From NCBI RefSeq assembly GCF_036346855.1, contig NZ_CP107841.1, forward strand, positions 3,662,001 through 3,726,000: a DNA stretch of 64,000 nucleotides, in the 5' to 3' direction. This DNA comes from Streptomyces europaeiscabiei (GTDB lineage: Bacteria > Actinomycetota > Actinomycetes > Streptomycetales > Streptomycetaceae). Positions 1-64,000 of the stretch are shown piece by piece. How positions within the stretch are numbered: the first letter of the stretch is position 1; each line of letters starts with the position of its first letter. The notes under the pieces are model-generated. The model was not told the DNA's origin, did not search any database, and saw only the letters and a program-made list of their open reading frames with translations. Position numbers and translations under genes: made by a program.

Positions 1-1475
1 CGGTCGCTCGCCCAGGTCTCCACGGCGAGACGGCCCTTGCGGGACGGGGAGTCGATGTCCCACGCGGGCGGGGCGGTCCGTGGGGTGATGAGGACGAAGC
101 GGCCGTCGCGCAGCGACTCGTAGAGGCGGCCGTTGGCGAGGCGGACGTCCGGGACCCGGGTGCCGACCAGGCGGTGGGCGCCGCGGGGTGCCGCGTACCG
201 GTAGCCGATGCCGGTGATCTGACCGATCGCGCGTGTGCGGGCGAGGGGAAGGCGGTTGACGAGGGTGGTGAGGGCGCCGCGGAACGCCAGGGCCCACGGG
301 GACTTGACCATGACGAGGCGGACGATGCCACCGCTGCTCCGGAGCACCGCCCTGCCCACGGGGTGGCGTTCGGCCTCGTACGTGTCGAGGAGGGCGGGGT
401 CCGCGTGGCCGCGCAGAACGGCGGCGAGCTTCCAGCCGAGGTTGGCGGCGTCCTGGAGGCCGGTGTTCATACCCTGCCCGCCGGCCGGGGTGTGGACATG
501 TGCGGCGTCACCGGCGAGGAGGACCCGGCCCACCCGGTACGCGGGGGCCTGGCGCTCGTCGCTGTGGAATCGGGACATCCAGCGGGCGTCACGCATGCCG
601 TAGTCGCGGCCGAGCGCGAGCCTCGTGATCTCCCTGACCTCGTCGAGGTCGAGCGGCTCACTGTCGGGGACATCGCGGCCCCGCCGCCAGCCGATGACCC
701 GGTAGTAGCCGTCGCCGAAGGGGGCGAGGAAGGCGAAGGCGTCGCCGACGGCGTTCGCGGTCAGCACCTGCGGCGGCTCCTCGTCGAGCCGTACGTCCGC
801 GAGAACCACAGAACGGATGACCGACTTCCCCGGGAACGGCAGCCCGATCGCCTCGCGGACCGCGCTGCGGTGACCGTCCGACCCGACGACGTACGCGGCG
901 GTCAGCCGGTCCGTCCCCCCGTCCGCCGTCCGCACCTCGACCGTGACCACGCCCGTGCGGGTACCCGCCCCGGAGCCCGTGTCCGGGTTCGCGTCCACGT
1001 CCACGCCCACACCCGGGTTCGGGTTCGGGTTCGGGTCCGCCTGCCCGTCCACGCTCTGCCCGATCGCCGTCACCTCCGTCTCGTACCGGAACCGCACCCC
1101 GGCCTCCACCGCCCTCCGCTCCAGGACCCTCTCCACCTCGTACTGCGGGATCACCAGCAGGTGGTTGAAGCGGGAGGGGAGGGTGTCGAGGCGGAGGGAG
1201 AGGCGCCCGAAGAGGTCGATGCGGTCGAGGATCCGGCCCTTGGCCTCCAGCTCGTCGGCGAGGCCTCGGGCGTCGAGCTGCTCCAGGGTGCGGGCGTGCA
1301 CGGCGAAGGCGCGGGAGAGGTTACTGACGCCGTGGCGACGCTTCTCGACGAGCGTGACCGGGATGCCGGCGGCGGCGAGATCACCGGCCAGCAGCAGACC
1401 GGTGGGGCCCGCGCCCACGACGACGACGCCGCGGTCGTCCCTGGTGTTGCCGTGTGTGCCGTGCTTGCCGTTCAT
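1..1475 (-). CDS. FAD-dependent aromatic monooxygenase (partial, C-terminus off window)
   Basis: Reading leftward from an ATG at 1475 the frame stays open to the window edge, so the C-terminus is missing. The N-terminus holds a Rossmann FAD site (VVVVGAGPTGLLLAGDLAAA, residues about 17-36). Near residue 310 is the second FAD motif, VLLAGDAAHVHTPAGGQGMN. This is the layout of the class A flavoprotein hydroxylases (PheA/TfdB/RdmE-like), which use NAD(P)H and oxygen to hydroxylate aromatic or polyketide substrates. An Asn-Pro-rich stretch near residues 127-150 looks like a low-complexity insert. A TetR gene is divergent, with an operator array between them, so induction by a small aromatic or drug-like compound is likely. 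The substrate cannot be told from sequence. Confidence 0.88.
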   Translation of the reverse strand, partial: MNGKHGTHGNTRDDRGVVVVGAGPTGLLLAGDLAAAGIPVTLVEKRRHGVSNLSRAFAVHARTLEQLDARGLADELEAKGRILDRIDLFGRLSLRLDTLPSRFNHLLVIPQYEVERVLERRAVEAGVRFRYETEVTAIGQSVDGQADPNPNPNPGVGVDVDANPDTGSGAGTRTGVVTVEVRTADGGTDRLTAAYVVGSDGHRSAVREAIGLPFPGKSVIRSVVLADVRLDEEPPQVLTANAVGDAFAFLAPFGDGYYRVIGWRRGRDVPDSEPLDLDEVREITRLALGRDYGMRDARWMSRFHSDERQAPAYRVGRVLLAGDAAHVHTPAGGQGMNTGLQDAANLGWKLAAVLRGHADPALLDTYEAERHPVGRAVLRSSGGIVRLVMVKSPWALAFRGALTTLVNRLPLARTRAIGQITGIGYRYAAPRGAHRLVGTRVPDVRLANGRLYESLRDGRFVLITPRTAPPAWDIDSPSRKGRLAVETWASD

Positions 1476-1486
1476 GGCGGCCTCCT

Positions 1487-1530
1487 GCCAACACGTGTTG
1501 GCCAACGGTTGTTGGCCAACGCCTGTTGTC
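1487..1530. promoter_or_regulatory. Operator array block 1 (three 16-bp palindromes)
   Basis: A perfect palindrome, GCCAACACGTGTTGGC, lies at 1487-1502. Two close copies follow at 1501-1516 (GCCAACGGTTGTTGGC) and 1515-1530 (GCCAACGCCTGTTGTC), spaced exactly 14 bp so that neighbouring half-sites overlap. The block starts 11 bp upstream of the monooxygenase ATG. TetR-family regulators usually bind such palindromes; binding by the adjacent TetR is inferred. Confidence 0.75.
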
Positions 1531-1554
1531 AAAGTAGAGATGCATCGCTGGACT

Positions 1555-1584
1555 GTCAACACGCGTTGGCCTACGTTTGTTGGC
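1555..1584. promoter_or_regulatory. Operator array block 2 (two copies) abutting the tetR start
   Basis: Two more copies of the same 16-bp element lie at 1555-1570 (GTCAACACGCGTTGGC) and 1569-1584 (GCCTACGTTTGTTGGC), again with a 14-bp period. The last one ends at the base before the tetR ATG at 1585. That fits negative autoregulation and a leaderless or very short tetR transcript, since no Shine-Dalgarno is visible. Confidence 0.72.
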
Positions 1585-2205
1585 ATGACCGATACGGAAC
1601 CCACGCCTCCCTCCCCCGCCCCGGCAGTACCCGCGAAGACCGCCCGCCGCTCCGATGCCACCCGGCACGCGATCCTCCTGGCCGCGCGCGAGCGGTTCGC
1701 GGCCGACGGGTACGACCGGGCCACCATCCGGGCGATCGCCCAGGACGCGCGGATCGATCCGTCGATGGTCATGCGGTACTACGGCTCGAAGGAGGGGCTG
1801 TACGCCGCGGCGCTCGACGTGGACCTGCTGCTGCCGGACCCGGCCGCGTTCGACGCGCGGGACGTGGGCCGGGTGCTGGTGAGCCACTTCCTCGACCTCT
1901 GGGAGCGGAACGAGGTGCTCACCGCGATGCTGCGGGTCGGCGCCACCCATCAGGCGGGCGCCGAGCGGATGCAGGGCGTGTTCCGGGACCAGTTGCTGCC
2001 GCTCGCCCGCCATGTGTGCCCCGACCCCGAGCAGGCCGCGACCCGGGCGGCGCTGTGCGCGTCACAGGTGCTGGGGATGGCACTGACGCGTTACATCCTG
2101 CGGTTCCAGCCGGCTGTCGCGCTGAGCCGCGAGGAGATCGTGGAGTGGCTGGGACCTACGGTGCAGCGGTATCTCACGGCGCCGTACCCGACGCCGTACC
2201 CCTGA
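1585..2205 (+). CDS. TetR/AcrR-family transcriptional regulator
   Basis: A protein of about 206 residues. The N-terminal TetR helix-turn-helix runs through RHAILLAARERFAADGYDRA and continues to MVMRYYGSKEGLYAAAL (residues about 27-75). The C-terminal part is an all-helical ligand-binding and dimerisation region of the usual size. The frame is open well upstream, but the ATG at 1585 is preferred because homology begins there and it sits directly after operator copies. No ribosome binding site is visible, which suggests leaderless translation. It is divergent from the flavin monooxygenase and probably represses both itself and that enzyme until a ligand binds. Confidence 0.9.
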   Translation: MTDTEPTPPSPAPAVPAKTARRSDATRHAILLAARERFAADGYDRATIRAIAQDARIDPSMVMRYYGSKEGLYAAALDVDLLLPDPAAFDARDVGRVLVSHFLDLWERNEVLTAMLRVGATHQAGAERMQGVFRDQLLPLARHVCPDPEQAATRAALCASQVLGMALTRYILRFQPAVALSREEIVEWLGPTVQRYLTAPYPTPYP

Positions 2206-2246
2206 GCCGACGCACCGTCACAGCGATGGCCGCCCCGGAACGCGAC

Positions 2247-2286
2247 GAGGGCACCCCCGGCGCACGGATGTGCGGAGGGTGCCCTC
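2247..2286. terminator. Bidirectional hairpin between convergent genes
   Basis: GAGGGCACCC at 2247-2256 pairs with GGGTGCCCTC at 2277-2286 across a 20-base loop. It sits between the end of tetR and the end of the convergent small membrane gene, so it can serve both. There is no T-tract, as is common in Streptomyces. Confidence 0.6.
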
Positions 2287-2320
2287 GATGAAAGCGTCGA
2301 GACAGGCGGAGCGGAGGCGG

Positions 2321-2572
2321 TCAGGCCTTCGCCTTGGCCTTTGGCTGACGGTCCGTCGACCCGTCCAGGACCCAGACCAGGCCGGCGATCACCGCGAACA
2401 GCGCGAGCGGCGCCACGACGAAGAGTCCGAGCGTGTCGATCACGCTGAGGCCCGGGCCCGGGTCGTCGCCGTCGTCGGGCGTCACCGCGAGCGCGGGGGA
2501 CGACATGAGCAGCATCATCAGCGTCGTACCGGCAGCCAGGGCGCCGGCGCGCAGGGCGTTCTTCTTGTCCAC
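2321..2572 (-). CDS. Small membrane protein with signal-like N-terminus
   Basis: 83 residues from a GTG at 2572. Residues about 7-29 form a hydrophobic signal or anchor ending in ALA. A short acidic Asp-Gly-Pro linker (about 32-42) follows, then a second membrane segment (about 45-68), and the tail ends in Lys-Ala repeats. The product is probably a small two-helix membrane protein, or a secreted one-helix protein if the signal is cleaved. No family is recognised. No strong ribosome binding site is visible. It is convergent with tetR. Confidence 0.6.
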   Translation of the reverse strand: MDKKNALRAGALAAGTTLMMLLMSSPALAVTPDDGDDPGPGLSVIDTLGLFVVAPLALFAVIAGLVWVLDGSTDRQPKAKAKA

Positions 2573-2673
2573 GCGCTAAAGGTAACGAACGTGGGTGAGC
2601 TTCGCGCGACCGGGGGCGCCTAATAGCTCGAGGGCGGGGGGTGTGTTGGCGGGTGCGGGTCGTCGGTGGTTGC

Positions 2674-2886
2674 TCGCGCAGTTCCCCGCGCCCCTGAAAG
2701 ACCACGGCCCGGCGGGCCTGAAGACCAGGGCCCGGCGGGCCTGAAGAGCAGGGCCCGGCGGGCCTGAAGAGCAGGGGGCGGCGGGCCTGAAGAGCAGGGG
2801 GCGGCGGGCCTGAAGAGCAGGGGGCGGCGGGCCTGAAGAGCAGGGGGCGCAGCCCCTGCTCTTCAGGGGCGCGGGGAACTGCGCGA
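2674..2886. repeat. 23-bp tandem repeat island inside a 25-bp inverted repeat
   Basis: Six units of exactly 23 bp start at 2717, 2740, 2763, 2786, 2809 and 2832, with core CCTGAAGAGCAGGGGGCGGC. The first two units carry small variants. The last unit pairs with CCCCTGCTCTTCAGG at 2853-2867 to make a 15-bp hairpin with a 6-base loop. The whole island is bracketed by a perfect 25-bp inverted repeat, arm 2674-2698 against 2862-2886, containing GCGCAGTTCCCCGCGCCCCT. That arm resembles a dispersed intergenic repeat I recall from Streptomyces genomes. It lies downstream of malQ and upstream of the small membrane gene. The rest of 2573-2934 shows no gene. Confidence 0.85.
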
Positions 2887-2934
2887 CCAGCCCCCACCGA
2901 ACCCGCACCCGCCGATCGACCGAACCCCCGGCTC

Positions 2935-5127
2935 TCACGCGCCCCTCAGCACATCCACCAGCGCATGCAGCCGAGGTGACGCCGCCAAGTCCTCCAGCGT
3001 CACCGGACGCCCCGCCGCGTCGGCGATCGGCAGGCGCCAGTTCGGGTACTGGTCCCACGTGCCGGGGAGGTTCTGGGGGCGGCGGTCGCCGAGGGTGTCG
3101 GGGAGCCAGAGGCCGATCATGCGGGCAGGGGTGCGCAGGAGGAAGCGGTGGAGGGCCTGGATCTGGTCCTCCTCGGAGGTGGTGGAGATACCGCCGCCGG
3201 CGCCGTCCAGCAGGCCCAGCCTGGCGAGGAGGGCCAGCCATTCGCCCGCGTCCGCGGCGGCCTCCGCCCGCTCCTCGTCCAGGGAACGGGTGAGCAGGCC
3301 CAGGCCGTGGCGGAGGTCGACGTGGTCGCAGGTCAGCCGGGAGGCGGTGGGCGGGAGGTCGTGGGTGGTGGCGGTGGCCAGACAGTTCGCGCGCCAGCGT
3401 TCGGGCGGGAGGGGGCGGCCCGTGCCCTCCCAGTCACGTTCGAACCACAGGACGGACGTGCCCAGGACACCGCGGGCGTCGAGGGCCTCACGGACGCCCG
3501 GCTCGACCGTGCCGAGGTCCTCGCCGATCACCAGGGCACCGGCCCGTGACGCCTCCAGGACCAGGATCGCGAGCATGGCATCGGCGTCGTAGCGGACGTA
3601 CGTGCCCTCGGTCGGGGCCTGGCCCTGCGGGACCCACCAGAGGCGGAACAGGCCCATGACGTGGTCGATACGGAGGGCGCCCGCGTGACGGAGGAGGGCA
3701 CGGAGGAGGCGACGGTAGGGGGCGTAGCCGGACTCGGCGAGGCGGTCGGGGCGCCAGGGAGGCAGGCCCCAGTCCTGGCCGCGGGAGTTGAAGGCGTCGG
3801 GGGGCGCGCCGACGGACATGCCGGCCGCGAAGTACTCCTGCTGGGCCCAGGCGTCGGCGCCGCCGGGGTGGACGCCGACGGCCAGGTCGTGGACGAGGCC
3901 GATGGGCATGCCCGCGTCGCGCGCGGAGCGCTGCGCGGTGCCGAGCTGGGCGTCGGTCAGCCAGGCCAGGCGGGTGTGGAAGTCGACGCGGTCCATCAAC
4001 TCCCCGCGGGCGCGGGCGGTTTCTGCGGAGCGAGGGTCGCGCAGGCCTGTCGGCCAGCGATGCCAGTCGGAGCCGTGGACCTCGGCGAGCGCGCACCAGG
4101 TGGCGTGGTCCTCCAGCGCCTGGCCCTCCTCGGCGAGAAAGTCCCAGTACGCGGCCCGTCGCCCGGGGCCGAGCGGCACGGCACGCACCAGCTCCAGCGC
4201 CTCCCGCTTCAGGTCCCACACCGCGTCCCGGTCGATCAGCTCGCCCTTGGACAGGACGGACTCCCGCAGACGCACGGCCCGTTCGAGCAGCACGCCGACG
4301 CGGTCACTGTCGTCGGGGGACGAGGGGGAGGACGAGGAGGACGAGGAGGACGAGGAGGAGGCGGCGGAGGCGGCGGAGGCGGCGGAGGCGGCGGAGGCGG
4401 CGGCGGAGGTCGCCGAGAGGGCGTACGGGTATTCCGCTACGTCCTCCACGCGCAGGTGGACGGGGTCCGGGTAACGGCGGGAGGAGGGGCGGTAGGGGGA
4501 GGGGTCAGTGGGGGTGCCGGGGACGGCCGCGTGCAGCGGGTTGACCTGGACGAACCCGGCGCCGAGGGCGCGGCCGGCCCAGGCGGTGAGTTCAGCGAGG
4601 TCGCCGAGGTCACCCATGCCCCAGCTGCGCTGCGAGAGGAGTGAGTAGAGCTGGACGAGGAGGCCGTACGTGCGGCCGGGCGGGGCGGGCAGCCGGGCCG
4701 GGGCCACGACGAGGTGGGCCTCGGCGGTGCGGCCGTCGGGGGCGGTGGCGCGCAGTGCGTGTACGCCTGGGGGCAGCTGGTCGACGCCGGTGCGGAGTTC
4801 GCCCTGCTCGGTCTCGACGCGCAGCCGGGTGCCGTCCGGGAGCGCGGCCAGCGCGGCGGGGTGCCCGCCGTCGGCCCAGCGGACCACGGTCGGCGGCAGC
4901 AGCCGTTCGCCCAGTTGCCGTTCGCGTGCCGCGAGGGCGGCGGTCACGGCCTCGGGGGTGCTCGCGTCGACGTCCAGCGCGGCGAGGGCGGCCACGACCG
5001 CGCCGTCCGAGGCCGCGACCGTACGGTCCGGGGAGGGGCTGTAGGAGGTGGCTACGCCGTGCAGGGCGGCGAGCCGGGCCAGCGGGGTCTCGGGCACTGG
5101 GCTCGAACCCCCTGGGTCTTCTTGCAT
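2935..5127 (-). CDS. malQ: 4-alpha-glucanotransferase (amylomaltase, GH77)
   Basis: 730 residues, the size of the longer bacterial MalQ proteins. It transfers alpha-1,4-glucan segments between maltodextrins in the cytoplasm (maltose/glycogen metabolism). Family features include GLLVQLYSLLSQRSWGMGDL, the region around ALRIDHVMGLFRLWWVP carrying the catalytic Asp, and LVIGEDLGTVEPGVREAL with the acid/base Glu. Near residues 240-275 an Ala-Ala-Ser repeat and a run of serines interrupt the catalytic fold between conserved blocks. The DNA there is a trinucleotide-like repeat (about 4325-4410). The ATG at 5127 directly follows the stop of the upstream small gene, so the two are cotranscribed and probably translationally coupled. 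Confidence 0.93.
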   Translation of the reverse strand: MQEDPGGSSPVPETPLARLAALHGVATSYSPSPDRTVAASDGAVVAALAALDVDASTPEAVTAALAARERQLGERLLPPTVVRWADGGHPAALAALPDGTRLRVETEQGELRTGVDQLPPGVHALRATAPDGRTAEAHLVVAPARLPAPPGRTYGLLVQLYSLLSQRSWGMGDLGDLAELTAWAGRALGAGFVQVNPLHAAVPGTPTDPSPYRPSSRRYPDPVHLRVEDVAEYPYALSATSAAASAASAASAASAASSSSSSSSSSSPSSPDDSDRVGVLLERAVRLRESVLSKGELIDRDAVWDLKREALELVRAVPLGPGRRAAYWDFLAEEGQALEDHATWCALAEVHGSDWHRWPTGLRDPRSAETARARGELMDRVDFHTRLAWLTDAQLGTAQRSARDAGMPIGLVHDLAVGVHPGGADAWAQQEYFAAGMSVGAPPDAFNSRGQDWGLPPWRPDRLAESGYAPYRRLLRALLRHAGALRIDHVMGLFRLWWVPQGQAPTEGTYVRYDADAMLAILVLEASRAGALVIGEDLGTVEPGVREALDARGVLGTSVLWFERDWEGTGRPLPPERWRANCLATATTHDLPPTASRLTCDHVDLRHGLGLLTRSLDEERAEAAADAGEWLALLARLGLLDGAGGGISTTSEEDQIQALHRFLLRTPARMIGLWLPDTLGDRRPQNLPGTWDQYPNWRLPIADAAGRPVTLEDLAASPRLHALVDVLRGA

Positions 5128-5364
5128 CTAGACCCCCGATGCGGCGCCGTTGGACGTGGGTTCACTGGTGAGGGGGGCCGCGTCCGTGAGGGGCGGCTCG
5201 CTGGTGAGTGGTTCGGCGTCGGGGAGCGGAGGCTCGCTGGTGAGCGGGACGTCGGCACAGGGGCCCTCGGCGCTGAAGACACAGACGTGGGGTTCGTGGA
5301 GCTCGTAGGGCTCCGCCGTGCGTTTGGAACGGGCCGGGGTCGGAAGGTGAGCCGGTGCGGCCAT
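5128..5364 (-). CDS. Small hypothetical protein coupled to malQ
   Basis: 78 residues with a strong ribosome binding site (AAGGAGG, 7 bases before the ATG at 5364). Its TAG is followed with no gap by the malQ ATG, which makes it a credible gene. The N-terminal half contains EPYELHEPHVCVFSAEGPC. The C-terminal half is three imperfect copies of a roughly 10-residue PLTSEPPL-type acidic Pro/Thr/Ser repeat. No signal peptide or membrane segment is seen. No family is recognised; the coupling suggests a role linked to MalQ level or activity, which is inference. Confidence 0.65.
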   Translation of the reverse strand: MAAPAHLPTPARSKRTAEPYELHEPHVCVFSAEGPCADVPLTSEPPLPDAEPLTSEPPLTDAAPLTSEPTSNGAASGV

Positions 5365-5540
5365 GTGGGGCCTCCTTGTCGTCGTACGGCGATGGGGTGC
5401 GGGTCCGGGGTACTCCAGCCCTACCCAGCGGACGCCGCCGCAGACGTGGGTGGCCGGACATCGTGGTTTTGCTCACTTGTACGGAGGGGTTCCCGAATCC
5501 CCGGCGCCGGCCGTGGCCGGACCGTTCCCCCATTCCCCTC

Positions 5541-5566
5541 TTCCCTCTTCCCTCTTCCCTCTTCCC
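5541..5566. repeat. Short 7-bp tandem repeat (TTCCCTC)
   Basis: The unit TTCCCTC is repeated about 3.7 times just upstream of the padR promoter and operator region, preceded by one imperfect copy. The surrounding 5365-5611 region is the divergent promoter region between the small malQ-linked gene and padR, with no coding signal. This is a possible slippage site. Confidence 0.6.
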
Positions 5567-5581
5567 GATCACTATTCACTC

Positions 5582-5605
5582 AGTACATGTACTCAGTGCA
5601 TACTG
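5582..5605. promoter_or_regulatory. PadR-type operator next to the padR start
   Basis: A perfect 12-bp palindrome, AGTACATGTACT, at 5582-5593 is followed directly by a near-palindrome, CAGTGCATACTG, at 5594-5605, ending six bases before the padR ATG. ATGT/ACAT-containing dyads are typical PadR targets. Autoregulation of padR and its downstream transporter is inferred from position. Confidence 0.65.
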
Positions 5606-5611
5606 ATCTCC

Positions 5612-6145
5612 ATGAGCACCCGTCACATCCTGTTGGGCCTGCTCGCCGGTGGGCCGAGCCATGGCTACGACCTCAAGCGACGGCACGACGAACGCTTCCC
5701 GCAGGCCCGCCCGCTGGCCTACGGGCAGGTCTACACGACCCTGCAGCGGCTGGTCCGCGACGGGCTCGCGGAGATCGACGGCACCGCGGCGGACAGCGGC
5801 CCGGAGCGGACGCTGTACCGCTCCACGGACGAGGGGGCGCGCGAACTGGCCGAGTGGGCCGGGGAGATCACGCCGCCCGCGCCGTTCGTCACGAACGAGA
5901 TCTTCGCCAAGCTCGTCGTCTCGATCCTCGCCGACGGCGACCCGGCCGCCTACCTACGGGCGCAGCGCACCGCGCACATGGCACGCATGCGGGAGCTGAC
6001 CGCCGTGAAGACCGCGCCGGGGGCCGATCTCGCGACCGTGCTCGCGGCGGACTACGCCCTCAACCATCTCGACGCCGATCTCCGCTGGATGAACACCACC
6101 GCGGCCCGGCTGACCACCCTGACCGCGGAGGTCGACGCAGCATGA
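5612..6145 (+). CDS. PadR-family transcriptional regulator
   Basis: 177 residues. It has the PadR winged helix at the N-terminus (MSTRHILLGLLAGGPSHGYD, then ARPLAYGQVYTTLQRLVRDG), and a helical C-terminal dimerisation region. The ATG at 5612 begins exactly at the conserved PadR start; the longer upstream frame is not used. It overlaps the following ATPase gene by ATGA. PadR regulators next to FtsX-type ABC transporters usually repress the transporter and respond to its antibiotic or peptide substrate. That role here is inferred from context. Confidence 0.93.
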   Translation: MSTRHILLGLLAGGPSHGYDLKRRHDERFPQARPLAYGQVYTTLQRLVRDGLAEIDGTAADSGPERTLYRSTDEGARELAEWAGEITPPAPFVTNEIFAKLVVSILADGDPAAYLRAQRTAHMARMRELTAVKTAPGADLATVLAADYALNHLDADLRWMNTTAARLTTLTAEVDAA

Positions 6146-6855
6146 ACGAGAAGAACCCCAGCCCCATGCCGCTGCTCGCGGCCCGTGGCCTCGTCAGGGA
6201 ACACGGCAGGACGCGGGCGCTGCGCGGCGCCTCGATGGAGCTGCGCGAGGGCGAGATCCTTGCCGTCACCGGGGCCAGCGGCAGTGGTAAGTCCACGTTG
6301 CTGCACTGTCTCGCGGGCATCGTCCGCCCCGACGAGGGCTCGGTGGCGTACGCCGGGAAGCGGCTCGACCAGCTTCCCGAGAAGGAACTGAGCGAGCTGC
6401 GCCGGACGGACTTCGGGGTCGTCTTCCAGTTCGGGCAGCTGATACCGGAGCTGACGGCCGTCGACAATGTCGCGCTGCCGCTGCTGCTGGCCGGCACGGC
6501 CCGCTCGGAGGCCCGGGAGCGGGCCGGTGAGTGGCTGGAGCGGTTCGGCGTGCGCGGGCAGGAGGAGCAGCGGCCCGGTGAGATGAGCGGCGGCCAGGCG
6601 CAGCGGGTGTCGCTGGCGAGGGCTCTGGTGACCGCGCCGAAGGTGGTGTTCGCGGACGAGCCGACCGGGGCACTGGACTCGCTGGCGAGCGAGCAGGTGA
6701 TGGCGGCGCTGACGCACGCAGCCCGGGAGTCCGGTACGGCGGTGCTGCTGATCACGCACGACGCGCAGACCGCGGCGTACGCGGACCGCGAGGTAACGCT
6801 GAGGGACGGGGTCGTGGTGTCCGAGGCCGACGCCGCGCTGGAGGTGTCCCGATGA
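6142..6855 (+). CDS. ABC transporter ATP-binding protein (MacB/LolD-like)
   Basis: 237 residues. It has Walker A TGASGSGKST (about 43-52), a Q-loop region VVFQFGQLIPELT, the signature MSGGQAQR, Walker B VVFADEPTGALDS and the switch His in LLITHDAQTA. This is the MacB/FtsE/BceA subgroup. These ATPases pair with FtsX-domain permeases to move or detach amphipathic peptides, antibiotics or lipoproteins rather than act as classical importers. The start ATG overlaps the padR stop by four bases, and its own stop overlaps the permease start. Confidence 0.95.
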   Translation: MNEKNPSPMPLLAARGLVREHGRTRALRGASMELREGEILAVTGASGSGKSTLLHCLAGIVRPDEGSVAYAGKRLDQLPEKELSELRRTDFGVVFQFGQLIPELTAVDNVALPLLLAGTARSEARERAGEWLERFGVRGQEEQRPGEMSGGQAQRVSLARALVTAPKVVFADEPTGALDSLASEQVMAALTHAARESGTAVLLITHDAQTAAYADREVTLRDGVVVSEADAALEVSR

Positions 6856-8213
6856 GTGCGCTGGCGAACGATCTCCGGCTGGCCGCCCTGCTGACCCGGG
6901 GCTCCGACCGGCGGGAGTGGTGGCGGGTGACGCTGACCGCACTCGGGGCGGCCCTGGCCACCGCCTTCGGCATGGCGGCGGCCGCACTGGCCTCGCTGGA
7001 GGGCCAGTACAGCGTGCAGTTCGGCAGCGGGCTGCTGGACAGCCCCAACTCGCGCTCCGGGGTGATCGTCAGCCTGCTGTTCCTGCTGGTCCCGGTCCTC
7101 GGGCTCCTCGGTCAGTGCACCCGTGTCGGTGCCGTGCACCGTGACCGGCGGCTGGCCGGGCTGCGGCTGGCCGGGGCGTCGGTGGCCCAGGTGCGCCGGA
7201 TCGCGGCACTGGAGACGGGAGTGGCCTGTCTGGTCGGCTCCCTGGTCGTCACGGTCTTCTTCGTGCTGCTTCTGCTGGGCGTGTGGTCCAGCCCGCCCGC
7301 CCTGGCCTGGGTCGGCATCGCCCTGGTGGCGTTGGGAGTGCCTGCGCTGGGCTCGGTCGCGAGTGTGCTGGCGCTGCGCCGGGTGGTGGCCACTCCGCTG
7401 GGCTGGGTGCGCCGGGTGCGGCCGAGCACGGGCCGTGGGCCCGGGTGGGTGTTCCTGGGCGCGGTGGCGCTGGTGGTGCTCGGGGCACTGCTCTTCGTCG
7501 CCAACACCAACCGCGACATGCCCAACAATTCGTTCAGCCACCCTCCGGTGACGATCCCCGGCCTGCTGCTCGCGGTGGGCGCGGGCGCGGTATGGCTTTC
7601 GGGCAAGGTCTCGAAGCTCACGGGCCGACTGCTCGCCCCGCGGGCCGGGAATCCGGCAGTGCTGATCGCCGCCGAGCGGTTGCGCGACGATCCGTGGGCC
7701 TCGGCCCGCACCCACGCGGCCGTCCTCGTGGGGACCGTCGTGGGCAGCGGGTTCGTCGGCGTACGGCAGGCGTTGCTCGCGGACGTGAACAGCAGCAAGC
7801 ACATGTCCGAGCAGGCGTCCTTCTACGTCACCGGGGTGCACCTGACCGCGGTCGCGATCATGGTCGGTTTCGCCATCACCTTCTTCGGGCTGGCCGTCGG
7901 TACCGCCGAGTCGCTCGCCACGCGCCGTCGGGGCCTCTCCGTGCAGGTGGCCGCCGGGGTGCCGTACGAGGTGCTGAGCCGTGCCCTGCTCCTGGAGACC
8001 GCCCTGCCGCTGGCGCCCTCGGTGCTGGTGGCCGGGGCCGGGGGCTCCGCGATCGCCTTCGCCTACGTCATGGCCCTGCAGGGCACGGCGGTTCTGCCGT
8101 TCGGTGCCCTGCTCGTCCCCCTCGCGGTGTACGGCGCCTGTCTGCTGGCGGCGGCCACCTCGCTGCCGCTGCTGCGCCGCACGGTCCGGCCTGCCGAGCT
8201 GCGGTACGCCTAG
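6852..8213 (+). CDS. FtsX-like ABC transporter permease
   Basis: 453 residues starting with an ATGA overlap with the ATPase gene. There are repeated blocks of hydrophobic helices, with early segments around residues 20-45, 65-90 and 110-180. A late FtsX domain (about 320-440) ends in TSLPLLRRTVRPAELRYA, a typical FtsX-family tail. There is no large extracellular domain of the BceB type. With the PadR regulator and ATPase it forms a three-gene export or resistance unit. The substrate is unknown. Confidence 0.88.
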   Translation: MSALANDLRLAALLTRGSDRREWWRVTLTALGAALATAFGMAAAALASLEGQYSVQFGSGLLDSPNSRSGVIVSLLFLLVPVLGLLGQCTRVGAVHRDRRLAGLRLAGASVAQVRRIAALETGVACLVGSLVVTVFFVLLLLGVWSSPPALAWVGIALVALGVPALGSVASVLALRRVVATPLGWVRRVRPSTGRGPGWVFLGAVALVVLGALLFVANTNRDMPNNSFSHPPVTIPGLLLAVGAGAVWLSGKVSKLTGRLLAPRAGNPAVLIAAERLRDDPWASARTHAAVLVGTVVGSGFVGVRQALLADVNSSKHMSEQASFYVTGVHLTAVAIMVGFAITFFGLAVGTAESLATRRRGLSVQVAAGVPYEVLSRALLLETALPLAPSVLVAGAGGSAIAFAYVMALQGTAVLPFGALLVPLAVYGACLLAAATSLPLLRRTVRPAELRYA

Positions 8214-8224
8214 GCCCCCAAGAC

Positions 8225-8265
8225 CCGGCGGCCCAGGAGACACGGGGGTGTTCCTGGGCCGCCGG
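8225..8265. terminator. Hairpin after the FtsX permease
   Basis: CCGGCGGCCCAGGA at 8225-8238 pairs perfectly with TCCTGGGCCGCCGG at 8252-8265. It begins 12 bases after the permease stop, in the convergent gap with the MscS gene. Confidence 0.75.
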
Positions 8266-8272
8266 CAGGTGT

Positions 8273-8326
8273 GGGCAGAGCGGTGGGGGCGCCCGGAGAA
8301 ATCCGGGCGCCCCCACCGCTCTGCCC
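8273..8326. terminator. 25-bp perfect hairpin with GAAA loop
   Basis: A 25-bp arm at 8273-8297 pairs perfectly with 8302-8326 around a GAAA tetraloop. There is no T-tract. It is placed symmetrically between convergent genes (permease and mscS), so it probably ends transcription from both sides. Confidence 0.8.
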
Positions 8327-8346
8327 AACCGCGAACGCGCCTGGCG

Positions 8347-9450
8347 CTACTTCGGCACCCCCGAAGGCGCGATCGGCGTCGCCCGCTCCGACTGCGGTGA
8401 CGTGGTGGACGCGTAGGCCGACGGGGCCGCCACGCCGGCCGTCGGGTCGGCGTCCGGATTGTCGGCCGCGAGGGCCGGGCCGCCGCCGACGATGGGGATG
8501 TCGGCGGCGTCGAAGGCCTTCTTGATGCGCCAGCGCAGTTCGCGCTCGACGGTGAGGGCCTTGCCGGGCATGGTCTTGGCGGAGACGCGGACGAGCATCG
8601 AATCCAGGAGCACGTCGTCGAGGCCGAGGACCTCGATCGGGCCCCAGAGGAGCTCGTTCCAGGGGTCCTCCTTGCTCATCGCCTCGCCGACCTCCAGGAG
8701 GGTGCGGCGGACCTTGTCGAGGTCCTCGTCGTAACGGACGGTGACGTCGACGCCTGCCGTGGCCCAGCCCTGGGAGAGGTTGCCGATGCGCTTGACCTCG
8801 CCGTTGCGGACGTACCAGATCTCGCCGTTGTCGCCGCGCAGCTTGGTGACGCGCAGGCCGACCTCGATGACCTCGCCGGAGGCGACGCCCGCGTCGACGG
8901 TGTCGCCGACGCCGTACTGGTCCTCAAGGATCATGAAGACGCCGGAGAGGAAGTCCGTGACCAGGTTCCGGGCGCCGAAACCGATGGCGACGCCCGCGAC
9001 ACCGGCGGAGGCCAGCAGCGGGGCGAGGTTGATCTCGAAGGTGGCGAGGACCATCAGGGCGGCGGTGCCCAGGATGAGGAAGGACGCCACCGAGCGCAGT
9101 ACCGAGCCGATGGCCTGGGAGCGCTGGCGGCGGCGCTCGACGTTGACCAGCAGACCGCCCAGGGTGCCGCCCTCGACGCCCGGGACGGAGCGGTTCATCC
9201 GGTCTATGAGCTTGGTGATCGCCCGCCGGACGAACACTCTCAGCACCGCCGCTATCACCACGATCAGCAGGACGCGGAGACCTATGGCCAGCCATGTGGA
9301 CCAGTTCTCCTCCACCCAGCTGGCGGCGTTGGTCGCGCTCTCCTGGGCGTCCTCCAGCGACGGCACCGCGGGGGTCGTCGACGTCTCCGAGGGGGACGGC
9401 GACGGCGAGGCGGCGGCCGGTAGGAGGGGCAGGGAAGAAACGGACGACAC
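8347..9450 (-). CDS. MscS-family mechanosensitive ion channel
   Basis: 367 residues from a GTG at 9450 with GGAGG 9 bases upstream. A Ser/Pro/Thr-rich N-terminus precedes a membrane segment (WLAIGLRVLLIVVIAAVLRV, about 52-71) and two further helices. The pore-lining helix is LLASAGVAGVAIGFGARNLV, with the Gly/Ala pattern of MscS TM3. FLSGVFMILEDQYGVGDTVD and the beta domain follow. The channel releases ions and solutes during osmotic downshock. The C-terminus is a polar tail. Confidence 0.93.
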   Translation of the reverse strand: MSSVSSLPLLPAAASPSPSPSETSTTPAVPSLEDAQESATNAASWVEENWSTWLAIGLRVLLIVVIAAVLRVFVRRAITKLIDRMNRSVPGVEGGTLGGLLVNVERRRQRSQAIGSVLRSVASFLILGTAALMVLATFEINLAPLLASAGVAGVAIGFGARNLVTDFLSGVFMILEDQYGVGDTVDAGVASGEVIEVGLRVTKLRGDNGEIWYVRNGEVKRIGNLSQGWATAGVDVTVRYDEDLDKVRRTLLEVGEAMSKEDPWNELLWGPIEVLGLDDVLLDSMLVRVSAKTMPGKALTVERELRWRIKKAFDAADIPIVGGGPALAADNPDADPTAGVAAPSAYASTTSPQSERATPIAPSGVPK

Positions 9451-9765
9451 GGCGGGTACCTCCAGGTGCGTTATCTGCCCTCCGGTGCGGCGGTCAAGAT
9501 CCGTCGGGTCACGGATGGGTCACCGGACGGGCAGGCCCACCACACTAACGGGGCATTGTGTGGAGGTCGTCGCCATGTTCGAGGGAGACAGGGCGCTCAC
9601 CAGGGAGTGAAGGGAGCACGCGGCGGGGGATGAATCAAGGTGTGGTCGAAAACACTCCCAGCCCGTTACCGGGACATGGTGGCGCTTCCACCAGGCATGA
9701 GGGGAGACTGACTACGGATCGTCCACGGCGCGAGCCACGCGCCGCCGGCGTACAAGGAGGCATCC
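9451..9765. other. Divergent intergenic region, mscS / HNH gene
   Basis: 315 bases between divergent genes. It must hold both promoters, but no clear -35/-10 pair, repeat or RNA is recognisable. A tiny frame beginning ATG near 9574 is too short to support as a gene. Confidence 0.4.
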
Positions 9766-10302
9766 GTGCCGCACGTCCTGGTCCTCAACGCGTCGTACGA
9801 GCCGCTCGGTGTCGTACCGCTCCGCCGCGCGCTCGTCCTCGTCCTGGAGAACAAGGCGGTCTCCCTGGAAGAATCCGGCGCCTACCTGCACAGCGCGACC
9901 GTCACAGTCCCCGCACCCAGCGTGGTCCGGCTCAAGCGATTCGTCCGGGTTCCCTATCGGGGGCCCGTTCCTCTGACCCGTCGGGCGCTGTTCGCCCGCG
10001 ACGGGGGCCGGTGCATGTACTGCGGTGGCGTCGCAACCAGCGTCGACCACGTCATCCCGCGCAGTCGCGGGGGCAAACACGTCTGGGACAACGTCGTCGC
10101 GTCGTGCCGCCGCTGCAATCACGTCAAGGCCGACCGCCATCTCGTCGAGATCGGCTGGCGGCTCCGTCACAAACCCGCTCCGCCCACGGGTCTGGCCTGG
10201 CGCATCATCGGCACCGGCCATAGGGACCCGCGCTGGCTGCCCTACCTGCAGCCGTTCGGCGCGGACGACGCGATGGCCCGGATCGACGGCATCTCCGCCT
10301 GA
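9766..10302 (+). CDS. HNH endonuclease
   Basis: 178 residues from a GTG at 9766 with AAGGAGG in good position. The C-terminal half holds the zinc-bound HNH fold: CMYCGG, then VDHVIPRSRGGKHVWDNVVA, then CRRCN. The two CxxC pairs, the catalytic His and the Asn are all intact. The N-terminal half (VLVLNASYEPLGVVPLRRAL) is typical of the widely conserved actinobacterial stand-alone HNH family. That conservation suggests a housekeeping role rather than phage defence, but the biological function of this family is not established. Confidence 0.92.
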   Translation: MPHVLVLNASYEPLGVVPLRRALVLVLENKAVSLEESGAYLHSATVTVPAPSVVRLKRFVRVPYRGPVPLTRRALFARDGGRCMYCGGVATSVDHVIPRSRGGKHVWDNVVASCRRCNHVKADRHLVEIGWRLRHKPAPPTGLAWRIIGTGHRDPRWLPYLQPFGADDAMARIDGISA

Positions 10303-10321
10303 CGGTCCGGGTTTTTGCATG

Positions 10322-10350
10322 CCGGGTGCCCCTCCCCGCGGGGCACCCGG
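10322..10350. terminator. Hairpin after the HNH gene
   Basis: CCGGGTGCCCC at 10322-10332 pairs with GGGGCACCCGG at 10340-10350, 20 bases after the HNH stop. A short T run (GTTTTT) precedes it rather than follows it. Confidence 0.65.
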
Positions 10351-10501
10351 AACGCCAACATCCGTTTGACCTGCGGCTTCTTTACCGTCTTCACAGGTAC
10401 CCCGCCTACCCCTCACACAAGTGATCGCCTAGTGTCACCTCCACAGGCGGCCCTTGTTCTGGAGCGCAACGCCCAGGGGCCCGCCTCGAATGTGGGGACT
10501 C

Positions 10502-11338
10502 ATGCGCAAGCTCGCCATAGGTGCCGCCGTGTCCGGCGCCCTGGCTCTCACCGGCCTGGCCGCGCCCGCCGCGCTGGCCGACTCGCCGGACCTGACCTTC
10601 GGCGCCATCACGGTCAACAGCGGCAAGCCGATCGTGGTCGGCACCAAGGCCGCGGTGACCGTTCCGGTCACCTACAGCGTCACCCGGCCGACCGCTTTCA
10701 AGGTCGACTACAAGAACAACTTCCTGGGCATCGCCCTCTACCGCGGCAGGCTCGCGGAACCCGACAACGCCATCGAGGGCTCCCCCAAGAAGCCCGTGTG
10801 CACGCCGACCGCGACGACCGACACCACGGTGACCGAGTCCTGCGCGACGAAGCTCACCATCGATCCCCGGGACAGCCTCTTCGAGGGCGCGGACGCCACC
10901 ACCTGGAAGGCGGCCGCCTTCTACAGCGAGCAGGCCATCGACGAGGACGACTCCGACGACCACATCAGCTTCCACCTCGGGAGCGACATCTGGGGCAACC
11001 TCGGCACCGCCAAGCTCCAGCGGCTCGCCAAGGCCACCGTCAACGCCACCCCGGAGCCGGTCGTCAAGGGCAAGACCCTGACCGTCAAGGGCACGCTCAC
11101 CCGCGCCGACTGGGACGCCTCCCGCTACGCGGGCTACAAGGGCCAGAAGGTGACGCTCCAGTTCAAGGCCAAGGGCGCCACCGCCTACACGGACGTGAAG
11201 ACGGTGACCTCCGGCACGGCCGGCGCCCTGTCCACCACCGTGAAGGCGTCGAAGGACGGCTCGTACCGCTACAAGTTCGCCGGTACGTCCACCACCGCGG
11301 CGAAGACGTCCGCGGCGGACTTCGTCGACGTGAAGTGA
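10502..11338 (+). CDS. Secreted protein, possible Ig-like/adhesive fold
   Basis: About 278 residues. The ATG at 10502 is preferred because it begins a clean signal peptide (MRKLAIGAAVSGALALTGLA, cleavage near ALA-DS); in-frame ATGs at 10490 and 10454 are alternatives. The mature part is beta-rich and hydrophilic, with a Cys pair near residues 100-120 and an acidic EDDSDD patch. A C-terminal repeat-like module contains LTVKGTLTRADW and VTLQFKAKG, similar to the small beta-sandwich modules often seen in Streptomyces exported proteins. It is cell-wall or medium located. The function is not known. Confidence 0.75.
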   Translation: MRKLAIGAAVSGALALTGLAAPAALADSPDLTFGAITVNSGKPIVVGTKAAVTVPVTYSVTRPTAFKVDYKNNFLGIALYRGRLAEPDNAIEGSPKKPVCTPTATTDTTVTESCATKLTIDPRDSLFEGADATTWKAAAFYSEQAIDEDDSDDHISFHLGSDIWGNLGTAKLQRLAKATVNATPEPVVKGKTLTVKGTLTRADWDASRYAGYKGQKVTLQFKAKGATAYTDVKTVTSGTAGALSTTVKASKDGSYRYKFAGTSTTAAKTSAADFVDVK

Positions 11339-11374
11339 CATGAGGTAACACCTCGTCCCGCGTTGCGGGACACC

Positions 11375-11412
11375 GCCCCCGGGTAACGACTCCGTTGCCC
11401 GGGGGCTTTTTT
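11375..11412 (+). terminator. Rho-independent terminator
   Basis: GCCCCCGGG at 11375-11383 and CCCGGGGGC at 11398-11406 form the stem, extended by an imperfect inner part, with six T at 11407-11412. It lies just after the secreted-protein gene. A smaller GTCCCGC hairpin precedes it near 11354-11371. Confidence 0.9.
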
Positions 11413-11434
11413 GTTGGCCGGATATTGACGCCCA

Positions 11435-11450
11435 TCTGGTCTAGTCCTAT
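11435..11450. promoter_or_regulatory. DasR-like (dre) site upstream of the sugar operon
   Basis: TCTGGTCTAGTCCTAT matches 12 of the 15 defined positions of the remembered DasR consensus ACTGGTCTAGACCANT. DasR is the GntR-type master regulator of aminosugar use in Streptomyces. Its presence would fit an operon for glucosamine or N-acetylglucosamine oligomers. This is a motif match only. Confidence 0.5.
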
Positions 11451-11466
11451 CGTCCTGGCATCCGAC

Positions 11467-11479
11467 AGGAAACTTTCCT
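11467..11479. promoter_or_regulatory. ROK-regulator operator palindrome
   Basis: AGGAAACTTTCCT is a perfect dyad around a central C, 23 bases before the ROK gene ATG. It is the obvious candidate autoregulatory site for the ROK protein and the csn-like operon. Confidence 0.65.
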
Positions 11480-11501
11480 AACAGTTGGCAGGTGGCGGAC
11501 C

Positions 11502-12749
11502 ATGGCAGGAACCCCCCGTGTACTGCGCGCCATGAACGACCGCGCCGCGCTCGACCTGCTGCTGGAGCACGGGCCGCTCTCCCGGACCCGGCTCGGCAGG
11601 CTGACAGGACTGTCCAAGCCGACCGCCTCGCAGCTCCTGGCCCGCCTCGAAGCCGCCGGGCTCGTGATCGCCACGGGCACCGGTACGGACGGGTCCGGTA
11701 CGGGCGGACCCGCCGAGAGCGACTCCGGGGCGGGCCGACCCGGCCCCAACGCCCAGCTCTACGCGGTCGACCCGACCGCCGCGTACGCCGCGGGCCTGGA
11801 CGTCACCCCCGAACGCGTCCTGGCCGCCGTCGCCGACATCACCGGCCGCACGGTAGGCGAGCACGCCGTCCCCACCCCCGGACGACGCCCCGCCGAACCC
11901 GTCGTACGGCAGGTCACCACCGCCCTCGACGGGGCGGTCAAGGCCGCCGGACTCGTCCGGTCCGACGTGCGCCGGCTGGTCATCGGCACGCCGGGCGCCT
12001 TCGACCCGGGCACCGGGCGGCTGCGGTACGCCTCGCACCTGCCCGGCTGGCACTCCCCCGCCCTCCTCGACGAACTCGCCGCCGTGCTGCCGATGCCGGT
12101 GGAGTACGAGAACGACGTGAACCTCGCCGCCCTCGCCGAACAACGGCTGGGCGCGGCCAAGGGCCACGAGGACTTCGTCCTGCTGTGGAACGAGGGCGGT
12201 CTCGGCGCCGCCGTGGTCCTGGGCGGACGGCTGCACCGGGGGTTCACCGGGGGCGCCGGCGAGGTCGGGTTCCTGCCGGTCCCCGGCGTACCGCTGGTCC
12301 GTCACGTCACCAAGGCCAACAGTGGCGGCTACCAGGAACTCGCCGGTTCGCAGATCATTCCCCGGCTCGCCCGCGAGCTGGGGATCTCCCCGGTGCCGGA
12401 GGGGCCGTACGCCGAGGTCGCGGCGGTGCTCGTCGCACGGGCCGCCGCCGACATCGACTCCGGGTCCCACCGACAACTTCTGGCCACCTACGCCACCGGG
12501 CTCGCCACGGGTATCGCTTCGCTCGTAGCCGTACTCGACCCCGAACTAGTCGTCCTCAGCGGTACGGCGTTGACCGCCGGCGGCGAGCCGCTGCGGGCCC
12601 TCGTCGAGGCCGAGCTGGCGGAGCTGGCCGCGTCCAGGCCGCGGCTCGTTCTCGGCGATGTGCGTGAACACCCTGTGCTGCGGGGGGCACTGGAGAGCGC
12701 GCTCGCCGCGACCCGTGACGAAGTCTTCGACACGTTGACGCTTCGCTGA
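11502..12749 (+). CDS. csnR: ROK-family transcriptional regulator, CsnR-like
   Basis: 415 residues. A winged helix-turn-helix lies at residues about 12-55 (LSRTRLGRLTGLSKPTASQL). A ROK sugar-kinase-like domain follows, with VEYENDVNLAALAEQRLG and a glycine-rich GAGEVGFLPVPG segment. The usual CXCGXXGC zinc signature of ROK proteins is absent. The gene heads a sugar ABC operon with a GH4 hydrolase and a kinase, the order I recall for csnR-K of S. lividans, where CsnR represses chitosanase and this operon. The name rests on gene order and family, not on an alignment. Confidence 0.8.
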   Translation: MAGTPRVLRAMNDRAALDLLLEHGPLSRTRLGRLTGLSKPTASQLLARLEAAGLVIATGTGTDGSGTGGPAESDSGAGRPGPNAQLYAVDPTAAYAAGLDVTPERVLAAVADITGRTVGEHAVPTPGRRPAEPVVRQVTTALDGAVKAAGLVRSDVRRLVIGTPGAFDPGTGRLRYASHLPGWHSPALLDELAAVLPMPVEYENDVNLAALAEQRLGAAKGHEDFVLLWNEGGLGAAVVLGGRLHRGFTGGAGEVGFLPVPGVPLVRHVTKANSGGYQELAGSQIIPRLARELGISPVPEGPYAEVAAVLVARAAADIDSGSHRQLLATYATGLATGIASLVAVLDPELVVLSGTALTAGGEPLRALVEAELAELAASRPRLVLGDVREHPVLRGALESALAATRDEVFDTLTLR

Positions 12750-12837
12750 ATCGGCCGACTCACAAGCCGTCCGACAACTGCGGGCCGTTCGTGGCCGGTC
12801 GCGCCCACGCGGCGGAGCCGCACATCGACACAGCCCC

Positions 12838-12853
12838 GCGCCCTTCGGGGCGC
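12838..12853 (+). promoter_or_regulatory. UUCG-capped stem-loop ahead of csnE
   Basis: GCGCCC-TTCG-GGGCGC forms a very stable tetraloop hairpin 33 bases before the csnE ATG, within the 137-base gap between csnR and csnE. It could protect the downstream mRNA or adjust the ratio of regulator to binding protein. The role is inferred. Confidence 0.5.
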
Positions 12854-12886
12854 TTCACCTCACCTCTCTCCTCAGGAGGCCTCGCC

Positions 12887-14224
12887 ATGTCCGGAATGTC
12901 CAAGAAAGCGGCGATCGCACTCGCCGCCGCAGCCTCCCTCTCCCTCCTCGCCACCGCCTGTACCGGTGAGGCCGGCACCGCCGCCTCCGACGATCCGAAC
13001 GCCAGGACGACGATCACCTTCTGGCACGGGTGGAGTGCGCCCGGCGAGGTGAAGGCGATCCAGGCGAATGTGGACCGGTTCGAGAAGGCGCACCCGAACA
13101 TCACGGTGAAGGTCGTCGGGAACATCAACGACGACAAGCTCAACCAGGCGCTGCGGGCGGGCGGTTCGAACGGGCCCGACGTGGTGTCGTCCTTCACGAC
13201 GTCGAACATCGGCAAGTTCTGTTCGTCGGGGGCGTTCGCCGATCTCAAGCCCTTCATCGAGAAGTCGAAGCTCGACCTCGACAAGATCATCCCGAAGGCG
13301 ATGCTGGACTACACGCAGTTCGAGGGCACCCGGTGCGCGCTGCCACTGCTGGGCGACGCGTACGGGCTGTACTACAACAAGGACGCGTTCGAACAGGCGG
13401 GCATCAAGTCGCCGCCGAAGACGTGGTCGGAGTTCGCGAAGGTCGCCAAGAAGCTGACCAAGACCGAGGGCGACAGCTACTCGCAGCTCGGGTTCATGCC
13501 GAACTACCACGGCTACGAGACGGTCGTGGACCACTACATGTCGCAGTGGGACCACGCGTACTTCAACGCGGAGGGCGAGTCGAACATCTCCGAGGACCCG
13601 GCGTTCGCGGAGATGTTCAGGTACCAGAAGAGCCTGGTGGACTCGCTCGGCGGCTTCGCGAAGCTGGAGAAGTACCGGAACACCTTCGGTGACGAGTGGG
13701 GGGCCAAGCACCCGTTCCAGACCGGCCAGGTGGCCATGCAGCTGGACGGCGAGTGGCGGCTCGGGATGGCGAAGGAGGCCGGGACCGACTTCGAGATCGG
13801 CACCGCGCCGATGCCCGTGGCCGACGACGAGGTCGACGAGTACGGCAAGGGCTTCCTCTCCGGCACGATCATCGGCATCGCCCCGCAGAGCAAGAAGCAG
13901 AACGCGGCCTGGGAGCTGGTGAAGTACCTGACGACCGACACCGAGGCCGTCGTCTCCTTCGCCAACGCCATCCACAACGTGCCGTCCACGTTCGCGGCCC
14001 TCAAGTCGCCCGACCTGAAGGTGGACGAGGGCTTCCGGACGTTCCTGGACATCGCCCAGAACACGCACTCGAACACCCCGCCGGCCTCCATCAACGGCTC
14101 GACGTACCAGACGACGCTCCAGGACTTCGGCTACCAGTACGAGTCCGGCAAGGTGAAGGATCTGCAGAAGGGTCTGGAGAAGACCGCGACGCAGATCGAC
14201 ACCGACATCGCGCAGGCGAAGTAG
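12887..14224 (+). CDS. csnE: Sugar ABC transporter solute-binding lipoprotein
   Basis: 445 residues from an ATG at 12887 with AGGAGG about 7 bases upstream. The lipoprotein signal ends in LLATAC, so the mature protein is lipid-anchored at Cys near residue 24. The body is a type 1 extracellular solute-binding protein (SBP_bac_1), with TITFWHGWSAPGEVKAI at the start of the first lobe and LDGEWRLGMAKEAG late. It captures oligosaccharide for the two permeases encoded next. The ligand, probably glucosamine or N-acetylglucosamine oligomers, is inferred from operon context. Confidence 0.9.
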   Translation: MSGMSKKAAIALAAAASLSLLATACTGEAGTAASDDPNARTTITFWHGWSAPGEVKAIQANVDRFEKAHPNITVKVVGNINDDKLNQALRAGGSNGPDVVSSFTTSNIGKFCSSGAFADLKPFIEKSKLDLDKIIPKAMLDYTQFEGTRCALPLLGDAYGLYYNKDAFEQAGIKSPPKTWSEFAKVAKKLTKTEGDSYSQLGFMPNYHGYETVVDHYMSQWDHAYFNAEGESNISEDPAFAEMFRYQKSLVDSLGGFAKLEKYRNTFGDEWGAKHPFQTGQVAMQLDGEWRLGMAKEAGTDFEIGTAPMPVADDEVDEYGKGFLSGTIIGIAPQSKKQNAAWELVKYLTTDTEAVVSFANAIHNVPSTFAALKSPDLKVDEGFRTFLDIAQNTHSNTPPASINGSTYQTTLQDFGYQYESGKVKDLQKGLEKTATQIDTDIAQAK

Positions 14225-14237
14225 CGGTATCCGGCCG

Positions 14238-15200
14238 ATGTCCACGCACTCCCTGCGCGTGTCCACGCACACGCTCCGTTCGAAGCGCCGCCGGTCGGCG
14301 CTTCGGACGGTGGCCTTCCTGTCACCCTGGCTGATCGGGTTCGGTGTCTTCTTCGCCTATCCGCTGGTGTCGACCGTGTACTTCTCGCTGATGAAGTACG
14401 ACGGCTTCGGTACTCCGGTCTTCCGCGGCCTGGGCAACTGGTCCTACGTCTTCGACGACTACCCGCTGTTCTGGCCGGCCCTGCGCAACACGCTCTGGCT
14501 GGTCCTCGTGATGGTGACCTGCCGGGTGGTGTTCGGGCTCGGCGTCGGTCTGCTGATCACGAAGATCAAGACCGGCGCGGGCGTCTTCCGCACCCTCTTC
14601 TACCTGCCCTACCTGGCCCCGCCGGTCGCCGCGACCCTCGCCTTCGTCTTCCTCCTCAACCCCGGGACCGGGCCGGTCAACTCCGTCCTCGACGGGCTGG
14701 GCCTGCCGACGCCCGGCTGGTTCACGGACCCCGCCTGGTCCAAGCCGGCACTCACCGCGCTCGCGCTGTGGGGCGTGGGCGACCTGATGGTCATCTTCAT
14801 GGCCGCGCTGCTCGACGTGCCGAAGGAGCAGTACGAGGCCGCCGAGCTGGACGGGGCGTCCGCCTGGCAGCGGTTCCGGTACGTGACGCTGCCGACCATC
14901 TCGCCGATCGTGATGTTCGCCGTGGTCACGGGCGTGATCCAGACCATGCAGTACTACACGCAGCCCCTGGTGGCCGGGAAGGTCGCCTCCGGCATCATCG
15001 GCGGCTCCGGCCAGCAGTTCGAGCCGGGCTACCCGGACAAGTCGACGCTGACGCTGCCCCAGCTCGTCTACAACCTCGGCTTCCAGCGCTTCGACTACGG
15101 CTCCGCCTGTGTGGTCGCCCTCGTGCTGTTCGCCCTGTCGATGGTGTTCACCGCGCTGCTGATGCGGCGCCGGGGCGGACTGATCGGAGCGGGTGACTGA
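14238..15200 (+). CDS. csnF: Sugar ABC transporter permease (MalF-type)
   Basis: 320 residues with six membrane helices. The first is at about residues 28-50 (TVAFLSPWLIGFGVFFAYPL). The EAA loop, needed to contact the ATPase, is YEAAELDGASAWQRFRYVTL (about 197-216). It starts 13 bases after csnE. Its last base is shared with the next start (TGATG). No ATPase gene is in the operon, so a shared MsiK-type multiple-sugar ATPase elsewhere is expected, as is usual in Streptomyces. Confidence 0.92.
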   Translation: MSTHSLRVSTHTLRSKRRRSALRTVAFLSPWLIGFGVFFAYPLVSTVYFSLMKYDGFGTPVFRGLGNWSYVFDDYPLFWPALRNTLWLVLVMVTCRVVFGLGVGLLITKIKTGAGVFRTLFYLPYLAPPVAATLAFVFLLNPGTGPVNSVLDGLGLPTPGWFTDPAWSKPALTALALWGVGDLMVIFMAALLDVPKEQYEAAELDGASAWQRFRYVTLPTISPIVMFAVVTGVIQTMQYYTQPLVAGKVASGIIGGSGQQFEPGYPDKSTLTLPQLVYNLGFQRFDYGSACVVALVLFALSMVFTALLMRRRGGLIGAGD

Positions 15201-16099
15201 TGACCCAGGCAACGCAGGTACTCGACAAGCCCGTGGCACCGGTCACCGCTCCGGCGAGTGAACGCACCGCCCGCCGCCGGGCCCTGCTGGAGTGGATCGC
15301 GGTCCACTCGCTGGGCGTGGCCGTCGCGCTCTTCTTCACCCTGCCCTTCGTCTTCGTCGTGCTGACCTCGCTGATGGGCGATCAGCAGGCCCTCACCCGT
15401 GACCTGGTGCCGGACACCTGGGAGTGGAGCAACTACCGGCAGGTTCTCGACACCCCCGGCTTCCTGACCTGGTGGAAGAACACCCTGATCTACGCGGGCC
15501 TCGGCACCGCCCTGACCGTCGTGTCGTCGGTCCCCGTGGCGTACGCGCTCGCCAAGTTCCGCTTCCGGGGCCGTAATCTGGCGTTGATGCTGGTCATCTC
15601 GATGATGATGCTGCCACCGCAGGTCGTCGTGATCCCGATGTACCTGTTCTGGGCCAAGCAGATGGACCTGTCCGGCTCGCTGTGGCCGCTGATCATCCCG
15701 ATGGCGTTCGGGGACGCGTTCTCCATCTTCCTGCTGCGGCAGTTCCTGATGACCATCCCCAACGAGTACCTGGACGCGGCCCGGGTCGACGGCTGCGGCG
15801 AACTGCGCACCCTGCTGCGGGTCGTCCTGCCGATGGCGAAGCCGGGCATCGCGGCCGTCGCGCTCTTCCAGTTCTTCTACGCCTGGAACGACTACTTCGG
15901 CCCGCAGATCTACGCCTCCGAGAACCCGGCCGCCTGGACGCTCAGTTACGGCCTGGAGTCCTTCAAGGGCGCGCACCACACCGACTGGAACCTGACCATG
16001 GCCGCGACCGTGCTGGTCATGGCCCCCGTGATCCTCGTGTTCTTCTTCGCTCAGAAGGCGTTCGTCGAGGGCGTCACCCTGACCGGCGTAAAGGGTTGA
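15200..16099 (+). CDS. csnG: Sugar ABC transporter permease (MalG-type)
   Basis: 299 residues and six helices. The first is at about 32-55 (EWIAVHSLGVAVALFFTLPF). The EAA loop is YLDAARVDGCGELRTLLRVV. A typical MalG tail ends in VLVFFFAQKAFVEGVTLTGV. Its ATG overlaps the csnF stop by one base. It forms the transmembrane channel with the preceding permease. Confidence 0.92.
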   Translation: MTQATQVLDKPVAPVTAPASERTARRRALLEWIAVHSLGVAVALFFTLPFVFVVLTSLMGDQQALTRDLVPDTWEWSNYRQVLDTPGFLTWWKNTLIYAGLGTALTVVSSVPVAYALAKFRFRGRNLALMLVISMMMLPPQVVVIPMYLFWAKQMDLSGSLWPLIIPMAFGDAFSIFLLRQFLMTIPNEYLDAARVDGCGELRTLLRVVLPMAKPGIAAVALFQFFYAWNDYFGPQIYASENPAAWTLSYGLESFKGAHHTDWNLTMAATVLVMAPVILVFFFAQKAFVEGVTLTGVKG

Positions 16100-16189
16100 T
16101 CCACGTATGCAGTGCTTTCCCGGGGGACAACCCCCGGCCCCCCGGCCGTCTCTCGGCGTACCCCGTGTCCTGAAGTCAGGGAGTCCTCA

Positions 16190-17455
16190 GTGAAGCTCAC
16201 CGTGGTCGGCGGAGGGTCGACCTACACACCCGAACTCGTCGACGGGTTCGCCCGGCTCAGAGACACCCTGCCGATCGAGGAGCTGGTGCTCGTCGACCCG
16301 GCCGCCGACCGGCTGGAGCTGGTCGGCGGCCTGGCCCGCCGGATCTTCGCCCGCCAGGGGCACCCCGGGCGGATCGTCACCACCGGCGACCTGGACCGGG
16401 GGGTCGAGGGCGCCGACGCCGTCCTCCTCCAGCTCCGTATCGGCGGCCAGGCCGCCCGCGAGCAGGACGAGACCTGGCCGCTGGAGTGCGGCTGCGTCGG
16501 CCAGGAGACGACCGGCGCGGGCGGCCTGGCGAAGGCGCTGCGCACGGTCCCGGTCGTCCTGGACATCGCCGAACGCGTCCGCCGTACCAACCCCGACGCC
16601 TGGATCATCGACTTCACCAACCCGGTGGGAATCGTGACCCGCGCCCTGCTCCGGGCCGGCCACAAAGCGGTCGGCCTGTGCAACGTGGCGATCGGCCTGC
16701 AACGGAAGTTCGCCGCGCACCTGGGGGTGACCCCGGCCGAGGTCCACCTCGACCACGTGGGCCTCAACCACCTCACCTGGGAGACCGGCGTCCGCCTCGG
16801 CGGCCCCTCCGGCGCGGACGTCCTGCCGAAGCTGCTGGCCGACCACGGCGACACCATCGCCGCCGACCTGCGCCTGCCCCGCCCCGTCCTGGACCGTCTG
16901 GGCGTGGTCCCCTCCTACTACCTGCGCTACTACTACGCCCACGACGAGGTCGTGCGGGAACTGGCGACCAAGCCCTCGCGGGCCGCCGAAGTGGCCGCGA
17001 TGGAAAGACAGTTGCTGGAGATGTACGCCGACCCGGCGCTCGACGAGAAGCCCGCGCTGCTCGCCAGGCGGGGCGGGGCCTTCTACTCGGAGGCGGCCGT
17101 GGACCTGGCCGCGTCGCTTCTGGGAGACGGGGGCAGCCCGTACCAGGTGGTGAACACCCTCAACCGCGGCACGCTGCCCTTCCTGCCCGCCGACGCGGTG
17201 ATCGAGGTGCAGGCCGCCGTGGGCAGGCAGGGGGCGGAACCGCTGCCGGTGCCGGCCGTGGACCCGCTGTACGCGGGCTTGATGGCGAACGTGACCGCGT
17301 ACGAGGACCTGGCCCTGGACGCGGCCCTGCGCGGCGGCCGGGACCGGGTGTTCCGGGCGCTGCTCTCCCATCCCCTGATCGGGCAGTACGAGTACGCCGA
17401 GGCCCTCACCGACCGGCTGATCGCACACAACCGGGAGCACCTCGCGTGGGCGTGA
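16190..17455 (+). CDS. csnH: GH4-family NAD-dependent glycosidase (6-phospho-beta-glucosidase-like)
   Basis: 421 residues from a GTG at 16190 with GGGAG upstream; the longer frame from 16112 lacks family support. The GH4 features are the NAD-binding start (LTVVGGGSTYTPELVDGFAR), the FTNPVGIVTRAL segment, the metal Cys in VGLCNVAIGLQ and the His in HVGLNHLTW. GH4 enzymes hydrolyse glycosides by a redox-elimination mechanism using NAD and Mn2+. The operon suggests it cleaves imported aminosugar oligomers. A CCGGGGG/CCCCCGG stem-loop sits in the gap after csnG (near 16120-16137). Confidence 0.88.
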   Translation: MKLTVVGGGSTYTPELVDGFARLRDTLPIEELVLVDPAADRLELVGGLARRIFARQGHPGRIVTTGDLDRGVEGADAVLLQLRIGGQAAREQDETWPLECGCVGQETTGAGGLAKALRTVPVVLDIAERVRRTNPDAWIIDFTNPVGIVTRALLRAGHKAVGLCNVAIGLQRKFAAHLGVTPAEVHLDHVGLNHLTWETGVRLGGPSGADVLPKLLADHGDTIAADLRLPRPVLDRLGVVPSYYLRYYYAHDEVVRELATKPSRAAEVAAMERQLLEMYADPALDEKPALLARRGGAFYSEAAVDLAASLLGDGGSPYQVVNTLNRGTLPFLPADAVIEVQAAVGRQGAEPLPVPAVDPLYAGLMANVTAYEDLALDAALRGGRDRVFRALLSHPLIGQYEYAEALTDRLIAHNREHLAWA

Positions 17456-17523
17456 GCGACGGCGTGAGCGACGGCGTGAGCGACGGCGTGAGCGACGGCG
17501 TGAGCGACGGCGTGAGCGACGGC
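17452..17523 (+). repeat. 12-bp tandem repeat (GTGAGCGACGGC x6) at the csnK start
   Basis: Six perfect 12-bp copies plus a degenerate seventh (GTGAGCGCGGGG). The length is a multiple of three, so changes in copy number keep the csnK frame. Every copy presents a GTG that could act as a start codon. Confidence 0.92.
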
Positions 17524-18600
17524 GTGAGCGCGGGGCCGGCCGACGGCAGGCATACGGGTTGGGGCGCGCGTACGGGTTGGGGCGCGGGCATGCGCACGGA
17601 CTCGGGCGCGGGCGTGCGCGGGCGCGACGGCGGGCGCGGGAGTGTGCTCGCCGTCGACGCGGGCAACAGCAAGACCGATGTCGCCGTGATCGCGCCGGAC
17701 GGGGAGGTGCTGGGGGCGGCGCGCGGCGGCGGCTTCCAGCCGCCGGCCGTGGGCGTGACCGTGGCGGTCGACGGCCTCGCGGAGGTCGTACGGCAGGCGT
17801 TCGCCGAGGCCGGGGTCGACTCGGTCGGCCATGTGTCGGCGTGTCTCGCCAACGCCGACTTCCCCGTGGAGGAGGAGCGGCTGGCGGCGGCGCTCCGCAC
17901 GCGCGCGTGGGGCACGACCGTCGAGGTCCACAACGACACCTTCGCCATTCTGCGGGCCGGCGTGGCCGAACCGCGGGGCGTGGCCGTGGTGTGCGGCGCC
18001 GGCGTGAACTGCGTCGGGATGCGCCCCGACGGCCGCACCGCCCGTTTCCCGGCGCTCGGCCGCATCTCCGGGGACTGGGGCGGCGGCTGGGGCCTCGCCG
18101 AGGAGGCGATGTGGCACGCGTCGCGCGCGGAGGACGGCCGGGGCGGCCCCACGGCCCTCGCCACCGCGCTGCCCGCGCACTTCGGCCTGGACTCCGTGTA
18201 CGCCCTGGTCGAGGCCCTGCACCTGGAGCACATCCCGGCGATCCGCCGCCACGAACTCACCCCGGTCCTCTTCGCCACGGCGACCGCCGGCGACCCGGTG
18301 GCCCGTTCCCTGGTGGACCGCATGGCCGAGGAGGTGGTGGCCATGGCGACGGTCGCCCTGACCCGCCTCGACCTTCTCGGGGAGGAGACCCCCGTCCTCC
18401 TCGGCGGCGGTGTCCTCGCCGCCCGGCATCCCCTCCTCGACGCCCGGGTCCGCGAGGCGCTGGCGGCCGCCGCGCCCAAGGCCGTCCCCCGGGTGGTCAC
18501 GGCCGCCCCCGTGCTGGGCGCGGCGCTGCTCGGACTGGACCACGTGGGAGCGCCGAGGACCGTGCACGCGCGCGTGCGGGAGCATTACGAAGGAGGGTGA
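17452..18600 (+). CDS. csnK: BadF/BadG-type sugar kinase with a repeat-encoded N-terminus
   Basis: Up to 382 residues from the GTG at 17452, which overlaps the csnH stop. The catalytic domain starts at VLAVDAGNSKTDVAVIAPDG (phosphate 1 loop), followed by VCGAGVNCVGM and GDWGGGWGLAEEAMW. It is an actin-fold BadF/BadG/BcrA family member, the group that includes N-acetylglucosamine and glucosamine kinases. About 60 residues precede the domain: six VSDG units, then Gly/Arg-rich sequence, all probably disordered. Each unit carries an in-frame GTG, so the true start is ambiguous; an ATG at 17590 is another option. Confidence 0.82.
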   Translation: MSDGVSDGVSDGVSDGVSDGVSDGVSAGPADGRHTGWGARTGWGAGMRTDSGAGVRGRDGGRGSVLAVDAGNSKTDVAVIAPDGEVLGAARGGGFQPPAVGVTVAVDGLAEVVRQAFAEAGVDSVGHVSACLANADFPVEEERLAAALRTRAWGTTVEVHNDTFAILRAGVAEPRGVAVVCGAGVNCVGMRPDGRTARFPALGRISGDWGGGWGLAEEAMWHASRAEDGRGGPTALATALPAHFGLDSVYALVEALHLEHIPAIRRHELTPVLFATATAGDPVARSLVDRMAEEVVAMATVALTRLDLLGEETPVLLGGGVLAARHPLLDARVREALAAAAPKAVPRVVTAAPVLGAALLGLDHVGAPRTVHARVREHYEGG

Positions 18601-18878
18601 CCCGGAGGCCCGCGCCACCCCACGAATCTCCCCCTCGAACGCGTTCGAACCCCCAGGGAACCGAACCCGACCGAAGCGCGTATTCATGGGCAGGGGGTGG
18701 TGCGGGAAGCCTTGTGCTGCGCCGGAATTCGACAAGCACAGCAGGTACGGACACGATCGGGGAACAAGATCGAGTCAGGGTCTGTGCGATGTCAGTCCCG
18801 ACGGCGATACTTGCGGCCGTGCACCTCTGTCCGTGCGAGCGGGCGGAAGCGATGGACGGATGACCAGGGGGAGGTCAG

Positions 18879-20351
18879 GTGACATTCACGCCGGAGGGCA
18901 GCGCGGTACCGACGGCACCACCCGCGGGCCCGGCCCCGGCCGTGCCGCCACAGGCCTCGCACCCGCCGAGGCCCCCCGTGCCGTCCCCGGACCCCGACGG
19001 CGGCCCGCCCCGCCGGACGGCGTTCGCGGAGGGTGTCGACCAGTTGCGCGCCGCCGCGACGACCGAGCCCGGCCGACTGCGCATCATCGGCGCCGTCCTC
19101 GCCCTCCTGGTCGTCGCGTTCGGTTCCGTCACCGCCTGGCAGATGAACGACCGCTCGGCCGCCGCCGACGACGTACTCCACAGCAGCCAGCCCCTCAGCT
19201 CGGCCGCGGCCGAGATCTACAGTTCCCTGGCCGCGGCCAACACGGCGGCCTCCAGCGGATTCCTCGCGGGCGGGCAGGAGACCGAGCAGTCGCGCAAGGA
19301 CTACGAGCGGGAGATGCGGGAGGCCGCGAAGCAGCTGGCCTTCGCCGCGACCGCGTCGGAGTCCGGTTCCGACTCCGAGGAACGCATCGCCAAGCTGAAC
19401 GCCCTGCTGCCCGAGTACAAGGGCCTGGTCGAGCGGGCCCGCGCCAACAACAGGCTGGGCTACCCGCTGGGCGGCGCCTATCTGCGCTACGCGAACGACA
19501 AGATGCAGGGCATGCTCGACGAGGCGCAGAACATCTACGACAACGAGAACGCACGGCTCCGCGACGACTACGCGGACGCCACGTCGTATCCGTGGGCCGC
19601 GATAGCTCTCGGTGTCCTCGCCATCGGCGGCCTCGTCTGGGCCCAGCGCCGTAACTACCGGCGAACGAACCGGGTGTTGAACCACGGTCTCGTCGCGGCG
19701 ACGGCTGCCTCGACCGTCGTCCTGCTGTGGTTGGCCGGCGGTCACACCCTCGCCCGCTCGGGACTCAACGACTCCTACGACAACGGTGTGCGGTCCCTGA
19801 CCGTGCTCAACGACGCGCGGATCGCCTCCCTCACCGCACGCGGCAACGAGAACCTGACCCTGATCAGCCGGGGCGCGGAGACCACCGAGAACGCCGAGGG
19901 CGAAAGCGTGGACAAGTTCGACTTCGCGTTCAAGACCAGCATGGCGACGCTCGAGAAGCAACTGGCCGCCGCCGAGGAGATCGCCGACAACGCCGGCGGG
20001 GAAGAGCCGCTGAAGGCCGCCGGCGCCGGCATGGAGGAGTGGCAGGCTCGGCACAAGAACGCCCGCGCGGCCGACGACAAGGGCGACTACCAGTGCGCTC
20101 TCGACCAGGTGATCGGTGGCGAGTCCACGGCCGCCTGCAAAGACGGTGACAAGCCGACCGGTGAGTGCTTCGACGAGGTCGACAAGAACCTGGGCATCGC
20201 GAGCAAGTACGAGGCGAAGGAGTTCGAGCTGGCGGCCCGGAGCGGCCGCGACGCGATGCTCGGACTTCCCGTCGGCGCCGCGGTGCTGGCCGTGCTGGGC
20301 GCGGCGGGCGCGGTGCTGGGCATCGGGCGCAGACTTTCGGAGTACCGGTGA
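18879..20351 (+). CDS. glnX: GlnX-like membrane sensor protein
   Basis: 490 residues from a GTG at 18879. A Pro-rich cytoplasmic N-terminus (to about 45) precedes membrane helix 1 (IIGAVLALLVVAFGSVTAWQ). A helical extracytoplasmic domain follows (about 90-240), then two close helices (AAIALGVLAIGGLVWAQRR and AATAASTVVLLWLAGG). A second helical extracytoplasmic domain contains four Cys, and a last helix ends the protein. In mycobacteria and corynebacteria GlnX passes the amino-acid signal from GlnH to PknG. The same three genes are adjacent here. The 278-base gap upstream (18601-18878) presumably holds the promoter; no other signal was recognised. Confidence 0.85.
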   Translation: MTFTPEGSAVPTAPPAGPAPAVPPQASHPPRPPVPSPDPDGGPPRRTAFAEGVDQLRAAATTEPGRLRIIGAVLALLVVAFGSVTAWQMNDRSAAADDVLHSSQPLSSAAAEIYSSLAAANTAASSGFLAGGQETEQSRKDYEREMREAAKQLAFAATASESGSDSEERIAKLNALLPEYKGLVERARANNRLGYPLGGAYLRYANDKMQGMLDEAQNIYDNENARLRDDYADATSYPWAAIALGVLAIGGLVWAQRRNYRRTNRVLNHGLVAATAASTVVLLWLAGGHTLARSGLNDSYDNGVRSLTVLNDARIASLTARGNENLTLISRGAETTENAEGESVDKFDFAFKTSMATLEKQLAAAEEIADNAGGEEPLKAAGAGMEEWQARHKNARAADDKGDYQCALDQVIGGESTAACKDGDKPTGECFDEVDKNLGIASKYEAKEFELAARSGRDAMLGLPVGAAVLAVLGAAGAVLGIGRRLSEYR

Positions 20352-20371
20352 CGGCGGCGGGAGGAGACACG

Positions 20372-21424
20372 GTGGAAGGGGTCGCGATGAATGCGGTACG
20401 ACGCCTGCGGGCCGGTCTCAGGGGCTGGGGCGGTGTGGGCGCGATGGCGGTTCTCTGCGCCTTGGCCGTGGTCTTCGCCCTCGTGCTGCCGGTGAGCGGG
20501 ACACGCGGCGACGGCGTCACGGGCATCGGGGGCCAGGGGGTCGCCCGGGGGACGCAGGCGCGGGCGGACGACGACTGCAAGAAGAAGAACGACCCGCAGA
20601 ACCGGAGCCTCAGGCCCTCCTCGGACGACTCCGGCGAGACGATCCGGCGGATCCAGGAGAACGACTACCTCACGGTCGGCGTCGACCAGAACAGCTTCCG
20701 CTGGGGTTACCGCGATCCGAACAGTACGAAGGACGGCGCCCAGCTGGAGGGCTTCGACATCGACATCGTGCACCGCATTGCCGAAGAGCTACTCGGCGAC
20801 GCGGACAAGGTTCATTTCAAGGCGATTCCCACCAGTCGGCGCATCCCCGCGCTTCAGGACGGGGAGGTCGACATGGTGGTCCGCACGATGACGATCAGCT
20901 GCGACCGCATGGACGACGTCGCCTTCTCGCAGCCGTACTTCAAGACCGGACAGCAGATCCTGGCCCCCAAGTCCTCGACGATCAAGGGCTACGGCAAGAC
21001 GCTGGCGAACAAGAAGATCTGCACGGCCGCCACTTCCACGGCACTGTCCGCCCTCACCGCCGGCAAGGAATCGGGCGAGCTGCCCGCCTCCACCGACATC
21101 TCCCTGACCGTCCCCAACCAACTCGACTGCCTGGTAAGGCTCCAGCTCGGCCAGGTCGACGCGGTGGTCACCGACGGCGCCCTCGCCGCGAGCCAGGCGG
21201 CGCAGGACCCGACGGTCGATCTGAAGGGTGAGCCGTTCACGACCGAGTACTACGGCGTGGCGATGAACCGGGACGCGACGGATCTGGTACGCCGGGTCAA
21301 CCAGGTGCTGGTGGACTATCTCAAGGACGGCTGGCAGGACTCGTACACCACCTGGCTGTCCGCCACGATGGTCGGGAACGCGGAGAAGTCCCGGCCGCCG
21401 TCCCCCCAGCAGTACCGGGACTGA
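20372..21424 (+). CDS. glnH: GlnH-like amino-acid-binding protein
   Basis: About 350 residues. The GTG at 20372 has GGAGGAG just upstream; a GTG at 20348 overlapping the glnX stop and an ATG at 20387 are alternatives. One N-terminal membrane segment (about 18-40) is followed by a polar linker. There is no lipobox Cys, unlike mycobacterial GlnH, so this copy seems membrane-anchored. The rest is a family 3 periplasmic binding fold, with YLTVGVDQNSFRWGYRDP, LEGFDIDIVHRIAEELLG and VDMVVRTMTISCDRMDDVAF. It should sense extracellular amino acids (Asp/Glu/Gln type) and signal through GlnX. Confidence 0.85.
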   Translation: MEGVAMNAVRRLRAGLRGWGGVGAMAVLCALAVVFALVLPVSGTRGDGVTGIGGQGVARGTQARADDDCKKKNDPQNRSLRPSSDDSGETIRRIQENDYLTVGVDQNSFRWGYRDPNSTKDGAQLEGFDIDIVHRIAEELLGDADKVHFKAIPTSRRIPALQDGEVDMVVRTMTISCDRMDDVAFSQPYFKTGQQILAPKSSTIKGYGKTLANKKICTAATSTALSALTAGKESGELPASTDISLTVPNQLDCLVRLQLGQVDAVVTDGALAASQAAQDPTVDLKGEPFTTEYYGVAMNRDATDLVRRVNQVLVDYLKDGWQDSYTTWLSATMVGNAEKSRPPSPQQYRD

Positions 21425-21491
21425 CACGACAGGACCGACGTACGAGGACCGCATTCAACTGACGGACACCGACAGCAGCGAGAGGTGATCG

Positions 21492-22817
21492 ATGGGCGTC
21501 GCGGGATCCACCGGGCCGGTGATGGACCGGGACGAGGTGGACCGTGCGCTCGCGCGGCTCGGCGCGGAGCACGAGGCCATCGAGACCTCGCTGCTCGCCC
21601 TGCAGGACCACGCGGGCCGCAGGCTGCTCGAGGGCGCCGCGCTGACCGGCGTCACCAAGGAGCGCTGGACGTCCGCGGACGCCTCGATCACGCTGCTGTG
21701 GGCGTACTTCGACGCGTACGCGGACGCGCTGCGCTCCGCCCGGGAGATCCGTTCACGGCGCCGCTGGTCCAGCCGTGAGGACCTGGTGGAACTGACCGAA
21801 CTCCTGCGCGGCGAGGCCGTGACGGTCGCGGGCAGTGCCACCGCGATGGCGAACGCACCGACGCTGCAGGGCACGAGCAGGCTCAGCGAGCGGTTCTCAC
21901 TGGTCACCCTCGTGGACCGGATGAACGACCTGTACGCGTCCTCGCTGGACATGGTCGTGGCCGCCGACGCGGTGTGGTCGGCGCTGCCCGCCCGGATCGA
22001 TCTACTGGCCGCCGAACTCCAGCGCACCCGCCAGCTCGCGCACTCCGTCGGCGTACGCCCCGGCGAGCACCCGGCCGGCGACGACCTGGAGCAGATCACC
22101 CGCACCCTGACCCGGCTCCGCGAGCAGGTCGTCTCCGACCCGCTGGCCTTCTGGGTCCCCTCGCCGGGCAGTTCGGCGCCCGGCGGCGGCCGCCCGGACA
22201 CCACCACGTACGACCGCGAGGCACGCGCCCTGGAGGACGTACGGCGGGAGATCGACGCCGTGTTGACGGTCCGCCAGGACGCGGAGTCGCGGCTGCTGAA
22301 GCTGCGGGACGTGCTCAGCCGCGCGGACCGTACGCTCGCCGAGGCGCGCAGCGCACGCGGTGAGGTGCTGGCGAAGATCGCCGCGACCGAGGTGCCCGTG
22401 GTGAGCGGCCCGCCGACGGTGTTGCAGGAGCAGTTGGCGATGGCGGCGGAGTACCGCAGACACGCGCAGTGGCACCGGTTGTCCCCGCTGCTGGAGTCCC
22501 TGGAGCAGAAGGCGGACGACGAACTGCTGCGCGCCCGGGAGTCGTTGACGGCGGTCACCGCGCCGCTGGCGGTCCGCGCGGAGCTGCGCGGCCGACTCGA
22601 CGCGTACAGGGCGAAGGTCGCCCGGCACGGCTTCGCGGAGGACTCGCTGCTGATCGAGCGGTACGACGCGGCGCGGCGCATGCTGTGGAGCGCCCCCTGC
22701 GACCTGCGCGTGGCCGAGATGACCGTGCTGCGCTACCAGCAGGCGGCCGCCGAGTTGCTGGGCCAGTCGGTGCCGGCCCGGCCCGCGCCCCAGGACCGCA
22801 GGGAGGAGGAATCGTGA
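21492..22817 (+). CDS. Helical, coiled-coil protein of the PknG cluster
   Basis: 441 residues, almost all predicted helix, with no signal peptide or membrane segment. Long charged heptad-like stretches lie at about 20-60, 230-330 and 360-420. A Ser/Gly/Pro-rich break (WVPSPGSSAPGGG) divides two helical halves. No enzymatic motif is visible. It lies between glnH and pknG, and the pknG GTG overlaps its stop by four bases, so it is translationally coupled to the kinase. A scaffold linking GlnX or PknG to partners is plausible, but the family is not recognised. Confidence 0.75.
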   Translation: MGVAGSTGPVMDRDEVDRALARLGAEHEAIETSLLALQDHAGRRLLEGAALTGVTKERWTSADASITLLWAYFDAYADALRSAREIRSRRRWSSREDLVELTELLRGEAVTVAGSATAMANAPTLQGTSRLSERFSLVTLVDRMNDLYASSLDMVVAADAVWSALPARIDLLAAELQRTRQLAHSVGVRPGEHPAGDDLEQITRTLTRLREQVVSDPLAFWVPSPGSSAPGGGRPDTTTYDREARALEDVRREIDAVLTVRQDAESRLLKLRDVLSRADRTLAEARSARGEVLAKIAATEVPVVSGPPTVLQEQLAMAAEYRRHAQWHRLSPLLESLEQKADDELLRARESLTAVTAPLAVRAELRGRLDAYRAKVARHGFAEDSLLIERYDAARRMLWSAPCDLRVAEMTVLRYQQAAAELLGQSVPARPAPQDRREEES

Positions 22818-25528
22818 GTCAGACGGACGAAGGCCTGGCAGGCGAGGGCCGGACGGGCGAAGAGGATCCGCAGCAGTCGTGTCAGCGGCCCGGTTGCTCG
22901 GGATCGTACGAGGACATGGGCGGCGGCGAGCTGTACTGCGACACCTGCGGTCTGGCGCCGGTCGTCTCGGCGAGCGGCATGGTCAGTTCCCCGCCCACCG
23001 GCATCACCGGGGGCGGCAGGGGCTCGCGCGGCTCCGGTACCAGCAGTTCGCGCTCCTCGCGTTCGTCCGCGCGCTCCTCGCAGTCCCGGCGCTCGGTGTC
23101 CGGGCGCCTCTCGCGCGCCCTGTCGGGCAGGACGACGGGCCGCTCGGTGTCGGTGCGCAGCTCCGGCAAGACCGCCGGCTCCTCGGGACGGGCCCGGCTC
23201 GGTGTCGGTCTCGTCCAGGTCCCGGACGTGCCGCGTCCGGACCCGCGCGCGATGGTCCTGGAGACCGCCGAGGTGCCCGAGCGGAAGCGGTTCTGCTCGC
23301 GCTCCGACTGCGGCGCGCCGGTCGGGCGGGCGCGCGGTGAGCGGCCGGGGCGCACGGAGGGCTTCTGCACCAAGTGCGGCCATCCGTACTCGTTCGTGCC
23401 GAAGCTGCACGCGGGCGACATCGTGCGCGGACAGTACGAGGTCGTGGGCTGTCTCGCGCACGGCGGTCTGGGCTGGGTCTATCTGGCCATCGACCGGGCG
23501 GTGTCGGACCGGTGGGTCGTGCTGAAGGGCCTGCTCGACACCGGCGACCAGGACGCGATGGCCGCCGCGATCTCCGAGCGCCGCTTCCTCGCCGAGATCG
23601 AGCACTCCAACATCGTCCGTATCTACAACTTCGTCGAGCATCTCGACCAGCGCACCGGCTCGCTGGACGGGTACATCGTCATGGAGTACGTCGGCGGCAA
23701 GTCCCTCAAGGAGATCGCCAACGACCGCCGCACCACGGACGGCCGCCGGGACCCGCTCCCGGTCGAGCAGGCGTGCGCGTACGGCATCGAGGCCCTGGAG
23801 GCGCTCGGCCACCTGCACAGCCGCAACCTGTTGTACTGCGACTTCAAGGTCGACAACGCGATCCAGACCGAGGACCAGCTCAAGCTGATCGACATGGGCG
23901 CGGTGCGCAGGATGGACGACGACGAGTCGGCCATCTACGGCACGGTCGGCTACCAGGCGCCCGAAGTCGCCGACGTCGGCCCGTCGGTGGCCTCCGACCT
24001 GTACACGGTCGCCCGTACGCTCGCGGTCCTCGCCTTCGACTTCCAGGGCTACACGAACGTCTTCGTGGATTCGCTGCCCGACCCCGACAACATCGAGGTC
24101 TTCCGCCAGTACGAGTCCTTCTACCGTCTGCTGGTCCGTGCCACCGACCCGGACCCGGCCCGCCGGTTCGCCTCCGCGCAGGAGATGTCGGAGCAGCTGA
24201 CCGGTGTGCTGCGGGAGGTCGTGTCCCTCCAGACGGGCCGGGCGCGCCCCGCCCTGTCCACGATCTTCGGCCCCGAGGTGAAGGTCACGGACACGGAACT
24301 GTTCGCGAAGCTGGACGGGGATGTGTCCCGGCTGGGGACACGGGTGATTCCGGTGGGCAAGGGGCTCCGGCGAGGCAAGGTGGTGGCCGCCCGGAACGGG
24401 GGTTCGGCTTCCGCGTCGCCTGCCCGGAACGGTGGTTCCCCTTCCGGTACGCCCGCTCTGCCGACCGGCGGTGCCGTCGCCGTTCCGGCCCGGCTCACCA
24501 GGGAGCTCGACACCGCCGCCGCGGCCCTCGCGCTGCCCGTGCCGCGCGTGGACCCGGGGGACCCGAACGCCGGGTTCCTGGCGGGGCTCATGGCCTCCGC
24601 GCCCACCGAGCTGATCACGGCGCTGCACTCGGCCCCCAGCGGCTCGCTGGAGCTGCGGCTGCGCGAGCTGCGGTCCCGGCTGGAGATGGGCGAGTTCACC
24701 ATCGCGCTGGCCACCCTGGACGCCCTGGAACGGGACCACCCCGACGACTGGCGGGTGGTCTGGTACCGGGGCGTGGCGGCGCTCGCCACCGGCGACCACG
24801 AGAACGCCGCGCTGTCCTTCGACGCGATCTACGACGCCTTCCCGGGCGAGCCCGCTCCCAAGCTGGCCCTCGGACTGTGCGCCGAGGTGCTCGGGCAGCT
24901 GGACAACGCCGCCGAGTACTACCGCCTGGTGTGGACGACCGACCCCAGTTTCGTCAGCACCGCGTTCGGGCTCGCCCGGGTGCGGCTGACCGCCGGGGAC
25001 CGGCAGAACGCCGTCCACACCCTGGAGTCCGTACCGGAGGCGTCCATCCACTACACCGCCGCCCGGGTCGCCGCCGTACGGGCGCGACTCAGACACCGTA
25101 CGGAGGCGAGGCCCGGGTCCGGGGCCGTGCCGTCCGGGGCTGTGCCGCCCGGGACCCTGCCGTCCGGGACGCTGTCGTCCGGGATCGCGAAGTCCGAAGC
25201 CGTGCCGGACGCACCCTTCCTGGACGACCTGATCGCGGCCGCCGGGCAGGTCGAGGCGCTCGGCGGGTACGGTCTGGATGCGGTGCGCCGCGAGCAGTTG
25301 TCCACAGAGGTCCTTGGCTGCGCCCTTGACTGGGTACTCTCCGGGGGCCAGGGTGTCGCGCCCCCGGCAGGCGGGCGGGTGCTGCTCGGCAGCGCGCTGG
25401 ACGAGCGCGGCCTCCGCTTCGGACTGGAGCGGTCGTACCGCACACTGGCCCGGCTCGCCCAAGGCGGCGAGGAGAGGATCGACCTGGTGGAACGTGCCAA
25501 CCGTTACCGCCCCCGGACGTGGGTGTAG
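22814..25528 (+). CDS. pknG: PknG-like Ser/Thr protein kinase with zinc ribbons and TPR tail
   Basis: 904 residues from a GTG overlapping the previous stop. A first zinc site uses C23, C28, C42 and C45. A long Ser/Arg-rich linker follows (about 60-120). The second zinc site is rubredoxin-like (FCSRSDCGAP ... FCTKCGHPYSF, about 157-195). The kinase domain spans about 200-470: Lys near 237 in VVLKGLL, catalytic YCDFKVDN near 340 and IDMGAVRRMDDDESAIYGTV near 359. The usual HRD and DFG are replaced as in mycobacterial PknG. The C-terminal part (about 600-900) is TPR-like, with a PSGAVPPGTLPSG-type repeat. It is likely the cytosolic output of GlnX/GlnH, acting on FHA proteins that control 2-oxoglutarate metabolism. 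Confidence 0.93.
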   Translation: MSQTDEGLAGEGRTGEEDPQQSCQRPGCSGSYEDMGGGELYCDTCGLAPVVSASGMVSSPPTGITGGGRGSRGSGTSSSRSSRSSARSSQSRRSVSGRLSRALSGRTTGRSVSVRSSGKTAGSSGRARLGVGLVQVPDVPRPDPRAMVLETAEVPERKRFCSRSDCGAPVGRARGERPGRTEGFCTKCGHPYSFVPKLHAGDIVRGQYEVVGCLAHGGLGWVYLAIDRAVSDRWVVLKGLLDTGDQDAMAAAISERRFLAEIEHSNIVRIYNFVEHLDQRTGSLDGYIVMEYVGGKSLKEIANDRRTTDGRRDPLPVEQACAYGIEALEALGHLHSRNLLYCDFKVDNAIQTEDQLKLIDMGAVRRMDDDESAIYGTVGYQAPEVADVGPSVASDLYTVARTLAVLAFDFQGYTNVFVDSLPDPDNIEVFRQYESFYRLLVRATDPDPARRFASAQEMSEQLTGVLREVVSLQTGRARPALSTIFGPEVKVTDTELFAKLDGDVSRLGTRVIPVGKGLRRGKVVAARNGGSASASPARNGGSPSGTPALPTGGAVAVPARLTRELDTAAAALALPVPRVDPGDPNAGFLAGLMASAPTELITALHSAPSGSLELRLRELRSRLEMGEFTIALATLDALERDHPDDWRVVWYRGVAALATGDHENAALSFDAIYDAFPGEPAPKLALGLCAEVLGQLDNAAEYYRLVWTTDPSFVSTAFGLARVRLTAGDRQNAVHTLESVPEASIHYTAARVAAVRARLRHRTEARPGSGAVPSGAVPPGTLPSGTLSSGIAKSEAVPDAPFLDDLIAAAGQVEALGGYGLDAVRREQLSTEVLGCALDWVLSGGQGVAPPAGGRVLLGSALDERGLRFGLERSYRTLARLAQGGEERIDLVERANRYRPRTWV

Positions 25529-25531
25529 TTG

Positions 25532-26848
25532 ATGTCGCAGATGCCCCAGCCGACCGCGCTGACGAAGTGCCCGATCTGCGAGTGGCCCCTCGCCTCGGAC
25601 GACCGCTTCTGCGGTGCGTGCGGCCATGACCTCTCGGCGGCGCCCGCGCCGCCGGAGGACCAGCCGACCGTCACCCTGAACGGGACGGCGGGTGACGCGC
25701 CCGACGAGGCCTCGCCCGTGGACTGGCCCCTCGCCTCCCAGCCCAGCACCGACACGCCCCCGCCGGTGGTCCGCCCCACCGACATCCCGGGCACCGACTC
25801 CGGCGGCGGCGAACTGCCCGGTCCGGGGCGGGGCGTACGGTTCGACCGGCCCCGCGAGCCCGACGAGTACCCACTGGCCGCGCCCCAGCCGCCGGATCCG
25901 CGCACCGCCGACCTCGCCACCCCGCCCGCCGGCACGAAGGTGTGCGTGGCCTGCCGTGCGGGCCACGTCGACCGGGACGGCTACTGCGAGAACTGCGGGC
26001 ACGCCCAGCCGCGTGAACGCGACCACATGGAACTGGAGTTGGGCGCGGTCGCCGCGGTCAGCGACCGGGGTCTGCGCCACCACCGCAACGAGGACTCGTT
26101 CGCGATCTCCTCGACCGCGCTGCCGGACGGCTCCCCCGCGGTCGTCGCGATCGTCTGCGACGGCGTGTCCTCCGCGACCCGCCCCGACGACGCCTCGCTC
26201 GCCGCGGCCCGCGTCGCCAACGAGGCGGTCCTGGACTCGCTGCCGCGCGGCACCCACCCGCAGCAGGCCCTGCACGACGCGATCGTCGCCGCCGCAGGCG
26301 CCGTCAACGCACTGGCGGAGGAACCGGAGACGGCCCAGGAGCACGCCCCGCACCAGAACGCGCCGGCGTGCACCATCGTCGGCTCCGTCGTCACCCCGAC
26401 CCTGCTCGTCGTGGGCTGGGTCGGCGACAGCCGCGCCTACTGGGTCCCGGTCGACCGGAGCGCACCCCCGGCACGGCTCACCGAGGACGACTCGTGGGCG
26501 GCACAGATGGTGTCCGCGGGACTGATGAGCGAGGCCGAGGCGTACGCCGACGAGCGCGCCCACGCGATCACCGGCTGGCTCGGCGCGGACGCGTACGAAC
26601 TGGAGCCGCACACCGCTTCCTTCAAACCGGACCGGCCGGGTGTAGTGGTGGTGTGCACCGACGGACTGTGGAACTACGCGGAGGCCGCCGAGGAGATGGC
26701 CGAGGCCGTGCCCCTCGACGCGGCCGAGAGGCCGCTGCACTGCGCGCAGGTTCTGGTCGGCCGGGCCCTCGACGGCGGTGGCCACGACAACGTAACAGTG
26801 GCCGTCATGCCGTTCCCGGCACCTCCTCAGGGGGCAGGATCGGCCTGA
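25532..26848 (+). CDS. PP2C-family phosphatase with two N-terminal zinc ribbons
   Basis: 438 residues from the ATG at 25532, 3 bases after pknG; a TTG one codon earlier is also possible. Two CxxC-CxxC ribbons are seen: CPICEWPLASDDRFCGACG (about 12-30) and CVACRAGHVDRDGYCENCG (about 138-156). Between them is a Pro/Asp-rich linker. The PPM catalytic domain follows: HHRNEDSF, VAIVCDGVSS, VGWVGDSRAYW, VCTDGLWNY and GGHDNVTVAV, with all metal-binding Asp residues present. It should reverse phosphorylation by the adjacent PknG. Confidence 0.93.
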   Translation: MSQMPQPTALTKCPICEWPLASDDRFCGACGHDLSAAPAPPEDQPTVTLNGTAGDAPDEASPVDWPLASQPSTDTPPPVVRPTDIPGTDSGGGELPGPGRGVRFDRPREPDEYPLAAPQPPDPRTADLATPPAGTKVCVACRAGHVDRDGYCENCGHAQPRERDHMELELGAVAAVSDRGLRHHRNEDSFAISSTALPDGSPAVVAIVCDGVSSATRPDDASLAAARVANEAVLDSLPRGTHPQQALHDAIVAAAGAVNALAEEPETAQEHAPHQNAPACTIVGSVVTPTLLVVGWVGDSRAYWVPVDRSAPPARLTEDDSWAAQMVSAGLMSEAEAYADERAHAITGWLGADAYELEPHTASFKPDRPGVVVVCTDGLWNYAEAAEEMAEAVPLDAAERPLHCAQVLVGRALDGGGHDNVTVAVMPFPAPPQGAGSA

Positions 26849-26928
26849 GGGTGCTCGCGGACGGGGTGTCCGCGGGCGCCACGGCGGCCGGACGGGAAGG
26901 GCCGACGGACCGGAGGGGACCGGTCCGG

Positions 26929-26982
26929 TACGGGCACGCACAGTCATACGGGCATGCACAGTCATACGGGCACGCACAGTCA
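26929..26982. repeat. 18-bp tandem repeat upstream of the VWA gene
   Basis: Three copies of TACGGGCACGCACAGTCA start at 26929, 26947 and 26965; the middle one has one change. They occupy the 189-base gap (26849-27037) between the phosphatase and VWA genes, about 56 bases before the VWA start. Confidence 0.85.
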
Positions 26983-27037
26983 TCACCCCACAGGCTGTGG
27001 GGCCAACAGTGGGGCTGCTAGGGGGATCAGAGTAGGC

Positions 27038-28384
27038 ATGGCCAATTTCTCGAAGTCGAACGTGCCGCAGTTCTCGGTCGAGGTCTACCAGAACGAGTAC
27101 CTGCCCGAGGGCGGCCGCGAGGTCAACGCCATCGTGACGGTCAGCGCGACCGGCGGCGGCACCATCGGCAGCGCGGTCGCCGCGCCGCACCTCTATTCGC
27201 CCGGCCAGGGCCCGTCCGCCGCCGTGGCGCTCATGGTCGACTGCTCGGGGTCGATGGACTACCCGCCGACCAAGATGCGCAACGCCCGGGACGCCACGGC
27301 CGCCGCGATCGACACCCTGCGCGACGGCGTCCACTTCGCGGTGATCGACGGCACCCACGTGGCCCGGGAGGTCTACCCCGGCGGGGGTCGGCTCGCGGTC
27401 GCCGACTCCGCCACCCGGGACCAGGCCAAGCAGGCGCTGCGCAGGCTCAGCGCGGGCGGCGGCACCGCCATCGGCACCTGGCTGAAGCTCGCGGACCGGC
27501 TGCTCGCCTCGGCGGACGTCGCCATACGCCACGGCATCCTGCTCACCGACGGCCGCAACGAGCACGAGTCGCCGCAGGACCTGAAGGCCGCGCTGGACGC
27601 CTGTGCCGGACGGTTCACGTGTGACGCGCGTGGAGTGGGCACCGACTGGGAGGTCAAGGAGGTCACCCAGATCGCCTCCGCGCTCCTCGGCACCGCCGAC
27701 ATCGTCGCCGACCCGGCCGCCCTGTCCGCCGACTTCACGCAGATGATGGAGGCGGCCATGGGCAAGGAGGTCGCGGACGTCGCTCTGCGACTGTGGACCC
27801 CGGTCGGCACCCAGATCAAGTTCGTGAAGCAAGTGGCGCCCACGGTAGAGCAGTTGACCGACCGTCGCACCGAGTCCGGGCCGCGCGCCGGGGACTACCC
27901 GACCGGCTCGTGGGGGGACGAGTCCCGCGACTACCACGTGTGCGTCGAGGTGCCGGCCGCGTCCCTCGGCCAGGAGATGCTGGCCGCCCGCGTCTCCCTC
28001 GTCATCCCCCAGCCCGACGGCACGGCACAGAACCTCGGCGCGCAGGGTCTGGTGAAGGCCGTGTGGACCGACGACATGGTCGCGTCCACGTCGATCAACC
28101 CCCAGGTCGCGCACTACACAGGCCAGGCCGAACTGGCACAAGTCATCCAGCAGGGGCTCGATGCTCGCAAATCCGGCGATTTCGACGGAGCGACGGCCAA
28201 GTTGGGACGGGCCGTTCAGCTCGCCAGCGCGTCGGGCAACGCGGATACTGCGAAACTGCTTGCGAAGGTGGTGGACGTGGTCGACGCGGCGACAGGTACT
28301 GTGCGACTGAAGGCGAAGGTCACGGAGGCCGACGAGATGACTCTCGAAACACGGTCGACAAAGACTGTTCGTGTAAAGAAGTAG
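27038..28384 (+). CDS. VWA-domain protein (TerY/YegL-like)
   Basis: 448 residues from an ATG at 27038. The von Willebrand factor A domain starts near residue 60: VALMVDCSGSMDYPPTKM (MIDAS DxSxS), TAIGTWLKLADRL and ILLTDGRNEHES. The N-terminus (FSVEVYQNEYLPEGG) and a C-terminal helical half (about 350-440) are typical of VWA proteins found next to FHA, PP2C and kinase genes. No signal peptide is seen, so it is cytosolic. With PknG and PP2C it makes a kinase-phosphatase-VWA triad, as described for TerY-type phosphosignalling. Its partner is unknown. Confidence 0.9.
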   Translation: MANFSKSNVPQFSVEVYQNEYLPEGGREVNAIVTVSATGGGTIGSAVAAPHLYSPGQGPSAAVALMVDCSGSMDYPPTKMRNARDATAAAIDTLRDGVHFAVIDGTHVAREVYPGGGRLAVADSATRDQAKQALRRLSAGGGTAIGTWLKLADRLLASADVAIRHGILLTDGRNEHESPQDLKAALDACAGRFTCDARGVGTDWEVKEVTQIASALLGTADIVADPAALSADFTQMMEAAMGKEVADVALRLWTPVGTQIKFVKQVAPTVEQLTDRRTESGPRAGDYPTGSWGDESRDYHVCVEVPAASLGQEMLAARVSLVIPQPDGTAQNLGAQGLVKAVWTDDMVASTSINPQVAHYTGQAELAQVIQQGLDARKSGDFDGATAKLGRAVQLASASGNADTAKLLAKVVDVVDAATGTVRLKAKVTEADEMTLETRSTKTVRVKK

Positions 28385-28519
28385 GCAGAAGCAACCGGAA
28401 ACACCGCTGCACGTCAGCCTGACGCTCCCAGCGGAAATCCGGGCAGAACCAGCCACACCGGCCCGTCGCGGCCACAGGAACCGGCCGTGAGGCCGGAAAG
28501 GAGAGGGGGAAGCGCCGAC

Positions 28520-30256
28520 ATGCCGACCTGCCCGAACGGACACCAGTCGGGTTCCGACGACTGGTGCGAGGTCTGCGGTCACCGTATGGCCGGTGCCGTA
28601 CCCCCGCCGCCGCCACCGCCGCCCCCGGGCGCCGGCTACGGATACCCGCCGCCCGGTTCACCTCCCCCGCCTCCGGGCGCGGGCGGTCCCGGGGGTCCCG
28701 GTGGACGCCCGCACCTCGCCGCCCAGCCGGAACTCTGCCCGCAGTGCCGCACGCCCCGTGAGGGCGGCGCGCCCTTCTGCGAGGAGTGCCGGTGGAACTT
28801 CCTGACCAACACCGCGACGACGTACACCCCGGCCGCGCCCCGGCCGTCGGCGCCCGGACCCGGCGCCGGTCCGGGGGGTCCCGGCCCCGGCGGTCCCGGT
28901 CAGGGTCCCGGTCCCGGCGGGAACCCTGCGCTCCGGTTCCAGCAGCAGCCGCCCCCTCCGTCCTTCGGCGGCGGTGACGGGTACGACTACCAGGGTTCCC
29001 GCCCCTCGCAGATCAACCGTCCCGCCGAACCGATCCCCCCGGGGTCGCCGTTCGGCGGAGAGCCGTCGGGTCCGGGTGGGCCCGGGGGTCCGGGCGGAAA
29101 CGGTGGGTTCGGCGGGCCGGGTGGCCACGGGGGTCCCGGCGGTCATGGCGGCCCGGGTGGGTCTGGCCGTCCGGGTGGTCCCGGTGGGCCGTCGGGGCCG
29201 GGTGGTTCCTCCGGGTTCGGCGGCGGGCCCTCGGGCCAGCCCGGTCAACCCGGCCAACCCGGTCCGGGACAGTCCGGCCAGCCCGGTCCGTCCGCGTTCG
29301 GCGGAGATCCTTCGCGACCTGGGCCCTCGGGCTTCGGCGGCGACCCTTCACGGCACAGCCCCTCGGCCTTCGGCGGCGATCCTTCCCGCCCCGGGCCCTC
29401 GGGCTTCGGCGGCGACCCTTCACGCCCGGTTCCGCCGCCGCCCGGCCCTACGCCGGGTGGGCCTGGCGGCCCCGGTGGCCCCGGTGGGCCTGGTTTCCCC
29501 GGGCCCGGCCAAGGTCCCGGTGGTGGTCAGGGCCCCGGTGGGGCGCCGCAGGCGTTCCAGCAGGCGGGGCCGTCGGCTCCGCCCGCCTTCCCGCAGGAGA
29601 CCCGGCGACCGCAGCCCGGGGGGCCTGGTGGGCCTGGTGGTCAGGGCCCCGGTGGTCAGGGCCCCGGTGGTCAGGGCCCCGGTGGCGGCCCCTCCTTCGG
29701 TGCTGACGACGACTGGGTGATCTCCCCGCCATCGACCGGCCCCGGTGGATCCGGTGGCCCCGGTGGTGCGGGGGCTCGCCCCGGTGGCTACGGCTACCCG
29801 CCGCCCGGCGCCACCCAGGCCCCGCCCGGCCCCGCGTATCCCCAGGCGCCGACGACCTGGAGCGCGACCATCGGCCCGGACCGCGACTACTTCATGGCGA
29901 TGATGCAGCGCTCGGGCCCCGAGGCCACGGGCCTGAACCTGCCCGCGTACTCCCCGGAGCAGCGTCGCGCCCTCACCGGCAGCCAGATCACCATCGGGCG
30001 CCGTCGTCACTCCACCGGCGACACCCCCGACATTGATCTCTCCGTGCCGCCGGAGGACCCGGGCGTCTCCCACCAGCACGCGGTGCTGGTGCAGCAGCCC
30101 GACGGCGGCTGGGCGGTCGTCGACCAGAACTCCACGAACGGAACCACCGTCAACGGTTCCGAGGACCCCATCCAGCCGTTCGTCCCGATCCCCCTCCAGG
30201 ACGGGGACCGCGTACACGTGGGCGCGTGGACGACGATCACTATCCGCCGGGGCTGA
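28520..30256 (+). CDS. FHA-domain protein with zinc ribbons and Gly-Pro-rich linker
   Basis: 578 residues. The ATG at 28520 has GGAGAGGGGG upstream; a GTG at 28487 is a possible longer start. A first ribbon (CPNGHQSGSDDWCEVCG) is followed by a poly-Pro stretch, then a second ribbon (CPQCRTPREGGAPFCEEC, about 75-92). Residues about 110-450 are a collagen-like Gly-Pro-Gly region with FGGDPSRPGPS repeats, certainly disordered. The C-terminal FHA domain (about 485-578) has ITIGRRRHS, VSHQHAVLV and NSTNGTTVNG, the phosphothreonine-binding residues. It is the natural phospho-dependent partner of the cluster kinase. Confidence 0.93.
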   Translation: MPTCPNGHQSGSDDWCEVCGHRMAGAVPPPPPPPPPGAGYGYPPPGSPPPPPGAGGPGGPGGRPHLAAQPELCPQCRTPREGGAPFCEECRWNFLTNTATTYTPAAPRPSAPGPGAGPGGPGPGGPGQGPGPGGNPALRFQQQPPPPSFGGGDGYDYQGSRPSQINRPAEPIPPGSPFGGEPSGPGGPGGPGGNGGFGGPGGHGGPGGHGGPGGSGRPGGPGGPSGPGGSSGFGGGPSGQPGQPGQPGPGQSGQPGPSAFGGDPSRPGPSGFGGDPSRHSPSAFGGDPSRPGPSGFGGDPSRPVPPPPGPTPGGPGGPGGPGGPGFPGPGQGPGGGQGPGGAPQAFQQAGPSAPPAFPQETRRPQPGGPGGPGGQGPGGQGPGGQGPGGGPSFGADDDWVISPPSTGPGGSGGPGGAGARPGGYGYPPPGATQAPPGPAYPQAPTTWSATIGPDRDYFMAMMQRSGPEATGLNLPAYSPEQRRALTGSQITIGRRRHSTGDTPDIDLSVPPEDPGVSHQHAVLVQQPDGGWAVVDQNSTNGTTVNGSEDPIQPFVPIPLQDGDRVHVGAWTTITIRRG

Positions 30257-30276
30257 CAAGCCGGCACCAGCGAAAC

Positions 30277-30314
30277 GATCAGGGCCGACCGAGCGACTTC
30301 GGTCGGCCCTGATC
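30277..30314. terminator. 16-bp hairpin ending the PknG cluster
   Basis: GATCAGGGCCGACCGA at 30277-30292 pairs perfectly with TCGGTCGGCCCTGATC at 30299-30314 around a 6-base loop. It lies between convergent genes and probably stops transcription from both. Confidence 0.85.
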
Positions 30315-30356
30315 ACTGCCCCGAGGCTCCGATCATGCTCGGGCGAACCCGCTTCC

Positions 30357-31340
30357 TCAGCCCGGGAGAGGCCAGGCGTACGGCCCTTCCGGGTCGTCCA
30401 GCCAGGCCCAGGCGTGCTCGCCGCGGACCGTGATGCCGTAGCGCTCGCGGGAGGGCATGCCCTCGCGCTGCCACAGGGCGAGGGCCTCGTGCGGGTCGAG
30501 GCTGCCCGCTGTGAGGGCCAGCAGGAACCGGAAGAGCTCGTGGTCCCTGGCCCGGCTCGGCAGCCCGCCCAGATGCGGATGCATCGCCTCCGGCTCGCTG
30601 CCCCCGCGCAGCGGCACGAAGTACGCCGACGTGTGCAGGAAGCGCCCCTCGGCATGCTCCGTGTCCTCGACCAGCAGCCGTACCAATCCCGTGGCCAGCG
30701 GCGTCAGGATGCGTGCGCCAGGGGCGCACTGGGCTAGCCAGGCGCGCGGGATCGAGTGCAACGTGCAGGTCGCGATGATCCGGTCGTACGGCGCCCGCTC
30801 GGGCACCCCGCGCGCCCCGTCCCCGGTGACGACGGTCGGGTGGTACCCGGCGGCGTCCAGATGCCTGCGCGCCGCCTCCGTGATGTCGGCGTCCAGATCG
30901 ACGGTCGTGACCAGGTCGTCCCCCAGCCGGTAGGCGAGCAGGGCGGCGTTGTACCCGGTGCCGGCGCCGATCTCCAGCACTCGGTCGCCGTCCTCCACCT
31001 CCAACTCGGCCAGCATCTTCGCCATCAGCGACGGCTGACTGCTGGAGGAGATCAACTGCCCGTCGCGCACCCGGGTGGCGAGCGGGGCGTCGGCGTACGC
31101 GCCCCGCACCCAGCGGCCACGCCGCCGCGGGTCACGCTCCTCGCCCCACAGCCGCTCGAAGCCGTCCACGGCACTCACGTAGTAGTAGGGCACGAAGAGG
31201 TGCCGGGGAACGCTCTCGAACGCCTTCCGCCACTCCGGGTCGGCGTCCCACGCCCCGCTCGCCTCGATCTCGCGCACCAGCGCCGACCGGGCCTCGGCGG
31301 CGAGGCGTTCCAGATCGTGGTCCACAGCGTGCGTGCCCAT
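30357..31340 (-). CDS. Protein-L-isoaspartate O-methyltransferase-like protein
   Basis: 327 residues from the ATG at 31340; the frame extends to a GTG at 31412 (351 residues), and neither start has an ideal ribosome binding site. FESVPRHLFVPYYY and DGQLISSSSQPSLMAKMLAE match the isoaspartyl methyltransferase substrate-binding start. VLEIGAGTGYNAALLAYRLG is the SAM site. A C-terminal extension of about 100 residues (about 220-327) exceeds the roughly 210-residue classical enzyme and marks an actinobacterial variant, whose true substrate may differ from damaged aspartyl residues. Confidence 0.85.
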   Translation of the reverse strand: MGTHAVDHDLERLAAEARSALVREIEASGAWDADPEWRKAFESVPRHLFVPYYYVSAVDGFERLWGEERDPRRRGRWVRGAYADAPLATRVRDGQLISSSSQPSLMAKMLAELEVEDGDRVLEIGAGTGYNAALLAYRLGDDLVTTVDLDADITEAARRHLDAAGYHPTVVTGDGARGVPERAPYDRIIATCTLHSIPRAWLAQCAPGARILTPLATGLVRLLVEDTEHAEGRFLHTSAYFVPLRGGSEPEAMHPHLGGLPSRARDHELFRFLLALTAGSLDPHEALALWQREGMPSRERYGITVRGEHAWAWLDDPEGPYAWPLPG

Positions 31341-31522
31341 ACCTCCACTGTGCGGCCGGACGCCTCCGGAGGCGAGCACCACGCCATACCGGTCCGGAAT
31401 CAACCGGTCCACCCCCTTCGCCCGGCGCCCGCGCCCTGCCAGGCCGCCGGTCTCCCCACAGCGTCCTTCTCGATGGTCCTAAGCCTCAAGACCTCCGCCG
31501 CCGCGTCTGAGACCATGGGAAG

Positions 31523-31927
31523 GTGAACGAGATTCGGCGCGGCACGCTTCAGGAGCAGACCTTCTACGAGCAGGTCGGTGGCGAGGAGACCTTCCGGCGC
31601 CTCGTACGCCGTTTCTACGAGGGTGTCGCCGAGGATCCGATCCTGCGGCCCATGTACCCCGAGGAGGACCTGGGCCCGGCCGAGGACCGTTTCACGCTGT
31701 TCCTGATCCAGTACTGGGGCGGCCCCACCACGTACAGCGAGAACCGCGGTCACCCCCGGCTCCGTATGCGCCACGCCCCCTTCACCGTCGACCGCGCCGC
31801 CCACGACGCCTGGCTGAAGCACATGCGCGTCGCCGTGGACGAGCTCGCCTTGTCCGAGGAACACGAGCACACGCTGTGGAACTACCTGACGTACGCGGCG
31901 GCCTCGATGGTGAACGCCCCGGGCTGA
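31523..31927 (+). CDS. glbO: Truncated hemoglobin, group II (GlbO-like)
   Basis: 134 residues from a GTG at 31523. FYEQVGGEETFRRLVRRFYE forms helices A/B and gives the family start. FLIQYWGGPTTYSENRGHPR and LRMRHAPF carry the proximal-side His, and WLKHM the distal-region Trp (TrpG8) typical of group II globins. The length is usual for the family. It binds haem and oxygen in the cytosol and is usually linked to redox or NO stress. It is divergent from the methyltransferase gene. Confidence 0.92.
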   Translation: MNEIRRGTLQEQTFYEQVGGEETFRRLVRRFYEGVAEDPILRPMYPEEDLGPAEDRFTLFLIQYWGGPTTYSENRGHPRLRMRHAPFTVDRAAHDAWLKHMRVAVDELALSEEHEHTLWNYLTYAAASMVNAPG

Positions 31928-32014
31928 GCGGCGGCCGTGGGGCCCGGCACCGCCGCCGGGCACTCACTCCTGGCAGTACTCGGAAGTACGGACGAGACCC
32001 CGGCGGTGCCGTAC

Positions 32015-32707
32015 TCAGCGAACGCTGACGCCGAACGCCCCGAGTCCCGCCCTGCGTACGGCGATCGACCCGTACGGCGTGCGCAGCCTGAGCCACGCGC
32101 CCGACGAGAACAGTCCCGGCGACGCCTCCTCGGACGGGCCGGCCGTCCGTGCGGTGCGGAGGAAACCGAGCGACTGGGCCGCGTGCACGGCCCGCACCGG
32201 CAGAGGTGTGTCCCCGACCGTCCGGGACCATATCTCCCGCCCGATCCGGTCGAGCTCGGCCCGCGTACGCCGCTCGGGCACCAGTTCCTCGGTACGGGAG
32301 CGGAATTCGCGCACCGCCGCGGAGACCATCGCCCTTAGCGCGTCCGGCGCGGGCAGTCCCGCTTCCGGCCGCCATCCGCCGCGCGGGGGAAGCACTCCGG
32401 CCCACGGCGGCCCGGTCACCGCCCCCGGGACGAGCGCCGTACCCCCGGCCTCGTCGACGGACTCCAGGAGTTCACCGGCCGACACGGTCACGTCGAGCGT
32501 GACGTCGAGTCCGTTCTCGTAGGGCTTGGCGAGACGCGCGGCCCTGATCGCCAGGACCTCGAAGGAGGGTGGCCGGCCGAAGACGGCCAGTGCCGTGCCG
32601 GTCGCCTGGAGACGCACCGCTGCTCCACGGTCGTAGTGGAGCAGCCTGGAGAGGAAGGCCGCGAGATCCGCCGCCTCCCCCTCGTCAGCGAGATGGAGCA
32701 CCGTCAT
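32015..32707 (-). CDS. Hypothetical actinobacterial protein
   Basis: 230 residues from an ATG at 32707, overlapping the stop of the thioesterase gene by four bases. The N-terminus (TVLHLADEGEAADLAAFLSR) is helical. The central part has an alternating strand pattern (VRLQATGTALAVFGRPPSFEVL), and the C-terminal half has a helix rich in Arg/Glu. No signal peptide or membrane helix is seen. No family is recognised. The coupling to ettA and the thioesterase suggests one transcript. Confidence 0.72.
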   Translation of the reverse strand: MTVLHLADEGEAADLAAFLSRLLHYDRGAAVRLQATGTALAVFGRPPSFEVLAIRAARLAKPYENGLDVTLDVTVSAGELLESVDEAGGTALVPGAVTGPPWAGVLPPRGGWRPEAGLPAPDALRAMVSAAVREFRSRTEELVPERRTRAELDRIGREIWSRTVGDTPLPVRAVHAAQSLGFLRTARTAGPSEEASPGLFSSGAWLRLRTPYGSIAVRRAGLGAFGVSVR

Positions 32708-33117
32708 GCGGCGACGGCCTCCTCCTCGTCGTCGTCCCTGTACTCCTCCAGGAACTCGCGCTCCTCGGCCGTGATCCGGCGAGGCCGCTGGGTCGCGAAG
32801 TCGAACGGCACTATCACCGTCGAGGCCCGGACGTAGACCTGCTCGGGGTCCTTGACCTCGTAGGCGATCGTGAACGACGCCGCTCTTATCTCCGTGACCC
32901 ACAGCTCGATGTCCACCGGCGTGTGCCGGTGGACCAGCTGCCGCTTGTAGTCGATCTCATGGCGTGCCACCACGGACCCCTGCTTGAAGTCCTTCTCCGG
33001 GCGGAACAGGAAGTCGATACGGGCTTCCTCCAGGTAGCGGAGGAAGACCACGTTGTTGACGTGGCCGTACGCGTCCATGTCCGCCCAGCGCAGTGGGCAG
33101 CGGTAGATGTGCCGCAA
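32704..33117 (-). CDS. Acyl-CoA thioesterase (hot-dog 4HBT family)
   Basis: 137 residues if started at the TTG at 33117 (LRHIYRCPLRWADMDAYGHV), two bases after the ettA stop. Homology starts there, so the longer frame inside ettA is rejected. WADMDAYGHVNNVVFLRYLE is the 4HBT active-site segment, with Asp as the catalytic residue and the central hot-dog helix. The C-terminus is acidic (EEYRDDDEEEAVAA). It probably hydrolyses acyl-CoA or acyl-carrier thioesters in the cytosol; the chain length is unknown. Confidence 0.85.
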   Translation of the reverse strand: MRHIYRCPLRWADMDAYGHVNNVVFLRYLEEARIDFLFRPEKDFKQGSVVARHEIDYKRQLVHRHTPVDIELWVTEIRAASFTIAYEVKDPEQVYVRASTVIVPFDFATQRPRRITAEEREFLEEYRDDDEEEAVAA

Positions 33118-33119
33118 GA

Positions 33120-34784
<1,665 letters not shown>

Positions 34785-35024
34785 GAGAAACCGTCCGGCA
34801 ACTTGAAATCTGGCAGTGGGCAGTACCACCCATCTTGCCGCACGGCCACCCCTCGACGGAAACCGGATGGTGAAGCCCCCCGGACGAGCGACGCGGCCCG
34901 GCGCCTTGGGGGCATACCGGGGCCGCGTCGTACGCACGTGTCAGCGCGCGGTCACCCACTGTTGAGTTGCCAAGGATCTCTTCCTCTCACGGATCCACCG
35001 CACGGTTCTCTCGGCGGAGTCCCT

Positions 35025-36467
35025 TCACGGATTCCGCTTGCGAAGGAGGATCATCACCGCGCCGCCGATCACGACCAGTCCGATGGCGATGCCCCCGATC
35101 AGCGGGGTGGCGCCGGAGCTGCCCGTCTCGGCGAGATCGGCGGCGGAGTCGGCGGCCACGCCGCCGCCCACCGTCGCCGGGCTCGGCTCGCTCAGCGTCT
35201 GGACCGAGTCCCCGCCGGCGCCGGTCGCGGTCTCCGTCCGGCAGTCGAGCACGCCCCGGAACTGCTTCGCGAAGCCGTTCGGTCCCTCGATCGTGAAGTC
35301 GTACGCCTGGTCCTCCTGGAGCGGGATCGTCACCGTGCGGGTCTCGCCCGCGTCGATGGTGTACGTGATCCCCATCAGCTCGAAGTCGAACGGCTTGTCG
35401 CCCTCGTTGGCGGCCGTGATCTCCAAGCCGCCCTCGGCGCAGTTCTTCTCGGCGGACAGTGCGGGTATCGCACCCTTCCCGGCCCAGTGCGCGGTCGCCG
35501 TCACGGAGACCGTGGACTCGCTGGAGCCCGCGAGGATCTGGGTCTGGCTGCGGGTCTCGGAGGCGAAGGCACGGCCGACCGGCACGGTCGTCGAGGCCTC
35601 CACGGTCAGCTCGGCCGAGCCGTCCGCGGTCTTCTCGGGCACCTCGAAGTACAGCTCACTGCCGTCACCGGCCGACGTCACGGCCTCGCCGTCCGCGTCG
35701 ACGACCCGCACGCCGTCCGCCGTCCCGTCCGAGGGCGGGGTCACGGTCACGGCGTCCGCGTTGGTGTGCACCGTGACCGGGCCGAGCCGCTCGCCCGGCC
35801 GGCCGGAGACCGCCGGCGGGTCGAGCGTCAGGGAGGCGGCCGGTTCCGCCAGGTTCCGCGCGCTCTTCTCCAGGTGGTCCGCGAGCTTCTCCGCCTCCGG
35901 GTCCAGAGCCGTCACCTCGGCACCGTCCGAGTACCGCCAGATCGCCACCTGCGTTCCGGTCGCGGCGTCCTCCTCGGTGAGGGCCTTGACCCCGGCCTTG
36001 TCGGCGAGTGCCGCGAGGTCGTTCACCTGCGGGTAGGAGTTCTGCAGGATCCAGCGGATCTTGCCCGCTTCCTTGTTGGCTCCCAGCGAGGTGCCGCTCC
36101 AGGGGGTCTCCTGGTACTCGGCGTCCTTCTGCGTGGGGTTCTGGATGTCGACACAGTAGGTCTGCAGGGTGCCGCCGCCGTCGACGAACATCTCGAACAG
36201 TCCTGCGGGAAGCTGCTGTTCCTGGCCGTCGTCGGTCCGGAGCACGGCCGTCCCGTACGTCTTGAGGCCGCCTATGGTCGCGGTCGCTCCGCCCGAGCTC
36301 TGCGCCGTCTCGTCGGCGACGGCCGGGCCCGCGGTGACGATCGCACCCGCGAGGACGAGTCCGGACGCGAGTGACACCGCGGCGAGGCGGGCCGCCCCTC
36401 GCCTGCACGCCGCCCAGCCGGACGACCCGGACGACCCGGAGAACGACACCGAGAACGTAGAAACCAC
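35025..36467 (-). CDS. Thioester-domain surface protein with LAETG sortase signal
   Basis: 480 residues from a GTG at 36467 with AAGGGA upstream; the longer frame lacks a signal at its start. The signal peptide ends near PAVA-DE (about 51). The thioester domain follows: Cys105 in LQTYCVDIQN and Gln173 in GTQVAIWRYSDG are the pair that forms an internal Cys-Gln thioester able to bond covalently to surface amines. Two Ig-like beta modules (about 225-430) act as stalk. The C-terminus is LAETG, a membrane helix and RKRNP, a class E sortase signal common in Streptomyces. It is a cell-wall-anchored adhesin. The 272-base gap 36468-36739 contains its promoter region and no gene. Confidence 0.9.
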   Translation of the reverse strand: MVSTFSVSFSGSSGSSGWAACRRGAARLAAVSLASGLVLAGAIVTAGPAVADETAQSSGGATATIGGLKTYGTAVLRTDDGQEQQLPAGLFEMFVDGGGTLQTYCVDIQNPTQKDAEYQETPWSGTSLGANKEAGKIRWILQNSYPQVNDLAALADKAGVKALTEEDAATGTQVAIWRYSDGAEVTALDPEAEKLADHLEKSARNLAEPAASLTLDPPAVSGRPGERLGPVTVHTNADAVTVTPPSDGTADGVRVVDADGEAVTSAGDGSELYFEVPEKTADGSAELTVEASTTVPVGRAFASETRSQTQILAGSSESTVSVTATAHWAGKGAIPALSAEKNCAEGGLEITAANEGDKPFDFELMGITYTIDAGETRTVTIPLQEDQAYDFTIEGPNGFAKQFRGVLDCRTETATGAGGDSVQTLSEPSPATVGGGVAADSAADLAETGSSGATPLIGGIAIGLVVIGGAVMILLRKRNP

Positions 36468-36739
36468 AGAATTTCCCTTCGAGCAGGACCCGTTGACGTG
36501 GGGGGTTGTGGTCCCACCAGCAGAATCAGAAGCCCCGTGAGCTATGCCCGGCATCCTAGGGATGAGGCGCACCACTCTTCCCAGTCGTATCGTCGGACAA
36601 CCGATCCGAATCGGAATCGTTATCGCCTGCACAGCTCGCGAACAACTCTTAGCGACAAATCGACCAGATGCACGCACGGACTCTTCACCATGCATTCGCC
36701 GATGAGCCACGACCGGAGCCACGGCCTGATGTTCTGATG

Positions 36740-37219
36740 TCACGTCACCCCGACGGGCTCCGGCCGGAGTTCGGTTTCCGGGTCGAGCCGGCTCCCGGCC
36801 GGCGGTGTCTCCCAGTTCGGCTCCGGCCGGGACTGGGACTGAGCCCCCACCGGCGTCTCGCCCCGGGCCGCCCGCCTGAACGCCGATGTACCCCGCGACA
36901 GATCGTGGCCGATGGTGACCGCGTCGACGTCCGCCGAGGCCCAGCTCTGCCCGTCCCGCTGTTCGGTCCGCACCTTCAACCGCCCCTGCACCACCACCGG
37001 ATCACCCAGTGACACGGACGACGCCACGTTCGCGGCGAGCGTGCGCCGCGCCCACACCGTGAAGAAGTTGGTGTGCCCGTCGGTCCACTCGTTCTTCTCC
37101 CGGTCCCAGTACCGCGAGGTCACCGCCAGCCGGAACCGGGCCGACGAACCCGTCGACAACTCCCGGCAGACCGGCTGGGTCGCCACGTTCCCCACCACGC
37201 ACACCATCGTCTCGTTCAT
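36740..37219 (-). CDS. ssbB: Single-stranded DNA-binding protein, SsbB-like
   Basis: 159 residues from an ATG at 37219 with AGGAGGGG upstream. The OB fold covers about 3-110: ETMVCVVGNVATQPVCREL, ARFRLAVTSRYWDREKNEW and FFTVWARRTLAANVASSVSL. The tail is Pro/Arg-rich and lacks the acidic DDDIPF end of SsbA, which fits Streptomyces SsbB, the paralogue tied to chromosome segregation during sporulation. It is near dynB/dynA, also sporulation genes. The 217 bases upstream (37220-37436) show no gene. Confidence 0.88.
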   Translation of the reverse strand: MNETMVCVVGNVATQPVCRELSTGSSARFRLAVTSRYWDREKNEWTDGHTNFFTVWARRTLAANVASSVSLGDPVVVQGRLKVRTEQRDGQSWASADVDAVTIGHDLSRGTSAFRRAARGETPVGAQSQSRPEPNWETPPAGSRLDPETELRPEPVGVT

Positions 37220-37436
37220 CTCGCGAACCCCTCCTTCACGCCGGCACCGACGCCGGCCGGACACGCGTACGGGCCCGTCCCGTACGACTGCTGCGTCTGT
37301 CGTGCGGCGGTGCTGTGATCGCCGCGTGTTCAGACTGCCGTCGTCGGGCCGAGCCCGCTGAGCCCTGTGCACTACCCGCCGGTTGTGGACAACTCCGTCA
37401 CCCGACGGGGTGAACCACCCGCACAGGGGCCGCCTC

Positions 37437-39512
37437 TCACCCCACCGGGGCCGCCCCCAGCACCCGCCCGTACTGCTCCCGCACCTCCCGGTACCGCAGC
37501 AGCTCGGCGGCCACCGGATCCAGCACCCGCGCCCGGCCGCACCCGGCGGCGGCCTCCCGCAGCCGCCGTTCCGCCTCGTGGCCGTACCGCCGGGCCGGAC
37601 CGCGGGCGGCCAGTCGACAGCCCCACTCGACGGCCGGGCCGCCGACGATGCCGGTCACCATCAGCAGCACCGGCACCCCGAGATTCGGTGTCATGAAGCC
37701 AATGATCTGCCCCAACAGCCACAATCCGCCGATGACTTGGAGGAGGGTCATGGACGCCTGAGCGAGCACCGCGGCGGGCCACCAGCCCGGCCGCGGCGGC
37801 CGCCCCGTCGGCGCCCCGACCCGCACCGCCAGCTCGTCCAGCGCCTCGGGCAGCCCCTGCGCCCCGCGTACGGCCGCCTCACGCACCGCCTGGGCCCAGG
37901 GCGTGGGCAACCCCGCCGCGGCACGCTCGGACAACGTACGCACTGCCTGCTCGACGCGCTGTCGGGCGGTGGACTCCTCGTCCACGGGCGCCGCCAGGGC
38001 GAGCCGCCCCGTGGGGGGTTCGCTCCGGTCCTGGTACCACCGCCACAGCCGTAGCCAGGGGGTGCCGCACGCGCGGTTGGCGTGGCGCAGCCAGACGCGT
38101 TCGGCGGCCTCGCCCGCCGCGGTGGCGCCGACGGCGTCCGCAAGCCGCGCGGCGAAGTCGTCCCGGGCCTGCTCGCTGAGCCCCGTACGCCGCTGGTTCG
38201 CGTACACCGGCCACAGCCGCGCGGCCGCCGCGTCCAGATCGGCTCGCACCCGGCGGGCGGGCGCGCCCCGCTCGGCCACGAACTGCTCCAGCGCGTCGCG
38301 CAGTTCCCCCACCCCGTCCCCGGTGAACGCGGACAGCGCGAGCACGGTGGCGCCCGGTTCGCCGTGCTCGCCCAGCGCGATCCCGTCCTCGTCGAGCAGT
38401 CGCCGCAGGTCGTCGAGCACCTGGTGGGCGGCCTCACCGGGCAGCCGGTCCACCTGGTTGAGGACGACGAACATGACCTCCGCGTGACCGGCCAGGGGCC
38501 TCAGATAGCGCTCGTGGAGGACGGCGTCGGCGTACTTCTCCGGGTCGACGACCCAGATGACCGCGTCCACGAGCGCCAGGATCCGGTCGACCTGCTCCCG
38601 GTGCTGCACCGCCGCCGAGTCGTGGTCGGGCAGATCCACCAGCACGAGGCCGCGCAACCTGGCCTCCGCCTCCGGGCTCTGCATCGGCCGCCGCCGCAGC
38701 CGACCCGGAATGCCCAGCCGGTCGATGAGACTCGCCGCGCCGTCGCTCCAGCTGCACGCGATGGGCGCGGCCGTGGTGGGCCGCCGTACGCCCGTCTCCG
38801 AGATCGCCACCCCCGCGAGCGCGTTGAACAGCGTCGACTTGCCGCTGCCGGTGGCGCCCGCGATGGCGACGACCGTGTGCTGCCCCGAGAGCCTGCGCCG
38901 TGCCGCGGCCTCGTCCAGAACCCGTCCGGCCTCCGCCAGGGTCGTACTGTCCAGCCGCGTACGGGACTGCCCCACCAGCTCCCGCAGCGCGTCGAGCCGC
39001 GACCTCAGGCGCCCGTCGTACGCGAGCGGGGTGACCGTCTGCGCCGCCGAAGCCCTGCTCTCCACGCCCGGAACCCGCTCGGCGGCACTCGTCTCGGTGG
39101 CCCGCCGGGCGATGAGCCCGTCGTCCCACGGGTCGCCCGAGTCCGTACCAGCGGACGGATCCCCGGAAGTGCCGGCGCCGGAACGGTCGGGCACGCGCGC
39201 GTGGACGTCGTTCCCGCCCATCGAACGCTGCTCGCCGTTCGATCGCTGCTCGCGGCTCGGGAGGGCCGGTGGACCTGCGGTCCGGTCCCGCGCCTCGCTC
39301 CTCTCGGAACGCCGGCTCTCGGCACTCCCCGACGGCCCCCCGTCCGGGTTCGCCGGGCGCCCTTCTTCGGCAGCGGCCTCCAAGGAGAAGCCCCTCCCCC
39401 CATCGTCACGCCTCCTGTCGGCCTTCCTGTCGGCCCCCGTGTCGTCACCCGTCTCGGGGACGTCGTCTCCGGTCTGATCCGTGTGGTCAGCGACGGCGGT
39501 CACGGCGGTCAC
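37437..39512 (-). CDS. dynB: Dynamin-like GTPase DynB (membrane-anchored)
   Basis: 691 residues from a GTG at 39512 overlapping the dynA stop (GTGA); a second in-frame GTG lies at 39503. The first 165 residues are a charged disordered region. The GTPase domain has G1 [20 protein letters not shown]3 [14 protein letters not shown] and G4 [12 protein letters not shown]. Near residues 575-640 are two adjacent membrane helices ([20 protein letters not shown] and [15 protein letters not shown]). In S. venezuelae a dynA-dynB pair stabilises FtsZ rings at sporulation septa, with DynB as the membrane protein. This pair matches that order and layout. Confidence 0.85.
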
Positions 39513-41146
39513 CTCTCCTTCTGCAGTACGGACAGGGCGGCGATGAGTTCGGCCTGTGGTTCGGGGTGCACGTCGAGTGCGTCGAGCGGGGCGAGACGGC
39601 GTTCGCGCTCGGTGTCGAGGGCCCGGTCGAGGTACTCGGTGAGCAGCCGTCCGCCCCGGTCGCGCAGCCGCAGCGCGCCGTGCGCCCCGATCCGTTCGGC
39701 GAGCCCCTCCCCCGCGGACCGGGCCCGCCGGCCGCCCAACAGGGCGGTGGCGCCCAGGGCGGCCACCGCCTCCACGTCCGGCGCGACACTCCGGTCGAGG
39801 CCACGCACCTCTTCCTCGGCGTACTCCTCAAGGACGCGCCGCCAGCGTCGTACGGTCATCCCGATCCGGTGCTCGACGCTCTCCCGCGTGGCGTCACGTT
39901 CCGTCAGCCCGGCGGCCACGGCGGCCGGTTCACGGCGCCAGGCCTCGCCGATCCGCTCGTCGGCGGCGGTGACGGCGCACAGCAGCAGGGTGCCGAGGCT
40001 TTCGGCCAGTGCGTCGAGCAGTTCACCGGCGGTGCAGTCGAGGGGATAGCTGCGCCACCGCTTGAGGGCGTCCCCCGCGAGTACGGCCCCCGACTGCAGA
40101 CGCCCCTTCACGCGCGCGTGCTCGCTGTCGTACGCCGTGTCGACGGCGGTGGTGAGCCGCAGGGCGGCGGAGTACTGCTGGGCCGCCGCGCTCGCCAGCT
40201 CGGGCATCCGGGACCTCAGCGAGTCGAGAACCCCGTGCGCGGTGCGGGCCACGGCCTCGTGCCGGACTGCCGGATCGGTCGCCTGCTGGACGAGCCAGGC
40301 CCGTAGCGATGCGACGGCGGTGCCCGGCAGCAGCCCGCCGCCCCACGCGGACTCGGGCAGCTCGGGCACGGTGAACCGGGGCACGTCACCGAGCCCGGCC
40401 TTGGTCAGCAGCGCCCCGTACTGCCGGGAAACCTCGGACACCACCTGGTGGGGCACCCGGTCGAGCACGGTCACCAGGGTCGCCCGGTGTTCCTTCGCGG
40501 ACCGCAGCAGATGCCACGGCACGGCGTCGGCGTAGCGGGATGCCGTGGTGACCATCACCCAGATGTCGGCGGCGCAGATGAGTTCGGCGGCGAGGACGCG
40601 GTTGTCGGCGTCCAGGGAATCGACGTCGGGCGCGTCGAGGAGGGCGAGCCCGGGCGGAAGGCTGTCGGCGGTCTCGATGCGCAGAATGCGCTCGCTCCCC
40701 TTGCCGCCACCCTTGCCCCCGCCCGGCGGGAACGACTCGTCGCCCGGATCCTGACCGGGCTCCTGCTGAGGTACCCACGCTCGGGTGAGGTTGGGCAGCA
40801 CGCGCATGCCACTGAACCAATGATGGTCCTCGGGATGGCAGATCAGTACGGGCGTGCGGGTCGTCGGCCGCAGCACGCCGGCCTCACTGACCTTCCGCCC
40901 CACCAGGGAGTTGACGAGAGTGGACTTGCCGGCTCCGGTCGACCCCCCGACAACGGCCAGCAACGGCGCTTCGGGTTGCCGCAACCGGGGCACCAAGTAG
41001 TCGTCGAGTTGCGCGAGTAGTTCGTCGCGGTCGGCACGCGCGCGCGGGGCTCCTGCCAGGGGCAGCGGGAAGCGCGCGGCGGCGACACGGTCGCGCAGGG
41101 TGGATAGCGCGTCGAGCAGCTGGGGCCGTACGTCCAAGGTCACCAC
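39509..41146 (-). CDS. dynA: Dynamin-like GTPase DynA
   Basis: 545 residues from the GTG at 41146 ([20 protein letters not shown]); an ATG at 41185 would add 13 residues. The GTPase domain has G1 [20 protein letters not shown] (about 65-84), a Thr-containing switch region ([12 protein letters not shown]), G3 [15 protein letters not shown] and a G4-like [11 protein letters not shown]. The helical C-terminal half lacks clear membrane helices, unlike its partner. It is translationally coupled to dynB. Its role, forming a complex with DynB and the sporulation divisome, is inferred from gene order and family. Confidence 0.85.
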
Positions 41147-41455
41147 ATGCGAAGAATGCCCAATTTTGTGGACATTCTGAAGCATATAAGTACGCCTGCG
41201 CGCCGACAGGACACACGGGACGGAGGGGACGAGAGGGGCGCAGGCATAACGAGTGCACAACACCCGGGGCCCGAGGCGCCAAAAGAGGTGCACGATTCGT
41301 ACCTGCCTGCGATTATCAGGACCGCTTCACCGAACCTCCACATTGAGCCACGGAGGCGAAGCAACAGGGACAAGGACTCGGGAGCCCTATCCTTGTCCCC
41401 GGCAACGTCACGGATCAGCCCACACCCGGGCACCACGACAGAGGCCACCACACCG
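41147..41455. other. Intergenic region between dynA and tRNA-Arg, with hairpin
   Basis: About 309 bases with no gene. GGGACAAGGA at 41367-41376 pairs with TCCTTGTCCC at 41390-41399, a terminator-like stem. The right end must hold the tRNA promoter and the left end the dynA promoter; neither is distinct enough to mark. Confidence 0.5.
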
Positions 41456-41528
41456 GCCCCCGTAGCTCAGTGGATAGAGCAGGCGCCTTCTAAGCGCTTG
41501 GCCGCAGGTTCGAGTCCTGCCGGGGGCG
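41456..41528 (+). tRNA. tRNA-Arg (anticodon TCT)
   Basis: The acceptor arm GCCCCCG at 41456-41462 pairs with CGGGGGC at 41521-41527, with discriminator G at 41528. The D arm is GCTC...GAGC. The anticodon stem-loop is GGCGC CTTCTAA GCGCT with anticodon TCT. The T arm contains GGTTCGAGTCC. CCA is not encoded. A terminator follows. Its 3' half is repeated at 47018-47060, marking it as an integration target. Confidence 0.96.
41483..41525 (+). repeat. Left attachment site (attL) within tRNA-Arg
   Basis: These 43 bases, from the anticodon stem to the start of the 3' acceptor strand, recur exactly at 47018-47060 in the same orientation. They are the presumed core att sequence of the integrated element; the tRNA remains complete. 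Confidence 0.92.
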
Positions 41529-41537
41529 CAAGTCTCC

Positions 41538-41561
41538 ACCCTCCCTTTGGGAGGGTTTTTT
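41538..41561 (+). terminator. Rho-independent terminator of tRNA-Arg
   Basis: ACCCTCCC and GGGAGGGT form a short strong stem with a TTT loop, followed by a run of T to 41561. It begins 10 bases after the tRNA. Confidence 0.92.
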
Positions 41562-41597
41562 GCTGGTCACAGCGGGTATCGCTCGCAACGACAAAGC

Positions 41598-41640
41598 CCC
41601 GGGACACTCCCCCGACGATCAAGGGGAGGGTCCGGGGCTG
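41598..41640. terminator. Hairpin downstream of the integrase remnant
   Basis: An AGCCCCGG arm near 41598 pairs with CCGGGGCT near 41633-41640, extended by CTCCCC/GGGGAG inside. It lies 68 bases beyond the integrase stop on its transcribed side. Confidence 0.6.
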
Positions 41641-41707
41641 TCCGGCTGTCACCGGGTTTTCGCGGGTGACCCTGTCGAATACGTGTCGAAATTCTTGGCG
41701 AGAAGCC

Positions 41708-42467
41708 TCAGTCTCCGTCGGCCGGCTCGGGCAGGTCTCCAGCGGCCTCCAGGCGCCTTTTCAGGTCAGGCAGCTGACCCTCGACGCACCGTGCGTATGT
41801 GGCCAGCAGGACCGGCACGCTGTTCCCGGCCCATTCGGCCACCTGGGCGGGTGGAATTCCGTCATTGAGCCACTTCGTGAGGCGCGTGTGCCGGTTGTCG
41901 TACACCCGCCTCCCTGTGGGCGAGTCGAAGACGTGCGGGAGCAGGACGGCCTTGCGGGCGCTGCGCCACGCCCGGCGGATGACCGAGCCCGCGAGAATGC
42001 CGCCCGTCTCTCCCTGGAACAGCAGATCCCCTGGCTTGAGTTGTTCGTCCTCGATGTGCTGCCGCAGGATGCGCGTCAGGGCGGGATGCCCTGGCACGGT
42101 GCGCGTCTCGCCCTCGACACGGCCCTTCAGGTCGCGTTCCTCGTGGATCTCTCCGGTGTCGGTCCACTGCTTGCCGACCTCCGGAGTCGCCGTGTGGATC
42201 AGCAGCTCGCACCACTGGTCCCCGCCGTCGGGTCCTGGCAGCGTCACGTCCTGCACTCGCATGGCTATGGCTTCCTCCGGTCGCAGAGCGCAGTAGTACA
42301 GCGTGGCGAAGAACGCGTGCAGTCGCTGTCCTCCACGCGGCCTGTTCCGGATCCAGCCGAGGAGTGCCGCCGCCTGGTCCGCGTTCAGCAACGACCGCTT
42401 GTCCACGGCGTTGCTGGTCTTGGCGACAGCCGTCGACTCCTTCCCCCTTGGGGAGGGGATTGGTCCG
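41708..42467 (-). pseudogene. Tyrosine recombinase (integrase), N-terminally truncated
   Basis: Only the catalytic domain remains, about 250 residues open back to the IS junction at 42467 with no proper start; a GTG at 42406 would give 232 residues. Recognisable parts are the first catalytic Arg block (YYCALRPEEAIAMRVQDV), the DNRHTRLTKWLNDGIPPAQV box and the nucleophile Tyr in LLATYARCVEG. The usual His of the AGHS motif is Asn here (AWAGNSV in context EWAGNSV). The core-binding N-terminal half, roughly 150-180 residues, is lost to the IS insertion. It sits 180 bases from attL, as expected for the element's own integrase. Confidence 0.9.
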
Positions 42468-42836
42468 CTGTCAATCCCCTGGTTCTGTAGAGACTTTGGT
42501 TATGCGGTCTGATCTTTCTGGCCGTGTCGCTCGCGCGCTTCGGCGATGATTCTTTCGAACTCCTCGGGCGGTGGGCCGCCGGCCGCGCTGTGCCTTCGTC
42601 GCGGGTTGTAGAACCCAGTGACCCATGTGGCGATCTTCAGGCGGGCCTCGGTCCGGGTCGCGAATTGCCGGCGGTGGATGTACTCGACCTTGATCAGCGA
42701 GTTGAAACTCTCCGCGGCGGCATTGTCCAGAGCGGACCCCACCCGTCCCATGGACTGCACCACGCCCAGGCGGTCACAGAGCTTGTTGTACGCCTCGGAC
42801 GTGTACTCCGCGCCGCGGTCGCTGTGGAAGATCGTC
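42468..42836 (-). mobile_element. IS3-family element, partial copy 1
   Basis: 369 bases nearly identical to 44603-44971; I see two substitutions. They contain the outer IS end (TGTCAATCCCCTGGTTCTGT) and the last third of the OrfB transposase (IFHSDRGAEYTSEAYN, AAAESFNSLIKVEYIH). The first catalytic Asp region and all of OrfA are missing. The copy breaks within the codons for IFHSD and is joined to an unrelated LuxR-type sequence. It is a remnant, inactive. Confidence 0.92.
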
Positions 42837-42950
42837 GCGGCCAAGCTCCACCTCTCGGAGTCCACGGTCCGCAACTACCTCTCCTCCGCGATCGGCAAGA
42901 CAGGCACCCGCAACCGGATGGAGGCGATGCGGGAGGCGGCGGCAGCAGGG
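42837..42950 (+). pseudogene. LuxR-type response regulator C-terminal HTH fragment
   Basis: The plus strand reads AAKLHLSESTVRNYLSSAIG followed by KTGTRNRMEAMREA, the recognition helix and tail of NarL/DesR-type regulators. The receiver domain and first HTH helices are absent, since the fragment begins at the IS junction. The tail runs into a tandem repeat. It is probably left by an IS-mediated deletion or recombination. Confidence 0.82.
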
Positions 42951-42963
42951 GTGGTTGTGACCC

Positions 42964-43044
42964 TGCTGCCGCGGTGGGGGTGGTGACCCCTGCTGCCGCG
43001 GTGGGGGTGGTGACCCCTGCTGCCGCGGTGGGGGTGGTGACCCC
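42964..43044. repeat. 27-bp tandem repeat (three copies)
   Basis: Units start at 42964, 42991 and 43018 (core TGCTGCCGCGGTGGGGGTGG), with partial units on both sides. As a multiple of three they read as VVTPAAAVG repeats on the plus strand. They lie between the LuxR fragment and the end of the membrane-protein gene. Confidence 0.88.
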
Positions 43045-43072
43045 TGCCGCCGCCCTGCCGGCATCGCTCACC

Positions 43073-43897
43073 TCACCCCGTGACCTCCGCCTTCTCGTAG
43101 TTCACTCCGTCCGGTCCCAGGCACACGAACCAGTCCTTCGGGGAGCCGTCCACCTCGCGGATCAGGTTCTTGAAGTCGCCGGCCCCCGCAGCGGCCCGTT
43201 CCACCCGGGTCTTCGTGCCGTCGTCCCAGGTGCAGGTGACCTCCTGGACGGTCCGGGCGACCTGGCCGATCACCAGGCGCTGCGGGGCGTCGACCCGGTC
43301 GGTGTCCAACGGCCTCGGGTACGCCTCGAGCCCCTTGCCCGCGACCACGTCGTCCTTCTTGACTGCTCTCAGGATCACCGTCGACGGCTTGCCCTCCACG
43401 GTCAGGTGCACGAAGTGCCAGCTCCTGCCCACCAGGTCCGAGGCCTTCTCCACCTTGACCGGCTCCTCCCCGTACAGGGCCATCTCGGCGAGCTGGGCGC
43501 GTGCCTTCGCCGTGGTCTTCGGCGCGGTCCAGACGGCGGCGTCGACCTTCCACTTCCTGCCGTGGTCCGTGCCCCTGGCCAGAGTCGTCACCCGCCGTTC
43601 GGGCGTCTGCTTCGCCATCCCCGCCGAGGGCCGCGCGGCCACCTGCCCCGCCCCGTGCCCGCCGCCCGTGCCTCCCGCCAGCGCCAGCGTCGTCCCCGTG
43701 GACCCCGCGATCACCGCCGCGGCCGCGGCGGCCACCGCCCAGCGGCGCGTCTTGCGGCGCCTCCCTCCCCGTACCACCGCCTGATAGGGGGCCGCGCCGA
43801 CCTCGACCTCGTCCGCCGCGTCCGCCAGCAGGAGGGCGATGTCCGTGTGCGCCTCGTCGTACGTCATGTCGTGGTTCGTCTCCCTGTCCCCGCTCAT
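43073..43897 (-). CDS. Putative membrane anti-sigma or sigma-associated protein
   Basis: 274 residues. The ATG at 43897 shares one base with the sigma factor stop (TGATG). The first 40 residues are cytosolic, with YDEAHTDIALLLADAADEVE. A single membrane helix follows Arg/Lys (about 47-70), then about 200 extracytoplasmic residues with two Cys (EVTCTWDDGTK and WFVCLGPDG). The layout and coupling match proteins encoded next to SigE-family ECF sigma factors. No zinc anti-sigma HxxxCxxC motif is present, so inhibition is unproven. Confidence 0.75.
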   Translation of the reverse strand: MSGDRETNHDMTYDEAHTDIALLLADAADEVEVGAAPYQAVVRGGRRRKTRRWAVAAAAAAVIAGSTGTTLALAGGTGGGHGAGQVAARPSAGMAKQTPERRVTTLARGTDHGRKWKVDAAVWTAPKTTAKARAQLAEMALYGEEPVKVEKASDLVGRSWHFVHLTVEGKPSTVILRAVKKDDVVAGKGLEAYPRPLDTDRVDAPQRLVIGQVARTVQEVTCTWDDGTKTRVERAAAGAGDFKNLIREVDGSPKDWFVCLGPDGVNYEKAEVTG

Positions 43898-44436
43898 CAC
43901 TTCCGCCCTCCGCTCGTGAGTGCCTCGGCCAGTCCCGGCAGGGCGCGGAGCTTCGCGATCCCCCGCGCCGTGTTGCTTTTCACCGTGCCGACGCTGCATC
44001 CCATGGCCTCCGCCGCCTGCGCCTCACTCAGGTCCTCCCAGTACCGCAGGACCACCGCCTCCCGCTGGCGCGCGGGCAGTGCGGCGAGCACCGTCAGCAG
44101 CGCGCCGCGGTCGTCAGACCGCGCGATGCGGTCGTCGGCGTCGGGCAGCTCGTGGGTGAGGCCCGAGTGGTCCTTCGGCGCCAGGAACTCCTTGAGACGT
44201 CTGCGGTGCCTGCGGGCGTGCGCGTTGATCATCACGCGCCGTATGTACGCGTCGGGGTCGTCGGCCGCGCCGACCCTGCGCCAGGCCGCATAGGCCCGTT
44301 CGAGCGTCGACTGGACCAGGTCCTCCGCGGCATGCTGCTCCCCCGTGAGCAGGAATGCCGTGCGCAGCAACCGTGGCCAGCGGCCGACGACGAAGCTCTG
44401 GAACTCCGCGTCCCGAGCCTCTTTCCGATCCAACAT
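43897..44436 (-). CDS. SigE-family ECF sigma factor
   Basis: 179 residues from the ATG at 44436 with AGGAGG 5 bases upstream; the frame also allows a GTG two codons earlier. Region 2 is FLLTGEQHAAEDLVQSTLER, then DPDAYIRRVMINAHA. Region 4 is LPARQREAVVLRYWEDLSEA followed by GCSVGTVKSNTARGIAKL. The length is typical of the short SigE family of actinomycete ECF factors. It lies between two IS copies inside the integrated element, apparently intact, so it may be the cargo of the IS-flanked segment. Confidence 0.92.
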   Translation of the reverse strand: MLDRKEARDAEFQSFVVGRWPRLLRTAFLLTGEQHAAEDLVQSTLERAYAAWRRVGAADDPDAYIRRVMINAHARRHRRRLKEFLAPKDHSGLTHELPDADDRIARSDDRGALLTVLAALPARQREAVVLRYWEDLSEAQAAEAMGCSVGTVKSNTARGIAKLRALPGLAEALTSGGRK

Positions 44437-44602
44437 GGTCACCTCCTAGATGGTTGAAGGAGTCCATGAGGATCGGATTTCGTTGCACCGCCGCGCGGAG
44501 GATTTTCTTCGAGCCTCGGGCCCGGAGATTGTGCGGCAGGCCCGCGCGGCCGTGGCCTCACGCCTGCCGCACCGGCACCTTCCGCGGCAGCCACAGCAGC
44601 AT
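44437..44602. other. Short spacer between the sigma gene and IS copy 2
   Basis: 166 bases carrying the presumed sigma-gene promoter. A frame reading EDFLRASGPEIVRQARAAVA could be a gene remnant, but no family is recognised. Confidence 0.35.
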
Positions 44603-44634
44603 CTGTCAATCCCCTGGTTCTGTAGAGACTTTGG

Positions 44635-45565
44635 TTATGCGGTCTGATCTTTCTGGCCGTGTCGCTCGCGCGCTTCGGCGATGGTTCTTTCGAACTCCTC
44701 GGGCGGTGGGCCGCCGGCCGCGCTGTGCCTTCGTCGCGGGTTGTAGAACCCAGTGACCCATGTGGCGATCTTCAGGCGGGCCTCGGTCCGGGTCGCGAAT
44801 TGTCGGCGGTGGATGTACTCGACCTTGATCAGCGAGTTGAAACTCTCCGCGGCGGCATTGTCCAGAGCGGACCCCACCCGTCCCATGGACTGCACCACGC
44901 CCAGGCGGTCACAGAGCTTGTTGTACGCCTCGGACGTGTACTCCGCGCCGCGGTCGCTGTGGAAGATCGTCCCATCCAGGCTGCCGCCACGTGTCACGGC
45001 CGCCATCTTCAACGACGCCCCGGCCAGGGCCGCGTCGTGATGCTCGCCCATCGCGTAGCCGAGACAGCGCCGCGAGAACGCGTCGATGACCGTCGCCAAG
45101 TAGATCTTGCCCTCGCCGGTCTCGATCTCGGTCATGTGCCGTACCACAGCAGATCCGGAGCGACGGCGTCGAACCGACGACGCACCAGGTCAGGGGCGGC
45201 TTTCCGCTTGCCCTGCCGGGTCAGTGACTTCCGCCGACGCGGGGGGTGCGCCCCTGTAGGCCGAGCTCGGCCATGATCTCGGCGACGGTGTTCACCGACA
45301 CCTGCCAGCCCTCCTCCCACAAATCCAGCGTGATCCTCGGCGACCCGTATGTCTCGCCCGACGCGCGGAAGGAGTACCTGATCCTTTCCTCCAGCTTCAC
45401 GCGCCTGACCTCACGGTCCGTCGGCTCCGCGGAACGTCGCCGCCATTCGTAGAACCACACCTCGCTCACCCCGAGCAGGCGACAGGACATCCGATGGGGC
45501 ACGTTGTGCTCGGCTCTCTGGCGACCGATGAAGGCGACCAGCGCCTCCGGTTCGTTCTCGGTCAC
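44635..45565 (-). pseudogene. IS3 OrfB transposase with two frameshifts
   Basis: OrfB begins at a GTG at 45565 overlapping the orfA stop (TEAVAFIG-type start, TENEPEALVAFIGRQRAEHN). It reads in frame to about 45240 (LGLQGRTPR). It continues in another frame through KSLTRQGKRKAAPDLVRRRF, ending near 45135, and in a third frame from HMTEIETGEGKIYLATVIDA to the end. The rve integrase core with HSDRGAEY and AAAESFN is present. At least two frameshifts separate the HTH_21 part from the catalytic core, so no full transposase can be made. Confidence 0.85.
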
Positions 45566-45890
45566 TTCACCCAGAGAGCCATGGCACGCTTGAAGACATC
45601 ACGCTCTATCGCAACTTCCTTGATCCGCTTGCGGTTCTCCACGCTCTCCCGGCGCAGCCGCACGAGCTCCTCGCGTTCCAGCTCGCCCATCGTCCCGTCC
45701 CCGCCGGCCCTCCGGGCCCGCGCCACCCAGCTGCCCAGCTGCCCAGCTGCCCAGCTGCCCAGCTGCCCAGGGTGGTCTCCTTGATCCCGAGATCGGCCGC
45801 TACCTGCGCGATCGTCTTCCCCGTCCCAGTCACGATCCGCACAGCCCCCTCACGGAACTCGGCATCGTACGACTGTCGCTTCTCCGCCAT
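45562..45890 (-). pseudogene. IS3 OrfA (HTH) disrupted by an 8-bp repeat expansion
   Basis: OrfA starts at the ATG at 45890 (MAEKRQSYDAEFREGAVRIV), with the HTH region AQVAADLGIKETTLGSW. At 45726-45770 an 8-bp repeat throws the frame off, giving GQLGSWAAGW. After it, the correct sequence GELEREELVRLRRES and FKRAMALWVK is found in another frame, ending at about 45562. The repeat length is not a multiple of three, which explains the loss of frame. Confidence 0.82.
45726..45770. repeat. 8-bp microsatellite (CCCAGCTG x5.6)
   Basis: CCCAGCTG is repeated at 45726, 45734, 45742, 45750 and 45758, with a partial copy to 45770. It lies inside IS orfA and shifts its reading frame. Confidence 0.93.
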
Positions 45891-45986
45891 GACTCTCAAC
45901 TTCCCCTGCAGTCACAGCCTCAACGCTACGAGGGGAAGGTCACTCGTCGTCCTCCCCGAGGGAGGGCCACACGCCGGGGCGGCGTC

Positions 45987-46217
45987 GTGAACCGCATGGC
46001 CTCGATCGGCATCACCGTCGGCCACGCCGTGGAGCAGCCGGAGCCACGGCAGGCGACCGTCGAGGAGGCGTCACTACTCGGCATCCAGAAGGCCGCGCTC
46101 GTCACGCACATCCGACGGACGTACTACAGCGACCAGGGGCAGCCCGTGGAGACAGCGGACATCGTTGTGCCCGCCGCGCACTGCGAGATCGTCTATGAGA
46201 TCCCGATCAACCGGTAG
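45987..46217 (+). pseudogene. GntR-family (UTRA) regulator, C-terminal fragment
   Basis: 76 residues ending at 46217 contain ATVEEASLLGIQKAALVTHI and QPVETADIVVPAAHCEIVYE, the closing half of a UTRA ligand-binding domain. The DNA-binding winged helix and first part of UTRA are missing. The fragment begins close to the end of IS copy 2, so IS insertion or recombination probably removed the 5' part. GntR regulators of this type (KorSA-like) are common in pSAM2-type elements. Confidence 0.8.
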
Positions 46218-46266
46218 CGCTGTGAGCGCGTAGGTTCACCGGCGGGTGGTCGTGGCGGTCGGAGGT

Positions 46267-46674
46267 CTACTTGTCGCGCAAGGTCTCGATTTCGGCTGCC
46301 AGCACTGCCATGTCGCGCACGTGTGTGTAGTACTTGGCCCCGTACTCGTCGCCGATCGCGGGAAGTACCTTTTCGAACGCCGCTGTGAGCCTGCTCAAGC
46401 CAGCGCGACGCCGCTCATCGAGCGGGCCTTCGAGGACAACGGCCGCGTAGGCGTAGGAGTCCGCATCGAGCAGCACCATGTCCCGACCTTCGATGGAAAG
46501 GCCGCGGAAGCCCGGAGGGAACGGCGCGGCCATATGCTCGGCCATCATCTGTGCCAGCGCGTCCAGCCTCTCTTCGAACATGCGGGAGATCATGCCAGGC
46601 ACGGGTGCGTCGAGGCGCGACTCCACCTCAACCCGGTGAACCCATGCGGTCTCCAGCACTAGTGTGCGCCGCAT
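46267..46674 (-). CDS. Hypothetical helical protein of the integrative element
   Basis: 135 residues from the ATG at 46674. It is mostly helical: VHRVEVESRLDAPVPGMISR, a Met-rich ERLDALAQMMAEHMAAP stretch, then AYAAVVLEGPLDERRRAGLS and a charged C-terminal helix. There is no signal peptide, membrane helix or known motif. Its ATG and the ATG of the divergent small gene overlap by two bases, so both promoters must lie within the other gene or be read through. No family is recognised. Confidence 0.62.
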   Translation of the reverse strand: MRRTLVLETAWVHRVEVESRLDAPVPGMISRMFEERLDALAQMMAEHMAAPFPPGFRGLSIEGRDMVLLDADSYAYAAVVLEGPLDERRRAGLSRLTAAFEKVLPAIGDEYGAKYYTHVRDMAVLAAEIETLRDK

Positions 46675-46873
46675 GACCAACGACGCCCCGGCCTGCCCCG
46701 ATTGCGGCCGGCTCATGGAGTTCGGCGGCCTCCTACTGTCCAGGCGGGAGGACGACGGCCGGCGGGTCTGCCGGTCGCTGTGGAGATGTGCCGGTCGGCA
46801 TGTCTGGTGGAACTGGGCCGACCGGCCGGAGGAGCCGTTGGAGGCCTGCCCAGTGCCGCAGCTGTTCCGCTGA
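46673..46873 (+). CDS. Small zinc-ribbon-like protein
   Basis: 66 residues from the ATG at 46673; a GTG at 46664 is possible. CPDCGRLMEFGGLLL and SLWRCAGRHVWWNWADRPEE give a C-x2-C ... C-x3-H pattern that could hold zinc. The composition and the Trp-rich end look like conserved small proteins found on Streptomyces integrative elements; this is recollection only. It is divergent from the hypothetical gene at 46267-46674. Confidence 0.6.
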   Translation: MTNDAPACPDCGRLMEFGGLLLSRREDDGRRVCRSLWRCAGRHVWWNWADRPEEPLEACPVPQLFR

Positions 46874-47017
46874 CATCCAAGTGCGCCCGGGATGCGTGGA
46901 CGTAGCCGAAGCGCGTTCGTATCCTCCTCGGTCGAATGCGTGTCGAAGTCGCCGAACGTCCGGAGTCGGTGCCCGGAAAGGGCCAGGTCAGACCCGCTCA
47001 CCCAGTGGTCCGCTCAA

Positions 47018-47060
47018 GCGCCTTCTAAGCGCTTGGCCGCAGGTTCGAGTCCTGCCGGGG
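47018..47060 (+). repeat. Right attachment site (attR)
   Basis: An exact 43-bp copy of 41483-41525. Beyond it the sequence loses one G relative to the tRNA (CGGGG then CGCCA), so no functional tRNA exists here. The surrounding 46874-47344 contains no convincing gene; chromosomal sequence resumes to the right. Confidence 0.92.
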
Positions 47061-47246
47061 CGCCACACGGGTTCCGACCAGGGAACATCCCGGCAGACAC
47101 ATTCCCCTCGGGGCCGCGACACCCAGCCGGGACGGCAGAGGGCAGTATGGCGAGAACCAGCCTCAGATCATGGGGCACTCAGGGGCAACCGCGACTCTGA
47201 ACGCGCGGACACGCACGCCCTGCACCGCTCCTTCCGGTGACACCAC

Positions 47247-47273
47247 CTCCACCGCGAGCGTCTCGCGGTGGAG
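47247..47273. terminator. 12-bp hairpin downstream of the aquaporin gene
   Basis: CTCCACCGCGAG at 47247-47258 pairs perfectly with CTCGCGGTGGAG at 47262-47273 around a 3-base loop, 72 bases past the stop of the minus-strand channel gene. Confidence 0.7.
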
Positions 47274-47344
47274 CCGCTCCCTCTCCCCGCCCCGCCCCGA
47301 GAGCCGTCCGCGAAGCCTTCGGCACGGGAGCCCGTGGGCGAGGG

Positions 47345-48148
47345 CTACGAGGCGGGTGGCCGCGGGGCGGGGGCGGCCCGGAAGATGACGGTCACCAGCC
47401 CCAACCCGATCGCCCCACCCACCAGTTGAGCCCCCACGAAACCGGCGACCGACCCCGGCGCGATTCCCGCGAAGGTGTCGGTGAAGGCTCGGCCCACCGT
47501 CACCGCCGGGTTCGCGAAGGACGTGGATGAGGTGAACCAGTACGCCGAACCGATGTACGACGCCACCGCCACCGGTGCGAACCTCAGTCGCCCGGTGCGG
47601 GCGAGGCCGAAGATCAACAGCACCAGACCGGCCGTGGCGACCGCTTCGGCCAGCAGCAGATGCCCGGCCGCACGCTCATGCGTGGACCACTTCACCAGGG
47701 GCTCCGCGAACATCGCGTCCGCCAGCACGGCCCCGGCGACCGCCCCGACAGTCTGAGCGGAGACGTACGCGGCCACCTCGCGGCCCATGACACCCGTGGC
47801 ACCCTCGACTCCGGCCGCCCCCGCGGCCTCCGGGTCCCCCACACCGCCGCTCCGCCGCTCCGTCCACCACTCGGCCAAGGTCACGACCGGGTTGAAGTGC
47901 GCGCCGGAAACCGGCCCGAGCAGGACGATGAGCACCCCCAGCCCGAAGACGGTGGCGAGGGAATTCGCCAGCAACTGCACCCCGACGTCACGCGTCAGTC
48001 CGGTGGCCTGGATACCGGACCCGACGACCACCGTCACCAGCGCCGCCGTACCGACGAACTCGGCGGCGACACGCGCCCCCAACGGCGTACGCACGGACCC
48101 AACGGCAACCGGAACGGCCCCGGTGGTGCTCTCCTCGATGGCAGTCAT
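47345..48148 (-). CDS. Aquaglyceroporin-type channel (MIP family), probable arsenite channel
   Basis: 267 residues from an ATG at 48148 with GAGGAG 5 bases upstream. The two half-helix NPA motifs are altered: HFNPVVTL (NPV) and FANPAVTV (NPA). Six membrane helices are visible, with a soluble Gly/Ala-rich loop (about 115-140) between the third and fourth. It follows arsR by 32 bases and is divergent from arsC. In Sinorhizobium an ars-linked AqpS lets arsenite made by ArsC leave down its gradient in place of an ArsB/ACR3 pump. The same arrangement applies here. Confidence 0.88.
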   Translation of the reverse strand: MTAIEESTTGAVPVAVGSVRTPLGARVAAEFVGTAALVTVVVGSGIQATGLTRDVGVQLLANSLATVFGLGVLIVLLGPVSGAHFNPVVTLAEWWTERRSGGVGDPEAAGAAGVEGATGVMGREVAAYVSAQTVGAVAGAVLADAMFAEPLVKWSTHERAAGHLLLAEAVATAGLVLLIFGLARTGRLRFAPVAVASYIGSAYWFTSSTSFANPAVTVGRAFTDTFAGIAPGSVAGFVGAQLVGGAIGLGLVTVIFRAAPAPRPPAS

Positions 48149-48180
48149 CAGGACTCCTCGGCGTGGACCGGCGACGCCGG

Positions 48181-48543
48181 TCAGGAACAGGACCGCTTCA
48201 CGTCGTTCTCGGCCGTGACCCGCGCGGCCTCGGCCAGTTCGGCGAACCCGCCCGCGAGGGAGGCGAGGACCTCCGGCCGGAGCCGGTAGTACGTCCACCG
48301 CCCGCACGGTTCCGTCTCCACGATCCCGGCCTCGCGCAGCACCTTCAGGTGGTTGGAGAGGTTGGTCTGTCTGGCGCCCGTCTCCTCCACGAGGTGAGTC
48401 GTGCAGAGGGTCTCGTGCGCGAGCAGGGTGACGATCCGGAGGCGAAGCGGGTCGGCCAGCACCCGGATCAGCTCCCGAACCGGATCCGGCAGCGGGTCCC
48501 GGCTCCGACCTCGAGTTGCATCACTGTCGACTGACTTCAGCAT
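48181..48543 (-). CDS. arsR: ArsR-family metalloregulator
   Basis: 120 residues from an ATG at 48543. The winged HTH is VLADPLRLRIVTLLAHETLC, then ARQTNLSNHLKVLREAGIVE. Candidate arsenite-binding Cys are in ETLCTTHLVEE, in TEPCGRWTYY and in the C-terminal KRSCS. This differs from the classical ELCVCDL helix, so sensing may use a different Cys set. It controls the channel gene downstream and, by its divergent position, arsC. The operator is expected in the 78-base gap 48544-48621. Confidence 0.9.
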   Translation of the reverse strand: MLKSVDSDATRGRSRDPLPDPVRELIRVLADPLRLRIVTLLAHETLCTTHLVEETGARQTNLSNHLKVLREAGIVETEPCGRWTYYRLRPEVLASLAGGFAELAEAARVTAENDVKRSCS

Positions 48544-48621
48544 GCGCTGATATTGTCACAACACCTCAGTCCGAAGCGAGCCGCCCCGCAAGGGAAGCCA
48601 GCGAAGGAAGCAACGCCACCC

Positions 48622-49032
48622 ATGACCTCCCCCATCGCCTCCGTGCTCTTCGTCTGCGTCCACAACGCGGGCCGCTCCCAGATGGCCGCCGGTTTCCTCC
48701 GTCACCTCGCGGGCGACCGGATCGAGGTCCGCTCGGCCGGTTCGCTCCCCGCCGACGAGGTCAACCCGGCCGCGGTCGAGGCCATGAAGGAGGTCGGCGT
48801 CGACATCGCCGGCGCCGCGCCCAAGGTGCTCACCACCGAAGCCGTCCAGGCCTCCGACTACGTCATCACCATGGGCTGCGGCGACGCCTGCCCGATCTTC
48901 CCGGGCAGGAAGTACCTCGACTGGGCGCTGGAGGACCCGGCCGGCCAGGGTGTCGAGGCGGTCCGCCCCATCCGTGACCGGATCAGGACCCGCGTCGAGG
49001 CCTTGATCTCCGAAATCGACGCCACGCCCTGA
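48622..49032 (+). CDS. arsC: Arsenate reductase (low-MW phosphatase type)
   Basis: 136 residues from an ATG at 48622 with GAAGGAAG upstream. The P-loop is VLFVCVHNAGRSQMAAGFLR (CX5R, catalytic Cys near 13). The redox Cys pair is in ITMGCGDACPIFPG, followed by a conserved DWALEDPAGQG. This is the thioredoxin- or mycothiol-coupled ArsC family that reduces arsenate to arsenite. It is divergent from arsR and the channel. Confidence 0.94.
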   Translation: MTSPIASVLFVCVHNAGRSQMAAGFLRHLAGDRIEVRSAGSLPADEVNPAAVEAMKEVGVDIAGAAPKVLTTEAVQASDYVITMGCGDACPIFPGRKYLDWALEDPAGQGVEAVRPIRDRIRTRVEALISEIDATP

Positions 49033-49437
49033 TCTCGGAGAACGACACCCGGATTCCCTTGAACGGCACCCGGACGAGTCACCCTGTCCGACGGACCGGC
49101 CGCCGGGTGCCGGGTGCCGCTGCGTCGAACTCGGCGCCGACCGGTCCGCCGCGAGGGGGGGACCGCCGACCGGCCCACCCGGTCATCGCCTCCCGCAACG
49201 CCGTCATCGACCGGGAACACCCTGCTCACCGCCCCGCGCGAGGAGGGCTTCGCGGCCGTCGGCGTCGACGCCAGCGCCGTCGGTCCCCGCCGGAAGGACG
49301 CCGTGCGAGCCGCCCCACGCTCCCGTGCGGAAAGGGTGATCCCCCGGCAGACGCCGTGACCCCCGGTGCGCGGGCGCGTTGAACGGGCGTACGGCCGCGA
49401 AGAGGGGTCGTACTCACCGATCAAGAAGGAGAACGTG
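49033..49437. other. Gene-free region between arsC and the chaplin
   Basis: 405 bases. Several short frames exist, but none has a ribosome binding site or recognisable family. A stretch reading LLTAPREEGFAAVGVDASAV near 49219-49280 might be a relic but is not identifiable. The chaplin promoter must lie near the right end. Confidence 0.4.
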
Positions 49438-49725
49438 ATGTCTCGCATCGCGAAGGCAGCCGTCGTCACGCTCGGCACGTCCGCTGTCATGCTCAGCGGC
49501 GCCGGCCTGGCCGCGGCGGACGCGGGCGCCGAGGCCAAGGCCGTCGGCTCCCCGGGTGTCCTGTCGGGCAACATCGTGCAGGTCCCCGTCAACGTGCCGG
49601 TCAACCTGTGCGGGAACACGATCAACGTCGTCGGCCTGCTGAACCCGGCCTTCGGCAACGTCTGCGTCAACAACGGCGGCGACAGCCACAAGGGCAACCA
49701 CGGCCCGTCCGGCTACGGCCACTGA
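49438..49725 (+). CDS. chpG: Short chaplin (ChpG-like)
   Basis: 95 residues from an ATG at 49438 with AAGAAGGAG upstream. The signal peptide is about 1-27 (ending AAAD). One chaplin domain follows: SPGVLSGNIVQVPVNVPVNL, CGNTINVVGLLNPAFGNVC with its two Cys, and a Gly/His/Asn-rich tail. Chaplins are secreted amphipathic amyloid proteins that coat aerial hyphae. The name is from its position beside melC, as chpG is in S. coelicolor. It is longer than ChpF because of the extra tail. Confidence 0.88.
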   Translation: MSRIAKAAVVTLGTSAVMLSGAGLAAADAGAEAKAVGSPGVLSGNIVQVPVNVPVNLCGNTINVVGLLNPAFGNVCVNNGGDSHKGNHGPSGYGH

Positions 49726-49767
49726 CGGGGCCTACACCCCCGAGCGGCACAGCAGCGACAAGGCAGT

Positions 49768-49812
49768 GACAGGAAGCCCCCGACGGTGGGACACCGTCGG
49801 GGGCTTCCTGTC
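49768..49812. terminator. 21-bp perfect hairpin between chaplin and tyrosinase
   Basis: 49768-49788 pairs perfectly with 49792-49812 around GGA (core AGCCCCCGACGGTG). It is a shared terminator for convergent genes. Confidence 0.9.
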
Positions 49813-49833
49813 ATCCCCAGAAACCTCCGCCGG

Positions 49834-50700
49834 TCACGCGTACCGGTACAGGTGACCGATCTCCTCCATGCTGCCCGGAGTCACGTTCCAGGGGGGCATC
49901 CGCTCATCGCGCGCGACGATCCGCCCCCGCTGCGAGTGGCCCTTCCCCAGCGGCTTGGCCGGCAGATAGCGCCCGTTCCGGTGACGCCGCTGCCAGCGCG
50001 TCCACTGCAGGTCGATGAAGGCGTGGTGCAGCCAGAAGACGGGGTCGTTGACGGAAGCGCCGCCGACCATGTGCCCGCCGACCCACCGGTGCACGCGATT
50101 GTGGTTGAGCCACGAGCCGTTGCCTGTCCCCTGCCCCCACCCTTCGAGCCGGTTGCGGAAGCCCCCGCGGGTGACCGAGTTCCAGGGGGTCTTGTCGTAG
50201 ACCGGCTCGGCGAGGGCCGTGTCCAGGTCAAGGGCGGTGGGCAGGCCGACGGGGTTGCGCGGGTAGCCGAAGTCCCGGGTGAGGTACTTGATGTCCGTCA
50301 GCCCCTCCCTGATGGTCCACCTGCCCGTCCCGTACGCGAAGGGGCCGGTCATCACCCGCAGGTCGGAGCGCCGTCCGTTGCCGCCGAGCAGATCGACGGT
50401 CCACGGCACCGACGTGGTCGTACGGTCCCGGGTCCAGTCCCAGTACGGCACGGTCACCGAGTCGTCGATCCGGCGCAGCGCCTTCTCCAGCTCCAGTACG
50501 AACCGGCGGTGCCAGGGCAGGAAGGAGGGCGCCATGTGGGCCGTACGCAGACCGCCGTCGCCGTCGGAGACGTAGTGGTCGATGTGCATCCGCACGAACT
50601 CGTCGTACTCGCCACGCTGTTTGAGCTCCAGCAGCGCGGCGACGAACCGCCGCCGCTCCGTGCGTGTGAGCGTGCTGACGTCCTTACGTGTGTAGGCCAT
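49834..50700 (-). CDS. melC2: Tyrosinase (MelC2-type)
   Basis: 288 residues. The CuA histidines are in MHIDHYVS and AHMAPSFLPWHRRFVLELEK. CuB is in HNRVHRWVGGHMV and VFWLHHAFIDLQW. The type-3 dicopper centre oxidises phenols to quinones and gives melanin. It has no signal peptide of its own and is expected to be carried out by its cofactor. Its start overlaps the end of melC1 by 17 bases. Confidence 0.95.
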   Translation of the reverse strand: MAYTRKDVSTLTRTERRRFVAALLELKQRGEYDEFVRMHIDHYVSDGDGGLRTAHMAPSFLPWHRRFVLELEKALRRIDDSVTVPYWDWTRDRTTTSVPWTVDLLGGNGRRSDLRVMTGPFAYGTGRWTIREGLTDIKYLTRDFGYPRNPVGLPTALDLDTALAEPVYDKTPWNSVTRGGFRNRLEGWGQGTGNGSWLNHNRVHRWVGGHMVGGASVNDPVFWLHHAFIDLQWTRWQRRHRNGRYLPAKPLGKGHSQRGRIVARDERMPPWNVTPGSMEEIGHLYRYA

Positions 50701-51142
50701 GGCCGACCGCTCCCTCCGCCTTGTCCCACACGCGCAGGCGCTGGGTGGCGCCCAGTTCCTCGACGGCGGCGCGGGTCGCCTCCAGGGCCGTCGGGTACGA
50801 GCGGTAGTGGTCGATCATGCTCAGGTATGTGCCGTCCGCGCGGCGCATGAGGTGCAGGGCGCGCCCGTCGACGGTGATGTCCCACTCGCCTGGGCCGGGC
50901 GTCCGGGCACCCAGGTAGGCCGCCTGGCCCGTGTCGGACTTCACGCCGCGGATACGGCGGCCCCGGTACGTCTCGTGGAAGTCCGCCTCCTCGGGCCGCG
51001 CCGACCGGCGGGGCCACACGGCGGCGACGACGGGGGCCACGGCCAAGGCGACGGCCGACACGCCCAGGGCGCGCAGCGCGTTGCGGCGCGTTCTGCCGCG
51101 ACCGGCTTCGGGGTCCACCGTCACTCTGCTGACGAACAACAC
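50684..51142 (-). CDS. melC1: Tyrosinase cofactor (MelC1-type)
   Basis: 152 residues from a GTG at 51142 with GAGGAG close upstream. A twin-arginine signal (RTRRNALRALGVSAVALAVA, about 17-36) supports Tat export. The mature part has HETYRGRRIRG, VDGRALHLMRRADGTYLSMI and DHYRSYPTALEATRAAV, typical of MelC1. It loads copper into MelC2 and carries it across the membrane. Confidence 0.93.
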   Translation of the reverse strand: MLFVSRVTVDPEAGRGRTRRNALRALGVSAVALAVAPVVAAVWPRRSARPEEADFHETYRGRRIRGVKSDTGQAAYLGARTPGPGEWDITVDGRALHLMRRADGTYLSMIDHYRSYPTALEATRAAVEELGATQRLRVWDKAEGAVGHGLHT

Positions 51143-51232
51143 TCTCTCCTCGTCGTGTTCGATAGCGGTGCCCCCGGACGGCCGGGCCCGGGTTCGTACG
51201 CCCCCGGGCCTCGTCTCCGTGTCGCCACGGGC

Positions 51233-51742
51233 TCAGACGAGCCCGAGGTTCGCGGTCGGCGCCGTCCGCAGCAGCGGAGGGAGGACGGCCACCTGGGGGT
51301 CCTTCAGGCTGGGCACGCCCAGCGCAGCGGGGTCGGGCGCGGTCAGTGGGGTCTCCACGTTCAGCCCGGGGGTCAGGGTCCGCAGGTCGGCGGCGGGGGC
51401 GTCGACGCCGACCCGCTCGAAGCCCTCCCCGACGATCCGGGGCAGCGGGGTCTCGGCCTTCAGCCCCGGCAGCGCGGCGCCGAGCGGCATCTGCGGCAGG
51501 GCGCTCGCAGGCAGCAGCCGTCCCTCGACGTACTTCGGTCCTCCTTCGGGAGCGCCTGGCATGAGCAGCGGCAACTCCCCTCCCAGCTTGGGCGCCTTCA
51601 CGTTCAGGGAGTGCTCCACCGCGTCGAGCGGCAGGGGGACGGGGACCGCCCCGGCCGCGGCGGCGGGAGCGGCGGAGGCGCCCACAGCGGCCGCCACACC
51701 GGTGACGACGGCGGCAAGGGTTCCTCGTGTGGTCGGCTTCAT
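51233..51742 (-). CDS. Small secreted protein, Leu/Pro-rich
   Basis: 169 residues from an ATG at 51742. The signal peptide is about 1-30 (ending AAPAAAAG). The mature protein is rich in Pro, Leu, Ala and Gly with short recurring LPGLKAETPLPR / LTPGLNVETPL elements; it lacks Cys. It is probably a disordered or extended cell-surface protein. No family is recognised. It lies between melC and the VKOR gene in the chaplin neighbourhood. The 211-base gap upstream shows no gene. Confidence 0.7.
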   Translation of the reverse strand: MKPTTRGTLAAVVTGVAAAVGASAAPAAAAGAVPVPLPLDAVEHSLNVKAPKLGGELPLLMPGAPEGGPKYVEGRLLPASALPQMPLGAALPGLKAETPLPRIVGEGFERVGVDAPAADLRTLTPGLNVETPLTAPDPAALGVPSLKDPQVAVLPPLLRTAPTANLGLV

Positions 51743-51953
51743 CTCGGTACGGTCCCTTTCAGGAATGGGCGGATCCAGGATCGGCGATCGTGGGAATCGA
51801 CCGCATCAACCGAATCGACGGATTCGGAATCGGCGGTGCGCGAGCCGTGATCCGAGGCTCGGCGTCCGTACCGGGTGAACGATCCGGAGATCTCCCTCAG
51901 CTCAAGATTCACCCGCCTGCCGCATTAGTCCGAGAGGCCTATCGGTCCATTGG

Positions 51954-52559
51954 TCAGCTTGTCCAGAAGTCCCACCAACGGGTCAGGATGAGCATCCCGA
52001 TCACTCCGAGGTGCACCACCGGAAGCACCCACGTGAATTCACCGAGAAAGCCCCGCAGCCAGGCCGGTGCGGGCAGGAAACCGTTGCGGACGTTGAAAGA
52101 GGCCAGGTACCAGAAAAGGACGATCGTGGCGATCCACGCCAGGCAGCACCACAGGCACAGCGAGTTGATCCGGTACAGCGACTCGAACTGCAGCCAGGTC
52201 ACGAAGCCGACCCCGAACAGCGCGCCCGCGCCGAAGGTCAGCCAGTACCAGCGGGGGAAGGCCGCTCCGGCCAGCAGGCTCATGCCGACGCAGATGACGA
52301 TGCCGTAGGCCACCAGGCCGAGCATCGGGTTGGGGAACCCGAAGGCGGAGGCCTGGTCGCTCTTCATGATGTTGCCGCAGGAGACCACGGGGTTGAGGCT
52401 GCACCCGGGGGTGAAGTTCGGGTCCTCCAGCAGCTTGAACTTGTCGAGCGTGATGACCCAGGACGCGAGCAGCCCGGCCGCGCCGGTGATCAGCAGCAGG
52501 ATCGCGAAGGCACGGCTGCCGCCGGCCGTACGCACCGACCGCCCTGCCGGGGCGGTCAT
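51954..52559 (-). CDS. VKOR-family membrane oxidoreductase
   Basis: 201 residues from an ATG at 52559, sharing one base with the preceding stop. Four to five membrane helices are visible. The luminal loop Cys pair is PGCSLNPVVSCG (about 55-66). The membrane active site is SLCLWCCLAW (CxxC). VKOR proteins oxidise DsbA-like partners with quinone and so drive disulfide formation in exported proteins in actinobacteria. Nearby secreted proteins with paired Cys (chaplins) are possible beneficiaries. Confidence 0.92.
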   Translation of the reverse strand: MTAPAGRSVRTAGGSRAFAILLLITGAAGLLASWVITLDKFKLLEDPNFTPGCSLNPVVSCGNIMKSDQASAFGFPNPMLGLVAYGIVICVGMSLLAGAAFPRWYWLTFGAGALFGVGFVTWLQFESLYRINSLCLWCCLAWIATIVLFWYLASFNVRNGFLPAPAWLRGFLGEFTWVLPVVHLGVIGMLILTRWWDFWTS

Positions 52560-53056
52560 CAACCGCGCAGGCTGCGGGCCGGCAGGAGGACGTGCGCCGC
52601 GCTGGTCAGCGTCGCGGTGTCGCCCGCGAAGGCGGCGAGGGCCTCCGGCTCGACGGGCATGCCGGGCCGGGCCTCGGGCCAGGGGCGGGTTGCGAAGAGC
52701 AGGTAGGCGAAGCCTCGTGCGCCGACGGCGGCGAGCCACTCCGGCGGGGCCGGGCACTGGGCGTTGAGCTGGGGCAGCGTGATGACGGCCTGGCCCGCCT
52801 CGACGAGCAGGGTGACCGGCAGGCTGGGGTTGGCGGCGCCGTCGACGACCTTCTCACCGATGGACAGACCGAGGCTCGTCAGCAGATCCGCCACGGCGGC
52901 CGTGGAGCCCTCCGGGCCGTTCCGGCCGTCGCCCAGGGTGTAGGCCAACAGATAGGGCATGTCCCCGTCGGGGGCTTCACCACTCCACGCCATGACGACG
53001 AGCGTGCCGAGGTCGGCTGGGCGGAAAGGACGAATTTCAGCGGAAGTTGAAGTCAC
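52559..53056 (-). CDS. Hypothetical protein (DUF5949-like)
   Basis: 165 residues from a GTG at 53056. Conserved-looking blocks are LGTLVVMAWSGEAPDGDMPY, then LLAYTLGDGRNGPEG and GFAYLLFATRPWPEA. It is a mixed alpha/beta cytosolic protein without signal or membrane segments. It resembles a Streptomyces domain of unknown function that I recall as DUF5949; this is not verified. It is coupled to the VKOR gene (TGATG). Confidence 0.65.
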   Translation of the reverse strand: MTSTSAEIRPFRPADLGTLVVMAWSGEAPDGDMPYLLAYTLGDGRNGPEGSTAAVADLLTSLGLSIGEKVVDGAANPSLPVTLLVEAGQAVITLPQLNAQCPAPPEWLAAVGARGFAYLLFATRPWPEARPGMPVEPEALAAFAGDTATLTSAAHVLLPARSLRG

Positions 53057-53193
53057 CGCGGAACCCTATCCACGCCCGCCAAACGACTCAGCCGTGTTTT
53101 CACCCGACCGGGCGACACACCACGACCGACCACACGAACGAGGGACACGCCTCGAACAACGTGGAATTCACCCGCCGGAGGGACCGAGGAACG

Positions 53194-53233
53194 CGCAGGG
53201 CCGGTGCCGCACCTTCGCGGAACCGGCCCTGCG
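53194..53233 (-). terminator. Hairpin after the small secreted-protein gene
   Basis: CGCAGGGCCGGT at 53194-53205 pairs with ACCGGCCCTGCG at 53222-53233, about 20 bases beyond the stop of the minus-strand gene ending at 53252. Confidence 0.75.
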
Positions 53234-53251
53234 GGGCTGCGGCGGGGACCC

Positions 53252-53542
53252 TCAGCCCTGGAGGGGCAGACCGCCGAGGAGCTTGCTGGGGCCGCCGGGA
53301 GAGTTGAGTGCCTTGGTCGCACCGCTCACCGTGTGGAGCACGGAGCCCTTGCTCTCCGTGTCGAGCGCGTTCGACTGGTGCTGCAACGGCGCAGGCTCGA
53401 TGGGCCCCTTGAAGAGCGTGTTCACCGCACCGTTGAGGCTGGTGGGCGTGACGTCCGTGGCGTCGTAGGCAAAGGCCGGTGCGGCGGCACCGGCGATGGC
53501 CATGGACCCTGCGACGACAGCGGCGGCCTTCAGCGACTTCAT
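53252..53542 (-). CDS. Small secreted protein
   Basis: 96 residues from an ATG at 53542 with GAGGAGAGG upstream. The signal peptide is about 1-25 (MKSLKAAAVVAGSMAIAGAA, ending AFA-YD). The mature part (about 70 residues) has no Cys and is rich in Ser, Gly, Leu and Pro, with TSLNGAVNTLFKGPIEP and SKLLGGLPLQG. It is not a chaplin or rodlin by motif. It lies between two chaplin loci, so a surface role is plausible. No family is recognised. Confidence 0.72.
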   Translation of the reverse strand: MKSLKAAAVVAGSMAIAGAAAPAFAYDATDVTPTSLNGAVNTLFKGPIEPAPLQHQSNALDTESKGSVLHTVSGATKALNSPGGPSKLLGGLPLQG

Positions 53543-53659
53543 CGTGTTCCTCTCCTCGGTACTGGAAGCACTGCGCCGTGTCCAACGAGCCCTCGCTCCG
53601 ACGGAAACCCTTACCGGACAGGTCATATCTGACGCCGAACAACAGGTCATACGAAACAG

Positions 53660-53695
53660 CCGTCGGACCGACCCGGACGGCGGTCGGTCCGACGG
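53660..53695 (-). terminator. 13-bp hairpin
   Basis: CCGTCGGACCGAC at 53660-53672 pairs with GTCGGTCCGACGG at 53683-53695. It is downstream of the minus-strand gene that ends at 53796. Confidence 0.75.
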
Positions 53696-53713
53696 CCGGC
53701 GGAGAGCGACGGA

Positions 53714-53792
53714 CTCGCCCCAGTCGGTTCACCTCGGTCGGCTCGCTTCAGCCGGTGAACCGCGGTCTGCTCGCCCCAGCCGGTTCACCTCG
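53714..53792. repeat. 23-bp direct repeat with an inverted partner
   Basis: CTCGCCCCAG followed by YCGGTTCACCTCG occurs at 53714-53736 and 53770-53792, differing at one base. Between them CAGCCGGTGAACC is partly inverted to both. It sits between the hairpin at 53660-53695 and the stop of the secreted-protein gene. Confidence 0.7.
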
Positions 53793-53795
53793 ACC

Positions 53796-54578
53796 TCACC
53801 CCACGGGCGGCGCCTCCGGCAACGCGTCCGTGGGAGGCGTCACCGCCGGGTCCGCCGGAGTCTGCACCGGCGGCAGGGCGGCCGGAGCGGGCAGGTTGCT
53901 GCCCAGGAGGGTGGCCGCGATGAGCTTGACCAGGCTGTTCACCACGCCGGTGACGGCGGGCAGCACCTGGGCGGGATCGCCGGAAGCGACCGCCTTGAGC
54001 AGGGTGTCGACCGCAACCTGCAGGGCGGTGAGCGCGTCGGTCACCGGGTCCGCCGCGGATCTACCGGCCGGCTGCGCGAGACCACGGTCGAACGCCGGCA
54101 GCGTGACGGCCTGCTGCGGAGCGGCCGGGACCGACGGCACCACCGGGGCTCCCGGGACCGTGGGCGTGGTCGCGGAGGGCGGGGTGCTGGGCACGGCGGG
54201 CGCGGCCGGGTCGGCCGGAAGGGCGGCCGGCGGTACGGCCGGCGGGGTCACCGGTGCCTCCGCCTTGGCCTTGGCGATGGCGTCCTGGACGGCCTTGCCC
54301 AGCTTGGCCGCCTGGTCGGCGGGGAGCCGGCCGTTGTCCGCCTTGAGCACGGCGTCGAGCAGGTCGGTCACCGGCTTCAGTACACCACCGAGGTCGCCGA
54401 GGCCCTTGAGCTGTGCCTGGAGCGCCTCCGCGTCCGCGCCGGGGACGGGGGCTGCCGACCGGGCGCGGTCACGCGCCGACTCGACGTCGGCCGCCAGGGC
54501 GGCCGGGGCGGAGACGCCGAGCAGGAGCGTGGCGCAGAGTGCGGAGACCGCGAGACGCCGTGCGGGCAGAACACGCAT
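53796..54578 (-). CDS. Secreted Pro/Ala-rich protein
   Basis: 260 residues from an ATG at 54578 with AAAGGAA upstream. The signal peptide is about 1-30 (MRVLPARRLAVSALCATLLL, ending ALA-AD). There are two helical modules: VLKPVTDLLDAVLKADNGRL near 65-85, and AVDTLLKAVASGDPAQVLPA near 190-215. A long Pro/Ala/Val linker joins them, and the tail is Pro-rich. It is likely a cell-wall-spanning or surface protein. No family is recognised. It sits between the small secreted gene and the second chaplin, all on one strand. Confidence 0.72.
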   Translation of the reverse strand: MRVLPARRLAVSALCATLLLGVSAPAALAADVESARDRARSAAPVPGADAEALQAQLKGLGDLGGVLKPVTDLLDAVLKADNGRLPADQAAKLGKAVQDAIAKAKAEAPVTPPAVPPAALPADPAAPAVPSTPPSATTPTVPGAPVVPSVPAAPQQAVTLPAFDRGLAQPAGRSAADPVTDALTALQVAVDTLLKAVASGDPAQVLPAVTGVVNSLVKLIAATLLGSNLPAPAALPPVQTPADPAVTPPTDALPEAPPVG

Positions 54579-54755
54579 GGATGTTCCTTTCAATCGGTGC
54601 GAAAAATCGTCTTCTCACCGTGAAATCGATGATCGGCGTCTGCAACCGAAGGGCCCCATCTGGAGCAACACGAAGCGGCCGCCCTCCCCGTGGGGAGAAC
54701 GGCCGACTCGTGTTCAACGCGCGAACCTCAGTGCGGGGACGTCAGTCCTCGAACG

Positions 54756-54995
54756 TCAGTCGTTGAAGCACTTGTTGCCGAACGACGGGTTCAGCAGACC
54801 GATGACGTTGATGGTGTTCCCGCACACGTTGACCGGCACGTGGACCGGAACCTGCACGACGTTGCCCGACAGCACGCCCGGGGAGTGGGCGGCGAAGCCC
54901 TTCGCCTCGCTGTCGGCGGTGGCGACGCCGGCGGTGCCCGCCACGGCTGCGGCAGCAACGGAGGTCAGGGCCAGGCCCTTCGCGATACGCGACAT
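54756..54995 (-). CDS. chpF: Short chaplin (ChpF-like)
   Basis: 79 residues from an ATG at 54995. The signal peptide is about 1-27 (MSRIAKGLALTSVAAAAVAG, ending TADS). The mature chaplin domain is SPGVLSGNVVQVPVHVPVNV followed by CGNTINVIGLLNPSFGNKC, with the two Cys. It is close to the chaplin at 49438, differing in the short C-terminus. By position it corresponds to chpF of S. coelicolor. The 298-base gap 54996-55293 is a divergent promoter region with the polysaccharide cluster. Confidence 0.9.
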   Translation of the reverse strand: MSRIAKGLALTSVAAAAVAGTAGVATADSEAKGFAAHSPGVLSGNVVQVPVHVPVNVCGNTINVIGLLNPSFGNKCFND

Positions 54996-55293
54996 GGAGA
55001 GGTGCTCCTTGGAGTTGATGCATAAACACTCGGGCGGGGGTGCCCGGCGCTGAGTCAACGCGCGGCATGCACCGGGGGTTGTGCCTCCAAAGGGGTGATC
55101 TCGCAGAACGCCTGCTTCACCATTCCGACACAGTTGGCGCGTTCCGCAGATAAGTACGCATAGCGGGCTAGAGTTGCGCACCTCCCCAGGTCGCTGCGGC
55201 CCTTATCAGATCCGCAGATTTTCGGCCCTTCGACGGTCCTCGACTTTCCCCAGACAAGCACCCGAACGAGCTCCCGAAAGGGCACCGCCGGTC

Positions 55294-56436
55294 ATGCGAA
55301 TTCATCCGGGTCCTCTGCTGCGCCGCGCGATGGTGGGCTGCTGCGCCCTCGCCGCCCTCTGGGGGCCGGGCGCTCCCGCGACGGCCGCGCCGCCACCCGC
55401 ACCCTCGCCCGAGGCCGAGCGCCTCGCCTTCGGGCAGCGCTACCGGGCGGTGCAGCACGGCGGGATCGTCCGCGCTGCCAACTCCTCGATCACCTGCCGT
55501 ACACCGGTGACGGCAGCCCCGGCCACGGCCGCTCCGTCCACGGCGCCCGCGCCCGCGGCGCCGTCGTGCGCCGACGCGCGTGCGGGGCGTACCGCCGTCA
55601 ACGACGACTTCGACATGTTCTACATCGACGTCGACCAGGACCCGAACACCTACAACTCCAGCCGGGGCGAGGTCCGGCTGCCGCCGGGCGCGCGGGTGTC
55701 GTACGCGCGGCTGTACTGGGGCGGGAACCTGCTGGTGGGTGAGCAGAAGCCGCCGAAGGACAACGGGCGCGTGCTCGTCGCGGAGCCCGGGGGCGAGTAC
55801 AAGGAGGTGCTCGCGGACTCGGTGGTGGGGCATCGGGTGGCGCGGGGCGCGGACGCGTTCCAGGCCTCGGCGGACGTCACGGAGCTGGTGCGGTCCAGCG
55901 GTTCGGGGCTCTACACGGTGGCGCAGGTCAATGTGGCCATGGGACGTTCGGCGGCCGGGGCATGGGGCGGCTGGACGCTGATGGTGGCGTACGAGAACGC
56001 GGCGGAGCCGCTGCGGCACCTGGCGATGTGGGACGGCTTCGACACACTCACGCAGGGCGGGGAGCAGCGCGTCCGGCTGAACGGAATGGCGCTGCCCGAG
56101 CGCGCGCGCGGGACCGTGGGCCTGGTCGCCTACAACGGCGATCGGGGGAGCCGGGGTGATTCGCTCACCGTTTCGACCGGGCAGGGCCCGGCCGTCGCGC
56201 TCGGCGACGCGGCCAACCCACGTGACGACGTACTGAATTCAACGATCAGCGAACCGGGGCCGCGCATCTCGGGGCGTACACCGGCGTACTCGAACACGCT
56301 CGGATACGACTCGGATGTTCTCGAACTGGGCGATGAAATCCGGCGTGGCGGTGACCAGTTGGCCTTCCGGATCGTTTCGCAGCGGGACGCGGCTTGGGTC
56401 GGGGCGCTCTTCGTCGCCGTCGACGCCAAGCCGTGA
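55294..56436 (+). CDS. Secreted DUF3344-type protein heading the polysaccharide cluster
   Basis: 380 residues from an ATG at 55294. A signal peptide (about 1-32) is followed by a Pro/Ala-rich linker and a beta-rich domain with VNDDFDMFYIDVDQDPNTYN, VSYARLYWGGNLL, AFQASADVTELV and WGGWTLMVAYENAAEPLRHL. These match a family of Streptomyces surface proteins that I recall as DUF3344. There is no anchor at the C-terminus, so it is released or held non-covalently. It is first in a co-directional run with glycan genes and may bind or organise the glycan. Confidence 0.8.
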   Translation: MRIHPGPLLRRAMVGCCALAALWGPGAPATAAPPPAPSPEAERLAFGQRYRAVQHGGIVRAANSSITCRTPVTAAPATAAPSTAPAPAAPSCADARAGRTAVNDDFDMFYIDVDQDPNTYNSSRGEVRLPPGARVSYARLYWGGNLLVGEQKPPKDNGRVLVAEPGGEYKEVLADSVVGHRVARGADAFQASADVTELVRSSGSGLYTVAQVNVAMGRSAAGAWGGWTLMVAYENAAEPLRHLAMWDGFDTLTQGGEQRVRLNGMALPERARGTVGLVAYNGDRGSRGDSLTVSTGQGPAVALGDAANPRDDVLNSTISEPGPRISGRTPAYSNTLGYDSDVLELGDEIRRGGDQLAFRIVSQRDAAWVGALFVAVDAKP

Positions 56437-56475
56437 CGCGCGCCGCCCGGCGCCGCCTCTGAGCAAGGAACCCGC

Positions 56476-57648
56476 ATGCAACTGTCACCATCCGACCCTC
56501 CGTCGCGGGTCCTGCATCTCACCCAGCCGGTCGACGGCGGCGTGGCCCGTGTCGTGACGGACCTGGTGCGGGCTCAGCTCGCCGACGGCCTGCACGCCAC
56601 GGTGGCCTGCCCCGACGGCCCGCTCGCCCCGGGCCTGCGCGCGCTCGGCGCGGACGTACGGCACTGGGCGGCCACCCGGTCGCCGGGGCCCACCCTCGTG
56701 TCCGAGGTGCGCCGGCTGCGGCGGATCCTCGACGACGTACGGCCCGACCTGGTGCACGCGCACAGCGCGAAGGCCGGGCTGGCGGGCCGGCTAGCCGTGC
56801 GGGGGCGCGTACCGACCGTGTTCCAGCCGCACGCCTGGTCGTTCGAGGCGGTGGGCGGCGCGATGGCGGCGCTGGCGCTCGGATGGGAGCGAACGGGGGC
56901 GCGCTGGGCCGCGCGGGTGGTGTGCGTCAGCGAGGCCGAACGGGTCACCGGGGAGCGGGCCGGGGTTCGGGCGCGGTGGACGGTGATCCCCAACGGGGTC
57001 GACGCGGGGCGCTTCCACCCCGCCGCCGTCGACGCCGTACGCGCCGGGATCCCGCTGCTCTCCGGGGTCGATCCGGCCGCACCGCTGGTGGTGTGCGTGG
57101 GACGGCTGTGCCGGCAGAAGGGGCAGGACGTGCTCCTCGCGGCGTGGGACTCGGTGCTGCGGCGGGTGCCGGGGGCGCGTCTGGTGTTGGTCGGGGACGG
57201 GCCGGAGGGCGAGCGGCTGCGGGCCCTGGCCCCCGAGGGTGTGCTGTTCGCCGGGGGTGTCGCGGACGCGGTGCCCTGGTACCAGGCCGCCGATCTGGTC
57301 GTACTGCCGTCGCGGTGGGAGGGCATGGCGCTGGCGCCGCTGGAGGCCATGGCGTGCGGGCGGCCGGTCGTGCTCACCGATGTGGACGGGGCCCGCGAGA
57401 GTCTGCCGCCCGGCCAGGAGCCGGTGCCCGTCGAGGACCCCGCCGCGCTCGCCGGGGCCGTCGCCCGTCTGCTGTGCGATCCGCTGCTGCGCGAGTCGCT
57501 CGGCCACCAGGGCCGCCATCACGTACTGACCACGCACGACGTGCGGCACACGAACGAGGCCGTCGCGGGCGTGTACCGCGAACTGCTCGGCGGTGCGGAC
57601 GGCCGGCGCGGGAAAGCCACCGAGTGCAGGGAGTCCATCCACACGTGA
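56476..57648 (+). CDS. Glycosyltransferase family 4
   Basis: 390 residues from an ATG at 56476 with AAGGAA upstream. The GT-B fold is visible: VLHLTQPVDGGVARVVTDLV at the N-terminus, VHAHSAKAGLAGRLAVRGRV, then WTVIPNGVDAGRFHP, LVCVGRLCRQKGQDVLLAAW and the E-x7-E donor site in VVLPSRWEGMALAPLEAMAC. It transfers a sugar from a nucleotide donor to the growing lipid-linked glycan on the cytoplasmic face. Its stop overlaps the next start (GTGA). Confidence 0.93.
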   Translation: MQLSPSDPPSRVLHLTQPVDGGVARVVTDLVRAQLADGLHATVACPDGPLAPGLRALGADVRHWAATRSPGPTLVSEVRRLRRILDDVRPDLVHAHSAKAGLAGRLAVRGRVPTVFQPHAWSFEAVGGAMAALALGWERTGARWAARVVCVSEAERVTGERAGVRARWTVIPNGVDAGRFHPAAVDAVRAGIPLLSGVDPAAPLVVCVGRLCRQKGQDVLLAAWDSVLRRVPGARLVLVGDGPEGERLRALAPEGVLFAGGVADAVPWYQAADLVVLPSRWEGMALAPLEAMACGRPVVLTDVDGARESLPPGQEPVPVEDPAALAGAVARLLCDPLLRESLGHQGRHHVLTTHDVRHTNEAVAGVYRELLGGADGRRGKATECRESIHT

Positions 57649-59099
57649 CTGCGGAACGTACGGAAAGTACCGTTGCCTCCCCCGGTGGACAGCAACGCGA
57701 GTTCGGCGGCTCGTCCGTCTCGGTGGTCCCGCCGCGCGGGACCGTCGGCGGCCTGGCCCTCCCGTCCGGGCGGCGCCCCGTCGCCCGGCCTCCCTCGGGA
57801 CTGCCGCTGCTCACGGTGGACGGCGGCGCGGCCCTGCTCGCGGTGCTGGCGCTCACCGGCGACACGACTCCCGGGCGGCCGCTGATGGCCGCCGTCCTGG
57901 CACTGGCCGTGGTGCTGCTGAACACCCGGGCGCGCCTCTACCGGCCGCCCGCCGTGCCCGCCGTGCTCGACGAACTGCCTGCCGTGTGCGGGCGGATCGT
58001 GCTCGGCTGGTGCGTGCTCGGCGCCGGTGTGGCCGCGCACTCCCCCGACCACGCGCTCGCCGCCCACGAACTGGCCCTCGGCTGCGCCCTGCAGTCGGCG
58101 GCGGCCTGTGTCGGCCGGGGCACGGTGCACTGGCACCGACGCCGGGCACTCGTCAGACGTCCCGGCGCGGCCCTGGTGGTGGGCCCGGCGGCGACCGCGC
58201 AGCGCGTGGCCGCCGCGTTCCTGCGCCACCCGGGGTGCGGCATCCGGCCCGTCGGTGTGGTCGCGGACCATGCGGCCGGGACCGAGGGCCTGCCCGTGCT
58301 GACCACCACCGAGGAGGTGCGGCGGGCGGCCGTCCAGAACGGCGTCCAGGCCGTGCTCGTCGTCGGCTCCCGCGTCGAGCGCGCCTCGCTGCTCCAGACG
58401 TTGGAGGACGGCGGCTGTGCTCTGTGGGAGGTGGACGCCGAGTCCCCCTCGTACGACCGGGACGGTTCGACCGAGCTGCTCGCCGGGTTCGCCTGCCGTC
58501 GGCTGGAACTGACCAGGACGCACGAAGCCTTCGGCAAGCGACTGCTGGACGTGACCGTGTCCGGGGCGCTGCTGCTGCTGGTGAGCCCGCTGCTGCTGGT
58601 GTGCGCGGTGGCGCTGCGGATGGGCGACGGGCCCGGGGTGGTGTTCCGGCAGGAGCGGATCGGGCGGGACGGGCTGCCGTTCACGCTGCTGAAGTTCCGC
58701 ACCCACCGCCCGGCCGACGCGCACGAGGCGGCGACCCGGTGGAGCGTGGCGAACGAGCAGGAGATGGGCTGGTTCTGCCGCTTCCTGCGGCGCAGCTCGC
58801 TGGACGAACTGCTGCAGCTGTGGAACGTGCTGCGCGGCGACATGAGCCTGGTCGGCCCGCGCCCCGAACGGCCCTACTTCGTGGCCAAGTTCGGGCAGAC
58901 CTACGCGGGTTACGCGGCACGGCACCGGATGCGGACCGGGATCACCGGGCTGGCCCAGGTCACCGGGTTGCGCGGCGACACCTCCATCGAGGACCGGGCC
59001 CGCTTCGACAACGCCTACATCGACAACTGGTCGCTGTGGCAGGACTTCTGCATCCTCGTGCGCACTGCCGCCGCGCTCGTCCGTCCGACGGGAAGCTGA
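57645..59099 (+). CDS. Polyprenyl glycosylphosphotransferase (initiating sugar transferase)
   Basis: 484 residues from a GTG at 57645. N-terminal membrane helices (about 55-150) and a Rossmann-like CoA-binding region (VVGPAATAQRVAAAFLRHPG) precede the bacterial sugar transferase domain (about 300-484). That domain contains KRLLDVTVSGALLLLVSPLL, VVFRQERIGRDGLPFTLLKF and LRRSSLDELLQLWNVLRGDM. The SLVGPRPE motif follows. It starts repeat-unit assembly by moving a sugar-1-phosphate to undecaprenyl phosphate (WbaP/ExoY type). Confidence 0.94.
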   Translation: MTAERTESTVASPGGQQREFGGSSVSVVPPRGTVGGLALPSGRRPVARPPSGLPLLTVDGGAALLAVLALTGDTTPGRPLMAAVLALAVVLLNTRARLYRPPAVPAVLDELPAVCGRIVLGWCVLGAGVAAHSPDHALAAHELALGCALQSAAACVGRGTVHWHRRRALVRRPGAALVVGPAATAQRVAAAFLRHPGCGIRPVGVVADHAAGTEGLPVLTTTEEVRRAAVQNGVQAVLVVGSRVERASLLQTLEDGGCALWEVDAESPSYDRDGSTELLAGFACRRLELTRTHEAFGKRLLDVTVSGALLLLVSPLLLVCAVALRMGDGPGVVFRQERIGRDGLPFTLLKFRTHRPADAHEAATRWSVANEQEMGWFCRFLRRSSLDELLQLWNVLRGDMSLVGPRPERPYFVAKFGQTYAGYAARHRMRTGITGLAQVTGLRGDTSIEDRARFDNAYIDNWSLWQDFCILVRTAAALVRPTGS

Positions 59100-59101
59100 C
59101 C

Positions 59102-60439
59102 TTGACGTCTCTGCGCGCTGCGGCGCCCGTCCTGCCCGTGGTCGCCGTGGTCGCCGCGCTCGCGCTGCCGATCACACAGGGCGCCGAGGGCGGGGCGATC
59201 ACCGCCGACGTCGTCTCCGGGCTGCTGGTGCTGTGGTGCGCCGTACGGCTGCTGCGGGACCGGCGGCGCCCCCTGACCCGTACGACGGCGGTGGTCCTGG
59301 GGCTGCCGGTGCTCGGACTCGCGCTGGCTGCGGCCGGGGCGAGCGACCCCGGGGCCGGGGTCGAGGGGCTCGGCCGGTACCTCCAGATCTTCGTGCTGGT
59401 GCCGATGGCCGTGCTGCTCTGCATCCGGAACCGGTCCGACTTCCGGGTGGTGGCCTGGTCGTTCGTGGGGCTCGCGCTGTGGCAGGGCGCCGTCGGTGTG
59501 CACCAGTTCGCCACCGGGACCGGGGCCAGTTACTCCGGTGAGAACATCCGGGCCGTCGGAACCTTCGGGGCCGGGGACGTCATGGGGATGGCGACCGTCG
59601 TGTCGTTCGGGCTGGTGTGCGCGGTCGGTCTCGCGCTGGCGCCCGCGACGGCGAAGCAGCGGGCCTGGGCGCTGGCCTGCTCGGCGCTGCTGGTGCTGCC
59701 TCTGGCGGTGTCGTTCAGCCGGGGCGCGTGGATCGCCACGGCCGCCGCGTGCGGACTCCAGGTGGTGCTGGCCGGGCTGCGGCGGGCGGTGGTGGTCTTC
59801 GCGGCCGTCGCCGCCGTGTGTGTGGTCCTCGTCGGCGGGCTCGGTATCGGGTCCGCGATGCTGCAGGACCGGATCAGCAGCATCACCCAGGTGGCCGACG
59901 CGCCGGACCAGTCGGTCATCGACCGGTACACCATGTGGGCCGCCGCCGCCGACATGTGGCGCGAGCGGCCGCTGACCGGCGTCGGGCTGAAGGGCTTCCC
60001 CGAACACCGCGACGGCCACGCCTCGCTGGCGCTCTCCTCCGGCAGCGACATCGCCGGCGCCGGGACCACGTACCAGAAGCAGCCGCTGCTCTCGCCGCAC
60101 AACATGTACCTGCTGGTCCTGAGTGAGCAGGGTCTGATCGGCCTCCTGACGCTGGCGGGGAGCTGGCTGGCGCTGGCGGTGTGCGGGGTGCGGAACCTCG
60201 CGCGGGTCCGGCGCGGCGACGGAACCGGCGGGCTCGACTGCGGGCTCGCCGCATGTGGGCTGATCGTCTGGGTGCTGGTGGACTTCGTGTACGCGGACAT
60301 CGGCGGACCGACGACCGTGCTGACGGCCGTGTGCTTCGGGCTGGTGGCGTGGTGGGCGCTGGCGGACCGGACCGCCACGGGTGCCGCTCCGGTCGGGGCC
60401 GTCGCGTCCCGCGTACCGGAGGAGGCCGGGGCGCGATGA
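59102..60439 (+). CDS. O-antigen ligase / polymerase-like membrane protein
   Basis: 445 residues from a TTG at 59102, two bases after the previous stop. About 10-12 membrane helices are visible. A large extracytoplasmic loop lies at about 270-345 (DQSVIDRYTMWAAAADMWRE, RPLTGVGLKGFPEH and LSPHNMYLLVLSEQGLIGLL), the typical Wzy_C/O-antigen ligase signature. It probably polymerises or ligates the glycan outside the membrane. It overlaps the flippase start by ATGA. Confidence 0.88.
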   Translation: MTSLRAAAPVLPVVAVVAALALPITQGAEGGAITADVVSGLLVLWCAVRLLRDRRRPLTRTTAVVLGLPVLGLALAAAGASDPGAGVEGLGRYLQIFVLVPMAVLLCIRNRSDFRVVAWSFVGLALWQGAVGVHQFATGTGASYSGENIRAVGTFGAGDVMGMATVVSFGLVCAVGLALAPATAKQRAWALACSALLVLPLAVSFSRGAWIATAAACGLQVVLAGLRRAVVVFAAVAAVCVVLVGGLGIGSAMLQDRISSITQVADAPDQSVIDRYTMWAAAADMWRERPLTGVGLKGFPEHRDGHASLALSSGSDIAGAGTTYQKQPLLSPHNMYLLVLSEQGLIGLLTLAGSWLALAVCGVRNLARVRRGDGTGGLDCGLAACGLIVWVLVDFVYADIGGPTTVLTAVCFGLVAWWALADRTATGAAPVGAVASRVPEEAGAR

Positions 60440-62145
60440 CGACGACGCCTCCTCTGCCCCCGCAGCAGCCACCCCCTCAGCCGTCGGCCTCCGATGCCGT
60501 CGGTCCCCCGCCACCCGCCCCCCACCCCGTCGGCCCCTCGGTGCCCGGCGCGCGCGCCGCCGACCTCTCCGAGGTCGCGCCGCCCACGGGACGGTTCCTC
60601 GCGAAGGCGACGCTCGTCACGGCGGCACTCACGGCGGCCGCCGCGCTGCTCGGGCTCGGCCGGGACCAGTCGCTGTCGTACCTGTTCGGGGCCGGCCGCG
60701 AGACGGACGCCTTCCTGGTGGCCTGGACGGTGCCGGAGTTCGCGGCGACGCTGCTGATCGAGGACGGCATGGCGTTCGTGCTGGTGCCCGCGTTCAGTGT
60801 GGCCGTGGCCCGCCGGGCCCGGGGCGGCGCGGGCGACCCCGTCCGTACCCTGGTCGCCTCGACGCTGCCCCGGCTGACACTGGCCTTCGCGGCGGCGGCC
60901 GTACTCCTCGTCCTCGGCGCGCCCTACCTCGTCCAGACCCTCGCCCCCGGGCTGCCCAACCCCCGGCTGGCCGTCGACTGCACCCGGCTGACCGGCACGT
61001 GTGTCCTCACCTTCGGCCTGGCCGGCTACTGCAGCGCGGCCCTGCGCGCCCACCGCCGGTTCGTGGCGCCCGCGGCGATCTACGTGGCGTACAACGTCGG
61101 GATCATCACGGCGATGTTCGTGCTCGGCGGGCGCTGGGGGGTGCGCGCGGCGGCCGTGGGCGTGGCGGTGGGCGGCGTGTTGATGATTCTCACCCAACTC
61201 CCGTCCCTGCTACGACAGTTGCGCAGAAAAGAGCGGGCTCCGCAGGAGGCGGCGGCCCTGGAGGCCGCCGACAGTGCCCGTCCCGTCGAGCTCACCCTCA
61301 TCACCACCGTCCTGCTCTTCGCGCTCTGCCGCCAGTCCCAGGTCCTCATCGAGCGCTTCCTCGCCTCGACGCTGCCCGCCGGGGCCATCTCGCATCTCAA
61401 CTACGCGCAGAAGGTGGCCCAGATCCCGATGACGTTCTCGCTGATGCTGTGCACCGTCACCCTCCCGGTGGTGGCGCAGGCGATGGCGGAGGGCGACACC
61501 GAGCGGGCCCGCAGCCGGGTGGAGAAGGACCTCGCGCTGGTGTCGTGCATCGTGCTGCTCGGCGCGGCGGCGATCTTCGCGTGCGGACCGCAGATGATCG
61601 AACTGCTCTTCCAGCGCGGCGCGTTCACCGCGCAGGACACCGCCGCCACCGCCGCCGTGATGCGGGTGTACGCCCTCGGGCTGCTCGGCCACGCCCTGGT
61701 GAGCGCGCTGGTCCGCTCGTACTTCTCGGCGGGCCGGCCCACCTGGTACCCCCTGGCCGCGATGGCCGCCGGAATCGTCGCGACCTCGTGGATCGGCGCG
61801 GCCACCGTCGGCTCCTGGGGCGTCCTCGGCATCGCCGCCGCCAACGCCACCGGCATCACCCTCACCGCCCTGCTCCTGCTGTACGGCATGGGCGGCCGGG
61901 CGGTGCCGATCCGTATCCGGCAGGTGGTGACCGAGATGAGCCGGCCGGTACGGGCGGCCGTGGCCGCGGGCGCGGTGGGGATGTACTGCGCCGACCGGAT
62001 CGACTCGCCCGTCCTCGGCCTCGCCGTCGGCGGCGCGGTCGTCGCCTTCGTCTTCGTCCTGCTGGCCTCGGCCATGGGCGCCTCCGGCGTCACCCCCGCT
62101 CTCCGTTCCGTCACACGAAGGCTGCCGCATGTCCGTAACCGCTGA
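60436..62145 (+). CDS. MurJ/MviN-type lipid-linked glycan flippase
   Basis: 569 residues from an ATG at 60436. A Pro-rich cytosolic N-terminus (to about 50) precedes about 14 membrane helices. TVPEFAATLLIEDGMAFVLV, then SHLNYAQKVAQIPMTFSLML and LLFQRGAFTAQDTAATAAVM match the MurJ/MviN branch of the MOP superfamily. In this cluster it is likely to flip the lipid-linked repeat unit rather than lipid II. Its end overlaps the deacetylase gene by 17 bases. Confidence 0.9.
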   Translation: MTTTPPLPPQQPPPQPSASDAVGPPPPAPHPVGPSVPGARAADLSEVAPPTGRFLAKATLVTAALTAAAALLGLGRDQSLSYLFGAGRETDAFLVAWTVPEFAATLLIEDGMAFVLVPAFSVAVARRARGGAGDPVRTLVASTLPRLTLAFAAAAVLLVLGAPYLVQTLAPGLPNPRLAVDCTRLTGTCVLTFGLAGYCSAALRAHRRFVAPAAIYVAYNVGIITAMFVLGGRWGVRAAAVGVAVGGVLMILTQLPSLLRQLRRKERAPQEAAALEAADSARPVELTLITTVLLFALCRQSQVLIERFLASTLPAGAISHLNYAQKVAQIPMTFSLMLCTVTLPVVAQAMAEGDTERARSRVEKDLALVSCIVLLGAAAIFACGPQMIELLFQRGAFTAQDTAATAAVMRVYALGLLGHALVSALVRSYFSAGRPTWYPLAAMAAGIVATSWIGAATVGSWGVLGIAAANATGITLTALLLLYGMGGRAVPIRIRQVVTEMSRPVRAAVAAGAVGMYCADRIDSPVLGLAVGGAVVAFVFVLLASAMGASGVTPALRSVTRRLPHVRNR

Positions 62146-62878
62146 ACCCAGACCGACGACCACCGCCACCCCCCTCTGGGTGGCCATGTACCACTCGGTG
62201 GGCGACTGCTCCGACGACCCGTACCGCATCACCGTCTCGCCCGACCGCCTCGACGCCCAGCTCGGCTGGCTGCGGCGGCGCGGGCTGCGCGGGGTCGGCA
62301 TGGCCGAGCTGCTCGCCGCCCGCGCCCGGGGCGAGGGCCGGGGCCTGGTGGGGCTGACCTTCGACGACGGGTACGTGGACTTCGTCGACACCGCGCTGCC
62401 GCTGCTGCGGGCGCACGGCTGCGGTGCCACGCTCTTCGTGCTGCCGGGGCGGCTCGGCGGCGAGAACGCCTGGGACCCGCTGGGCCCGCGCAAGCCCCTC
62501 CTCGACAAGCAGGGCATCCGGGTGGCCGCCGGGACGGAGGGCATCGAGATCGGCTCGCACGGGCTGACCCATGTCGACCTCACCCGGGCGGACGACGAGA
62601 CCCTGCGCGCCGAGACCGTCGACAGCAGGACACTGCTCTCGGAGCTGACCGGCGCTCCCGTCCAGGGCTTCTGCTACCCGTACGGCACGCTCGACCAGCG
62701 CGCCGTCGACGCCGTACGGGACGCCGGGTACGCGTACGCCTGCGCCATCGACCCCGGCCCGCTGAGCGGCCCGTACGCGCTGCCCCGCGTGCACATCGGC
62801 GAGGAGGACACGGCCCTGCGGCTGTTGCTGAAGCGGAAGCTGCACCGGCTGCGCAGGCGTCCCGTCGAGGGGGTCTGA
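62129..62878 (+). CDS. Polysaccharide deacetylase (NodB/CE4)
   Basis: 249 residues. The NodB motifs are LVGLTFDDGYVDFVDTALPL (metal and catalytic Asp) and IEIGSHGLTHVDLTRADDET (metal His pair HxxxH). FCYPYGTLDQRAVDAVRDAG and YALPRVHIGEED complete the set. No signal peptide is seen, so it may act on a lipid-linked or cytosolic intermediate, or be exported in another way. It probably removes N-acetyl groups from the cluster's glycan. Confidence 0.93.
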   Translation: MSVTAEPRPTTTATPLWVAMYHSVGDCSDDPYRITVSPDRLDAQLGWLRRRGLRGVGMAELLAARARGEGRGLVGLTFDDGYVDFVDTALPLLRAHGCGATLFVLPGRLGGENAWDPLGPRKPLLDKQGIRVAAGTEGIEIGSHGLTHVDLTRADDETLRAETVDSRTLLSELTGAPVQGFCYPYGTLDQRAVDAVRDAGYAYACAIDPGPLSGPYALPRVHIGEEDTALRLLLKRKLHRLRRRPVEGV

Positions 62879-62885
62879 GGCCGAC

Positions 62886-64000
62886 GTGAAGGCGCTGCAC
62901 ATCATCACCGGTCTGGGTGTCGGCGGCGCGGAGCAGCAACTGCGGCTGCTGCTGCGCCACCTGCCGGTCGCCTGCGACGTGGTGACACTCACCAACCCGG
63001 GCCCGGTCGCCGACGGTCTCACCGCCGACGGGGTCCGCGTCACCCACCTCGCCATGGGCGGCAACCGCGACCTCGCCGCGCTCCCCCGCCTGGTGCGGCT
63101 GATCCGCAGGGGCGGCTACGACCTCGTCCACACCCACCTCTACCGGGCCTGCGTCTACGGCCGGATCGCCGCCCGGCTGGCGGGGGTCCGGGCGGTCGTC
63201 GCCACCGAGCACTCCCTGGGCGACTCGCAGATGGAGGGGCGTCGGCTGTCCGCCGGAGTGCGCGCCCTGTACCTCGCCAGTGAGCGCCTCGGCCGTTCCA
63301 CGGTCGCCGTCTCGCCGACCGTCGCCGACCGGCTGAAGCGCTGGGGTGTGCCGGCCGCCCGTATCGAGCTCGTCCCCAACGGCATCGACCTCGCCGGTTT
63401 CCGCTTCGACCCGGACCTGCGCGAGCTGACCCGACGGCGGCTCGGGCTGCCGGAGGACGCGTACGTCGTCGGCGGCGTCGGACGGCTCGCGGCGAGCAAG
63501 CGGTTCGACGTGCTGGTCCGGGCGCTGGGCCAACTGCCCGACGAGTGCTGGCTGTTGATCGTCGGCGGTGGCCCGGAGGAGAGTGTGCTGCGGCGGGCCG
63601 CCCAGCGGGCCGGGGTCGCCGACCGGGTGCTCCTCACCGGGGCACGACCGGCCGCGGGCGCCCCCGGCGCGGATCTGCCCTCCCTGATGAACGCCATGGA
63701 CGTGCTCGCCTCGCCCAGCGCCGAGGAGGCCTTCGGGCTCGCGGTGGTGGAGGCGATGGCCTCCGGGCTGCCCGTGCTCTATGTCTCCTGCCCGGCGATC
63801 GAGGACCTGCCGCCGGACGCGAGCGCCGGCGCCCGCCGCGTCCAGGGGGGCGCGGAGTCGTTCGTACGCGCCCTGCTGGACCTCCGCACGCAGGGCCCGC
63901 GCTCCCGAGCCGTCCCTGCCGCCGCCCAGCACTACTGCATCACCCGCAGCGCCGCCCAGCTCATGGACGTGTACGCGGCCGCCGTCTCCAGCACGCCCTC
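62886..64000 (+). CDS. Glycosyltransferase family 4 (partial, cut at window end)
   Basis: From a GTG at 62886, eight bases after the deacetylase gene, open to the end of the window (at least 371 residues). VKALHIITGLGVGGAEQQLR is the GT4 glycine-rich start. Then come DLVHTHLYRACVYGRIAARL, IELVPNGIDLAGFRFDP and VGGVGRLAASKRFDVLVRAL. The E-x7-E region is SPSAEEAFGLAVVEAMASG. It adds another sugar to the same glycan. The C-terminus is missing only because of the window edge. Confidence 0.93.
   Translation, partial: MKALHIITGLGVGGAEQQLRLLLRHLPVACDVVTLTNPGPVADGLTADGVRVTHLAMGGNRDLAALPRLVRLIRRGGYDLVHTHLYRACVYGRIAARLAGVRAVVATEHSLGDSQMEGRRLSAGVRALYLASERLGRSTVAVSPTVADRLKRWGVPAARIELVPNGIDLAGFRFDPDLRELTRRRLGLPEDAYVVGGVGRLAASKRFDVLVRALGQLPDECWLLIVGGGPEESVLRRAAQRAGVADRVLLTGARPAAGAPGADLPSLMNAMDVLASPSAEEAFGLAVVEAMASGLPVLYVSCPAIEDLPPDASAGARRVQGGAESFVRALLDLRTQGPRSRAVPAAAQHYCITRSAAQLMDVYAAAVSSTP

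What the first reader, a model, noticed from the sequence alone, without database searches (positions are those of the whole stretch)
18879..30256. PknG sensor module fused to a kinase-phosphatase-VWA-FHA circuit
Seven same-strand genes encode a membrane sensor (GlnX-like), a binding protein (GlnH-like), a helical unknown, a PknG-like kinase, a PP2C phosphatase, a VWA protein and an FHA protein. Known: mycobacterial GlnH/GlnX/PknG sense amino acids and phosphorylate the FHA protein GarA/OdhI. Also known: TerY-type VWA proteins occur with PP2C and a kinase. Having both in one locus suggests a complete phospho-relay with writer, eraser, reader and VWA scaffold for nutrient sensing. Inference: the FHA protein here is a local reader, distinct from GarA.
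Basis: partly seen in the sequence, partly recalled or inferred. Interest (0 to 1): 0.78.

Follow-up and report, generated by a model that had tools for sequence, protein, structure and literature searches.

The report
Seven-gene amino-acid phospho-switch operon
Many actinobacteria carry the nutrient-sensing kinase PknG in a seven-gene cluster that adds a phosphatase and a pair of partner proteins built like an archaeal starvation switch, and the three-gene version studied in mycobacteria may be a cut-down form.

The parts
18879..20351 (+). GlnX-family membrane signal transducer
   Evidence: NF058618, 473 bits over residues 61-490
20387..21424 (+). GlnH-like extracellular amino-acid-binding protein; hydrophobic N-terminal segment without a lipobox cysteine (sequence reading)
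   Evidence: PF00497; 6h1u E 1.3e-38; pocket residues; start chosen by me (open frame begins 20165)
21492..22817 (+). All-helical protein of unknown family ('Hel')
   Evidence: No Pfam/NCBIfam family over cut-off; AlphaFold2 mean pLDDT 93, mostly helical; same place in most full loci
22814..25528 (+). PknG: N-terminal Zn ribbon, Ser/Arg-rich linker, rubredoxin, kinase, TPR
   Evidence: PF16919, PF00069, PF16918; 2pzi 540 bits
22880..22951 (+). Extra N-terminal Zn ribbon of PknG
   Evidence: Cys pattern present in 93 of 102 loci that have PP2C, VWA and FHA, and in 1 of 12 trio loci
25529..26848 (+). PP2C phosphatase with two N-terminal Zn ribbons (ATG at 25532)
   Evidence: PF13672 and PF13248; NF033484 101 bits, below cut-off; four catalytic motifs in 101-109 of 112 PP2Cs, the first motif (strict pattern) in 89, two or more CxxC upstream in 90
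27038..28384 (+). VWA protein, ArnB-like: beta-sandwich + vWA with MIDAS + C-terminal helical region
28355..28372 (+). Conserved C-terminal tail S-T-K-T-V-R (residues 440-445 of 448)
   Evidence: S440, T443, R445 invariant in 38 aligned VWAs; S-x-x-T in 101 of 103 VWAs of FHA-bearing loci
28487..30256 (+). Zn-ribbon/FHA protein (probable start 28520)
   Evidence: FHA at 29987-30223; two or more CxxC upstream in 102 of 103 relatives
29987..30223 (+). FHA domain with the usual phosphothreonine-site residues (GR, S, N of S-x-N-G-T)
   Evidence: GR, S and S.NGT conserved in at least 95% of 103 relatives; their role is general knowledge of FHA domains

Best explanation
The locus is one signalling unit. 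GlnH binds an amino acid outside the membrane and GlnX passes this to the cytosolic kinase PknG, as proposed for the mycobacterial and corynebacterial trio. PknG (writer) and the PP2C (eraser) set the phosphorylation of the C-terminus of the ArnB-like VWA protein, most likely at the conserved S-x-x-T tail. The Zn-ribbon/FHA protein (reader) holds the VWA protein loosely through its Zn ribbons and tightly through its FHA domain once the C-terminus is phosphorylated, as ArnA does with ArnB in Sulfolobus. The complex is then an output, alongside or instead of GarA. Shown here: gene content, linkage, conserved active-site motifs, ArnB-like fold, tail conservation, GarA encoded elsewhere. Inferred: every phosphorylation, binding and output step. 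My odds: the seven genes work together 0.9; the VWA-FHA pair is a phospho-switch as described 0.6; the tail is the site 0.5.
Against: No phosphorylation or binding data exist here for these proteins. ArnB's phosphosites lie in an extended helix pair, not in such a tail, and mutating single sites had little effect. The tail is at least partly ordered: 4fx5 aligns up to model residue 446, so its conservation may be structural. Two FHA-bearing loci with low-scoring VWAs (L052, L077) do not keep the motif. The link of tail and FHA gene is not strict: L043 and L153 (the same Spirillospora locus) and L067 keep the tail without a detected FHA gene. Nine of 102 full-type loci have no obvious PknG N-terminal Zn ribbon. 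The window genome's GarA keeps both Thr of ETTS, so GarA may still be the main output there.
Confidence: 0.57

Rival explanations
1. GarA remains the main PknG output. The local FHA protein docks on autophosphorylated Thr of the PknG N-terminus, as GarA does in mycobacteria, and serves as an adaptor or competitor for GarA; VWA is a scaffold only.
For: An OdhI/GarA-family protein is found in 50 of 50 genomes. The window genome's GarA keeps ETTS. Autophosphorylated Thr in the M. tuberculosis PknG N-terminus recruits the GarA FHA domain (passages of PMC8546545). GarA is among the nearest solved matches of the local FHA domain, after a plant protein (1uht) and RNF8.
Against: The PknG-specific first Thr of GarA is V or Q in 12 and Ser in 6 of 30 genomes with a full or near-full locus, so PknG-GarA coupling at that site is not a shared feature. 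The rival does not explain the conserved VWA tail.
Confidence: 0.22
2. The VWA, FHA, PP2C and helical proteins form a separate module that only shares regulation with the sensor trio and serves another kinase; gene order reflects co-expression.
For: In one unnamed family (f63) PP2C-VWA-FHA occur in extra loci without GlnX/GlnH, with no PknG match (L209, L210) or a short PknG-like kinase (L211). Gene order differs in f62.
Against: Several of these extra loci keep a PknG-like kinase next to PP2C (L211, L212, L218, L219, L223, L224), and 92 of 97 genomes with VWA_3_C have PknG.
Confidence: 0.13
3. A TerY-type VWA/PP2C/kinase triad with stress or metal sensing as its role.
For: The same three protein classes occur together. 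A kinase-PP2C-vWA set is also reported in actinobacterial GAP1-N2 neighbourhoods (passage of PMC7159879).
Against: The VWA protein is about twice the size I recall for TerY, matches the three-part ArnB structure over its whole length, and no TerY model was hit. TerY itself was not fetched.
Confidence: 0.05

Closest known systems
GlnH-GlnX-PknG-GarA/OdhI pathway (Mycobacterium, Corynebacterium)
   Same: Related GlnX, GlnH and PknG in one locus; a GarA-family protein in the genome.
   Different: Four further conserved genes; PknG, PP2C, the local FHA protein and GarA carry N-terminal Zn ribbons. In GlnH, R147, R169 and D250 of the M. tuberculosis pocket are kept, but W232 is Q in the window and H, Q, Y, D, I or F in at least 85 of 95 full-type loci.
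ArnA-ArnB-ArnC-PP2A module of Sulfolobus
   Same: vWA protein with beta-sandwich and C-terminal helices; Zn-ribbon/FHA partner from a neighbouring locus tag; kinase with a TPR-like part and a phosphatase; nutrient input.
   Different: PknG and PP2C rather than ArnC and PP2A; a membrane amino-acid sensor in the same locus; a short Ser/Thr tail instead of ArnB's extended phosphorylated helix pair; about 14% identity.
Kinase/PP2C/vWA sets in actinobacterial GAP1-N2 systems (PMC7159879, passage)
   Same: Kinase often with a Zn ribbon, PP2C and a standalone vWA as neighbours.
   Different: The passage seen names no GlnX, GlnH or FHA partner and the paper's text has no 'PknG'; GAP1-N2 genes were not looked for here.
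PpkA-PppA-Fha pathway of type VI secretion (recalled)
   Same: Kinase, PP2C, VWA domain and FHA protein used together.
   Different: VWA is fused to the kinase (PMC1262709 passage on PpkA); the secretion output is recalled; no comparison was run.

Membership tests
PknG | Rubredoxin + kinase + PknG TPR domains | tested here: met
   PF16919, PF00069, PF16918
PknG | Encoded with glnX and glnH | tested here: met
PknG | Phosphorylates GarA/OdhI at the first Thr of ETTS | not testable with these tools
   Motif kept in the window genome's GarA; no activity data
GlnX | NF058618 (GlnX family) over cut-off | tested here: met
   473 bits, cut-off 250
GlnX | NF041460 (equivalog, protein kinase G-activating GlnX) over cut-off | tested here: not met
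   180 bits, cut-off 780: family member, not filed as the equivalog
GarA/OdhI (for the local FHA protein) | ETTS switch motif N-terminal to FHA; NF041660 over cut-off | tested here: not met
   The TT beside FHA in the window is not kept in relatives; NF041660 22 bits, cut-off 200
ArnA-ArnB | vWA protein with beta-sandwich and C-terminal helical domain | tested here: met
ArnA-ArnB | Neighbouring gene for a protein with N-terminal Zn ribbon and C-terminal FHA | tested here: met
   VWA directly followed by FHA in the two main gene orders (93 of 140 loci with all seven genes); two or more CxxC upstream of FHA in 102 of 103
ArnA-ArnB | ArnB_C domain with its Thr phosphosites | tested here: inconclusive
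   Only PF18571 was reported for the C-terminus; whether an ArnB_C model is in the library was not checked
ArnA-ArnB | Phosphorylation- and nutrient-dependent complex | not testable with these tools
   needs protein biochemistry
TerY triad | TerY-family vWA protein | tested here: inconclusive
   No TerY model among the NCBIfam hits; TerY not fetched
Type VI PpkA-PppA-Fha pathway | Kinase-VWA fusion beside type VI secretion genes | not tested
   Kinase and VWA are separate genes here; no secretion genes were searched for

The most novel reading that the evidence does not exclude
The seven-gene locus is the usual and perhaps ancestral PknG system. Its core is a bacterial counterpart of the archaeal ArnAB phospho-switch, with the VWA C-terminal tail as an original PknG substrate. 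Mycobacteria and their kin lost this branch together with the Zn ribbons of PknG and GarA and keep GarA alone as output, so the textbook PknG-GarA pathway would be a reduced form of a vWA/Zn-ribbon-FHA switch shared by bacteria and archaea.
Probability: 0.28. Interest if true: 0.85.

Novelty: new variant of a known kind. Interest (0 to 1): 0.69.

Why it matters
PknG is studied mainly through GarA in mycobacteria and corynebacteria. If many PknG loci carry a dedicated phosphatase, an ArnB-like vWA protein and a Zn-ribbon/FHA reader, the best-known model lacks part of the circuit and PknG has an unexamined candidate substrate. It would also give the structure 4FX5 a pathway, and link an archaeal starvation switch to amino-acid sensing in antibiotic-producing bacteria. 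The proposed tail site can be tested with one kinase assay.

Tried and rejected
Rejected: a GarA-like TT switch next to the local FHA domain; the PTTW of the window is not kept in relatives. Rejected as a rule: loss of the PknG-specific Thr of GarA wherever the full locus occurs; it holds in f63 and part of f62, not in Streptomyces. Rejected as evidence: tail-only VWA remnants in family f63 (L215, L216, L218, L219, L223, L224); their similar DNA runs past the stop codon, the FHA gene starts close by (my reading), and they may be decaying genes; L215 has Ser for the last Thr.

Biases and limits: the 80 named loci are the best matches to a full-type PknG among a capped list, so they over-represent full loci. 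The 60 unnamed were chosen by hand across families from the matches. Of 18 named loci lacking some gene, 11 are cut by contig ends (my reading). PF16919 misses PknG without rubredoxin. Family labels f1, f3 and so on are unnamed; that f3 is mycobacteria and kin is my inference, from L026 PknG matching M. tuberculosis PknG at 1405 bits. PknG outside Actinomycetota was not tested. Three of the named holders near Acidimicrobiales are MAGs, of which one (L122) has all seven genes; misbinning was not excluded. The absence of this locus from print rests on searches in an open-access library; supplements (such as those of PMC6069109) and figures were not seen, and papers were seen as listings, abstract starts or passages only.

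Full report
Observation. The window lies in a 10.95-Mb genome near Streptomyces caniscabiei/scabiei, judged by the helical protein (97% identity). Seven same-strand genes run from 18879 to 30256. Profile searches confirm GlnX, GlnH, PknG, PP2C, VWA and FHA and leave the third protein without a family.

Conservation. PknG_rubredoxin occurs in 137 of 394 genomes of the class and VWA_3_C in 97 of 394. Ninety-two genomes have both, 45 only PknG, 5 only VWA_3_C and 252 neither. In family f3 (taken as mycobacteria and kin, since L026 PknG matches M. tuberculosis PknG at 1405 bits) 2 of 34 PknG genomes have VWA_3_C; of 103 other PknG genomes 90 do. With profiles built from the window's proteins, all seven genes lie together in 31 of 60 and 62 of 80. 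The order GlnX-GlnH-Hel-PknG-PP2C-VWA-FHA accounts for 22 and 59 of these, Hel-PknG-PP2C-VWA-FHA-GlnX-GlnH for 9 and 3. Named holders of all seven include Kineosporia, Cellulomonas, Kribbella, Promicromonospora, Nocardioides, Terrabacter, Granulicoccus, a Microbacteriaceae strain, Actinoplanes, Kitasatospora, Streptomyces and an Acidimicrobiaceae MAG (L122); Actinomadura has the second order. Eleven of 60 are GlnX-GlnH-PknG only, nine in f3 and two in f89; one more trio (L053, f62) has GlnX and GlnH after PknG. Two f3 genomes hold a full locus: G498 (L035, beside a trio L033) and G419 (L222).

What the parts are. PknG keeps its catalytic-loop pattern in 136 of 140 relatives. Four PP2C motifs are kept in 101-109 of 112, the first by a strict pattern in 89. 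FHA phosphothreonine residues are kept in at least 95% of 103. Zn ribbons recur: two or more CxxC before the PP2C domain in 90 of 112 and before FHA in 102 of 103, and at the PknG N-terminus in 93 of 102 full-type loci against 1 of 12 trio loci. GarA N-termini could be read in 45 of 50 genomes: 34 have a Zn ribbon (30 with a full or near-full locus, 1 trio, 3 without PknG), and 11 have none (10 trio genomes and G498; my count; the main locus of one of the 30, G225, has only GlnX, GlnH, PknG and PP2C). The GlnH pocket keeps R147 (95 of 95 full-type loci), R169 (92) and D250 (91) of M. tuberculosis GlnH. W232, which contacts the ligand side chain, is Q in the window and not W in at least 85 of 95, but W in 11 of 12 trio loci (residues from PMC6069109 passages; counts). 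So an amino acid is the likely ligand, but Asp/Glu specificity should not be assumed.

The Arn precedent. In Sulfolobus, ArnA has an N-terminal Zn ribbon and a C-terminal FHA domain. ArnB is phosphorylated in its C-terminal helix bundle by ArnC, a kinase with a TPR-like stretch, and PP2A reverses this. The FHA domain binds phosphorylated ArnB and the Zn ribbon alone can hold the unphosphorylated form; the complex depends on nutrients (passages). Each class of part has a counterpart here.

The tail. In 38 aligned VWAs of 448-residue type, S440, T443 and R445 are invariant, T441 and K442 nearly so. Of 113 VWAs scoring at least 300 bits, 111 fit a strict tail pattern; one of the two misses is cut by the contig end and the other (L146) has the motif with Asn for Asp. 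Among 103 VWAs from loci with an FHA gene, 101 have S-x-x-T, 94 of them with R at +2; the two others (L052, L077) score under 300 bits and lack it. In seven paralogous PknG-VWA loci without the FHA gene (L041, L072-L075, L217, L220) the motif is altered or loses the arginine; L041 differs only by Thr for Ser. Against a strict link: L043/L153 (one locus seen twice, without PP2C or FHA; its genome has a second locus, L042, with both) and L067 (no FHA match) keep the full motif; four further loci without FHA are cut by contig ends and keep it. The residue three after the last Thr is V or I in 85 of 111, which fits the liking of FHA domains for a hydrophobic +3 residue (recalled). 4fx5 aligns to residue 446, so this stretch is partly ordered in the crystal; ArnB's sites are also poorly accessible in the folded model and are thought to need a conformational change.

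GarA. An OdhI/GarA-family protein is found in 50 of 50 genomes, 12 over the curated cut-off, all at E <= 9.4e-48 and away from the PknG locus; three of the 50 are Streptomyces without a PF16919 match. PknG acts on the first Thr of ETTS and PknB on the second (PMC2784874 passages). Among 30 genomes with a full or near-full locus the first position is T in 12, S in 6, V in 3 and Q in 9, the second always T (my count). In 12 trio or trio-bearing genomes it is T in 9, K or R in 2 (f89) and S in 1. The window genome keeps both Thr. PknG control of GarA may therefore persist in Streptomyces, but is unlikely to be the common function of full loci.

How it most likely works. Amino acid outside, GlnH, GlnX, PknG; PknG against PP2C on the VWA C-terminus; the Zn-ribbon/FHA protein as reader; the helical protein as a possible scaffold, which rests only on its position and helical fold. 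What the VWA-FHA complex controls is unknown; GarA or a transcriptional effector are first candidates.

Novelty. Papers seen as passages describe the three-gene operon as conserved (PMC6069109, PMC8546545), and one describes kinase/PP2C/vWA neighbours in GAP1-N2 systems (PMC7159879). Searches pairing PknG with vWA returned one paper with all terms (PMC1262709), whose passages concern the PknG-glnH link and the VWA domain of PpkA; the search pairing ArnA/ArnB with PknG returned no paper on this locus. Each component family is known. The combination, the Arn parallel and the tail are what appears new.

Noticed in passing
L074 (G000:C1:6013800-6033790); L072, L073, L075: Streptomyces genomes, including the window's own, carry a divergent PknG paralogue next to a VWA protein that ends in its own Zn ribbon, without PP2C or FHA; three of these kinases (L072, L073, L075) lack the usual catalytic-loop pattern.
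   Followed up: partly
L041, L217, L220: A second type of paralogous locus, PknG-VWA-GlnX, with no GlnH, PP2C or FHA match.
   Followed up: partly
L209, L210, L211, L212, L215, L216, L218, L219, L223, L224: Family f63 has extra PP2C-VWA-FHA loci with a short, partial or undetected PknG-like kinase; in six of these ten the VWA frame is reduced to about 60-200 codons but its tail region remains.
   Followed up: partly
L221 (G290): A Streptomyces without a PF16919 match keeps a decaying copy of the locus, with VWA in pieces and weak PknG and GlnX fragments.
   Followed up: no
GarA loci L159-L208: GarA carries an N-terminal Zn ribbon in 34 of 45 genomes read, all outside f3 and f89, in step with the PknG N-terminal Zn ribbon.
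   Followed up: partly
window 15200-18863: Upstream lies a sugar-use cluster: an ABC permease-like protein (sequence reading), a family 4 glycosidase and a BadF-type ATPase-like frame (sequence reading); probably a separate unit.
   Followed up: no
window 30357-31412 (-): The gene after the FHA gene, on the other strand, is a PCMT-like methyltransferase close to the ATP-grasp peptide maturase methyltransferase model (269 bits, cut-off 380).
   Followed up: no
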